The notes beneath the pieces are model-generated. The model was not told where the DNA came from and did not search any database. It worked only from the letters and a program-made list of their open reading frames with translations. The position numbers were made by a program, and so were the translations under genes. Below, piece after piece: positions 1-45,560 of a stretch of DNA of 45,560 nt (the stretch's first letter is position 1; each line of letters begins with the position of its first letter). Source of the DNA: Candidatus Omnitrophota bacterium (GTDB lineage Bacteria > Hinthialibacterota > Hinthialibacteria > Hinthialibacterales > JAKPRU01); the NCBI GenBank assembly GCA_029570205.1, contig JAKQSI010000043.1:1-45560 (forward strand), written 5' to 3'.

Positions 1-40
1 CCAGGATTTCGGACACCTGAGATTCTTCACATTCAACCAT

Positions 41-140
41 AGTAGGCCAGGCGTCTCTGCCTGGTAGTAGGCCAGGCGTCTCTGCCTGGTAGTAGGCCAG
101 GCGTCTCTGCCTGGTAGTAGGCCAGGCGTCTCTGCCTGGT
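41..140. repeat. Four head-to-tail copies of a 25-bp palindromic unit
   Basis: Four identical 25-bp units lie end to end at 41-65, 66-90, 91-115 and 116-140. Each contains the inverted arms CCAGGC and GCCTGG around a 6-base loop (GTCTCT), so each unit can form its own hairpin. There are no spacers between the units, so this is not a CRISPR array. It sits upstream of the first oxidoreductase gene and ends about 26 bases before a possible promoter. Confidence 0.95.
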
Positions 141-165
141 AATCCACTCGGGCCATGCCGGGATA

Positions 166-193
166 TTGCGCTCGCGGTAAAATGTGTTACGAT
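166..193 (+). promoter_or_regulatory. Possible sigma-70-type promoter of the first gene
   Basis: TTGCGC (166-171), a 16-base spacer and TACGAT (188-193) lie about 40 bases before the chosen start codon at 233. The match is only 3/6 and 4/6 to consensus, so this is a weak call based on position. Confidence 0.25.
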
Positions 194-232
194 CACGCCC
201 GTCACCTATTAAAACGGAAGGATGGCACGGCT

Positions 233-1459
233 ATGAAGGACAGAAAGACCAATCGCAGAACGTTCCTGAAAACCGCGGCGGTTACGACAGCGGGATGGAG
301 CATTGTCAGCGCGCGTTCCGTGGCAGGAACGACGGCGAACTCCAAGATTCGCCTGGGCGTCATCGGGTCGGGAGGACGTGGATATTTTGTTTGCAGCAAG
401 TTCCAGAACAATGTCCCTGATGATGTCGAAATTGTTGCATTGCATGATTATTTCGAAGATCGTTTTGACCGGATTGTTGAGCGTTTCAAGGTTCCGAAGT
501 CTCGATGCTACACGGGCCTCGACGACTATATGAAGATTGTGGAGGCCGAGGATGTGGATGGGGTGATTATCACCAGCCCGCCCTATTTCCACCCGGAACA
601 GACGGAAAGGGCGGTCGCTGCGGGTAAGCATGTCTGGCTGGCCAAGCCCGTCGCCGTGGATGTTCCCGGCTGCCTGCGCATAAAGGAGACCGGCAAGAAA
701 GCCGAGGGGAAAGTGACGCTTCTGGTGGATTTCCAGAGCCGGAACAGCCCGTTCTTCATTGAGGCGGTCAAGCGGGTTCGTAATGGCGATATCGGTCCCA
801 TGATAACCGGGGAAGCGTTCAACCAGTTCGGGCGTGGGGGATGGGCAAACACGGAAGGAATGTCGAAAGTCGCCGCGCGCATCCGGAACTGGGGAACCGA
901 TCCTGTTCTGTCCGGAGATATCATTGTCGAACAGGCTGTCCATGCCATGGATATCGTGAATTGGATTATCGATGCGACGCCTGTGATGGCTTATGGAACC
1001 GGCGGCCTGAAAGTCCGCCTGAACGCCGGGGCAAACTGGGACCATTTCATAGTGATCTATACCTATCCGGGCGATATCCGGGTGGATCTGAATTGCTCGC
1101 AGTTTATGCAAAAAGGGTACGACAATCTCGGCGCGCGCATTTTCGGCGATTTGGGAGCCGTTCATGCGCATTATCGCGGCGCCGATTGGGGTGTGGGTCC
1201 GGTGAAGATCACGGGCCAAAATGAGTGGGCCGGAACCGAACACGACAACACCTGGGATATCGGCGTCAACAATAACTGCAAGGATTTCGTGAAGAGCATC
1301 CGCACCGGCGAGTTCATCAACCATGCCGATTACTCCGCGGACAGCGCCATGACCAGCGTCCTCGGACGCGCCGCCTCCTATCGGCAGGCGGAGGTCACAT
1401 GGGATGAGATTCTCAAGGCGAATGAAAAGCTGGACGCCGGTCCGGAGATCCGTGGATAA
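233..1459 (+). CDS. Gfo/Idh/MocA family oxidoreductase with Tat signal
   Basis: This is a predicted NAD(P)-dependent sugar or polyol oxidoreductase of 408 residues. The N-terminus carries a twin-arginine signal (NRRTFLK, arginines 8 and 9) followed by a short hydrophobic stretch, so export in folded form is likely. The Rossmann motif GVIGSGGRG lies at residues 41-49. The usual EKP motif reads AKP (WLAKPVAVD), which loses the common Glu. An in-frame ATG lies at 155, but the start at 233 is preferred because GGAAGGA lies about 10 bases upstream and the twin-arginine motif then falls at the right place. The next gene starts 20 bases downstream, so the two are probably cotranscribed. The substrate cannot be read from the sequence. 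Confidence 0.9.
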   Translation: MKDRKTNRRTFLKTAAVTTAGWSIVSARSVAGTTANSKIRLGVIGSGGRGYFVCSKFQNNVPDDVEIVALHDYFEDRFDRIVERFKVPKSRCYTGLDDYMKIVEAEDVDGVIITSPPYFHPEQTERAVAAGKHVWLAKPVAVDVPGCLRIKETGKKAEGKVTLLVDFQSRNSPFFIEAVKRVRNGDIGPMITGEAFNQFGRGGWANTEGMSKVAARIRNWGTDPVLSGDIIVEQAVHAMDIVNWIIDATPVMAYGTGGLKVRLNAGANWDHFIVIYTYPGDIRVDLNCSQFMQKGYDNLGARIFGDLGAVHAHYRGADWGVGPVKITGQNEWAGTEHDNTWDIGVNNNCKDFVKSIRTGEFINHADYSADSAMTSVLGRAASYRQAEVTWDEILKANEKLDAGPEIRG

Positions 1460-1479
1460 AACAGAAAGGATGACCCGAA

Positions 1480-2328
1480 ATGGCTGGAATCGGCTTTCAC
1501 ACTGATGCGTTCAACAGCAGCAATTACAGTTTCGATCAGTGCCTGGACTGGGCAAAGCAGCATCAACTGGAGTTCATCGAATGCGGCACAATCGATGGTG
1601 TCGCGTACCTCCAGGCGCTGGGGTACCATCCACACATTTCCCTGTATGAGGATCCCGTTCTGTGGCGCCGCAAATTGGAAACACAGGGCATTCAGATGAG
1701 CCAGATTGACGCCGCGTATCCGTTGACACGCATGGACGGTCTGACCGTCGGGGTTCGATATGTACAAAATGCCGTCCGCTGGGCGAATCACGCCGGATGT
1801 CCCGCTGTGGATACGACGGACGATAAACACAAGCCCGAAGGGATGAGCGACCGGGAGGGCCTTCAGCTTCTGAAGCAGGCTTATGGGGAGATTGTGAAAA
1901 TCGCCGAGGCGCACAAGGTCAGTGTAAATTGCGAGCCACACGGGTATTTCACAACCAAGCCGGAGTTCATGGCGGAGATACTATCCTTTTACGAGTCGCC
2001 GTACATCAACATGAACATGGATACCGGCAATACGTTTATCGCAGGGCAAGACCCTGTGGCGTTTGTGCAGCAGTTCAAAAACCGCATCCGTCATGTACAC
2101 ATTAAGGATGTCAGCGAATCCCTGGCAAAAGCCGCTCGCGGCGAACTGACCGGCATTGCGATGAGCCACTGCGCGATCGGCGATGGAGTGAACGCCGAGA
2201 ATATCCGCTCCTGTGTGGGAATTCTTCTAACAAACGGCTACAATGGTGTGTTCAGCCTGGAATGCGAAGGCTGCGTGTTAGAGAAATCCCTGGAGTGGTT
2301 CCGGCCATTGCTGGGGGAAATGAAGTAG
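1480..2328 (+). CDS. Sugar phosphate isomerase/epimerase, xylose isomerase-like TIM barrel
   Basis: This 282-residue protein has the pattern of the AP_endonuc_2 (xylose isomerase-like) TIM barrel family. Likely metal-binding segments include the Glu in CEPHGYF, the MDTGNT strand, HVHIKD and the Glu in LECEG near the C-terminus. Such proteins isomerise or epimerise sugars, often 3-keto sugars or inositol derivatives made by Gfo/Idh/MocA enzymes. Its position 20 bases after one such gene and upstream of a second fits this. AAAGGA sits 9 bases before the ATG. No signal peptide is visible, so it should be cytoplasmic. The exact substrate is unknown. Confidence 0.85.
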   Translation: MAGIGFHTDAFNSSNYSFDQCLDWAKQHQLEFIECGTIDGVAYLQALGYHPHISLYEDPVLWRRKLETQGIQMSQIDAAYPLTRMDGLTVGVRYVQNAVRWANHAGCPAVDTTDDKHKPEGMSDREGLQLLKQAYGEIVKIAEAHKVSVNCEPHGYFTTKPEFMAEILSFYESPYINMNMDTGNTFIAGQDPVAFVQQFKNRIRHVHIKDVSESLAKAARGELTGIAMSHCAIGDGVNAENIRSCVGILLTNGYNGVFSLECEGCVLEKSLEWFRPLLGEMK

Positions 2329-2339
2329 GGATTTCTGTG

Positions 2340-2385
2340 GTGGTCGTCGCAGGGGCGACGCATGCGTCGCCCCTGCGACGACCAC
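2340..2385. repeat. Perfect 46-bp palindrome
   Basis: The two 23-bp arms, 2340-2362 and 2363-2385, are exact reverse complements with no loop. The centre reads GACGCATGCGTC. It starts 11 bases after the stop codon of the isomerase gene. It could form a cruciform, or a hairpin in the transcript, but no U-tract follows, so a role as an intrinsic terminator is not supported. It resembles the short GC-rich palindromes dispersed in many bacterial genomes. Confidence 0.95.
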
Positions 2386-2428
2386 ATATCATGTCCCTCT
2401 TCCGGATGGAGAAGACAACGGACGCCGG

Positions 2429-2448
2429 ATTCCGGCTTTCGCCGGAAT
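2429..2448. repeat. Dispersed inverted repeat, copy 1
   Basis: ATTCCGGC and GCCGGAAT flank a TTTC loop. With its flanks this element shares 26 bp with the copy at 26814-26839, in opposite orientation. The same kind of element is widespread in bacterial genomes as a non-coding palindromic repeat. Confidence 0.9.
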
Positions 2449-2577
2449 GACGGCAGGCGAAATAGCGGTATGTGGGGTGTAAGGGTAGTTCTGAATTGCC
2501 CCGACGTGGCGAGAGAGAGGGTCGAGCGGTAAAGGAAACCGAAATACAGATATTCATACATAGAGAGGATCAACACT

Positions 2578-3852
2578 ATGGAAAACAACTATCCGACACG
2601 GCGTGAGTTTCTCAAGGCGGGTGTTACGGCAGGCGTACTGATGTCCGCTGTCAGCCCGGTCAGTTACGGACGGGTAATCGGGGCGAACGACCGGATCCAT
2701 GTTGGGGTAATTGGAGCGGGTGGGCGCGGACGATGGCATATCGGCTGGGTGCAGCGGTCCGCAAACAATGGGGAAAATGCCGAGGTTAACGCGGTCTGCA
2801 ATATCTGGAACGTGAAGCTGGAGGGCGCAATTCAAGAGGTCAAGGATCGCTTCAATCTCGAAGCGAAAGCATACCGGGATTACCGGAAGATGCTGGACGA
2901 CAAGGATATTGATGCAGTCACAATTGCCACGCCCGACCATCAGCACTGCGGGCAGCTCTGCGATGCGGTAAAGGCCGGGAAGGATGTCTATGTAGAGAAA
3001 CCCATCGCTGTGACATTGGAGGAACTCAACAAGACTTATGACATCGTAAAGGCCAGTAAATCCATCGTTCAGCATGGAACGCAGGGGCGCAGTAGCCTTG
3101 GCGCGGCGGCTACAAAGGAGTTCATTCAATCGGGCAAACTTGGAAAGATATTGCGGGTAGAGGAATCACGAAGCGCTTATGTCCCCTATTGGAACAACTA
3201 CACCTGTCCGGAGAAGCCGGAAGATACCGATTGGAAAGCCTTTCTGTACAATCTGCCGGATCGCCCGTTCAACGCGGACATGCACGGTTGCTGGATGGGA
3301 TATGCGGAATGCTCACCGGGAACCATCGGCGGCTGGATGAGCCACATGAGTGATTTTGTTCACTATATTACCGGGTGCGATTTCCCGCTGACTGCCGTGG
3401 CCCATGGCGGCATCTATGCGCTGACTTCTGTGGAAGGACGCACGTGCCCGGACACCAGCACGGCCGTCCTGGAATATCCTGAAGGATTTACTACGCTGTT
3501 CACCACCCATTTCGGAAACGGGGCCAATAACTACACAACGATTTTCGGCTCGAAGGGAACGATGCAGATCCAGGACCCCGACGGAAATCAAAAAGGGGGG
3601 ATCGCGCCGAAAGTCACGGGCGACGGCAGCGAACATCCTGAAAAAATCGGCGAGGGCGTAGAGATTCCGGAAATCCCGCAGGATGACCATATAATGAATT
3701 GGCTGAAATGTATCCGAAGCCGTGAGCAGCCCCATGCCGATATGGACGCCGGATATAAGCATGGTGTTGCGGTTCTTCTGGGTTGGATGGCATACCTGGA
3801 GGGCCGCAAGATGGCGTTCGATCCTCAAAAGCGGGAGATTCGGCCGGTGTGA
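2578..3852 (+). CDS. Gfo/Idh/MocA family oxidoreductase with Tat signal
   Basis: This is the second predicted NAD(P)-dependent oxidoreductase of the group, 424 residues long. The N-terminus has the twin-arginine motif TRREFLK (arginines 8 and 9) and a short hydrophobic segment ending near residue 30. The Rossmann motif GVIGAGGRG follows, and the canonical EKP motif is present (VYVEKPIAV). The C-terminal half has the alpha/beta domain typical of this family. GAGAGGA lies about 8 bases before the ATG. A 249-base gap filled with palindromic repeats separates it from the isomerase, so it may have its own promoter, although I could not identify a good one. It differs strongly from the first oxidoreductase, so this is not a recent duplication. 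Confidence 0.92.
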   Translation: MENNYPTRREFLKAGVTAGVLMSAVSPVSYGRVIGANDRIHVGVIGAGGRGRWHIGWVQRSANNGENAEVNAVCNIWNVKLEGAIQEVKDRFNLEAKAYRDYRKMLDDKDIDAVTIATPDHQHCGQLCDAVKAGKDVYVEKPIAVTLEELNKTYDIVKASKSIVQHGTQGRSSLGAAATKEFIQSGKLGKILRVEESRSAYVPYWNNYTCPEKPEDTDWKAFLYNLPDRPFNADMHGCWMGYAECSPGTIGGWMSHMSDFVHYITGCDFPLTAVAHGGIYALTSVEGRTCPDTSTAVLEYPEGFTTLFTTHFGNGANNYTTIFGSKGTMQIQDPDGNQKGGIAPKVTGDGSEHPEKIGEGVEIPEIPQDDHIMNWLKCIRSREQPHADMDAGYKHGVAVLLGWMAYLEGRKMAFDPQKREIRPV

Positions 3853-3878
3853 CATATCCCCCGCGTCAGTAACCCCCA

Positions 3879-3910
3879 CCCCTCCCTCCCCGTAAACGGG
3901 GAGGGAGGGG
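3879..3910. repeat. GC-rich hairpin repeat between convergent genes
   Basis: Two 15-base arms, 3879-3893 and 3896-3910, are perfect reverse complements around AA. The core CCCCGTAAACGGGG recurs in altered form near 26985 and 27035. It lies between two converging genes and could stop transcription from both sides, but neither strand has a T-tract, so this is first of all a dispersed repeat. Confidence 0.85.
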
Positions 3911-3939
3911 GAAAGCGCGCAGGGAAGCGTTCTCTTGCG

Positions 3940-4986
3940 TCAATCCGGCAATTCGGTCTCTATCTCGCCGTTGTCTACCTCGGCTCTGTCCGTCCGGCCA
4001 TTGTCCGGTTCGCCGTCGGAGTCCGGGGCGTGCCAGCGCGGAATGGGTTTCGTGAACAGGGAGCGACCGAGTAGATTTACATAGTCGGTCCACTCTCGTG
4101 TCGGATCGGAACTTTTCTCCATTTCGCGAATGGATGCGTTAATCTGTGCGTCCAGATTGTCTATGTAATGGAGAAGCGAGGCCTCCAGCGTCATCGGCAA
4201 AACCGGGGACCGTTCAATATCGCCGTGGTGAGAAATCAACATGTGTCGCAGGCGCATCAGAAGTTCATCGGGAAATCCTTCAACCTGCGCGGCATAGCGG
4301 CGCAGTAATTCATCACCGAGAATAACATGCCCCAGTAGCCGTCCCTGGTTCGTGTAGTCGAAAGCGATATCGTAGCGTAATTCCTGTACTTTTCCGATAT
4401 CGTGAAGGACCGCGCCGGTAGTCAACAGGTCCCTGTCGATCTTGGGATAGAACGGCGCGATGGCCCGGCACAACCCTGTAACCCAGAGCGTATGCTCCAG
4501 CAAACCGCCGATGACGGCATGATGCCACATTTTCCCGCCGGGGGCGCGGCGGAAAAGATTCTGGAACTCCTCATCCGCAAGAAAAACCTCCAGGATGTTT
4601 CGGCAGTATTCATTCCGAATTTCGTCTACAAACTGTCGGAGTCGTTCGATCAGTTCGGTTGAGGAGAACCGCGATTTCGGCAGGAAATCTTCGGGATTGA
4701 GATCCTCGTAGGAGTCGATTCGGGACAGGTAGACGACTTTCAGCTGCAGCTCGCCCCGATACGCTTCAACCCGTCCTTCAACCCGTGCCAGGTCGCCACT
4801 CCGCACGGATTCGTACGCTTCCGTTGCTCCTTGCCACATGACCGCCGAGATCTTGCCGGTAGAATCCGCGAGACGCAGACGGAGATACTCGCCGCGGTCA
4901 TAGTAACCGACGGAGATCCGGGAGACGACAAAAAGGTCCTCTATCTGGTCTCCCAACCGAAGATCCTTGACAAATTGGCTCTTCAA
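3940..4986 (-). CDS. YhaM-like 3'-5' exoribonuclease, OB-fold plus HD domain
   Basis: The 348-residue protein starts with an OB-fold nucleic-acid-binding domain (about 10-92) and continues with an HD metal-dependent phosphohydrolase domain. Visible HD residues are HH 155-156, His165, the HD pair 195-196 (LHDIGK), HH 253-254 and Asp276. This order and length match the YhaM/CBF1 family, which degrades single-stranded RNA or DNA from the 3' end. The charged C-terminal tail (from about 320) is not part of the family core. The start codon is TTG directly after the stop codon of the upstream chaperone gene, with AGGGGAAA just before it, so translation is probably coupled. No ATG fits better. Confidence 0.87.
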   Translation of the reverse strand: MKSQFVKDLRLGDQIEDLFVVSRISVGYYDRGEYLRLRLADSTGKISAVMWQGATEAYESVRSGDLARVEGRVEAYRGELQLKVVYLSRIDSYEDLNPEDFLPKSRFSSTELIERLRQFVDEIRNEYCRNILEVFLADEEFQNLFRRAPGGKMWHHAVIGGLLEHTLWVTGLCRAIAPFYPKIDRDLLTTGAVLHDIGKVQELRYDIAFDYTNQGRLLGHVILGDELLRRYAAQVEGFPDELLMRLRHMLISHHGDIERSPVLPMTLEASLLHYIDNLDAQINASIREMEKSSDPTREWTDYVNLLGRSLFTKPIPRWHAPDSDGEPDNGRTDRAEVDNGEIETELPD

Positions 4987-6834
4987 TTATTTCCCCTGTG
5001 GCTCGTCGTGGAAAACCTCCCGCGCGACGCCGCCGAACCGGCTGACCGCATCCCGAACGAGCGGATCGATTTCCACTTCGTCCCAGACCACCAGCTTCTT
5101 GGCCAGTTCATTCCGAAATTCCGTGCGCATTCGTCCGAGAACGATTTCGGTCAGACGAGGCCGAGCCTCCTCCAGGGAAAGAGGAACACGGTCATACATC
5201 TTCAACACTTTCACCACCGCAAATCCGCCGTCGCACGAAACGGGCTTTTCCGAGAATTGCCCTTCTTCGAGCCGGAACACTTCGCTGATATAGGTTCGCC
5301 CGCGATAGGCGCTCTGACTGTTCACCTTGCCGACGTAACCGCCATCTGCCGCGTTGGTCGCCTCGGAGACCTCCCTGGCTACAGCGGCGAAGTCTTCGCC
5401 TGCTTTGATCCGTTCGATGGCTTTCTCCAGAGCGCTCTGGGCCTCCTGTTGTGCCTTGAACACCCGATATCGCTCAGCGGTCTTTTCCTCGGGAACCGCG
5501 CGGAAAATCTCCGCGATCTCGGCATCACGAGGGGCCAATATGCGCATCTTGTTCTCCTCATACGCCTTCTGGATCATCTCTTCGGTAATCGGATGACTGT
5601 CCTTGTATTCCTTCCAGGCGTGATCGAAATAGGCCTTCTGGAGCCATTGGAGTTCATTCAATTGCTTTCGTTCGATACTCGGCAATCGTTTGTCTAATCC
5701 CATCTCACAGGCTTTCTTGTAAGCAATGAGTCGAAAAACGAGCTGATATCGAATAAAGGGATCGAGGCCGACTTTGTCAATTTCCTTCTGGACAGCTTCC
5801 TCTCGGCCTTTCACCATGAAACGGTAATAGCCCACGGTCAGCGGTTCCCCATAGACGGTGCATATAAGGTCCTCATCCTTAGCCGCGGGGTTCTTCACAA
5901 TCTCCGGATTCCAGCCTTTTACCGCCTCATCGAAGTATTTCGCCACCGTATCTTTCTTCAGTTGGGTTATGTAAGCCAGGCGGCGTTCATAATCGATTTC
6001 CCCACGAACCCGCTCGAATGGCTTCGGATCGGGAAGGACATGTTCCTCCAGGCGAAAGATTTCATAGCCGTATTTTGTTTTGATAATGTCGCTGTACTTG
6101 CCGGTTTCCAGTGCAAGGACGGCCTTTTGAATTTCCGGATTGATCCGTTTAGACTCATCCGGTTCATCGACTCGGAATGGTCCGACAATCTCGCCTTTCT
6201 TGGGAGAATCCGACATCTCACTGGCTACTTTGACGAAGTCCTCACCTGCTTTCAGACGGGCCAGGGCATCCTTGGCGCGCTGGAGGGCTTCCTTTTGCTT
6301 CTCGGCCGGCTCATCAATTGTCTTAAAGAAGATATGTCGGAACTGAAACCGTTCCTTTTCACGGTATTTATCAATATTATCCTCATAGTATTTCTTAAGG
6401 ACTTCTTCCGATCCGTCGTAGTTGTCATGGACATTCCTGCCTACGAAATAGTCGGCGAGCCAATCGATCTCTTTCCGATGGAGGGCTGAGGCGATTTCGG
6501 GTTTCTTATCAAAACCGAGTTTTCTTCCTTCCTCGGCTACACAGGCAGAAAAAACACTGTATTCCAGGAGATCCAGGATTTCCTGATCCTTGTCTTTGGG
6601 ATCCTCATCGTAAATGCGCTCCAGTGAGTTCATGTTGTATTGCATGAAAACCCCGGCTGTCATTTCAATCCCGCGATAGGAAAAGAGAACCGCATCGCGG
6701 GGAACAGGCGGTGTTGCAGATTGGACCTCGGACGCGGCGGTGGCATTAAGGACCTTCGCCTCCTCCACAGGCTCCTGCGCGAACACGGGCATCAACCAGA
6801 CACCGCACACAAGGTAAAACGAAAGTTTCTTCAT
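4987..6834 (-). CDS. Periplasmic peptidyl-prolyl isomerase with two parvulin domains
   Basis: This 615-residue exported foldase begins with a signal peptide (MKKLSFYLVCGVWLMPVFAQ, cleaved after VFA). A SurA/PpiD-type N-terminal helical region follows, then a first parvulin domain (about 162-264, RHIFFKTID to FRLEEH) and a second one (about 437-546, IAEIFRAVP to FAVVKVL). It probably helps outer-membrane or secreted proteins fold, which would suggest a diderm cell. An upstream ATG at 6852 is in frame. The ATG at 6834 is preferred because GGAGAAAGG lies 7 bases before it and the signal peptide then starts correctly. The YhaM-like gene follows without a gap. Confidence 0.9.
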   Translation of the reverse strand: MKKLSFYLVCGVWLMPVFAQEPVEEAKVLNATAASEVQSATPPVPRDAVLFSYRGIEMTAGVFMQYNMNSLERIYDEDPKDKDQEILDLLEYSVFSACVAEEGRKLGFDKKPEIASALHRKEIDWLADYFVGRNVHDNYDGSEEVLKKYYEDNIDKYREKERFQFRHIFFKTIDEPAEKQKEALQRAKDALARLKAGEDFVKVASEMSDSPKKGEIVGPFRVDEPDESKRINPEIQKAVLALETGKYSDIIKTKYGYEIFRLEEHVLPDPKPFERVRGEIDYERRLAYITQLKKDTVAKYFDEAVKGWNPEIVKNPAAKDEDLICTVYGEPLTVGYYRFMVKGREEAVQKEIDKVGLDPFIRYQLVFRLIAYKKACEMGLDKRLPSIERKQLNELQWLQKAYFDHAWKEYKDSHPITEEMIQKAYEENKMRILAPRDAEIAEIFRAVPEEKTAERYRVFKAQQEAQSALEKAIERIKAGEDFAAVAREVSEATNAADGGYVGKVNSQSAYRGRTYISEVFRLEEGQFSEKPVSCDGGFAVVKVLKMYDRVPLSLEEARPRLTEIVLGRMRTEFRNELAKKLVVWDEVEIDPLVRDAVSRFGGVAREVFHDEPQGK

Positions 6835-6991
6835 GGACGTGCCTTTCTCCATAAACGTTTATCTTCAGGGAATTGATTTCGAAACAAAATAACGTATACC
6901 ACGGCATACCAGTTTCGTATTTTCACACGATAAGACAGCAAATCAAGAGCATGTTACGATAAATCAGGGCATTGAGCATCCGACAGCCGAA

Positions 6992-8227
6992 TCAGGACGG
7001 TTTCTTGGGACCGGTTGCGGCAGTCATCTCCCGGTACAGTTTGGTGACCCGCGCAACATAGGTCCTGGTTTCCTCAAAAGGTGGCAGCCCGTTGTACTGT
7101 GCGATCCGGGCCGGACCGGCATTATAGGCTCCCAATGCGAGTTGAAGATTGCTTTCATCGCCCGGACTGGCGGGATTCTCCACACCATAGAGATCCAGCA
7201 ATCCCTTCAGATACTCGGTACCGCCTTTGATGTTTTCGGAAGGATCCAGGGGATCGGAGACCCCCATTTCACGGGCGGTAATAGGCATGAGCTGCATCAA
7301 TCCCTGCGCACCCTTGGGAGATCGCGCCTTGGGATTCCAGGCGGACTCTGCCTGGATGACCGCACAGACCAAAAGAGGATCGACTCCAGCCTGCAGGGCG
7401 TGTTTCTCAGCGAGAGTCAGAAGGCCTGCGCTTACCTGGAGTCCCACCGATTCAATTATCTTTTCAATATCCGGCCGCTGTGCGACCGGAGCCGATGCGA
7501 GAGCGGCGGCCGGTTCCTTCTTTGCAATTTCCGTATAGCGGGTTCGTCGGCGGCGATCCACTTCCGAGCGAAGTTGAAGCCATTCTTCACCGGACATACC
7601 GGATTCCTGCGCACGTTTCAGATGATAGTCGGCGCGTCGATAGTCCAGGTGGTCTGCCGCGTTCTTTGCAAGGAGGAAATGAATTTTTGCGCGATGCCCC
7701 GCCCACGGGTCCTCTTCCTTTTCCTGCTTTGTCCATTTGTCGATGGCGCGCAGTCCGGCATCGTAGTCACCTTCAAATATCAATGTGGCGAGACGTTTTT
7801 CCTGAAGTTGCCGCTGTTCTTCCTCCTGCTGCTTACGGACTTCGGCAATCTCCGTGAGGCCCTTTTCGGCTTGTGATTTCCACTTGGCGTATCCGGAGGC
7901 GGATTGAAACCAGGTCTCAGCGCTGTCCAGAACCTTGCGGTCAAGAAAACCTCGTCCCAGAAACAGTTCGCTTTCCCCATCGGCGGACTGCTCCACTCGG
8001 TCTACTTGTGCCCTTGGAAGTCTCACTTCTCCCCCGAGGGTGAAAAAAAACACCTCTTCGGCAGTTTCTTTGGTCAGATGTCCCTCCAGGGAACCGGCAT
8101 CTTTCAGATACAACACATCCGGACGGAAAGAAACCTCTGTCCCCGCTCCCCCCAGGGCAAACGCAATTGCGGGTACGGTAACTATCAGCGCCCACCGGCC
8201 GGACAGCCGTGTTGTTGTGCTTTTCAT
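6992..8227 (-). CDS. Lytic transglycosylase, SLT domain (Slt70/MltC-like)
   Basis: The 411-residue protein has an N-terminal hydrophobic segment (about 11-30) that is either a signal peptide or an anchor. A helical, TPR-like middle (about 90-240) follows, then a C-terminal goose-type SLT domain (about 270-395). The catalytic Glu is in IQAESAWNP (Glu294), followed by GAQGLMQLMP and the late AYNAGP motif, all typical of soluble lytic transglycosylases that cut peptidoglycan strands. An in-frame start exists at 8320, but the ATG at 8227 overlaps the DUF58 stop codon by four bases (ATGA) and has GGAGGGAG upstream. It is the last gene of the five-gene operon. Confidence 0.92.
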   Translation of the reverse strand: MKSTTTRLSGRWALIVTVPAIAFALGGAGTEVSFRPDVLYLKDAGSLEGHLTKETAEEVFFFTLGGEVRLPRAQVDRVEQSADGESELFLGRGFLDRKVLDSAETWFQSASGYAKWKSQAEKGLTEIAEVRKQQEEEQRQLQEKRLATLIFEGDYDAGLRAIDKWTKQEKEEDPWAGHRAKIHFLLAKNAADHLDYRRADYHLKRAQESGMSGEEWLQLRSEVDRRRRTRYTEIAKKEPAAALASAPVAQRPDIEKIIESVGLQVSAGLLTLAEKHALQAGVDPLLVCAVIQAESAWNPKARSPKGAQGLMQLMPITAREMGVSDPLDPSENIKGGTEYLKGLLDLYGVENPASPGDESNLQLALGAYNAGPARIAQYNGLPPFEETRTYVARVTKLYREMTAATGPKKPS

Positions 8228-9168
8228 GTCACTCCCTCCGACATCATTACGGCCCGCCCACGCTTTCGCGCCAGTACCAGATCGCGGAAAAGGTCTTCGA
8301 TAGGACGATCCGTTCGGCACAAAGCATAGTCAATGCCCAGTTCAGCGGCTCCTTCCCGATAGGAACGAAGGAACTCGACAACCTTTTCCCGGTAGGCCTT
8401 GCAAAGGCGCTGCGGAACCGTTCGCAGTGTTTCTTCACCCTCAAGACCCAGGAAATCCACCGAGCCTCGATAAGGCAATTGAATCTCCTCCGGGGCCAGG
8501 ACATGAAACAGAATGATTTCATGTCGGCTTTTTCGAAGCATCGCCAACCCGTGAAGAACCTCCTCCGGTTCGTCCAAAAGATCGGAGAAAATCAGCACCA
8601 TGCCGCGCTTTCGAATCCGCTCGCCGATCAGATTCAGAACACGGCGAATCTGGGAGGGACCGGAGGAACTCGTGCGCGCCAAAGTCTCCAGGATTCCCAC
8701 CAGGTGATCGCGACGGCTGCGAGAAGGAATGAGCGTATCAATATCATTTGAGCAGCAGGCCAGTCCGGCAGCATCTCCCTGTCGCAGAAACAGGTAGGCG
8801 AACGAGGCTGCCAGCCGGACAGCGACATCGAGTTTGCTCAACGGCCGGTCCCCCCGGAATCCCATGGAGCCGCTCTGATCCACCGTCAGCATCACTTGCA
8901 GATTGGTGTCTTCCTCGAACAGTTTCACATGAAACCGGTCGGTTTTGGCATAAGCGCGCCAGTCGATCAACCGCAGTTCATCGCCGGGGTTATATGGGCG
9001 ATGTTCGCTGAACTCCACATTTCGCCCCTGGTACGGACTCCGGTGCAGACCGGACACGGCCCCTTCGACAGTTTCACGCGCGATCATTTCGAGTCGAACC
9101 GCTTCCGCACGAATCAGCGGGTCCAGGATTTCAGCCGAAGCGCGATTCGCAGAATAGGATTCTGTCAT
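8224..9168 (-). CDS. DUF58 domain protein with vWA-like metal site
   Basis: This 314-residue protein carries the DUF58 signature around residues 51-90 (EFSEHRPYNPGDE, then IDWRAYAKTDRFHVK). A von Willebrand A-like fold with the metal-site motif DQSGS (97-101) follows. No signal peptide or membrane segment is visible. DUF58 proteins usually sit beside a MoxR AAA+ ATPase and BatA-type genes and are thought to work in envelope processes. Here those partners are absent and the neighbours are a lytic transglycosylase (4-base overlap) and a secreted FecR/GspG-like protein (4-base overlap). The function is unknown. Confidence 0.9.
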   Translation of the reverse strand: MTESYSANRASAEILDPLIRAEAVRLEMIARETVEGAVSGLHRSPYQGRNVEFSEHRPYNPGDELRLIDWRAYAKTDRFHVKLFEEDTNLQVMLTVDQSGSMGFRGDRPLSKLDVAVRLAASFAYLFLRQGDAAGLACCSNDIDTLIPSRSRRDHLVGILETLARTSSSGPSQIRRVLNLIGERIRKRGMVLIFSDLLDEPEEVLHGLAMLRKSRHEIILFHVLAPEEIQLPYRGSVDFLGLEGEETLRTVPQRLCKAYREKVVEFLRSYREGAAELGIDYALCRTDRPIEDLFRDLVLARKRGRAVMMSEGVT

Positions 9169-10562
9169 TCTTTGTATCCAAATCGGATGTCATCGCCGAG
9201 GCCCCGTTCATCTTCACCATTGGGTCCCCGACTTCGCACATCCACAAATACGGTACCATTATCCCGAAAGATTTCGTAAACAAACGGATTACCCCAGAGA
9301 TCAACCTGAGGCAAATCGCCCGCCACATAAGGCCCCTGCCAGCCGTTTACACCGGGATTTTTAAACAGCGCCTCCATCCAGTCTTTCGGAGCAGGATAGG
9401 CGCCGGTGTCTTCCTTGTACTTGCGGATCGCGACCAGATAGGCAGCGATCATTTCGGCCATGCTTCGCTTCTCCGGCGGAACGATGAGCGATGAATCCAC
9501 CGGAACCCGCCACGGGAAAGCAGGCAGAACCGAACTCAGAATCGGCTTCGGCTCAGGGGAAGGCAAAACGGGATTCCATTTCATATCCAGGGTTTCGGGC
9601 TGCCATTTCATCCAGTCATTCCAGAGGGCGACCAGTTCGCGCCAATCATCACAAGGCGCCACCCCACCGGTTCCGGTCCCTTGCGCATCAAGCCAGCGCT
9701 CGCCAACGGCAACCTTTGGTGTGCGCAACCCCCCGGCATCGGTCAGAGCAATAGAATCGGAGAGGGGGATGATCTCGATTCCGCCGGATGGGGGAGTCCG
9801 AAGCGCCACGAGACGCTTGTTCAGAAAAATCTGTACACCATTGACAATCAGTTTGACTTTGCGTAAATCGCCCAGCGATAAAACGTCTACCCAAACCGTT
9901 CCGCTGAGCAGCTTCATTTCCAGACGATAGAGAAATGTTTCCGGCTCGAATGCGACGGATTGAATATCCGACCGGGTGGCCGCCGCAAAACCAAGTTTCG
10001 CGGCCGGTCCCAGGGTGAGGGTCAGGCGACTGTTGGGCGAAACCTCAAGGCGATGTCCGGGCGGAATACCGTCGCCCGGAGCAATCCGGCTTTTCCCTTC
10101 ACCCGCGGTTTCGGACAACTTTGTCAAATAGGCCCATCCCCGAACATCCGTCGCGGCAAGAGTGGCATCCCCGACGGGCGCCGCGGGCTTGGGAACAAAC
10201 TGCAAACTGGGGCTGATTTCAGGGACAATACGCCCCTCCTGGATCAGGGTTTGCAGCAGGGCTTGTGCTTCCGCTCGGTCGGCTTCGGGGTCTCGATTAT
10301 CCCGAACGCAGGACTTCACATAGTTCTTGTTGATCCACAGGACATTTCCCTGGGATATCACTCGGTATCCCCGATCCGCTCTCTCCTCCGGCGTTTCCAA
10401 AATACGGCAATAAAACCGTCTGCCGTCGTCAAAGATCAGGATATCGCCGCTCGACGGTGCGGGAATAAGGAAAATACAGAGAGATACCAAAAGCCGCAAA
10501 CGAAGCGGCATCCGATCAAATCGGTCAATTCCCGGGATACGGATCAACGGTTTCGTAGTCAT
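9165..10562 (-). CDS. Secreted protein with FecR-like region and GspG-like C-terminal domain
   Basis: With the ATG at 10562 the protein has 465 residues. A hydrophobic export signal (about 23-37, RLLVSLCIFLIPAPS) is followed by a small beta-rich segment. A FecR-like region (about 140-240: GDGIPPG, LEMKLLSGTVWVDV) comes next, then a proline-rich stretch. The C-terminal domain (about 368-465) resembles the globular part of type II secretion pseudopilin GspG: YLVAIRKYKEDTGAYPAP, GWQGPYV, DLWGNPFVYE and SRGPNGEDERGLGDDI. The pilin N-terminal helix and prepilin cleavage site are absent. Starts at 10613 (TTG, overlapping larB) and 10511 (ATG, giving a cleaner signal peptide) are also possible; none has a strong ribosome site. 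Confidence 0.75.
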   Translation of the reverse strand: MTTKPLIRIPGIDRFDRMPLRLRLLVSLCIFLIPAPSSGDILIFDDGRRFYCRILETPEERADRGYRVISQGNVLWINKNYVKSCVRDNRDPEADRAEAQALLQTLIQEGRIVPEISPSLQFVPKPAAPVGDATLAATDVRGWAYLTKLSETAGEGKSRIAPGDGIPPGHRLEVSPNSRLTLTLGPAAKLGFAAATRSDIQSVAFEPETFLYRLEMKLLSGTVWVDVLSLGDLRKVKLIVNGVQIFLNKRLVALRTPPSGGIEIIPLSDSIALTDAGGLRTPKVAVGERWLDAQGTGTGGVAPCDDWRELVALWNDWMKWQPETLDMKWNPVLPSPEPKPILSSVLPAFPWRVPVDSSLIVPPEKRSMAEMIAAYLVAIRKYKEDTGAYPAPKDWMEALFKNPGVNGWQGPYVAGDLPQVDLWGNPFVYEIFRDNGTVFVDVRSRGPNGEDERGLGDDIRFGYKE

Positions 10563-10609
10563 AGTTGGTTCAGCCCATAGATCAATGGTATCCACAGTCG
10601 CAGATTCCG

Positions 10610-11386
10610 TCAATCATCGGGAACCGGGGGCCGACGTCCGGCGTTGATCCGGTGGGCGGCATAACCCGCGCCGAAGCCGTTATCGATGTTCACGACCATC
10701 ACCCCCGCGCTGCATGAATTCAGCATTCCAAGCAAAGCGGCCAGCCCGCCAAAATGCGCACCGTAGCCGATACTGGTCGGTACGGCGATCACCGGCACAT
10801 CGACCAGGCCGCCGACCACACTCGCCAGCGCACCTTCCATGCCGGCCACGACAATAATCACGTTTGCCTCTTTGAGCAGAGGCAACCGCTGGAAAAGGCG
10901 GTGAATTCCCGCCACGCCGACATCGGATGCCTCCCGGACATTCGAGCCAAGGAACCGTGCCGTAACAGCGGCCTCCTCGGCAACCGGCAGATCTGAAGTT
11001 CCGGCGCAGATTACCAGCACGTTCCCGACCGGAGTCGGGGCCGGGTCAGGACCGGGGACCGTAATCGCGCCGGAACGATCATGGAAAACCGCATCGGGAT
11101 AAAACTCCCGAACGCGACCATATAGTTCCACATTGGCCCGTGTGGCGAGAACCGGGGCGCCCCGTTGGCGAAGGCTCCGAATGATTGCCAGTGAGTCCTC
11201 CACCCTTTTGTTCGCGCAGAAAACCACTTCGGGACAGCCCTGCCTGAGATGCCGATGATGATCCACAACCGCGAATCCCAAATCCTCGAAAGGCAAATGT
11301 CGCAGTCGTTCGGCGGCCTCTTCGGTGGAGATTTGGCCTTGACGTACCGATTCCAGCAATTCCGTGAGCCAGTTTGGAGTCATCAT
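10610..11386 (-). CDS. larB: Nickel-pincer cofactor biosynthesis protein LarB
   Basis: LarB carboxylates and hydrolyses nicotinic acid adenine dinucleotide in the first step towards the nickel-pincer nucleotide of lactate racemase-type enzymes. The 258-residue protein shows the PurE-like fold motifs GTSD (129-132), AGMEGALASV (181-190) and NSCSAGVMVVNIDNG (223-237). The Cys at 225 and the Glu at 184 match the catalytic Cys and Glu known for the Lactobacillus enzyme. The N-terminal helical region (1-50) is also typical. No larC, larE or racemase gene is nearby. Two adjacent ATG codons at 11386 and 11383 are possible starts, and neither has a clear ribosome site. Confidence 0.92.
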   Translation of the reverse strand: MMTPNWLTELLESVRQGQISTEEAAERLRHLPFEDLGFAVVDHHRHLRQGCPEVVFCANKRVEDSLAIIRSLRQRGAPVLATRANVELYGRVREFYPDAVFHDRSGAITVPGPDPAPTPVGNVLVICAGTSDLPVAEEAAVTARFLGSNVREASDVGVAGIHRLFQRLPLLKEANVIIVVAGMEGALASVVGGLVDVPVIAVPTSIGYGAHFGGLAALLGMLNSCSAGVMVVNIDNGFGAGYAAHRINAGRRPPVPDD

Positions 11387-11399
11387 GAGCGCCGGGAGG

Positions 11400-12965
11400 T
11401 TACAACGCCATTTCTTCCAGGAGTTTTTTGGCTTTGGGGTGATCGGGTTGGGTCTTAAGGACCTCTTTCAAGGTCTGTTGAGCTGTGGCGAGATCGCCCT
11501 GCTCCATGGCCTTATAGGCGTCATCAAGCAGGAGCGCCAGTCGGGTCTTGCCCTCCACGGCTCGATCCACAAGAGCCTGAATGGACTGCTTGGTTGCTTC
11601 GTCGGAGGCCAGTTCCAGGGCACGCCGCAGAGCGGATTCCGCTTCCTCAAAGTGCCCCTTGGCGATCTGCGCTTCCCCTTCGGCGCGGTATTGGACCAGA
11701 TATCGCTGAACCTGCTCTTTGCGGGTCTGCTCGCGCCGAGCGGCTTCCTCTCGAAGCCGTGCCTGTTCCACGGGGTCCTTGAGAATTTCAGTGACCTTGT
11801 TGTTGAGCGCCTTGGCAAGGGGATCATCGGGGGCGTAAACCAATGCCTGGTCTAATTTATCCTTGGCTTCCTCGAAACGGTTCTCCTCCAGAGCCTGAAG
11901 CGCAACGATGACCATGGAATTGGCCGATCGAAGATTGTCGTAAGTGCGGCGGAGAGCCAGAATCTCGTCTTCTTTCTGCGCAATTTTCTGCTGAAGGCCC
12001 TCGATGATTTGCGCATTCCGATTCCGTTCTTCAAGAACGGCATTCTGGCCCTCCTGGTAGGTCTTGGCGATGTTTTCCTGGGCCTGATTCAGTTGTTGCT
12101 GAAGCTTATCCCGTTCCCCGCGGAGTTCCTCGATAGTGGTTTGGAGATTGGCCACTTTGGCATTGGCCGCTTCCAGTGTGGATTGCAGGGCGGCGACATC
12201 CCCTTTCAGTTGCAAGGCCTCATCATAATTCTGAGACAGTTTCTGATATTCGCGCGTTTTGGCTTCCAGCTCGGCTTTGAATCCTCCGATTTGCTGTTCC
12301 AGAGCGGCCAGAGCATCCTTGTGTTGCTGCTCGAGCCGGGCGATTTGCTCTTCGAGTTGACGAACTCTTGCCTCGGCTTCTTCTTTTTGTTTCTGAACGG
12401 CGAACCACTGGTCCGGCGGGATTTTGTCATAGACGGATAATTTCCCCTGAAGCGCCAGGTTCTCGTTACGGAGCGTTTCGCGTTGCTGTTCCAGGGACGC
12501 AATGGATTGTCCCTGCCGAAAAGCCTTCCACGCCAGAATCACATCTCCCGTGAAAAAGAGGACTGCCGCCAGGACCCCCGCGACAGCCCAGAGAATATAC
12601 GGGCGACGCCGGGTCTCCTCGATGGCCTCTTCTTCCATCAGGCGGGCGCGTTCGATGGATCGTGAGGCCTTTTCCATTTCGGGATCGAGAGAGAGGCATT
12701 GCTGCCAGGCCGCGATGGCCTCGCTGTACAACCCTTTCTGGGCGTACAGAGTCCCCAACAGGTTGTAATAGGCAGGTTGATTTCCGACAACCGAGATCGC
12801 GGCCTGAACCTGCGCGAGGGCTTCATCGGTTCGACCGGCATGTGCGAGCGCGAGGGCTTCATTGTAGTGCCGGTTGCCGGAATCGATGATGGCCTGGATG
12901 GTCTCATCTTGTTCTTCCCCGGGTTGTAGTTTCCCCGTATCCTCATTTCGGGAAAGAATGTCCAT
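11400..12965 (-). CDS. Single-pass membrane protein with TPR repeats and long coiled coil
   Basis: This 521-residue protein has TPR-like helices at about 28-100 and one transmembrane helix at about 122-145. A long coiled coil rich in Glu, Gln and Lys follows (about 150-350), then further TPR-like repeats to the C-terminus (about 355-521, including AKGHFEEAESALRRALELA). The arrangement suggests a scaffold that joins cytoplasmic and periplasmic partners, but I recognise no named family. A good ribosome site (AAGGAG) lies 9 bases before the ATG and an extended -10 promoter lies about 40 bases upstream, making it the first gene of the operon. larB starts 13 bases after its stop. Confidence 0.75.
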   Translation of the reverse strand: MDILSRNEDTGKLQPGEEQDETIQAIIDSGNRHYNEALALAHAGRTDEALAQVQAAISVVGNQPAYYNLLGTLYAQKGLYSEAIAAWQQCLSLDPEMEKASRSIERARLMEEEAIEETRRRPYILWAVAGVLAAVLFFTGDVILAWKAFRQGQSIASLEQQRETLRNENLALQGKLSVYDKIPPDQWFAVQKQKEEAEARVRQLEEQIARLEQQHKDALAALEQQIGGFKAELEAKTREYQKLSQNYDEALQLKGDVAALQSTLEAANAKVANLQTTIEELRGERDKLQQQLNQAQENIAKTYQEGQNAVLEERNRNAQIIEGLQQKIAQKEDEILALRRTYDNLRSANSMVIVALQALEENRFEEAKDKLDQALVYAPDDPLAKALNNKVTEILKDPVEQARLREEAARREQTRKEQVQRYLVQYRAEGEAQIAKGHFEEAESALRRALELASDEATKQSIQALVDRAVEGKTRLALLLDDAYKAMEQGDLATAQQTLKEVLKTQPDHPKAKKLLEEMAL

Positions 12966-13007
12966 TGGACTTGCTCCTTCTTGTGAAAATGACCTCTCAG
13001 AACCGCG

Positions 13008-13036
13008 ATTGTATCATGGAATCCGCGCGTTTCGAA
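13008..13036 (-). promoter_or_regulatory. Likely extended -10 promoter of the five-gene envelope operon
   Basis: On the minus strand TGA-TACAAT (-10 hexamer at 13008-13013 with an upstream TG) is preceded by TTCGAA (13031-13036) at a 17-base spacing. The -10 matches 5/6 and has the extended TG, which can compensate for the poor -35. The start of transcription would be near 13001, giving a leader of about 35 bases before the TPR gene. Confidence 0.5.
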
Positions 13037-13233
13037 ATGCAAAGACCCTCAATACGGACAAAACCGGGCGGTTTCCTGCCAAAAACAGGTTCAGCAGATT
13101 GAACGGCTGCGGGCAGGCGCGGGTTATGCAGGGGAGGGGATTATGGCCGGGAAAGTAACAGGAAAGCACGAACCGATCGCCGACATAAGCGCCGCATCGA
13201 ATAAAATGCTCTCACTCCAAGTGGGCAGGCTGC

Positions 13234-15306
13234 TCAGTACGCGCCTTTGCCGAAAATCACCACAGGAATGGTCTTGATCAGAATGATTATGTCGAACAAA
13301 AGGGATTGGTTCTGAATGTAGTAGAAGTCATATTCCAGATTGGCATGAAGCGGGAGGTCTTTCCGTCCGAGGATCTGCCAGAGTCCGGTAATGCCCGGTT
13401 TGACCTTCAGACGCTGCCGCTGCCAGGCCTCGTAATTCTGGACGATGAAAAGCATTTCCGGCCGGGGGCCGACCATGCTCATCTCGCCTCGCAGGACATT
13501 CCACAGTTGGGGCAATTCATCCAGGCTGGTTCGTCGAAGCCATCGCCCGATGGGGATGATTCGCGGATCGTCGGGGTCAATGGGCGCCTCCGCATACTCA
13601 TCCACATCGGCGTGCATGGTGCGGAACTTGTACATGGTGAACGGACGTCCATTCAGGCCGATACGCTGCTGACGGAAAATGGCCGGTCCGGGAGAACTGA
13701 TACGGATCATCGCGGAGATAATCGGGATGAACGGCAAGGTACACAGGCCCATCACAAGGGATAAGGCAATGTCCATGCAGCGTTTTCCGAATTGCTGTGC
13801 CCTGGACAGACCGGCGGAGCGAAGAACCTTGATCGGCAACCCTTCCAGGTCGGATAACCCCGCCTGATCTGCGATTACCCCGAACATGTCGGTGACCACG
13901 CTGAATTGACGGACCGTTCCCTTTTCCCCGCAGGCGACAACGAGGTTCAGAAGATCATGCTTGGTCATAGCCGGATCCGCGAAAAAGACTTCATCAGCAG
14001 GGAAAGTCTGGATCAATTCCGGCAGCGAGCCGGTAGGCCCAAGAACCGTGGCCGGGCCGATCTTTGTTCCCGAATCCGCCGTATCGTCCACAAATCCCAG
14101 GATACTGTATTTCTTATGCGGATGCCGATGGAGGCGGGTGACAACTTTCTGCCCGAGTGATCCCGCGCCGACCACCAGGGCATTGACCCGCCCGATCCCT
14201 GTCTCCAGCATGGAACTCTCGATTCGGTTCCAGACCACTCGCGAAATGGTCAGGCAAATAAACGCATAAACCGCCATGATTCCCATCACGGAACGGCCCG
14301 GATCCTGCTCCTTGAACAGGAAGGCCACCGCCATGGATGAAATGACAAACAGAATAACCATTTTGACAATCGAAGCCATCTCCTCCAATAGCGTCGGGGT
14401 CAGATGGCGACGGTACAGGTCCATGGAGGCGCAGATCACCACCCAGGTAATGACAATCATCGGAAGCATGTACAGGTAGGGTTCAAAAGGATTGATCTGC
14501 TTGGGAAATGACTCATTGAAATACCAGCGGGTCCAATAGGCTCCCAGCCAGGCAATGGAGGCCATGATACTGTCCAGGACCACCAGGCTGCCGACACGAA
14601 ATGTGAAGATCAGGTTGCCGAGGACATATCGTCTCCACAGTCTTCTCGGCTCCAGAAGAAGCCGATACAACCATTCCATCCCCCTTTTTCGCATCCACTC
14701 CGGGGCGCGGCTGAACTTCTCGGCACAGTAATCGAACAAACCGCCTACTCCCCAAGCCACGGGAACATTAAGATCCTTAAGATAATCGCGAATCCAGAGT
14801 TCCTGTCGGGGAGCGCCCATCCCCACAAGAAGGACATCCGGTTTTGCCTGTCGAATTTCATCAACGACCTTGCAGTCTTCTTCCTCCTCAAAGAAACCGT
14901 GATGACACCCGGCGATTTGCAGATCGGGGTATTCGGCGGCGAGTCGCTGAGCAGCGCGTTCGGCGATACCGTCCTCCCCGCCGAGCAAATAGACTCGATA
15001 CTTCTTCGCGGACGCCAATTCGCAGAACTGGGGAAGGAGATCGCCCGCATTGACCCGCTCGGGAAGAGGCCGGTCGAAGACTCTGGAGGCCCACACAACC
15101 CCCATCCCGTCGGCGTACACGAGGTCCGCTTTGGAGATCGCCTCCCGATAGGCCCGGTTGGACCAGCATTTGTTGACACAGTCTGCGTTCAAATAGGCGA
15201 TCTGATGCGGGGTCCCGGAAGAGACAAACTCCTCCACCCGTTGCAGAAACTCGTCGGTGGTCAGGGAATCAACTTCAATACCGAGAATACGACTTTTTGG
15301 AGCCAT
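13234..15306 (-). CDS. Bifunctional WecG/TagA/CpsF glycosyltransferase and polyprenyl phosphoglycosyltransferase
   Basis: Two complete enzymes are joined in 690 residues. Residues 1-235 form a WecG/TagA/CpsF domain: NADCVN (40-45), the likely catalytic Asp66 in YADGMGVVW, GMGAPRQELWI (162-172) and GVGGLFD. Residues about 240-690 are a polytopic polyprenyl-phosphate hexose-1-phosphate transferase. This part has four membrane helices (about 242-262, 277-297, 312-331, 339-358), a Rossmann-like domain (NALVVGAGSLG, 375-385) and the C-terminal catalytic domain with SSPGPAIFRQQRIG, FRTM, the Asp-Glu pair 596-597 (TSLDELPQLWNVLRGEMSMV) and GITGLWQ. The second part loads a sugar phosphate on undecaprenyl phosphate at the inner membrane. 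The first family normally adds the second sugar. Confidence 0.93.
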   Translation of the reverse strand: MAPKSRILGIEVDSLTTDEFLQRVEEFVSSGTPHQIAYLNADCVNKCWSNRAYREAISKADLVYADGMGVVWASRVFDRPLPERVNAGDLLPQFCELASAKKYRVYLLGGEDGIAERAAQRLAAEYPDLQIAGCHHGFFEEEEDCKVVDEIRQAKPDVLLVGMGAPRQELWIRDYLKDLNVPVAWGVGGLFDYCAEKFSRAPEWMRKRGMEWLYRLLLEPRRLWRRYVLGNLIFTFRVGSLVVLDSIMASIAWLGAYWTRWYFNESFPKQINPFEPYLYMLPMIVITWVVICASMDLYRRHLTPTLLEEMASIVKMVILFVISSMAVAFLFKEQDPGRSVMGIMAVYAFICLTISRVVWNRIESSMLETGIGRVNALVVGAGSLGQKVVTRLHRHPHKKYSILGFVDDTADSGTKIGPATVLGPTGSLPELIQTFPADEVFFADPAMTKHDLLNLVVACGEKGTVRQFSVVTDMFGVIADQAGLSDLEGLPIKVLRSAGLSRAQQFGKRCMDIALSLVMGLCTLPFIPIISAMIRISSPGPAIFRQQRIGLNGRPFTMYKFRTMHADVDEYAEAPIDPDDPRIIPIGRWLRRTSLDELPQLWNVLRGEMSMVGPRPEMLFIVQNYEAWQRQRLKVKPGITGLWQILGRKDLPLHANLEYDFYYIQNQSLLFDIIILIKTIPVVIFGKGAY

Positions 15307-15346
15307 AAGAACCGCAGATCATTGCCCAAAAGATAATTACATGGAA

Positions 15347-15374
15347 ATTATGGCATGGTGACCGGACGGCGCAA
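15347..15374 (-). promoter_or_regulatory. Possible promoter of the fused glycosyltransferase gene
   Basis: On the minus strand TTGCGC (15369-15374), a 16-base spacer and CATAAT (15347-15352) lie about 40 bases upstream of the start codon, in the 139-base gap behind the trifunctional gene. The -10 matches 5/6, the -35 only 3/6. Confidence 0.3.
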
Positions 15375-15445
15375 AGACCGGATACGAATTGCGGATTGAA
15401 GCGATAGGAATCCTCTCTCCGGAAAACAGTCAGGGTGAGGGCGTG

Positions 15446-18400
15446 TTACTCCCACACCACCCCAATCCCCATCTCCCTCTCGATTCGCTCTGCCAGGGAA
15501 CGGATGTGATCCCGGACAGCGTTCTCCACTTCCGGTGAAGACAAGTCTGCGTCCCTGCCGAACTGCAGGCGCGTGTAATTTCGATAGGAGGGTATCCCGT
15601 TCACATCAATAACCTGTCCTTCGGCATTCAGATCGAGCAGGCGGATAACGACCTCCCCGACAGCCTCCCGCCGTTCGATTTCAACCCGGACCTGCGGGTA
15701 CAAACGACGGTATATCTCACGCACCTGATCCGCGCCTTCGGGGTTGTTGACATTCAGCCGGTCTCGCTCAATGGCGAGAGAAGGCGCGGCAATCGCAATC
15801 CCGCGAGAAGAAAGGATTTTCACGAGGTCGGCAAATCCGAATTCGGGCGGCCTTGGCCGGTTGTTCTGTTTCCTGCCCTGCTTTTCCCACTCGGCCATCT
15901 TGTCCAACCAGGTTTTGTATGGTTCTGATCGGCAGAAATACCCGTCTTTCAGTTCCTGCAAAAATGCAAAAACCTCCGGTTCGCCGGCGAAAATGCCGAC
16001 ATTCAGCAGACCCCGCCCGGCCCGCGCTTTCCGTGCCTGGTCGAAAAGGTTCTCGTCCGCTTTTTGCCAATTCCACAGAACATGCCCCCGGTCAGGACCG
16101 TCCGGGGCAACCAGGATCGGCGCATAAGGATTATCGCGGATGAGGGTCGGGATCACGAGCGGAACAAGAGAGCCGAGAGCCTGTTTCAGCCGAACCATTT
16201 TCGAAATGGTCTGAGCAGACTTGGTGGGCGCATCGGCGAAAATAAACAGGACAATGCCTCTATAGCCGCGAAGCGCCCGGGACGCGGTCAGATGCGCATC
16301 GCCATCGCCGAGTCGCTCGGCTTGAATGACATACTCAACAGAGAATCCGTGGTCCTCGTTGATTTCACTGCGCTGAAGCGACTCCGCGATTTCATCCCGG
16401 TTTTCCGCACCGACGATAACAACCACCCGTTTCGCGTACGGGGTCATGTTTCGAAGGCTCAGGAGCAGCATGTTGTCCCCGAAAAAGAGGCGGTGTTTCT
16501 GACCGTAGCCGCCGACCTCTTTCGCAATGCGCGTTCCCAGACCGGCCGCAGCAACAACCACGGCGGCCTCACGCTCCCCACAGATTTGAACAATTTCCCC
16601 CGCAAGTTCCAGGATTTTGGATTCCTCTTCCGCCGTGATGGACCGCCCGGCAGCCGCGTGAATGCGGTCCAGTATCTCCATCCGTCGCCGGTGCACCAGC
16701 AGCCCGGTCATTCCCCACGGACGTTCATCATCCGAATGCAGGTACGCGGCCATTTCCCCGAGTACACAATAGATACCGTAGAGCAGCCGCAGACCCAGAG
16801 TCTTCCGTGTTCGATCCAGGGCAAGCAGGTGTTCCACCCGGTCGCGAATCTGAAGAAGTTCTTGGAGGTCTTTTTCCGAATACAGAGGATCTTTCTCGCA
16901 GCCCAGGCTGTCCAACCCGGCGCGTTCGGACAGGAGAATCCAAGCCCTGACGGCTTCGCTCCAACTCTCCAAATGAGGAGAACGGCTTTCCGCCTCGCGA
17001 TGCCATTGGACAGTCTTGCGGATACCCTCGGCGATTTTCGTTTTGGGCCGGTATCCGATCAGCTGTTCGGCCTTGGAGATGTCGGCGCAGGTCAGCGGAA
17101 CATCCCCCAACTGTTCGGGAAGAATCTCCACCAGCCCCCTGGACTGCAATTCCTGTATGAGGGATGAAATCTCTTCATCCGGCAATTCTTTTGGATCACT
17201 TTCCAGATGGATCACCCCCAGGGAATCGGCGATCAGGAGAATCAATTCGCGGACACTGGTGGTATCGCATTCGCCAAGGTTGATGATTTCATTCCAGTTT
17301 TCGCGTCCGGCAGAGGCACGGATCGCTTGAAGAATGCCGTCGATGATATCGTCGATATAAGTGTAGTCGCGTTTGAATGAGCCATCGCCATATAGAGGGG
17401 CGGGCTTGCCCTGTCCCAGGCTTTCAATGAATTTCCGAACGGCCATGTCGGGCCGCCCGCCGGGACCGTAGACCGTGAAGAACCGCAGGCCGGTGACGGG
17501 GAAACCATACAGCCGGTGATAACAGGAGGCTTGCAGTTCATTCGCTTTCTTGCCGGCTGCATAAGGTGACACAGGGTGATCGACCGGCTGAGTCTCCGTG
17601 AACGGATATTGTTCACTTCCGCCATAGACCGAGGAGCTGGAAGCATAAACGAAATTTTTAACAGAGAATCTTCGGGCCATCTCCAGCAGATTCTGTGTAC
17701 CCAGGATATTTGTGGTGACATACAGCGGCGGGTCCTGGATGGAGGGACGTACCCCGGCTCGCGCGCCCAGGTGAACGATCTGGTCGATCCGTCGCGAAAG
17801 GAAAATCCGTTCCAACAGGCTCAAGTCCCGAAAATCGCCTTCAATCAGTTCAAAAGCCGGATGGTCCAGCATGGGCCGGATGTTTTCGTATTTCAGGAAC
17901 GGATTGTAATAGCTGTTGAAATCATCCAGGACAATGACGCGATGGCCTTCCTCCAAAAGGCGTTTTGCGAGATGAGAACCAATGAATCCCGCTCCGCCTG
18001 TGACCAGAAAGGTCTCCCCGGTATCGGAATCCGGCAGAGCATTCCGACGCAAACGGATTCGCCGACAGGCCACATTTCGCTGCTGCAATGCATGGCGTTC
18101 AAGTTTCTCCCAGTTTTTGTCCCGGAAAGCGGCGTTTTCCTGTGAGCGCAATTCGGCGGCTGTGCGCTGTTCCCAGAGTTCCTTGTGATCGGACGGTCGA
18201 GCAGGCGGGTGCAGAAATCCGGCCCCATCCACGGAATGGTTCCGCCGAACAGCTTGAGTGGTTTCATCAACCAGGAACAGATGAAAACTCGGCAGTCTCT
18301 CCGGCGAAACCGCAGCATTGTCTGCAAGAGAAATAAGGTGGCCTGTGAACTCCCTGTCTTTCTCGGTCGGCTCCCAGGGAGCGCTTGAATCCAGCGCCCG

Positions 18401-20149
18401 GCATTTCCGCGCCCACAATTCCGTCAGTTGTTCGCGAAGGCCGGCGGCATCTTTTCCCGCGGTTTCACAGAACCATTGGGCGGCACATTCGGAAAGGCTT
18501 CGCTCCTGCTCGGCGCGGTAGAATTGAATCAGGCTGCGCTTGAGAGACTCGAATCGGTCCTGTTCCACAAGAACCGTCACAACACCGCCCAGACCCGCGC
18601 CGGTAAGCGAAGCGCACGCGGCTCCGTTTTCCCGACAAACATCCACAATTCGGTCCAGCAGCGGATGCCCCGCGCCATACGCGCCGGTCTGATATTCCAG
18701 CTGCGCATTTCGGACTCGCTGTTCATCGCCGGAGCGAAGATCCGCTATGAGATTCCGAAGATACTCATCGGATATATCGTGCCGTTTGGGTGCGTAATTC
18801 CCGCGTGAGTCTTTTTCGATGATGCGATCCCCATCATGTCCCAGGTTGACCAGCCTTGCCGCTTCATCATAACGTCCTTCGGCCAGAAGCCGCGCCCATC
18901 GGGTACTTCTTCGGCATTCCGAAAGCCCGTAGAGCGCAACGCCACGCAGGTCGATGCTGGCAGGACAGGGCCGGTTGCCGAAATAGGTCTCGCGGAGAGA
19001 TCTTACATCAATGTCTATATCTCGACCGATTCTCTTGAGACTGTTTTGAATCCGATCAATATGCATTTCAATTTCGGTGAAACGAATCGAGCACGGCAAG
19101 CGAAGCAGGGCGCGATAGATCAACTCCGGCAGGAAGCGGTCCGGATGGATGTCCGCCAAGTACCGTGTCCGGGCCACAGTCTGGGCATCGGCTCCCACTT
19201 CGAGCAGCGCATTCAGAACGAACGGGAAGGCGATTCGATAGGCGAAAACCCGCCCGCTGTAACCGATACTCTGAGCGCCCTGAAGTTGATGAGATGTGAA
19301 GGAATCGACGATCACCGGAATATAATGAGGTGGAAAGGAAACACAGGTCGGGGCGATGGTGTTTTCCTCGATCACCGGAGAGGCCATGATCCGATTGCGC
19401 CTGCCGAAGATCATCGTGGTCTGGTCACCAAGGCCGGTACGGCTCCCGGCAAACCATTCCGCCTCCTGAGCGCAGATCACCGCCTTTCGTTTCGTCAACC
19501 GCAGGCCGTTCACCGCCACAGCGGCCAGCACAGAGACCACACACAACGCATGGGAGGAGCTTTGTCCTGTCCCGATGGGAATATCGCCCGCCACGAACAA
19601 ATCCGCTCCTTTCGGTTCGATGCCGGGGAACCGGTCCAGGACCGATAGAAAAGCTCCTTTCACATAGTCCGCCCAAATCGTTTTTCCTTTCCCGACCGGT
19701 TCCCGGTCAGCCGGGGAAAAGGATATCTCCGGGAACTGGGAATTCGTGTTTCGGATATGGACAACGGCATCTGTTCGGGGGGCAACGACAGCCGTCATTT
19801 CGGACTCGTCGGTTGTGGCGTTATACCAGCCGCCCTGGTGATCGACATGATGGCCTTCCCAGTTGATTCGGGATGGGCATCCGACCAGCCAGACTTGGGT
19901 CTGCGAATCAAGCGATGCGCAGGCGCACTCCAGGGCACGGAGATATAGCGCGGCGCGTCGCTGAAGAATCGTCGGGTCGGACCCGAAAGTCATCTGCATG
20001 AACTCGCGAAAGGAAGCATCGGACAGAGATAGAAGATCCCGCCATTCGGCAATGGAACGTCGATACGCCTCCATGGAATCGAAGATATCCATTTCGGAGC
20101 GGGGACCGGGATCGGGGATCAGGAGCAGCAGATCGGGATCAATGAACAT
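15446..20149 (-). CDS. Trifunctional GHMP sugar kinase, UDP-hexuronate-type 4-epimerase and GlmU-like nucleotidyltransferase
   Basis: One 1567-residue reading frame holds three enzymes. Residues about 85-550 are a galactokinase-like GHMP kinase: SRINWEGHHVDHQGG (93-107), GDIPIGTGQSSSHAL (188-202), the likely catalytic Asp242 in GLGDQ, and SLTGAGLGG (514-522). Residues about 712-1050 are a short-chain epimerase: TGGAGFIG (717-724), SSSSVYG, the Tyr863/Lys867 pair and VYGPGGRPDM, most like UDP-glucuronate 4-epimerases. Residues about 1194-1480 are a nucleotidyltransferase like GlmU: AAGLGTRIA, Lys1218, QAERLGDGDAH, the Asp of FADAP and LNVGIF. Helical linkers of about 150 residues separate them. 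A stop codon directly precedes the ATG in frame, which fixes the start. The activities would convert a free sugar to a nucleotide sugar and its C4 epimer. Confidence 0.9.
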   Translation of the reverse strand: MFIDPDLLLLIPDPGPRSEMDIFDSMEAYRRSIAEWRDLLSLSDASFREFMQMTFGSDPTILQRRAALYLRALECACASLDSQTQVWLVGCPSRINWEGHHVDHQGGWYNATTDESEMTAVVAPRTDAVVHIRNTNSQFPEISFSPADREPVGKGKTIWADYVKGAFLSVLDRFPGIEPKGADLFVAGDIPIGTGQSSSHALCVVSVLAAVAVNGLRLTKRKAVICAQEAEWFAGSRTGLGDQTTMIFGRRNRIMASPVIEENTIAPTCVSFPPHYIPVIVDSFTSHQLQGAQSIGYSGRVFAYRIAFPFVLNALLEVGADAQTVARTRYLADIHPDRFLPELIYRALLRLPCSIRFTEIEMHIDRIQNSLKRIGRDIDIDVRSLRETYFGNRPCPASIDLRGVALYGLSECRRSTRWARLLAEGRYDEAARLVNLGHDGDRIIEKDSRGNYAPKRHDISDEYLRNLIADLRSGDEQRVRNAQLEYQTGAYGAGHPLLDRIVDVCRENGAACASLTGAGLGGVVTVLVEQDRFESLKRSLIQFYRAEQERSLSECAAQWFCETAGKDAAGLREQLTELWARKCRALDSSAPWEPTEKDREFTGHLISLADNAAVSPERLPSFHLFLVDETTQAVRRNHSVDGAGFLHPPARPSDHKELWEQRTAAELRSQENAAFRDKNWEKLERHALQQRNVACRRIRLRRNALPDSDTGETFLVTGGAGFIGSHLAKRLLEEGHRVIVLDDFNSYYNPFLKYENIRPMLDHPAFELIEGDFRDLSLLERIFLSRRIDQIVHLGARAGVRPSIQDPPLYVTTNILGTQNLLEMARRFSVKNFVYASSSSVYGGSEQYPFTETQPVDHPVSPYAAGKKANELQASCYHRLYGFPVTGLRFFTVYGPGGRPDMAVRKFIESLGQGKPAPLYGDGSFKRDYTYIDDIIDGILQAIRASAGRENWNEIINLGECDTTSVRELILLIADSLGVIHLESDPKELPDEEISSLIQELQSRGLVEILPEQLGDVPLTCADISKAEQLIGYRPKTKIAEGIRKTVQWHREAESRSPHLESWSEAVRAWILLSERAGLDSLGCEKDPLYSEKDLQELLQIRDRVEHLLALDRTRKTLGLRLLYGIYCVLGEMAAYLHSDDERPWGMTGLLVHRRRMEILDRIHAAAGRSITAEEESKILELAGEIVQICGEREAAVVVAAAGLGTRIAKEVGGYGQKHRLFFGDNMLLLSLRNMTPYAKRVVVIVGAENRDEIAESLQRSEINEDHGFSVEYVIQAERLGDGDAHLTASRALRGYRGIVLFIFADAPTKSAQTISKMVRLKQALGSLVPLVIPTLIRDNPYAPILVAPDGPDRGHVLWNWQKADENLFDQARKARAGRGLLNVGIFAGEPEVFAFLQELKDGYFCRSEPYKTWLDKMAEWEKQGRKQNNRPRPPEFGFADLVKILSSRGIAIAAPSLAIERDRLNVNNPEGADQVREIYRRLYPQVRVEIERREAVGEVVIRLLDLNAEGQVIDVNGIPSYRNYTRLQFGRDADLSSPEVENAVRDHIRSLAERIEREMGIGVVWE

Positions 20150-20451
20150 TCACTCACCATCATCCGGCTATTGGAATAAGTATCGGACACAAGTCCCGTA
20201 GCATATCATTCCTGGCAAAAGGATTTGAGACCGCCGGCGGGATTGGGACCATTCTGTAAATTACAAAAACGATGAAACTGCCGTGTCCTTGGACGACCGG
20301 CCTGCAAACCTTTGTCTGCGCTCCTGGAAACAATTTCCGCAATCCGACTCCTGATCGGTCGGAGGCTTCTCAAGTTGCGCTCCGCTTGAGTCTTTCCGGA
20401 GGGCATGATACGTTGGTGCATAAGAATTTGACTGTGCGAGAGATCCCGATC
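20150..20451. other. Intergenic region between divergent sugar-activation genes
   Basis: This 302-base stretch must hold promoters for both directions. I found no convincing -35/-10 pair on either strand, no strong palindrome and no small gene. An open frame continues upstream from 20452 to 20272 but lacks a ribosome site and conserved residues. Confidence 0.5.
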
Positions 20452-21426
20452 ATGAGAGCCATTATTCCGGTAGCCGGGCAGGGAACACGTCTCCGACCCC
20501 ACACACACACTGTGCCGAAGGTGTTGTTACAGGTTGCGGGAAAGCCGATCATCGGCCACATCCTGGATCAGTTACAACCGCTCGGGATTGATGAATTGGT
20601 CCTCGTGGTGGGGTATCTCGGGGAAATGGTCCAGGAATATGTGCGTTCTCACTATTCGTATAAAACAACCTACGTGGAACAGAAAGAATTGCTCGGACTG
20701 GGACACGCGATTTATCTGGCCACCCAGAAAACCGGACCCGGCCCTGCATTGATTATTCTGGGCGATACGATTTTCCGCGCCGATCTGCACCCGGTGCAGA
20801 ACTCGAAATGCGCTCTCCTGGGCGTGAAACCCGTGGAGGACCCCCGCCGATTCGGAATTGCGCAGATCGCAAACGGACGTGTCGTGCGACTGGTGGAGAA
20901 ACCGGACCGTCCCTCCTCGAACCTGGCCATAGTCGGAATCTATTATGTACCCGATCTTCGACCGCTTGCCGAGTGCCTCCAAACCATTGTGGAGGAAAAA
21001 CGAACCACGAAGGGCGAATTCCAGTTGACCGATGCGCTTGAACTCCTGCTCCAGAGAGGCTTGGAAATGCGCCCGCTGCCGGTCGAAGGCTGGCTGGACT
21101 GCGGAGAGCGCGAAACCCTGCTGGACACAAATCGGCAGTTGCTGATCTCGAAAGGCTATCATCGTTCGCTGGAAAACAGCATCATCATCGATCCGGTGTA
21201 CATAGCCGATTCGGCGATTATCGACCATTCCATTATCGGCCCCTTCGTATCTGTGGCGGAGAACTCGACTATTGAGCGGTCCGTTCTTCGCGACAGCATT
21301 GTGAACCAGGGCGCCACCGTAAGAAATACCTGCCTGGAGCAGTCCATTGTCGGGGAAAACGCTGTTGTGTTCGGCCGAATGAGCCATCTCAACGTCGGCG
21401 ATTCCTCCGAAATCGATTTTACGTGA
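20452..21426 (+). CDS. Hexose-1-phosphate nucleotidyltransferase with left-handed beta-helix tail
   Basis: The 324-residue enzyme joins a sugar-1-phosphate to a nucleotide. The N-terminal half has the signature GQGTRLRPHT followed by PK (9-23), an LGDT metal site (103-106) and VEKPD (148-152). From about residue 225 the sequence shows hexapeptide-like turns (IADSAIIDHSIIG, IVGENAVV) of a left-handed beta helix. It resembles glucose-1-phosphate thymidylyl- or uridylyltransferases and mannose-1-phosphate guanylyltransferases. The nucleotide and sugar are not decided by sequence alone. The frame is open back to 20272, but family similarity starts exactly at the ATG at 20452. It is divergent from the trifunctional gene and 36 bases before ahcY. 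Confidence 0.88.
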   Translation: MRAIIPVAGQGTRLRPHTHTVPKVLLQVAGKPIIGHILDQLQPLGIDELVLVVGYLGEMVQEYVRSHYSYKTTYVEQKELLGLGHAIYLATQKTGPGPALIILGDTIFRADLHPVQNSKCALLGVKPVEDPRRFGIAQIANGRVVRLVEKPDRPSSNLAIVGIYYVPDLRPLAECLQTIVEEKRTTKGEFQLTDALELLLQRGLEMRPLPVEGWLDCGERETLLDTNRQLLISKGYHRSLENSIIIDPVYIADSAIIDHSIIGPFVSVAENSTIERSVLRDSIVNQGATVRNTCLEQSIVGENAVVFGRMSHLNVGDSSEIDFT

Positions 21427-21456
21427 TTGGAAAAACCCACTTCAACCAAGGAGTAA

Positions 21457-22734
<1,278 letters not shown>

Positions 22735-22836
22735 TTATTAGAGAGTTCTCCTTTCCGTTGAAATGACACGGAGGTATGGATGTCTTGTTGAATTGTCATT
22801 CCGAACGGATGTGAGGAATCTCGGCAGGATCAAGCC

Positions 22837-22874
22837 GGCTTGCGATATACAAATACTGGCTTGCGATATACAAA
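22837..22874. repeat. Tandem duplication with 21-base period
   Basis: The 17-base string GGCTTGCGATATACAAA occurs at 22837-22853 and again at 22858-22874. Just upstream, near 22796-22826, is a stretch like the dispersed bacterial repeat TCATTCCGAACG...GAGGAATCT. Both lie in the gap between the convergent ahcY and UroD-family genes. Confidence 0.8.
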
Positions 22875-22939
22875 AAAAGCCTGATTCTTAACCTCGTCTA
22901 TGCGCAGGCTTTTCCGTAAACTCAGCAGATCATGGTGAT

Positions 22940-24067
22940 TTAGCGATATTCCTTCCCCCTCTCCATTCGTGGAGAGGGGAGGCTGGGGGGTGAGGACGAA
23001 GAACCTCCAAATCTCGGCAGATTGAATACTTCCCGGTAAGCGTTCACTACCGCAACATAATTCTGTAATGGAATGCTTTCTGTAATGGCGTTGCTGGCGC
23101 ACAGAATATGGCCCCCATTACCCATTCCTGCTTCGAGGCAGGCAATCGTATGCTGCCGGACATCCTCTACCGAACCGAAACTGAGGATATTCCCGCAGTC
23201 CAGATTTCCATACAATGTCACACGGCCACGACAGATCTGTTTCAGGCGCCGCAGATCCATCCCGGCGTGCAGGTCGATCTCGAGGTAGCCGTCTACCTCA
23301 CATCCGAACAGGAAATCATCGATTACAGGCCACAAGTTCCCATCGCTGGCGTTGACCGCATAACGTTTACTTGCATGAATCCGCCGGGACAGTGTTCGCA
23401 CGTGCGGGACAATGAACGCCCGGTAGGCTTCCGGAGATATCAACGGTCGCGTTCCGGAGAAATCCCCGCCGATACCGATCTGATCGATATCGAGGGCGAT
23501 GTACTTCTCGATTCGTGTCAGGGTATCACGTGTAGCAATGGTAAAATGCTCTTGCGCCACCTCCGGGGCAAGGAGCATGGTCTGCATCAGATCCGTATCG
23601 GTCCAAACCCCATGGGAGTATGCCGGAGCCAGGATGGGCAGATCCGGCCCCCGCTTCCGCATGTATTCTTTCAGGTAGACATATACCAGAAGCGTTTCAT
23701 CGGGCGTCGAGTCGGTCTGCGCATCCCGCTCGTTTCGCCTACGAATGCGTTCAACCGGATCATCAAATCGGCTGTCAATGTCCGGCGCGTTGTCTTGCGG
23801 TTGAGTTGAGGGAAGCGGATTCGGAATCGCGTAGAGCATATCGTGGCCAAGAAGAGCGGCCAGTTCCAGCTGGTCGAGAGCGCACTGTCGAACGGCGGCC
23901 TCCCATCCCTTTTCGGCCAACAAGTCGTTCCAGTTTCGGGGATCGGCCGCATATCGCCTACCCAGGAGCGAATCGGCTACCGGGGACAGCAGGACATACT
24001 CGAAAATGGGAGTGCGATCCGGTTCTTTGTGATTCAGCGCCGCCTCAATTCTTTCGCGCGAAGTCAT
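22940..24067 (-). CDS. Uroporphyrinogen decarboxylase family protein (UroD/MtaA-like)
   Basis: The 375-residue protein has the UroD-type TIM barrel: MTSRERIEAALNHKEPDRTP at the start, GIGGDFSGTRPLISPE in the middle, then HASDGNLW-like and GCEVDGYLEIDLHAGMD segments and GGHILCASNAI near the end. This family includes true uroporphyrinogen decarboxylases, but many members in such genomes are corrinoid-dependent methyltransferases or act on unknown substrates. The opening and the lack of the usual heme-pathway neighbours favour the second group. AGAGGG lies 7 bases before the ATG. The last 20 or so residues (rich in Ser, Pro and Arg) are encoded by a dispersed hairpin repeat and are probably not part of the ancestral protein. 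A decayed transposase lies directly upstream. Confidence 0.85.
   Translation of the reverse strand: MTSRERIEAALNHKEPDRTPIFEYVLLSPVADSLLGRRYAADPRNWNDLLAEKGWEAAVRQCALDQLELAALLGHDMLYAIPNPLPSTQPQDNAPDIDSRFDDPVERIRRRNERDAQTDSTPDETLLVYVYLKEYMRKRGPDLPILAPAYSHGVWTDTDLMQTMLLAPEVAQEHFTIATRDTLTRIEKYIALDIDQIGIGGDFSGTRPLISPEAYRAFIVPHVRTLSRRIHASKRYAVNASDGNLWPVIDDFLFGCEVDGYLEIDLHAGMDLRRLKQICRGRVTLYGNLDCGNILSFGSVEDVRQHTIACLEAGMGNGGHILCASNAITESIPLQNYVAVVNAYREVFNLPRFGGSSSSPPSLPSPRMERGKEYR
22956..22979. repeat. Hairpin repeat inside the 3' end of the UroD-family gene
   Basis: CCCCTCTCCA (22956-22965) and TGGAGAGGGG (22970-22979) form a 10-bp stem with a TTCG loop. The surrounding C/T-rich context matches the other GC-rich repeats of this window. 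It is read as the C-terminal codons of the gene. Confidence 0.85.
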
Positions 24068-24151
24068 GATCGGCCCTCTATTCTTTACCGAATGCTCTGG
24101 AATTGGATAACTGTACTCCCCGTCTCCATCCTTGACGCCCCGTAAAAAGTG

Positions 24152-24950
24152 TCAGACGGTTTGGGGCAGGAAAAAGTAGTTTTTTCCTTTGATCTGCGCC
24201 ACCAGGCACGAAAACCAAGTCCGAACACGAAATCGGGTCGATTCTCGACCGAAAACACTCCAAAAAAGCGTTCCGAGCGGTTTGATCCTCTCCGAAACCG
24301 CCTGCCCACACCGCAGAATGTTCATTCCCAGCGCTTTCAACCTCACCGCAAAGCACACCGCTCCCATCCTCCCGCACCCGCAACCGCTTCGCTCCCAGCT
24401 GCAACTTGTACCGCGACATCGTCCCCTCTATCCCCGCTCGCCATCGATACTTCTCCCGAAACGCCGGACCCTTCTCCTTCGCTCGCCGACACGCCAACCG
24501 AAATTTCTTCCCCGTATACGGCTTCAACCGCGCCGACTGCGGCCCGATTCTCACTGGACAACGCCTTCGCAACTCACACCCTAAACACTTCTCTCGATTA
24601 AAATTCGCCGTGTACTCCCCGCTCGGCCTACACCCCGTTCGGATCGGTCTCTCTCCCGCCGGGCAGCGACTCACTTCCCCCGTCTCCACCTCAAACGCCG
24701 CCAACAACCGATCCGTCAGGTCCAGCATCTGTTGCAGCGCCACCACCCCCGCCATCGTGTACAACTCTTTCGTCGGACGGCCCTGCTTCGCATCAAAACA
24801 CAACCGGCCCTGTTCGATCGGCAGCCACTCCAGCAACTCCCCCCGAACTATTCCCGGCCACCCCTTCGCCAACATCTTCTTCCGCTTCTCCCCCAGAAAC
24901 TGCCACTCATCAAACAAATACGGCGTCGCTCGATCTCGAATCCGTTGCAC
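24152..24950 (-). pseudogene. Decayed DDE transposase of IS1182/ISNCY type
   Basis: An N-terminal piece (FDEWQFLGEKRKKMLAKG, then GRPTKELYTMAGVVALQQM) runs straight into a C-terminal piece (CPAGERPIRTG, CLGCELRRRCPVR, YRWRAGIEGTMSRYKLQLG). The catalytic centre that should lie between them is missing. Near 24365 the frame changes: the conserved continuation VRLKALGMNILRCGQA is read one frame over, to a stop at 24152. The element is therefore dead through an internal deletion and a frameshift. A good promoter and a GTG start with GAGGG remain at its 5' end. I could not define terminal inverted repeats or a target duplication. Confidence 0.85.
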
Positions 24951-24973
24951 GATTCATCCCTCAACTTGCTGAT

Positions 24974-24991
24974 TATATTAGACTTAATATA
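24974..24991. promoter_or_regulatory. Operator-like inverted repeat over the transposase -10 box
   Basis: TATATTA and TAATATA flank GACT. The right arm contains the -10 box of the transposase promoter and the left arm covers its transcription start, a typical place for a repressor site. No regulator gene is nearby, so this is only a suggestion. Confidence 0.35.
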
Positions 24992-25014
24992 ACATACACC
25001 CCTCCAACAATCAA
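24986..25014 (-). promoter_or_regulatory. Promoter reading into the decayed transposase and the UroD-family gene
   Basis: On the minus strand TTGATT (25009-25014), a 17-base spacer and TATATT (24986-24991) match 4/6 and 5/6 to the sigma-70 consensus. Transcription would start near 24979, about 30 bases before the GTG of the transposase. No terminator lies between it and the UroD-family gene. Confidence 0.55.
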
Positions 25015-25120
25015 CCCCTCCCACCCTCTTCCCCCTCCTTTTTTCTCCATTCCCTCTATAATTCCTTCTCACCCTCCCCCGCCGACTTTTTGCCGGAACG
25101 TCATCCTTGGGGACGAGATT

Positions 25121-25143
25121 CCTCCCCCGAAGATTGGGGGAGG
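25121..25143. repeat. GC-rich inverted repeat downstream of dinB
   Basis: CCTCCCCC (25121-25128) and GGGGGAGG (25136-25143) flank a 7-base loop. It lies about 85 bases past the dinB stop codon. No T-tract follows in the dinB direction, so a terminator role is doubtful; it looks like another dispersed repeat. Confidence 0.8.
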
Positions 25144-25227
25144 TCAGGTGGGGGTTGGCCGGATAAAACGAAACCCTCGGCATCCGGTGAGCGCCACCTT
25201 TCAATCGTCACTTTCTCAGGAACACGG

Positions 25228-26412
25228 TTACACTCCTTTCGAGGCCAGGATGGACCCCCAAGTCAAAATGCTTTCCCCATATACATCCTGAATCCGATCT
25301 TTGGCCAGAGTCAGCCGGTCTTTGTGGAGGGTCGCCGGATCGTCCAGGAGATGGCTCTGTACCCAGTCGCCTGTTTTTCTCAAATGGGAGACACTAACCC
25401 CCAACAGGCGGATCTTCCGGACACCGTCCCAGTTTTTCAGAAATAATTCCTGGGCCTCCCGATAAATGATTTCTTCGGAATCGTATTCCATCGGCAGGGT
25501 CCGTGCCCGTGTGATGGTCTGGAACGGTTCGAATCGGATCTTGACCGTGATCGTTTTTCCTTTTCGCTTGGCTTTGCGAAGACGTCGGCTCACTTTCTGG
25601 GCCAGGAAACGGAGGATTCCGAGCAATTGTTCGCGTCTCCGGCTGTCTCGAAACAGGGTATATTCATTCCCCATGGATTTCATTTCCGTTTCCTGGAAAG
25701 TATACACCAGCGGCGTATCGTCCCACCCTCGACAGGCATGATAAAAATACATCCCGACCGCTCCGAAATACTCCTGAAGTTTCTGTTCCGTATACTGTCT
25801 CAAATCCCAAATCGTTTTGACTCCGATCCGGTGCATCGCCGCTTCCGCTTTCTCTCCGACTCCCCAGAGGTCACGGATGGGGAGTCGTTGGAACAGGGGA
25901 TCGATATCCGTTTCCCGAATCATCGTAAGGCCGTCGGGTTTTTCCAGGTCCGAGGCCAACTTCGCCAGCAATTTATTCTTTGCAATCCCAATGGAGCCGG
26001 TCAAATGAAATGCCTGTCCAATTTCCTTTTTGATTGTTTGTGCAATTCGCCCGGCCTCCTCCCAGGAATCCACATCCCACAATTCATAGAAAGCCTCGTC
26101 GATGCTGAACGGTTCGACAAAGGGGGTGTATTGTTGAAGGATTTGGAGTATTCCGGCGGAAATATGAATATACTTTTCGGGATTTCCCTGGATCACGATT
26201 ACCCCTGGACATTTCCGAAGGGCTTCCCGAAGCGGCATACCCGACCGCACACCATACGGACGGGCTTCATATGAGCAGGTGGAAACCACGCTTCTGCCGT
26301 CGGGATCTCCGGACACAATGACCGGCTTGCCGATCAGATGCGGATTGCTCATCTGTTCGACTGATGCGAAAAAGGCATCCATATCCAGGTGACTTACAAA
26401 TCGCTCTTTCAT
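25228..26412 (-). CDS. dinB: DNA polymerase IV (Y-family translesion polymerase)
   Basis: This 394-residue error-prone polymerase copies damaged DNA. The N-terminus has the catalytic Asp in LDMDAFFASVEQ, with Phe as steric gate against ribonucleotides. SYEARPYGVRSGMP, the second catalytic site SIDEAF and SIGIAKNKLLAKLASD follow, then the helix-hairpin-helix region (RDLWGVGEKAEAAM) and the little-finger domain from about 240. The C-terminus lacks a clear sliding-clamp motif of the QxxLF type. AAAGGTG lies a few bases before the ATG. A small gene ends 21 bases upstream on the same strand, so both are probably in one transcript. Confidence 0.96.
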   Translation of the reverse strand: MKERFVSHLDMDAFFASVEQMSNPHLIGKPVIVSGDPDGRSVVSTCSYEARPYGVRSGMPLREALRKCPGVIVIQGNPEKYIHISAGILQILQQYTPFVEPFSIDEAFYELWDVDSWEEAGRIAQTIKKEIGQAFHLTGSIGIAKNKLLAKLASDLEKPDGLTMIRETDIDPLFQRLPIRDLWGVGEKAEAAMHRIGVKTIWDLRQYTEQKLQEYFGAVGMYFYHACRGWDDTPLVYTFQETEMKSMGNEYTLFRDSRRREQLLGILRFLAQKVSRRLRKAKRKGKTITVKIRFEPFQTITRARTLPMEYDSEEIIYREAQELFLKNWDGVRKIRLLGVSVSHLRKTGDWVQSHLLDDPATLHKDRLTLAKDRIQDVYGESILTWGSILASKGV

Positions 26413-26433
26413 AGTTCACCTTTATGCGCCTTC

Positions 26434-26712
26434 TTACATTTCACAACGCAATTTCCACTGCATTGTGCCGGAATCAAGCACCAGTTCGTACACATCCTCC
26501 GTTTCGGTAAGCGCCGTATAGTGATATTGCCGGAATTTGCCCCGCATACTGCTCCAATGGCAGGTGATTTTGCGAATTTTGAATGCCTGCCCATCGCCGC
26601 CGATAACTCCTCTCCGACGCATCCGCAGGGGTCTCATCTCCGGCCCGGCGATCTCCGTCGGCCTGAGAAACAGGCAGATCACATCAACATCTTCATAGGT
26701 TTCCGAATACAT
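26434..26712 (-). CDS. Small protein of unknown function upstream of dinB (DUF6504-like)
   Basis: The 92-residue frame MYSETYEDVDVICLFLRP to WKLRCEM ends 21 bases before dinB. It looks coding: it has a balanced composition and a strand-rich pattern with YHYTALTETEDVYELVLDSGTMQWKL at the end. The layout, a small beta-rich protein with a late Tyr-Glu-Leu and Trp-x-Leu strand beside dinB, recalls DUF6504-type proteins, but the similarity is only suggestive. The frame is open up to 26958, yet that part is translated repeat DNA, and the ATG at 26712 has GAGG 8 bases upstream, so the short form is chosen. Confidence 0.6.
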   Translation of the reverse strand: MYSETYEDVDVICLFLRPTEIAGPEMRPLRMRRRGVIGGDGQAFKIRKITCHWSSMRGKFRQYHYTALTETEDVYELVLDSGTMQWKLRCEM

Positions 26713-27284
26713 CGCCGTTTCCTCGCCCCCCGCCCCTTCTCTTCTCCTCACCTCACCCCCGGCCCCCTTCTCCTCACCCCCAAACCCCCTTTCCAAGAAA
26801 GGAGAAGGGGAGTCGTCATTCCGGCGAAAGCCGGAATCCAGGCAGAAGCAGTCACGGTGGCCTGCCCTTACGGCATAGATCCATTCGCAGGGGTGACCTC
26901 CTGTGGTCACCCTTCTGTCACGGGCGGAACACCCGTCCTGCCATCTCTTACTCCCCAACCGACAAGACCCCCCACCCCAGCCCTTTCCGTAAACGGGGAG
27001 GGAGAAAAAATCACCCCGTTGCCCCGAATATCTTCCCCCCGTTTACGGGGGGATTGAGGGGGCAATCCGCAATTGAATTTTACTGCTCAAATGTTCAGTT
27101 GTCAAGACCGAAAAACAATCAATGCGAATCTGCTTCCAATTCGAGATTCCCACCTGACTCAATATGGCGCCAACGGTTAGAGCATCAAAAATATCCATGT
27201 TGCGGAATCGCTGCCCCTTTTCTGACGGATGCCGGAGAAGGTGGATAGGACGGTTGTCGGTTCGTTCGAATAGGTTGATGGCTG
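26713..27284. repeat. Mosaic of different palindromic repeats, no gene
   Basis: Several inverted repeats are packed here: a second copy of the ATTCCGGC element (26818-26837), GGGTGACC/GGTCACCC (26891-26912), ACGGG/CCCGT (26920-26936), an imperfect CCGTAAACGG hairpin (about 26985-27001) and CCCCCCGT/ACGGGGGG (27035-27052). The stretch before 26810 is C/T-rich with a CCTTTC/GAAAGG-type hairpin. From 27063 to 27284 the sequence looks ordinary; an open minus-strand frame there has no ribosome site or recognisable protein. Part of the copies match the repeats at 2429 and 3879. Confidence 0.8.
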
Positions 27285-27313
27285 TTGATTTCAAATCCCG
27301 GCCTGAGTAAACT
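27285..27313 (+). promoter_or_regulatory. Likely promoter of the hpf-pts operon
   Basis: TTGATT (27285-27290), a 17-base spacer and TAAACT (27308-27313) match 4/6 each. The leader before the hpf start would be about 97 bases. Confidence 0.4.
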
Positions 27314-27416
27314 GTTTTCAAAGTTCAGCAAAAAGCGCAAGATAAGCGGGCAGGAGGGGCGCTTTCCCCCCAACGGTCCGTTTTTCTTCATAATGATTCA
27401 CATAGAGGTTGAAACT

Positions 27417-27968
27417 GTGCAGATTACGATTACCGGACGGAATGTTGAGATCACATCGGCGATTCGGAACCATGTGGAGGAACGCCTCAGAAGCAAACTG
27501 AAGAAGTTTTTTCACTCCATTATGGAGGCGCATGTTGTGCTCATGCTTCAGCGGTTTGAGCATATCTGCGAAATCACGCTCAATGTCGGAAAGCTGACGC
27601 TTCATGCCCACGAAAAAACCAACGACCTGTATGTTTCCATCGACAAGGTCGTCGATAAGTTGGAAAGACAACTGGACAAACACAGGAAAAAACTCCAGAA
27701 ACACCGAACACGGGCAGATACCGGAGAACAAGCACTTCACTTGCAGATTGATGTTCTGGATGGAGTGGATGTGGATTCGTCCGCCGAACGCCCGAATGTG
27801 ATCTATACCGGCGAGGTGGACCTGAAACCCATGTCTGTCGATGAGGCTGTGACCCAGATGGATTTGTTCGACCAGGAATTCCTGGTGTTTCGAAATTCGG
27901 CAACGGAACGTGTGAATGTGCTGTATCGCCGGAAAGACGGGAATTACGGATTGATCGATCCCAAGTAA
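27417..27968 (+). CDS. hpf: Ribosome hibernation promoting factor, long form
   Basis: The protein binds the 30S subunit and, in the long form, pairs ribosomes into inactive 100S particles when growth slows. The N-terminal beta-alpha domain starts QITITGRNVEITSAIRNHVE. The C-terminal dimerisation domain (VIYTGEVDLKPMSVDEAV to VNVLYRRKDGNYGLIDPK) makes it the long form of 183 residues. An ATG at 27393 is in frame, but the GTG at 27417 has AGAGG 8 bases upstream and starts exactly where family members start (MQITITG), so it is chosen. It heads a gene run for a phosphotransfer relay, a common neighbourhood. Confidence 0.93.
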   Translation: MQITITGRNVEITSAIRNHVEERLRSKLKKFFHSIMEAHVVLMLQRFEHICEITLNVGKLTLHAHEKTNDLYVSIDKVVDKLERQLDKHRKKLQKHRTRADTGEQALHLQIDVLDGVDVDSSAERPNVIYTGEVDLKPMSVDEAVTQMDLFDQEFLVFRNSATERVNVLYRRKDGNYGLIDPK

Positions 27969-28047
27969 CCGATTTGCAGCAAGAATTGATGCGTTGAGCC
28001 GGGACTTCGTGGCCCGTGAGGACCGGATTCAAAAGAGCAGGAGAGAA

Positions 28048-28596
28048 ATGGGAGAACAAAAACCTGTTGAACAGGACGGTAACAGCCGGCCGAAAAGCCC
28101 CAATTTGGCGGCTTTTGGCGATTTGCTGTGTGACCTTTTAAGACCTGAGAGCGTTGTATTAACCATGGAGGCGACCGAAAAGCGTGAGATTCTGAAGGAA
28201 CTCCTGAGCCTGGTGGTGGCCGATCAGCCGGAAGAGGTGCAGGCAGCCGCTTTGGAGGCGCTGATGCAGAGAGAAGAGGTCGGCAGCACGGGAATCGGGG
28301 ACGGGATCGCTCTTCCCCATGCCCGCACGCCCGCTGTTCGGGAAATGCGGATGGCCGCAGGGGTATCCAGGGACGGCCTGAACTTCGATTCGCTCGACGG
28401 CAAGCCGGTTCACCTGTTCTTTCTTATCCTGACTCCTGTAAATGCCCCCGGCGCTCACCTGAAACTGGTGGGGCAGCTTGCGCGAGTTCTGCGCTCCTGT
28501 GAACTGCGTGAGAATCTGCGGTCAGCGACCACTTGTCAGCAATTTTGTCGGATTCTTCGTCTGGCTTGTAGTCAAAGTCCGGAGCACGGATCATGA
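28048..28596 (+). CDS. ptsN: PTS EIIA-like regulatory protein (PtsN/fructose type)
   Basis: This 182-residue protein accepts phosphate from HPr on His91 in GIALPHART, the conserved site of the fructose/nitrogen-type EIIA family. The domain spans about residues 25-175. No EIIB or EIIC domain is attached or nearby, so a regulatory role is more likely than sugar uptake. The frame opens further upstream with a TTG at 27994, but the ATG at 28048 has AGGAGA 5 bases before it and is chosen. The stop overlaps the start of hprK (ATGA). Confidence 0.88.
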   Translation: MGEQKPVEQDGNSRPKSPNLAAFGDLLCDLLRPESVVLTMEATEKREILKELLSLVVADQPEEVQAAALEALMQREEVGSTGIGDGIALPHARTPAVREMRMAAGVSRDGLNFDSLDGKPVHLFFLILTPVNAPGAHLKLVGQLARVLRSCELRENLRSATTCQQFCRILRLACSQSPEHGS

Positions 28597-29546
28597 CGGT
28601 ACGTCGCACCCATTCGATTTCAGTCGGTTTTCTGCTCGAACTGGAAAACCTTGGGTTGACCGTTGTCGCGGGGGAGAAAGGCTTGTCGCGTCCGATTACC
28701 TCTGCAGAGGCCAATCGTCCCGCGATTGAGCTCTTTGGGATTTTCGATTATCTGCAACCTGACCGTGTGCAGATTCTGGGAAGTGGAGAAACGGCCCATA
28801 TTCAAAGTCGGTCCACGGATCCGGAAATGGAGGCCAACCTGCGGCGACTTTTCAGTTCGGGGATTCCCTGCTGTGTCGTGACCAATGGTCGGACTCCCCC
28901 GTCGCCGCTTCCTCAGCTGGCGGAGGAAATCGGGGTTCCCCTCCTGGTTTCTTCCCACAATACAACCCGGTTCACGAAACGGTTGTGGGAACATTTGGAA
29001 CGTGCCCTTGCCCCGGTTGTCATTGAACGGGGTGTCCTGATGGATGTCTATAACATCGGCACGCTGATTCAGGGCGATTCCGGCGTCGGAAAAAGTGAAT
29101 GCGCGCTGGAATTGATGGAACGCGGACATACTTTTGTGGCGGACGATCTGATTGAAGTTCGTTCGCCCCAGGAGAGCCGGCTGGTCGGTTCGGGTCGGGG
29201 GATTGTGCCATATCACATGGAGATTCGCGGGATCGGGATCATCGATGTCAGCCGGATTTTCGGGCCTCGCAGCATCCGGGGGGAAAAGCAGATAGACCTG
29301 ATCGTGGAACTTCAGGACTGGAATCCGGATGTGGAGTATGAACGGGTGGGGATTGTGCAACGATATAAGGAACTTCTTAATGTCAAGGTGCCGTATCTGC
29401 TCATTCCGGTTCGTCCGGGTCGAAACATCAGCACCATTATTGAAATTGCGGCGGTCAATCAGAAATTGATCTCCCAGGGTGTTCACATGGCAGCGGAATT
29501 CGACAGGAAATTGATTCAGGCGATGCGGGAACAGACTCAACGATGA
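28593..29546 (+). CDS. hprK: HPr kinase/phosphorylase
   Basis: The enzyme phosphorylates HPr on the regulatory serine and, in many bacteria, removes that phosphate. The 317-residue protein has the N-terminal domain (about 1-130), the Walker A motif GDSGVGKSE (161-169), ADDL (183-186) and the family signature EIRGIGIIDV (210-219). Where many bifunctional enzymes read HGVLVD, this one has ERGVLMD (145-151), with Arg in place of the His. It overlaps ptsN upstream and ptsH downstream by four bases each, so the three are translated together. Confidence 0.95.
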   Translation: MTVRRTHSISVGFLLELENLGLTVVAGEKGLSRPITSAEANRPAIELFGIFDYLQPDRVQILGSGETAHIQSRSTDPEMEANLRRLFSSGIPCCVVTNGRTPPSPLPQLAEEIGVPLLVSSHNTTRFTKRLWEHLERALAPVVIERGVLMDVYNIGTLIQGDSGVGKSECALELMERGHTFVADDLIEVRSPQESRLVGSGRGIVPYHMEIRGIGIIDVSRIFGPRSIRGEKQIDLIVELQDWNPDVEYERVGIVQRYKELLNVKVPYLLIPVRPGRNISTIIEIAAVNQKLISQGVHMAAEFDRKLIQAMREQTQR

Positions 29547-29824
29547 ATGAGACGGGCACGGTCAGAAAAGAGGTGGTCATCCTGAACGCATTGGGGCTTC
29601 ATGCGCGCCCCGCGGCCTTGCTGGTACAGGCTGTCAGCAACTTGAACTGTAAGATCTGGATCACAAAAGATGACTATACCGTGAATGCGAAAAGCCTGAT
29701 GGGAGTATTGACTTTGGTGGCGGCACAGGGATCGGCGCTGGTCATCACGGCCAAGGGAGAGGATGCTCAACGTGCGGTGGACCGGGTTGTGGAACTGGTG
29801 GAAGGAAAATTCGGTGAGGAATGA
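29543..29824 (+). CDS. ptsH: Phosphocarrier protein HPr
   Basis: This 93-residue carrier has the active-site His in LGLHARPA, phosphorylated by enzyme I, and the regulatory Ser in AKSLMGVL, the target of HPr kinase. Both sites are intact, so both inputs can work. It starts inside the hprK stop (ATGA overlap) and is followed after 30 bases by the enzyme I gene. Confidence 0.96.
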   Translation: MNETGTVRKEVVILNALGLHARPAALLVQAVSNLNCKIWITKDDYTVNAKSLMGVLTLVAAQGSALVITAKGEDAQRAVDRVVELVEGKFGEE

Positions 29825-29854
29825 CCGAAACGGGCGGGGAGAGAACATTTCTCC

Positions 29855-31720
29855 GTGAATGAACGGAACCGACAGATGGAGACGCAGCTTACTGGAATAC
29901 CCGCGTCCACCGGCGTGGTGATCGGGCCTGCCCGTCTCTACCACACCCAGGTACCTAAAATCCGCCCCCGAACCATCGAACCCGATGCGGTGGACCTGGA
30001 AGTGGAACGCTTGCACAGGGCAGTGGCTGTCTCAAGAGAACAGATATGGGGCGTTTTGGGACGGGGGGATGCTCAGGGTATTGACCACACTGTCCAGGAT
30101 ATTCTGAAGACCCATTTGGTTTTCTTAAAAGATCCCATGTTGATCGGCCGGACCGAGCAACGTATTCGTGAGCAGCGGGAATCGGCGGAATATGCCCTTG
30201 CACAGGTTGTCGGTGACGCGGAACGGATTTTTTCCAGGCAGGAAGATCCCGTGTTTCGCGAACGATTCGCGGATATTCAGGATGTGGCCCGACGGGTATT
30301 AAGGAATCTGCTGGGAGGGATGACGGACTTGGGGGCCGATCTTCCCCAGGAACAGGTAATCCTGATTGCCCATGATCTCTCTCCCTCCGATACGGCAACC
30401 TTGCCGAAAGACCGGATTATCGGTTTTGCCACGGAGGTCGGCGGACCGACCAGTCACACGGCTATTCTGGCCCGAAGCCTGCGGATCCCCGCCGTGGTCG
30501 GTGTAGCCGGGCTTCTGGAGCAGGTCGGCGATGCAGACACGGTTATCCTGGACGGTTCTCACGGCATGGTGGTTGTGGGACCCTCCGTGGAAACCCGGCA
30601 GCGTTATGAGCGGACAGGGCGACAGATCCAGGCCGATGAAAACCGACTCAGAACTTATGCGCTCCTGCCGACCGTGACCCTGGACGGGCATGTGCTGGAC
30701 GTCTCGGCAAACATCGAATTGCCCGATGAAGCGAAGGATGCACTGCAATACGGAGCGGGTGGCATCGGCCTGTTCCGAACCGAATATCTGTTCATGCGTG
30801 CCCGAAACCTCCCCAGCGAGGAGGAACAGTTCCAGGCCTATCGCAGTGCCCTCGAATATATGGAGGGGCGACCCGTGGTGATCCGGACCCTGGACCTCGG
30901 TGGGGATAAGTTTGCGCACACGATTCCGGTTCCGGATGAGATGAATCCGTTTATGGGCTGGCGGGCCATTCGATTCTGTCTTCAGAATCGCGGCCTGTTT
31001 CGAACTCAATTGCGCGCCATTCTCCGTGCCGGGGTCTACGGACGGGCACGGATGATGTTTCCCATGATTTCCGGAGTGCGGGAACTCCGGGAAGCGCTGG
31101 CCTTTCTGGAGGAAGTCAAAGAGGAACTGCGCAAAGAAAAGGTCAAATTCGAGGAACATATACCGGTAGGGGGGATGATCGAACTACCCTCTGCGGTCAT
31201 GGTTGCGGAAGACCTTGCCCGATATCTCGATTTTTTCAGTATCGGTTCCAATGATCTCATTCAGTATTCTCTTGCCGTGGATCGAATCAACGAAAAGATC
31301 GCTCACTTGTATCAACCGCTTCATCCGGGAGTGCTGCGGATGATCCGTCATGTCGCTCGGGTGGGGAACAGGCAGGGGATTCCAGTAGAAATCTGCGGTG
31401 AAATGGCGGCAAATCCTCTCTGCTGCCTCGTTTTGCTTGGACTGGGGATCGAACGGTTATCCATGAGTCCTGTGGCAATCCCTCGCGTTAAAGCAATTAT
31501 CCGGTCTATCCGCATGGACCAGCTGAGTTTGTTCGGGGAACGAATCCTAAGCATTTCCACAGCGGAACAGGTGGAGCGGTATGCTTTGCGTGTGGCGCGC
31601 CGCATTCTGCCTTTCTATCCGTGGGATGAAGAGCAGGCGATGCCGGTGGGACATGGACAACCGCCTCGGGAGGCGGAGACGAACATGGATCTGGTGGTTG
31701 AGGCATCGCTGCGACGATGA
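29855..31720 (+). CDS. ptsI: PTS enzyme I (phosphoenolpyruvate-protein phosphotransferase)
   Basis: Enzyme I takes phosphate from phosphoenolpyruvate and passes it to HPr. The 621-residue protein has the N-terminal LTGIPASTGVVIGPA start, the active-site His in GGPTSHTAILAR, and the C-terminal PEP-binding barrel with TLDLGGDK, FSIGSNDLIQY and the catalytic Cys in EICGEMA. There is no GAF domain, so it is the plain sugar-type form rather than EI-Ntr. The GTG at 29855 follows GGGGAGAG at 10 bases; an ATG at 29876 with a weaker site would fit the family N-terminus equally well. No EIIB/EIIC genes are in the window. Confidence 0.95.
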   Translation: MNERNRQMETQLTGIPASTGVVIGPARLYHTQVPKIRPRTIEPDAVDLEVERLHRAVAVSREQIWGVLGRGDAQGIDHTVQDILKTHLVFLKDPMLIGRTEQRIREQRESAEYALAQVVGDAERIFSRQEDPVFRERFADIQDVARRVLRNLLGGMTDLGADLPQEQVILIAHDLSPSDTATLPKDRIIGFATEVGGPTSHTAILARSLRIPAVVGVAGLLEQVGDADTVILDGSHGMVVVGPSVETRQRYERTGRQIQADENRLRTYALLPTVTLDGHVLDVSANIELPDEAKDALQYGAGGIGLFRTEYLFMRARNLPSEEEQFQAYRSALEYMEGRPVVIRTLDLGGDKFAHTIPVPDEMNPFMGWRAIRFCLQNRGLFRTQLRAILRAGVYGRARMMFPMISGVRELREALAFLEEVKEELRKEKVKFEEHIPVGGMIELPSAVMVAEDLARYLDFFSIGSNDLIQYSLAVDRINEKIAHLYQPLHPGVLRMIRHVARVGNRQGIPVEICGEMAANPLCCLVLLGLGIERLSMSPVAIPRVKAIIRSIRMDQLSLFGERILSISTAEQVERYALRVARRILPFYPWDEEQAMPVGHGQPPREAETNMDLVVEASLRR

Positions 31721-31733
31721 CGGAGGGACCGGC

Positions 31734-32039
31734 ATGGCACGATCGGGCGATTCCGTCCCTGTTTCCGTTTTGAGTGTTCGGGTGGTTCCTCGTTCGTCCC
31801 GTCCGGGGGTCCTGATCTGGGAGAACGGGACGGCTCGTGTCCACCTCAACGCTCCACCCGTGGAAGGGAAGGCAAATCGCGAGTTGATTGCGCTGGTGTC
31901 GAAAGTCCTGGGGATTCCGCGTTCGTCCGTCGAAATCCGGTCCGGGACCAGGGGACGGGATAAGACCGTTCGAATTACGGGGTTGGCGCAAGATATCCTG
32001 GAGGCGAAGCTGGCGCAGTTTGCGCCGAAAGAGGTTTGA
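31734..32039 (+). CDS. DUF167/YggU family protein
   Basis: This 101-residue protein has the typical DUF167 pattern: LSVRVVPRSSR, HLNAPPVEGKANRELIALVSKVLGI-type core (split here by position 40-65) and SGTRGRDKTVRITG. The function of the family is not established. The frame is open further upstream, but GGAGGG lies 6 bases before the ATG at 31734, 13 bases after the ptsI stop. The tmk gene follows after 6 bases. Confidence 0.88.
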   Translation: MARSGDSVPVSVLSVRVVPRSSRPGVLIWENGTARVHLNAPPVEGKANRELIALVSKVLGIPRSSVEIRSGTRGRDKTVRITGLAQDILEAKLAQFAPKEV

Positions 32040-32045
32040 CTCGAA

Positions 32046-32684
32046 TTGACCGGGAAATTGATTTCCATCGAGGGCATTGAGGGGGCAGGAAAAAGCACAG
32101 TCGCGGCGCGTCTGACAGACCGACTTCGGCAGTCGGGACATTCCGTGCTGGAGCTGCGCGAGCCTGGCAGCACCCCCGTGGGGGAAACTCTGCGTACCCT
32201 GCTCAAAGACGGCACGATTGGTCTCGCGCCGCTCACGGAAGCGTTCCTGTTTGAAGCCGCGCGTCATGAGATGGCAATTCGGCGGATTCGACCCGCTCTG
32301 GCCGAGGGGCAATGGGTAGTCGTCGATCGGTTCTACGATTCCACAACAGCGTACCAGGGCTGGGGTCGAGGGCTGGATGTGGAAATGCTCTGCCGGATGC
32401 ACAAGGATGCCTGTGGAGAAATAGTCCCGGATTTGACACTCCTGCTCGATATCGACCCGGCTGTCGGGTTGGACCGAGCGCGTTCTGTTACCCGGGGACA
32501 GGGTGAAACGGCACGGGACCGCTTTGAACAGGAAGGGATTGCTTTCCTGAAACGGGTTCGGGAGGGATTTCTTTCTATCGCCCGGGCCGAACCCAACCGG
32601 ATTGTGGTGATTCCTGTCACCGGCGATGCGGAAACGGTGGTGGAATGTTGCCTGCGGGCAGTCCGGCAAAAATTAGGCAGGTGA
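32046..32684 (+). CDS. tmk: Thymidylate kinase
   Basis: The enzyme makes dTDP from dTMP for DNA synthesis. The 212-residue protein has the P-loop EGIEGAGKST, the DRF motif followed by YDSTTAYQG, and the lid region RSVTRGQGE with RDRFEQEG after it. The likely start is TTG at 32046, six bases after the DUF167 stop; a second TTG at 32058 is possible and neither has a strong ribosome site, so translation may rely on coupling. It is the last gene before the rpoB promoter, which starts 20 bases after its stop. Confidence 0.94.
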   Translation: MTGKLISIEGIEGAGKSTVAARLTDRLRQSGHSVLELREPGSTPVGETLRTLLKDGTIGLAPLTEAFLFEAARHEMAIRRIRPALAEGQWVVVDRFYDSTTAYQGWGRGLDVEMLCRMHKDACGEIVPDLTLLLDIDPAVGLDRARSVTRGQGETARDRFEQEGIAFLKRVREGFLSIARAEPNRIVVIPVTGDAETVVECCLRAVRQKLGR

Positions 32685-32703
32685 ATTGAAAGCGCGATGT
32701 TCC

Positions 32704-32732
32704 TTGACTCGCATGGACAAAATCCGTACAAT
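32704..32732 (+). promoter_or_regulatory. Strong sigma-70-type promoter of rpoBC
   Basis: TTGACT (32704-32709), a 17-base spacer and TACAAT (32727-32732) match the consensus in 5 of 6 positions each. An A-rich stretch follows the -10 box. Transcription would start near 32739, about 420 bases before rpoB. Confidence 0.7.
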
Positions 32733-32738
32733 TAAAAA

Positions 32739-33157
32739 GCTGTGCTGAAAGTCTGTTCGCGCGAAGATTTGAAAGACGAAAACAAACGGACGCAGACATA
32801 AGAAGGAATCTTTCGGAGACCATGTTTGGAGGCAGTGACCTCCCGGCCGTTCAATGAACTTCCCGCAGAAATGGGAAACGGTGCTGAAGGCACATTCGGC
32901 GCGACCGCCACAAGCGGAAACACATGGAGAGATTGACTCCTGCACGTTCGGCGTTTCCTGGTGTGAATTGTCCAAGTGTATTCACAGAAACGGTTGGTCT
33001 CCGCGACATCGAAACCACTGAAATACGATCTATGTTTCCATGGATTCACGTTGAATCGGATCAGAACTCTTGCGGCGCGGTTGTCACCCGGCTCATCAGG
33101 CCGGTCTGAATCGTACCGCATCCCCGTATGGGGGTTATCCATCAATCGAGGTGCCTT
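32739..33157 (+). promoter_or_regulatory. Long leader of rpoB with several hairpins
   Basis: The stretch between the promoter and rpoB has no convincing gene. It can form small stems at 32828-32843 (GGAGG/CCTCC), 32860-32877 (TTCCC/GGGAA), 32881-32893 (GTGC/GCAC), 33088-33104 (CCGGC/GCCGG) and 33122-33133 (CCCC/GGGG), the last just before the ribosome site. No T-tract follows any of them. A leader that controls rpoB translation or elongation is possible, but I recognise no known motif. Confidence 0.4.
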
Positions 33158-36997
<3,840 letters not shown>

Positions 36998-37056
36998 GTG
37001 GACCCGACCGTCGTTGACTGTCGGGAGAATCCCCAACTCTGAGGAGAAGCACACTT

Positions 37057-40000
37057 ATGTGGAAATCGGTTCAAACTCCCAGCGCCAAACCCCGCGAAGA
37101 AGAAATTCGCGATATCAACCGGATTCGATCCATTCGGATTACCCTGGCTTCTCCGGAAACCATTCGAAGCTGGTCCTATGGAGAAGTCAAGAATCCCGAA
37201 ACGATCGACTACAAGACATACAAACCGAAAGCGGACGGACTCTTTTGCGAGCGTATCTTCGGTCCGACACGGGACTATGAATGCGCATGTGGCAAATTCA
37301 AAGGTATTAAGCACAAGGGGGTCACTTGTGATCGGTGCGGTGTGGAAGTCATCCAAGCCAAGGCACGGCGCAGTCGCCTCGGGCACATCGAACTGGAAAT
37401 GCCCGTCTCCCATATCTGGTTCTCCAAAGGGGTTCCAAGCCGGATGGCTGCCCTCCTGGATATGTCGATCAAGGCATTGGAGCGGGTTCTTTATTTTGAA
37501 GAATATATTGTCCTCGATCCGGGCGACACGGATTTGCAACTTTATCAATTGATCAATGAGCGGGCTTATTCCGAGCTCCGTCAGGAATACGGCGATTTGT
37601 TTCGGGTCGGAATCGGTGCGGAAGCCATTCGGGAAATCCTGGCGAGTATGAATCTCGACCAGATGGCCAAAGAACTCAAAAAAGCCATCCGGGAAAGCCG
37701 TTCGAAGCAGAAAGTCAAACGGTACATCAAGCGGCTCAAGGTGGCGGATGATTTTCGAAACAGCGGCAACCGTCCGGAATGGATGATCTTGGAAGCCCTG
37801 CCGGTCATTCCGCCGGATCTGCGGCCTCTGGTCCCCCTGGATGGGGGGCGGTTTGCAACTTCAGACCTCAATGATCTCTATCGCAGGGTCATCAACCGGA
37901 ACAACCGTCTCCGTCGTCTGAAAGAAGTGCGGGCGCCGGAAGTGATTATCCGCAACGAGAAACGGATGCTTCAGGAGGCGGTTGATTCTCTTCTCGACAA
38001 CGGCCGTCGCGGACGGCCTGTCAAAGGCTCCAATAACCGGCCCCTCAAGTCCCTGTCGGATATGTTGAAGGGAAAACAGGGCCGATTCCGCCAGAATCTC
38101 CTTGGGAAACGAGTGGATTATTCGGGTCGAAGCGTCATCGTGGTCGGTCCGGAACTGAAGTACAACCAGTGCGGACTTCCGAAACAGATGGCGCTGGAGC
38201 TCTTTGAACCGTTTATTATCCGCAAATTAGAAGAACTGGACGAGATTACCACCATCCGAAGCGCGAAACGCAAGATCGAACGCGGTGACCCGGAGGTCTA
38301 TGATGTGCTGGAAGAAGTGATTCAGGACCACCCGGTTCTCTTGAACCGTGCTCCGACCCTGCACCGCATGGGTATCCAGGCCTTTCAGCCTATTCTGGTC
38401 GAAGGGAAAGCCATCCGTCTCCATCCGCTGACCTGCACCGCGTTCAATGCCGACTTCGACGGCGACCAGATGGCTGTCCACGTTCCGCTGTCTCAGGAGG
38501 CGCAGGACGAATGCCGCAAACTCATGCTGGCGAAACACAACATTCTCTCGCCGGCACATGGAGGCCCCATTTCCACTCCCACACAGGACATCGTCCTCGG
38601 TCTCTATTTTCTCACCAAGATTCGCAAACCGATCGACGGCGGGCCACCACGTCGGTTCTCCTCCACAACCGAGGCCGTGATCGCCTATGACCAGGGCTGC
38701 CTGGGGCTTCAAGATGAAATTGAGGTACGGGTGGAAGGACGGCTGACACGAACCACCGTCGGACGCATTGTTTTCAATGAATCCCTGCCGCCCGATCTGC
38801 GGTTTGTTAATGATTTGATGGTTAAAAAGAATTTGGCGGCGCTGGTTTCCCGGTGCTACAACATTTATGGGAAGGACCGGACGTCACAACTTCTGGATGA
38901 TCTGAAAAACCTCGGATACTACTACGCCAAAATCGGGGGGATCTCGATCAGCCTCACCGATATGCGCGTGCCTTCGGAGAAGGAGACGCTGCTTGCAGCC
39001 GCTCGGAAAGACGTTGCCGAAACCATCCGTCAGTATGAGGAAGGTGTGATCACCGATATCGAGCGGTATAACAAAGTAATCGACCGGTGGATTGAAACGA
39101 CCGAGGCTGTCGGGAAAGCCATGGAGAAGGAGCTCCAGAACGATCACAACGGATTCAACCCGATTTACATTATGTATCATTCCGGCGCTCGTGGTTCGGA
39201 GCAGCAGATTCGCCAGCTGGCCGGAATGCGAGGCCTCATGTCCAAGCCGATGAAAAAACTCACCGGCGGAATGGGTGAAATCATCGAATCTCCCATCGAA
39301 TCGAATTTCAAAGAGGGATTGACCGTTCTGGAGTATTTCATTTCGACTCACGGCGCACGAAAAGGTCTGGCCGATACGGCCTTGAAAACTGCCGAAGCCG
39401 GTTACCTGACTCGTCGTCTCGTGGATGTGGCGCAGGATGTAATCATTTCCGAAGAAGATTGTGGAACGCTGTCGGGATTTGAAGTCACTGCCATTCGCGA
39501 AGGTGACCGGACCATCGAATCCCTCGAAGACCGTGTTTTAGGCCGCGTGGCCGCGGAGGATATTCGAAATCCCCTCACCGGGGCGACTCTGGTTGAAACG
39601 GGCCAGGTAATCGATGAGGAAACGGTTAGTGCGATGCGTCTCTGCGGTGTGGAGCATGTGCGCATCCGGTCGGTCATGTCTTGCGAGGCCTCTCGTGGAG
39701 CCTGTGCAAAGTGCTACGGTTGGGACCTCTCCAAACGGGCGCCCGTAAACATCGGGGAAGCGGTGGGTGTGATTGCGGCGCAGTCCATTGGCGAACCGGG
39801 GACCCAGTTGACTCTCCGAACCTTCCACATCGGCGGAACCACCAGCCGTATCCTGGAGCAGTCTGAAGTCCGCATTCGTCTCAACGATGACGGAATGGGC
39901 GGCTTGCGGGACGGTGAAATCGGGATCGTCAAATATGTGCATCTTCGATATGTTGTCGATCGCGAAGGACGTCAGCGAGTCGTGAATTCCGGCGCCCGCC

Positions 40001-42009
40001 CCTTGATTCTCCGTTCGGGTTTGCGGATTCCGAAGGTGGATACCCGATTCGAGCGGTCCGGGAAGCGCACCGGCTCTCTTATTCTGGATGGTGACAATCT
40101 GCCGGTGGTCGATCTTAAAGACAACCGGCAGGTGGTAACCCGGGGTGGTGGAAGCCTTCAGATCAAGGACAGCCGAGGCAAAGTTCTGGTGGAATATACC
40201 TCGATCCCTGCGGGGGCCGAGTTGGAAACGCGGTTGGGAGAGAAAGTCAATCCGGGCATGTTGCTCGCGCGGTGGGACCCGTTGCGGGTCCCCATCATCT
40301 CCGAACAGTCCGGGAAAGTCGAAATCGAAGGGATCGACCGGGCCTCTCTGGTCAAAGAACCGGAGACCGGCGAACCCATGATCCCCATTGATTGGACGGA
40401 GCCGGTCCGGGTCTCAATCGGAAAGGACAACGAACGAGTCTCGTATGTTCTCCTGCCGGGGCATCGGCTTCTCCATGTCCATGGCAGCGCCATCAAAGCC
40501 GGGGACATGTTGGCTTATCTGCCGACTCCGATTATCGCGCGTAGGGAGGGGAAACTGCGCTATCGGGATATTATCGAAGGCGAAACAATGCGGCGGATTC
40601 TCGACCCGGGCGCCGGAACATTGCAATCCATTATTAAAGATCCCCCGTTCGGAAGAATTCCGCGCCTTACCCTGGTGGACCGTTTCGAGCAAATCGTTGA
40701 GCAGCACAGTCTGCCGACCGGGTCGTTGCTTGAGGTGGAGGATGGGCAGGATATTTTGGGGGGCTTTATTCTGGCGCGAACCGCCCAGATGGTTCAGCAG
40801 TTCGCCGAATTGGTCGGCGGAATCGCGGTGGGCGCGTTCATCCTGCTGCCTGACGGCACGGAGTTCGAACGAAAAGGCAAGAATGTCTACTATTTCGACA
40901 CCGACCAGACGGCCGAAGTTCTGGCCCGGTGGGATCCATACAACAAAACGGAGATCTCCGCGATCGATGGAATCTGCGAATTCGATCAGATCATCGAGGG
41001 GGTCACAATGTTGCAGCGGTCTTCAGAGGGTGGCGGTCCGTCTCAAATGATCATCATGGAACACCGAGAGGATAAGCGCCCGGCGCTGATTGTCCGTGGT
41101 GAAGGCGGTGTCAGCGAGTACCACGCATTGCCCTCCGGTGCGCATATTGTGGTCGAACACAATTCCCGCATCCAAGCGGGCGATGAACTGGCCCGCATCC
41201 CCAAGGAAACCTTCAAATCGCGAGATGTTACCGGCGGACTGCCACGGGTGGAGGAAATCTTTGAAGCCCGTCGCCCGAAACCACGCGATCTGGCCATCAT
41301 CACCAAACTCGACGGTTGGGTTCATCTCCCCAAGCAGGAAGAGATCACCGAGGAGATCGAGCACAAATTGGAGCGGAAACGAAGAAGAGGCACCCGACTC
41401 GTCCTGATTACCGATAAGGAAGGCGAAATCCTCACCGGTTATGAAGTGGAGGTCGGAAAACACGTTATCGTTCGCGATGGAGACTGGGTTTCGACCGGAA
41501 CAAAATTGGTCGATGGTTCCATTGATCCCCATGAGTACCTCGAAGTAATGGGCGAAAAAGCCACACAGGAATATCTGCTCAATGAAGTCCAGGAGGTGTA
41601 TCGCCTGCAGGGCGTGCGGATCAACGACAAGCACATCGAAGTCATTATTCGTCAAATGATGCGCAAAGTTACCATCACCGACCCCGGCGATACCAATTAC
41701 CTTCCGGATGATGACGTGGATCGGCTGGTTGTCCTGAGAGAGAACGCGGAAGTCGTGGCGAAGGGCGGGAAACCGGCTCAGTTCAAGCCTCGGCTCCTGG
41801 GAATCACCAAGGCCTCTCTGGGGACGGAATCGTTTATTTCCGCTGCCTCGTTCCAGGAAACAACCCGGGTTCTTACCCAGGCCGCCATCGCCGGAAAATA
41901 CGATTTCCTGATGGGCCTGAAAGAGAACGTGATTATGGGACACCTGATTCCGGCAGGAACCGGGTGGGAATACAATCAGCGGCGGAGAGGAAGCAGTCGG
42001 GATGAGTAA
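37057..42009 (+). CDS. rpoC: DNA-directed RNA polymerase subunit beta' with large trigger-loop insertion
   Basis: The 1650-residue subunit is much longer than the usual 1200-1400. The N-terminal zinc ribbon ([21 protein letters not shown]), the catalytic NADFDGD (about 464-470), the second zinc site ([15 protein letters not shown], about 876-890) and the start of the trigger loop ([19 protein letters not shown], ending near 925) are all present. Normally DITxGLPRV follows at once or after 188 residues as in E. coli. Here [19 protein letters not shown] appears only near 1390. The insert of about 460 residues contains repeated LPxG...AGD.LAR-like units typical of sandwich-barrel hybrid motifs. 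GAGGAG lies 10 bases before the ATG. Confidence 0.98.
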
Positions 42010-42050
42010 TGAAAGGAGCCGGACGGAAATAGAAATAGCGTGCGGGTTCC

Positions 42051-42079
42051 TTGACAAGTTTCTTGAAAATCTATATCTT
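42051..42079 (+). promoter_or_regulatory. Promoter of the str operon (rpsL-rpsG-fusA-tuf)
   Basis: A perfect TTGACA (42051-42056), a 17-base spacer and TATCTT (42074-42079, 4/6) lie in the gap after rpoC. The leader to rpsL is about 185 bases and contains the palindrome GGGCACGTGCCC (42141-42152) and a TGGGA/TCCCA stem (42157-42169). Confidence 0.6.
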
Positions 42080-42268
42080 GAAAACCTGTGCCTGTGTTGT
42101 ACTTCGGCTTGGGTGGCAGGGAGGTAGACGCTTTGGATCGGGGCACGTGCCCTGTTTGGGATCTTCCCAGCGTTTCCTTGTCGGCACACGCAACCCAGGA
42201 CTTTCCAAAAATTAACGTTTCTCCGTTTACAGGCGGAGCGGAATGGGTGAATATTTGGAGGCTATGGA

Positions 42269-42640
42269 ATGCCTACGATCAATCAGTTGATTAAAAAGGG
42301 ACGGCAGCAGAAGCGTAAAAAGGTGAAGGCTCCTGCGCTGCACGGTTGTCCGCAACGCCGAGGGGTTTGCACTCGGGTCTGGACCATGAGCCCGAAAAAA
42401 CCCAACTCCGCTCTCCGGAAAGTGGCTCGTGTGCGCCTGACAAACGGAGTGGAAGTCAACGCCTATATCCCCGGTGAGGGACACAATCTCCAGGAACACT
42501 CCATTGTCCTGGTGCGTGGCGGAAGAGTCAAAGACCTGCCCAGTGTCCGCTATCACGTGGTACGCGGCACTCGTGACGCCAGCGGTGTGGACCGAAGACG
42601 ACGGGGACGATCCAAATACGGGGCCGGTCGGCCGAAGTGA
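42269..42640 (+). CDS. rpsL: Small ribosomal subunit protein S12
   Basis: This 123-residue protein of the decoding centre shows the family signature [19 protein letters not shown] and [15 protein letters not shown]. The lysines of both loops, whose replacement gives streptomycin resistance in other bacteria, are present; the Gly usually found after DLP is Ser here. GGAGG lies about 8 bases before the ATG. rpsG starts 10 bases after the stop. Confidence 0.98.
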
Positions 42641-42650
42641 GTGGGAACCA

Positions 42651-43121
42651 ATGGGACGTAAGAAAAAATCCATAGAACGCGACATTCTGCCTGACGCCAA
42701 ATACGGCAGCAAACTCGTGGCTAAATTTGTCAACAGCCTCATGTCTCGGGGCAAGAAAAGTGTGGCCGAACAGATTTTCTACAAGGCCATGGAGCAGGTC
42801 GAGAAGAAGACGGGCCAGGATCCGATGACCGTGTTCAAGAATGCTGTGGAAAATGTCAAACCGAGCCTGGAAGTCCGGTCCCGCCGAGTCGGCGGCGCAA
42901 CCTACCAGGTCCCGGTAGAAGTGCGACCCAACCGCCGTCAAGCCCTCGCATTCCGATGGCTCATTGCCGCGGCACGGGGACGTTCCGAACGCGGGATGGC
43001 TCTTAAATTGGCCCAGGAACTGATCGACGCGGCCAACAACCAGGGCACCTCGATCAAGAAAAAGCAGGATACCCATCGTATGGCGGAAGCCAACAAAGCC
43101 TTCGCCCACTATCGGTGGTAA
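42651..43121 (+). CDS. rpsG: Small ribosomal subunit protein S7
   Basis: This 156-residue protein has the normal length and starts the assembly of the 30S head. It shows [41 protein letters not shown]-type sequence and the C-terminal [15 protein letters not shown]. The frame is open upstream inside rpsL, but family similarity begins at the ATG at 42651. The ribosome site is weak, so translation is probably coupled to rpsL. A 7-bp stem (CTCCGCC/GGCGGAG) lies shortly after its stop, within the 160-base gap to fusA. Confidence 0.98.
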
Positions 43122-43281
43122 TTCGAACAATCTCCGCCCGCTTGCATTTCTGGCGGAGTGACCATTCTGAATATGGCGCGAACAGCGCAAGGACCAAGCC
43201 GGCAGCTCCTACACCCACAGGCGTTTGCCTTGGGATGGCTGGATTCTGTCGGTTGTTCTGTGAGCAAAAGAGCAGAATTTC

Positions 43282-45393
43282 ATGAACGTGAGTACTACCA
43301 TAGAACGAACAGAGAATGCGCTCGAATTGGTGCGCAATATCGGCGTGATGGCACACATCGATGCCGGAAAGACCACCACCACCGAGCGGATTCTGTATTA
43401 CACGGGGAGAACCCACAAGATCGGTGAAGTCCATGACGGCGCCGCCGAAATGGATTGGATGGCTCAAGAAAAAGAACGAGGTATCACCATTACTTCGGCG
43501 GCCACGTGCTGCCGCTGGCGAGGCCATCACCTCAACCTCATCGATACCCCCGGTCATGTCGACTTCACAGTCGAGGTCGAGCGATCCTTACGGGTACTCG
43601 ATGGGGCAATATGTGTTTTTTGCGCGGTCGGCGGTGTGGAGCCGCAGTCCGAGACGGTCTGGCGTCAGGCAGACCGCTACCAGGTTCCGCGAATCGCCTT
43701 CATCAACAAAATGGATCGAGTCGGCGCCGATTCTCAACGAACCATTGAGATGATGCAAACACGCCTTGGCGCGCATGTCCTCCCCATCCAATTACCGATC
43801 GGAGTCGAATTGACTTTCTGCGGTGTCGTGGATCTTGTCGAAATGAAAGCCAGAATCTGGCATGAAGCCGCAGACGACTACGGAACAACGTATGAGGACG
43901 GACCCATTCCACCGGATATGCTGGAGGCCGCGGAAGAGGCTCGTGTTCACCTGCTGGAAACCCTGGCAGAAACCGATGACGGGTTCATGGAACGGTACCT
44001 TGAGGGCCATCCGATTACCCCGGATGACATTCGATCCGCCATCCGGTATGCAACCATTCATCTTGGCAGGATCCCTGTTCTGTATGGTTCGGCCCTGAAG
44101 AATAAAGGCGTCCAGCTCCTTCTGGATGCCGTAGTGGATTACTTGCCCTCGCCGTTGAATGTCCCGCCTGTGGTCGGAACGGATCCCGATTCCGGGGAAG
44201 AGACGGTCCATGAAGCGCATATTGATGCGCCGTTTACCGCACTGGCTTTCAAAATCCAGTCCGATCCGCACGGCAAGTTGACATTTCTGCGCATCTATTC
44301 CGGCCGGATTCGCTCCGGTTCGGTCGTGTTCAACGCGAGGAAGAAAAAACGAGAAAAAATCGGACGGCTTCTCCGAATGCACGCCAACAAACGGGAAGAT
44401 ATCAAAGAGGCTTGTGTCGGCGATATCGTCTGTGCAATCGGTCTGTCCGGAACGACCACAGGTGATACCCTGTGCGATACGGATTCCCCGATTCTTCTGG
44501 AATCGCCGCAATTCCCGGACCCGGTCATTTCGGTTGCCATCGAACCCAAAAGCCGCTCGGATCAGGACCGCCTCGACGTCAGCCTGGCAAAATTGGCCGA
44601 AGAAGATCCGACGTTTCAGGTTCGCACCGACCGGGAAACCGGTGAAACGATCATCTCCGGAATGGGCGAACTTCATTTGGAGATTATTGTCGATCGCCTG
44701 ATTCGCGAGTTTAACGTCCATGCCAATGTCGGGCGGCCGGAAGTGGCCTATCGGGAAACCATCCAGAAAGCCACCACGGGAGAGGCACGATTTGTGCGGC
44801 AATCCGGAGGACGGGGCCAGTACGGGCACGTCGTTATCGAGATTTTCCCCCGTCAACCGGGCGAAGGGTTTTCATTTGAGGATTGCATCGTCGGCGGCGC
44901 CATTCCGTCCGACTATATTCCGGCAGTGCGGAAAGGCATTCAGGAATCATTGGCAACCGGGGCATTGGCGGGATATCCCATCGTGGATATCGGCGTGCGA
45001 CTGGTTGACGGTTCGTATCACCCGGTGGATTCCTCCGAAATGTCTTTTTCTATCGCAGGTTCCCTGGCGTTGAAAGACGGCTTCCGAAGAGGAGATGCCG
45101 TCCTGCTGGAACCGATTATGGATGTGGAGGTCATTGTTCCCGAAGAGAACATGGGGGATGTCATCGGAAATATCAACGCGCGCAGGGGCAAGGTGGTCTC
45201 CCTGGAACCCCGGATGAATTTGCAGGTCATCTCGGCGATGGTTCCGTTGGCGGAGATGTTCGGTTATGCAACAACATTGCGCTCGATGACTCAGGGAAGA
45301 GGCACATACAGTATGCAACTGGGGCGGTACGAAAAAGTTCCGTCCGGCATTCAGGCCGAAATTGTAGCCAAATTCACCGGCATGGGTCGGTGA
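43282..45393 (+). CDS. fusA: Elongation factor G
   Basis: This translocation GTPase has 703 residues. The G domain shows [15 protein letters not shown] (P-loop), the switch I region [20 protein letters not shown] and NKMDRVGAD. The later domains II-V follow in normal order, with GGRGQYGHV and the C-terminal [18 protein letters not shown]. Length and motifs are those of canonical EF-G rather than the second, recycling-only type, and the position between rpsG and tuf agrees. The ribosome site before the ATG is weak. Confidence 0.97.
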
Positions 45394-45433
45394 ATCCATG
45401 AAATGACGATACGCACAATAAAGGAAGAGGACG

Positions 45434-45560
45434 ATGGCGAAGAAGAAATTTGAACGAACGAAACCGCATGTGAATATCGGGACGATCGGGCATGTGGACC
45501 ACGGGAAGACGACATTGACGGCGGCGATCACGATGGTGTTGAACCTGAAGGGGTTGGCGG
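45434..45560 (+). CDS. tuf: Elongation factor Tu, start only
   Basis: The first 42 codons are present before the window ends. They read [20 protein letters not shown] followed by [12 protein letters not shown], which contains the P-loop [18 protein letters not shown] directly upstream is a very good ribosome site. The codons end almost only in G or C, with ACG, GGG, GCG and GTG dominant, unlike the preceding fusA gene, which prefers GGA/GGC and ACC. Confidence 0.97.

Follow-up and report, generated by a model that had tools for sequence, protein, structure and literature searches.

A WecG/TagA/CpsF glycosyltransferase fused to a large monotopic phosphoglycosyltransferase in Candidatus Hinthialibacterota: a probable bifunctional initiator of surface polysaccharide synthesis

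The stretch of DNA analysed here (the window, 45,560 nucleotides) encodes on its minus strand a protein of 690 residues in which a WecG/TagA/CpsF domain of glycosyltransferase family GT26 is followed by a large monotopic phosphoglycosyltransferase (Lg-PGT). The gene, the parts of its product and its upstream neighbor are listed below.

13234..15306, minus: whole fusion gene, a single open frame from the ATG at 15306 to the stop (690 residues; stop included in the coordinates)
14626..15129, minus: WecG/TagA/CpsF (GT26) domain, PF03808 match to residues 60-227 (228.9 bits)
15109..15111, minus: predicted catalytic Asp66 (TagA Asp65), from alignment to 7mpk; invariant
14602..14715, minus: WecG C-terminal appendage, residues 198-235, with R206, R215 and R222; directly precedes TM1
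14203..14598, minus: four transmembrane helices, residues 237-368, from hydropathy and model
13822..14187, minus: DUF, a CoA_binding_3-type Rossmann domain, residues 374-495, from PF13727 and model
13237..13803, minus: monotopic PGT catalytic domain including the reentrant helix, residues 502-690 (PF02397, residues 508-684)
13516..13521, minus: predicted catalytic Asp596-Glu597 pair, invariant over nine fusions
15446..20149, minus: upstream neighbor of 1567 residues with GHMP kinase and SDR epimerase/dehydratase domains

Profile searches supported both halves of the protein. The TagA-like domain occupies approximately residues 1-235 overall and was also recognized by TIGR00696 (NCBIfam; residues 55-230, 163.8 bits against a cut-off of 69). 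The remainder of the protein was matched by TIGR03025 (NCBIfam) from residue 244 to 690 with 416.1 bits against a cut-off of 295.55, covering positions 2-445 of the 445-position profile, while the WcaJ and WbaP models matched below their cut-offs. Pfam placed PF13727 at residues 294-456 (49.4 bits) and PF02397 at residues 508-684 (217.5 bits). Hydropathy analysis detected hydrophobic segments at approximately 226-259, 273-299, 302-335 and 336-362, plus a reentrant-helix segment at 509-539, and the predicted structure placed helices at 237-262, 274-294, 306-330 and 338-368, followed by a long one at 502-537. The Lg-PGT feature set (four transmembrane helices, PF13727 DUF, reentrant helix and Asp-Glu pair) is thus complete, and the DUF includes the region that mediates dimerization in WbaP (PMC10942596). 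An earlier note on this DNA had described a WecG/TagA/CpsF domain, with its catalytic Asp, upstream of a four-helix PGT in one protein. Each element of that description was confirmed: PF03808, PF13727 and PF02397 lie in one 690-residue frame, D66 aligns with TagA Asp65, and the hydropathy segments agree with the helices of the model.

Alignment to TagA indicates that its active site is largely retained. TagA Asn39, Arg83, Gln167, Glu168, Arg205 and Arg214 correspond to N40, R84, Q168, E169, R206 and R215 of the fusion, and TagA Asp65, Thr37 and Arg221 correspond to D66, Y38 and R222. Over nine aligned fusions D66, N40, R84, Q168, E169, R206, R215, R222 and D596-E597 are invariant. For TagA, the proposed base is Asp65 and the proposed role of Thr37 is to position the donor sugar (ManNAc); activity requires Arg221 and the C-terminal appendage, which also binds the membrane (PMC6493773). 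The Thr37 position is occupied by tyrosine in all fusions with data, and other GT26 proteins vary here as well; judged from these alignments, the tyrosine would bear on the donor sugar and not on GT26 membership. Because Tyr38 replaces a donor-contacting residue, the donor of the WecG domain is probably not ManNAc. A comparison of two species of the genus gave a dN/dS of 0.068 over the whole gene and of 0.062 over its WecG part, indicating that neither half is decaying and that both are under purifying selection. The enzyme therefore looks complete on its WecG and its PGT side, as far as sequence can tell.

The monomer model (mean pLDDT 86, pTM 0.58) superimposes in its WecG part on TagA (7mpk/5wb4) with a target TM-score of about 0.95, and its PGT part matches WbaP 8t53 and PglC 8g1n. 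Residues 219-226, in the appendage at the junction, and residues 474-483 fall below a pLDDT of 50. R222 lies about 15 residues ahead of the TM1 helix, and the appendage runs on directly into TM1 in all aligned fusions. The even number of transmembrane helices (four) fits a cytosolic location of both catalytic domains. Their mutual placement was not fixed by the model, since its pTM of 0.58 rules out reading domain geometry from it and the appendage at 219-226 is of low confidence. The two PGT sites of the WbaP dimer are separated by 77 A and point away from the dimer axis (PMC10942596); therefore, closeness of the sites in the fusion cannot be assumed.

The 1567-residue neighbor is located 139 bp upstream of the fusion, and another genome of the genus (L008) keeps the two side by side. 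Its GHMP kinase domain is galactokinase-like and its C-terminal third has only a weak nucleotidyltransferase match; it is possible that this protein supplies an NDP-sugar. No recognizable Wzx/Wzy genes were found among the neighbors tested, and the neighbors differ between families. Elsewhere in the window, an AIR-carboxylase-like protein (PF00731; 10610-11386, minus) is encoded between TPR/coiled-coil and T2SSG-like proteins, a gene run that is kept within the genus (L008 and L013).

To describe the distribution of the fusion we labeled the families of the small, uncultured phylum Candidatus Hinthialibacterota f1 to f5 (14 genomes, Candidatus Hinthialibacteria bacterium OLB16, L021, included). 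Several relatives in this phylum carry the NCBI name Omnitrophota. The fused frame crosses the junction in 10 of the 14 genomes, namely in all members of f1, f2 and f4, one of which ends at a contig edge but includes the junction. That nine further genomes carry the fused frame, uninterrupted by a stop where the halves join, excludes an assembly artifact, a frame error or a chance occurrence. In the single f3 genome the frame is broken by shifts near the wecG-pgt junction (L014:5560-5680); these look like base-calling errors, with a true split as the alternative. The three f5 genomes carry separate wecG and pgt genes in the same order and on the same strand as in the fusion. Assuming that translation begins at the first shared ATG, the two genes use different frames and overlap by as much as 85 bp, at the following positions.

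L021:5652-5736: f5 wecG/pgt overlap, 85 bp
L024:5651-5735: f5 wecG/pgt overlap, 85 bp
L025:1901-1985: f5 wecG/pgt overlap, 85 bp

Outside the phylum, whole-protein or profile searches of about 1,400 genomes from seven other phyla did not find the fusion. The samples, each given the phylum name of the genome at its center, comprised 201 Chloroflexota, 246 Planctomycetota, 249 Pseudomonadota, 240 Verrucomicrobiota, 40 Sumerlaeota and 199 Acidobacteriota genomes, together with two overlapping Bacillota samples of 249 and then 398 genomes. The E-value cut-offs were stringent (1e-65 to 1e-110) and most runs scored just the top few candidates of each genome, so that rarity holds for this sample and sensitivity, and fusions with a small PGT, in reverse order or of low identity could be missed. 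The method did flag an in-frame neighboring wecG/pgt-type pair in Chloroflexota: the match spans query residues 6-690 in one frame and consists of two genes with a TAG between them. Listeria was likewise rejected as a second source, its matches to query residues 1-690 being two adjacent genes, pgt then wecG, and in four long PF03808 frames from other phyla a PGT domain was not detected. Two of these four can be described by sequence: a Chloroflexota protein (L119:1447-3504, minus) seems to have a C-terminal WecG domain behind a GT9-type-looking domain, and an Eisenbergiella protein (L114:217-2235, minus) an N-terminal WecG domain ahead of a GT4-type-looking one. Within this survey the exact GT26 and Lg-PGT fusion is uncommon.

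Phylogenetic analysis of the two halves gave trees that agree in their grouping: both place the f1 and f2 fusions together, next to f4, f3 and the unfused f5 genes. For WecG, the f1 and f2 fusions form one clade (98/91) that f4, f3 and f5 adjoin (93/84), while the PGT tree unites f1-f5 (SH-aLRT 98) with Sumerlaeota as the nearest group. Across the 40 genomes of these closest PGT relatives, the best PGT match never reaches into a WecG domain; in one of them wecG lies about 94 bp upstream of pgt. Both trees would be compatible with f5 having split a fused gene or having retained an older state. Given that the f5 genes overlap in another frame, one frameshift would fuse them. The fusion probably arose inside Candidatus Hinthialibacterota by joining the frames of an overlapping wecG followed by pgt, and the simplest history would run from neighboring genes through overlapping genes to a fused gene.

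As a PF03808 search of the phylum showed, the ten genomes that carry the fusion, and no others, also encode a second WecG-family protein (about 547-561 residues).

L004:1480-3132 (G000:C20:99394): PGT-less paralogue in the genome of the window
L100, L109, L150, L157, L162, L163, L165, L167, L168: PGT-less paralogue in the other nine genomes

In the two members tested, the WecG family match is followed by approximately positions 14-254 of the 445-position TIGR03025 model, which correspond to the four helices and the DUF without the PGT catalytic domain. In the WecG tree the domains of the paralogue group in a clade of their own (90/92), away from the fusion, so the paralogue looks like the product of a separate joining event. 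Its dN/dS of 0.11-0.13 indicates that it is maintained, and this purifying selection together with the separate clade rules out a broken copy of the fusion. The match to TagA Arg221 is lost in all ten paralogues (replaced by E, D, G, V, Q or K) and that to Asn39 in nine of ten, while the Arg221 equivalent is kept in all fusions and stand-alone relatives with data. Loss of WecG activity in the paralogue is a prediction only, since the protein retains the catalytic Asp and has changed least in its f4 copy. WbaP dimerizes through a hairpin swap of its Lg-PGT DUF (PMC10942596), and the paralogue may be a dimer partner or a regulator of the fusion. By this analogy one could imagine a two-component initiation complex, a heterodimer of fusion and paralogue joined through the DUF hairpin swap in which the pseudo-enzyme subunit regulates or positions the PGT; we consider this rather unlikely. 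The conserved, half-sized companion gene itself looks new.

Taken together, the results suggest that the protein is bifunctional and initiates synthesis of a lipid-linked (Und-PP) surface polysaccharide, a reading to which we assign a probability of roughly 0.78; we infer the two activities, their order, the membrane activation and the route of fusion. With an NDP-sugar as donor, the C-terminal Lg-PGT would load sugar-1-phosphate onto undecaprenyl phosphate; the second sugar would then come from the N-terminal GT26 domain, placing the first two membrane steps in one chain. Extension of a UndPP-linked monosaccharide by the second sugar is the presumed role of WecG-family enzymes, and HfsJ, the WecG homologue of Caulobacter, acts after Lg-PGT initiators (PMC11340318). 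The TagA appendage must be ordered at the membrane to complete the active site (PMC6493773), and in the fusion TM1, right behind the appendage, should hold it there permanently. Since the appendage completes the active site at the membrane and TM1 directly follows it, the fusion probably keeps the glycosyltransferase in its membrane-bound, active form near freshly made acceptor. Against this reading stands a mismatch between Lg-PGTs, which are dimers (PMC10942596), and TagA, whose monomer is active (PMC6493773); the oligomeric state has to be reconciled.

Whether the two sites hand over their intermediate is a separate matter. The earlier note had proposed direct transfer between an enzyme for sugar one and an enzyme for sugar two; domains, residues and topology fit the pairing, while direct transfer is not established by a model with a pTM of 0.58. 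The fusion might only co-localize the two enzymes or fix their ratio, with the WecG domain drawing its acceptor from the membrane pool and no hand-over taking place. We give this explanation even odds. The undocked catalytic domains of the model (pTM 0.58; residues 219-226 below a pLDDT of 50), the outward-facing WbaP sites 77 A apart (PMC10942596) and the sister genomes that work with separate proteins all speak for it, but a loose tether would not need the continuation from appendage into TM1 that is conserved in all aligned fusions.

Other explanations would deny one half of the protein its activity or its attachment. One half could be regulatory, for example a WecG domain that senses a nucleotide sugar while the PGT alone is active, as the degraded catalytic residues of the PGT-less paralogue in the same genomes and the tyrosine in place of Thr37 might suggest. 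The remaining WecG catalytic residues of the fusion are, however, invariant and the WecG part has a dN/dS of 0.062, which makes this improbable. Production of the two parts as separate proteins, through internal initiation or processing, would recall the two overlapping genes of f5 if that state is taken as ancestral. We regard it as the least probable of these explanations and very improbable, because the junction stop is absent in ten genomes and because the f5 start ATG, being in another frame than wecG, would be out of frame in the fused genes. A bifunctional initiating enzyme remains our preferred reading.

Such a protein is a natural Rosetta-stone link, showing which glycosyltransferase comes after which PGT, a pairing that is usually hard to assign. 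It also offers one protein for testing membrane-linked hand-over of a polyprenyl intermediate, with the overlapping wecG and pgt of the sister genomes as the unfused control. The covalent joining of the activating appendage to a membrane anchor provides, in addition, a test of the TagA membrane-induced activation model. O'Toole, Imperiali and Allen are said to have counted glycosyltransferases in 2021 among the common fusion partners of monotopic PGTs (monoPGTs) and to have proposed co-localization.

Proteins in which a functional domain is attached to either terminus of a monoPGT form a recognized class, the Bi-PGTs, as stated in PMC10942596 where it cites O'Toole 2021. The PF03808-PF02397 combination proved uncommon in the sample (10 of 14 genomes in its own phylum, none in about 1,400 elsewhere), but fusion to monoPGTs as such is known. 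A literature search for the exact GT26 and Lg-PGT pairing returned no description, which does not exclude an earlier one, and the pairing looks new within a known fusion class. As in Bi-PGTs, a functional domain is joined to a monoPGT, here in a single frame in ten genomes; the partner is a GT26 domain and the PGT is of the large form. With the large monotopic PGTs WbaP, WcaJ, EpsZ and HfsE (TIGR03025) the fusion shares the four transmembrane helices, the PF13727 DUF, the reentrant helix and the Asp-Glu domain, to which it adds the N-terminal GT26 domain with TM1 directly behind the GT26 appendage. With the GT26 enzymes TagA, WecG, HfsJ and EpsA it has in common the fold, the equivalents of D65, N39, R83, Q167 and E168 and the appendage arginines; unlike TagA, it has tyrosine for Thr37 and is anchored by fused helices instead of peripheral binding. 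A pathway with separate proteins is found in Caulobacter, where HfsE, PssY or PssZ as Lg-PGT initiator is followed by the WecG-type second glycosyltransferase HfsJ (PMC11340318); what Caulobacter does with separate proteins would in Candidatus Hinthialibacterota be carried out by one chain.

Follow-up and report, generated by a model that had tools for sequence, protein, structure and literature searches.

A single-chain kinase-epimerase-nucleotidyltransferase from a Candidatus Omnitrophota bacterium as a candidate trifunctional enzyme of hexuronate salvage

Described sugar-activating enzymes and the window protein

Direct activation of free uronic acids has been described in plants and in some animals and some fungi. 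The plant galacturonic acid kinase, attributed to Yang in 2009, is reportedly a galactokinase-like GHMP kinase acting on galacturonic acid (GalA); compared by description only, it is a single-domain enzyme, unlike the protein considered here. To our knowledge, no bacterial enzyme with a kinase-epimerase-nucleotidyltransferase architecture has been described, and we know of no earlier description of a fused operon of uronate kinase, epimerase, and nucleotidyltransferase. No paper describing such a chain was found in literature searches, whose incomplete coverage makes this no proof of absence. A gene encoding a chain of this kind is located in the window, i.e., the whole 45,560-nucleotide stretch of DNA analyzed (contig JAKQSI010000043.1). 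The window genome is a metagenome-assembled genome (MAG) of 4.39 Mb in 131 contigs, and the MAGs closely related to it are filed under Candidatus Omnitrophota.

The zebrafish protein DrGKUP, a glucuronokinase/putative UDP-GlcA pyrophosphorylase, resembles the putative window enzyme in that a single chain for the salvage of free uronate contains both a uronate GHMP kinase and a nucleotidyltransferase, but DrGKUP has the order nucleotidyltransferase then kinase, a C-terminal kinase of the GlcAK-type branch, and no epimerase (PMC3938481). Fusions of the DrGKUP type were reported in eukaryotes, while the bacterial and archaeal nucleotidyltransferase homologues stand alone (PMC3938481). L-fucokinase/GDP-fucose pyrophosphorylase (FKP) is also a one-chain kinase and nucleotidyltransferase salvage enzyme; it differs in using fucose and GTP, in its nucleotidyltransferase family, and in having no epimerase (PMC11982464). 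The kinase part of the window protein showed modest fold similarity to the FKP structure 9iip (Z 10.5), and the fucokinase/pyrophosphorylase family was represented neither in the Pfam scan nor among the 25 NCBIfam models listed, so the protein falls outside the FKP family. The UDP-GlcA 4-epimerases BcUGAepi (6zl6) and MoeE5 (6kv9), along with Klebsiella epimerase 5u4q, align in register with the specificity region of the window epimerase but are stand-alone enzymes without a kinase or nucleotidyltransferase. The uridylyltransferase domain of GlmU has its motifs in common with the first two thirds of the window nucleotidyltransferase; in the latter, however, no left-handed beta-helix acetyltransferase domain was found, and its scores are far below the GlmU family cut-offs. 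The window protein is best filed as bifunctional sugar-1-kinase/pyrophosphorylase-like, with an additional epimerase, a different domain order, and a divergent nucleotidyltransferase. Biochemists have reported that they lack a usable GalA kinase and have taken other routes to UDP-GalA (PMC7984243).

Domain architecture and conserved residues

The gene is a single frame with no internal stops. Its extent of 4704 continuous bases had been given exactly in the initial annotation, which left out the strand, and the three enzyme families and their order read there were recovered by Pfam, NCBIfam, and PDB profile matches (Table 1).

Table 1. Positions of the gene, its predicted parts, and the downstream neighbor in the window
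Feature	Residues	Position	Strand	Basis or remark
Trifunctional (predicted) kinase-epimerase-nucleotidyltransferase gene	1-1567	15446..20149	minus	ATG to TAA, 1567 aa
GHMP (galactokinase-type) sugar-1-kinase module	about 1-650	18200..20149	minus	Pfam GHMP N and C; predicted fold; matching end of stand-alone homologues
Kinase sugar-site motif GHHVDHQGG (galactokinases: GEHTDYNxG)	99-107	19829..19855	minus	Invariant in family
Fusion junction and helical lead-in of epimerase unit	651-711	18017..18199	minus	Boundary between the two separate genes of L008 and of L009
NAD-dependent UDP-uronate 4-epimerase domain (predicted)	712-1055	16985..18016	minus	Pfam; residue match to BcUGAepi, MoeE5, and 5u4q; fold
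Putative carboxylate-gripping Ser838-Ser839-Ser840 (BcUGAepi Thr126-Ser127-Ser128)	838-840	17630..17638	minus	Alignment; no decarboxylase Glu
Arg899 (BcUGAepi Arg185)	899	17453..17455	minus	Alignment; role from PMC12338863
Helical region between epimerase and nucleotidyltransferase	1056-1190	16580..16984	minus	Predicted mostly helix
GlmU-like nucleotidyltransferase domain (AAGLGTR, QKH, FADAPTK, WNWQKADE, DRLNVN)	about 1191-1485	15695..16579	minus	GlmU model matches
C-terminal extension	1486-1567	15446..15694	minus	Conserved in family (family alignment)
WecG/TagA-type glycosyltransferase fused to polyprenyl-phosphate sugar-1-P transferase (EPS_sugtrans), 690 aa		13234..15306	minus	Downstream, co-directional

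In the kinase module, Pfam GHMP_kinases_N (residues 162-249, 39.7 bits, cut-off 22.3) and GHMP_kinases_C (residues 468-545, 29.1 bits, cut-off 21) both exceeded their curated cut-offs, which together with a Gly/Ser-rich phosphate loop assigns it to the GHMP kinase superfamily. Its motifs include PIGTGQSSSHAL and TGAGLGG. The best PDB match by sequence was human GalNAc kinase (E 9.6e-22). The predicted structure tracks galactokinase over its whole length; comparison of model residues 66-646 with galactokinase 1pie gave a Z score of 16.8 and an rmsd of 7.5 over 352 aligned residues, the rmsd being high because the model is of medium confidence (pLDDT 74). By family cut-offs, the module is not a galactokinase, with 86-90 bits against the 227-443 required by the NCBIfam galactokinase equivalogs. 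His99 takes the place of the galactokinase Glu in every family member seen. This Glu (Glu43) presumably contacts the sugar near C6 (O6), although the papers searched held no support for the O6-contact residues of galactokinase; a His in its place would suit a carboxylate. A canonical galactokinase (L060) with the motif GEHTDYNDG is encoded elsewhere in the window genome. In addition, contig 20 of this genome carries a paralogous galactokinase-like kinase (L002:1435-3153, minus strand) with the motif GVHVDHRGG, adjoined by glycosyltransferase-like and methyltransferase-like ORFs.

The central domain matched Pfam Epimerase/GDP_Man_Dehyd over residues 715-1046 with >200 bits, above the curated cut-offs. 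In BcUGAepi, the carboxylate of UDP-GlcA is held by Thr126, Ser127, and Ser128 and by the main chain of Thr178, and the third position of the Thr126-Ser127-Ser128 set is Glu in decarboxylases (PMC7984243); Arg185 binds the carboxylate of UDP-GalA (PMC12338863). The residue register was read from HMMER alignments, in which Ser838, Ser839, Ser840, Thr892, and Arg899 are in register with 6zl6 and 6kv9, and the FFTVYGPxxRPDMA and SSS segments with the carboxylate-binding residues. The third position is Ser840 rather than the decarboxylase Glu, and MoeE5 has SSSS at this site. The domain thus carries the sequence features of UDP-glucuronic acid 4-epimerases, namely the catalytic Tyr863 and Lys867 (YxxxK), the carboxylate-binding set, and no Glu at the position of residue 128. 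When PDB entries were ranked over the specificity region, the Klebsiella epimerase 5u4q came first, followed by BcUGAepi and MoeE5, with UDP-GalNAc and UDP-Glc epimerases behind; the UDP-GalNAc epimerases WbgU and WbpP were also among the epimerase matches. The predicted fold superposed on 6zl6 with a Z score of 30.5 and an rmsd of 2.7 over 302 residues, but many SDR epimerases scored equally, and the modeled fold alone does not choose among them.

The C-terminal domain was matched by NCBIfam GlmU models over residues 1192-1324 (E 1.6e-10 for the full protein and 2.9e-11 for the isolated region); GlmU models also matched all six family members. Among PDB entries, the family profile found M. 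tuberculosis GlmU (E 2.7e-7); the alignment pairs the GTR loop and the metal-site Asp, both of which are invariant in the family. With its GxGTR loop with Lys, metal-site Asp, and significant profile match, the domain shows the sequence features of the broad class of GT-A type sugar-1-phosphate nucleotidyltransferases. No Pfam nucleotidyltransferase model reached its cut-off for the window protein. Of the Pfam domains expected in the initial annotation, GHMP_kinases_N/C and Epimerase/GDP_Man_Dehyd were found above cut-off, while NTP_transf_3 was borne out only in part, GlmU models matching instead. The last third of the domain is unalignable to GlmU, a hexapeptide acetyltransferase domain was absent from the Pfam scan, and the GlmU equivalog scored 42.7 bits against 505. 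Judged from these matches, the domain appears to be a real but divergent GlmU-like domain and, by family cut-offs, is not a GlmU. The region between it and the epimerase showed 80% identity between congeners, below the catalytic domains. Structure prediction, which had also been suggested, yielded a kinase like 1pie and an epimerase like 6zl6; over the nucleotidyltransferase region the model was of low confidence, its structure comparison covering the epimerase only. The divergently transcribed gene at 20272-21426 (plus strand) encodes another sugar-1-phosphate nucleotidyltransferase, one that ends in a left-handed beta-helix; the long RmlA and archaeal GlmU models match it best, with scores below their cut-offs.

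Proposed hexuronate salvage and alternative readings

The window protein is probably a single-chain trifunctional salvage enzyme that would convert a uronate to uronate-1-phosphate and then to UDP-uronate, with interconversion of UDP-GalA and UDP-GlcA. In this scheme, the N-terminal GHMP kinase would use ATP to phosphorylate C1 of a hexuronic acid in its free form, D-galacturonate being the likeliest substrate, and the C-terminal GlmU-like domain would convert the 1-phosphate and UTP to UDP-galacturonate. The central NAD-dependent SDR domain would interconvert UDP-galacturonate and UDP-glucuronate, either being then available for polymer synthesis. The catalytic motifs are conserved, and the kinase, nucleotidyltransferase, and C4-epimerase chemistry deduced in the initial annotation is supported. 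Uronate as the substrate is suggested by the residue pattern and one gene neighborhood, and UTP as the nucleotide by the likeness to GlmU and the UDP-specific epimerase relatives; we also infer the polymer destination and any channeling between the active sites. Since the kinase is of galactokinase ancestry, a galacto-configured entry sugar would be favored, and thus galacturonate over glucuronate. The choice among galactose, galacturonate, and glucuronate offered in the initial annotation was narrowed accordingly: the epimerase and kinase residues and the neighborhood of one relative point to hexuronates, and galactose is disfavored.

The neighborhood in question is that of an Acidobacteria-labelled MAG (L008), whose contig also carries genes for the uronate isomerase UxaC and, next to it, a GntR/FCD regulator, as well as an ORF that partially matches an NDP-sugar dehydrogenase (E 3.8e-9). 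The gene content of this locus ties one relative to uronate metabolism. Four genomes from the phylum of the window (MAGs 90-94% complete, fusion-bearing ones included) were searched for UxaC and none had it, with the control positive in 7 of 14 known genomes; these four may therefore not catabolize uronate via the UxaC route. Genes of the UDP-glucose/GDP-mannose dehydrogenase family are present in the window genome, therefore UDP-GlcA is probably also made de novo, and salvage would probably supplement this supply.

Among the alternatives, the salvage of a neutral sugar or N-acetylhexosamine, from Gal or GalNAc through Gal(NAc)-1-P and UDP-Gal(NAc) to UDP-Glc(NAc), is unlikely but survives best. 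The match of the kinase to human GalNAc kinase leaves room for a hexosamine, GlmU, which the nucleotidyltransferase resembles, is a GlcNAc-1-P uridylyltransferase, and WbgU and WbpP are UDP-GalNAc epimerases; however, the epimerase specificity region is nearer to the UDP-GlcA epimerases, the kinase lacks the Glu common to galactokinase and GalNAc kinase, and the genome has a separate canonical galactokinase. An ordinary Leloir galactose enzyme was disfavored on the kinase and epimerase residues and the separate galactokinase gene.

Somewhat less likely again is the same three-step uronate layout in which another nucleotide takes the place of UTP or the entry sugar is GlcA. UDP-sugars are the substrates of epimerases of this type (PMC7984243), the only informative relatives of the nucleotidyltransferase are the UTP-using GlmU enzymes, and the ancestry of the kinase is galactokinase-like, although the nucleotidyltransferase is too divergent for a nucleotide assignment and the two-domain zebrafish analogue uses GlcA (PMC3938481). 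Quite improbable is a protein with one dead or regulatory module, likeliest the nucleotidyltransferase, which would leave effectively a kinase and an epimerase. The high divergence of this domain would fit such a loss, as would DrGKUP, whose pyrophosphorylase activity was not demonstrable despite a conserved sequence (PMC3938481), but the motifs of the domain are invariant, GTR loop and metal-site Asp among them, and its dN/dS is below those of the other two parts (0.065, against 0.107 for the kinase and 0.098 for the epimerase; NG86, two complete copies).

The more detailed form of the trifunctional salvage proposal, i.e., a bacterial enzyme making UDP-GalA and UDP-GlcA from free galacturonate (or glucuronate), with a galactokinase-branch uronate-1-kinase, a uridylyltransferase of a new family, and an operon fused into one gene, is evenly balanced between holding and failing. 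If true, the supply of UDP-GalA and UDP-GlcA from free sugar by one chain would be practically useful, and the gene would be a clear case of an operon turned into a multifunctional enzyme, other lineages still having the two genes unfused.

Origin of the fusion, distribution, and gene context

A search for the same architecture found a full-length homologue in a second MAG of the genus, belonging to another species, with the identical length of 1567 aa, 87% identity, and no indels. In a third MAG of the genus, the protein is split over two contig ends (95-96% identity), and the pieces share a 3-residue overlap. Between the two complete copies, dN/dS was ~0.12 over the whole protein and about 0.19 across the fusion junction (NG86); the values for the kinase, epimerase, nucleotidyltransferase, and junction are low, and therefore every part is under purifying selection. 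A frameshift or assembly error joining separate genes, which the two separate genes in relatives from other phyla might suggest, can be dismissed, as the same frame and 1567-aa architecture recur in the independent second MAG and selection is unbroken through the junction. The ORF was confirmed as an intact gene; the assembly join, lack of homologues, and loss of catalytic residues about which the initial annotation had cautioned were not seen.

The kinase and the epimerase-nucleotidyltransferase were neighboring or fused in three lineages. Both L008 and a Myxococcales-labelled MAG (L009) carry them as adjacent same-strand genes, with a gap of ~47 bases in the former; in the latter, GAGGAGA comes after the TGA stop of the kinase, and an ATG lies 9 bases past that stop. 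The stand-alone kinases end in ...SVAGAGYLxxP, the counterpart of which in the window protein is SVDGAGFLHPPA, just ahead of the junction, and each separate epimerase unit starts with the helical lead-in, around residue 660. As the ends of these adjacent genes match the junction, the fused protein derives from a pair of genes that became joined in this genus. In G000's class (G000 being the window genome), G009 has the two parts on different contigs, and the three-domain fusion was not found at any related locus outside the genus. The restriction of the three-domain form to one genus and the two-gene relatives had not been seen in the initial annotation.

The nucleotidyltransferase family is rare, occurring in 4 of the 14 genomes of the window's own phylum in the collection used and in 1 of 329 and 1 of 347 genomes in two other phyla of known occurrence; all occurrence counts for the fusion and this family hinge on MAG binning. 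Three further phyla were empty in searches without a positive control, which therefore show nothing. A phage or plasmid origin was rejected, since no relatives were found in viral contigs and the plasmid search gave only one stand-alone epimerase.

Only the kinase/epimerase-nucleotidyltransferase pair was kept between lineages, no other neighbors being conserved, and gene neighborhood conservation was accordingly rejected as a functional clue. The WecG/TagA-EPS_sugtrans fusion gene also lies downstream in L005 and not in L007-L010. Its product is a possible, unproven consumer of UDP-sugars, and a surface polymer as their destination, raised in the initial annotation, is plausible but unproven. 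In the L008 cluster, a 1702-aa ORF (951-6059, plus strand) had no Pfam match and an NDP-sugar dehydrogenase match at 1022-1156, and a 539-aa protein with weak ATP-grasp/RimK similarity is encoded upstream of the kinase gene (8367-9986, plus strand); the latter might modify the uronate carboxyl group. A LarB gene (nickel-pincer cofactor synthesis) lies near the fusion at 10610-11386 (minus strand), and a LarA-family racemase gene directly follows the epimerase-nucleotidyltransferase gene in L007 (11716-12999); either placement may be a coincidence. A DDE transposase remnant (Transposase DDE domain; 24078-24950, minus strand) adjoins a URO-D family methyltransferase-like gene. The RNA polymerase beta-prime subunit encoded in the rpoB-rpoC-rpsL-rpsG-fusA run (37057-42009, plus strand) has 1650 aa and is seemingly longer than usual.
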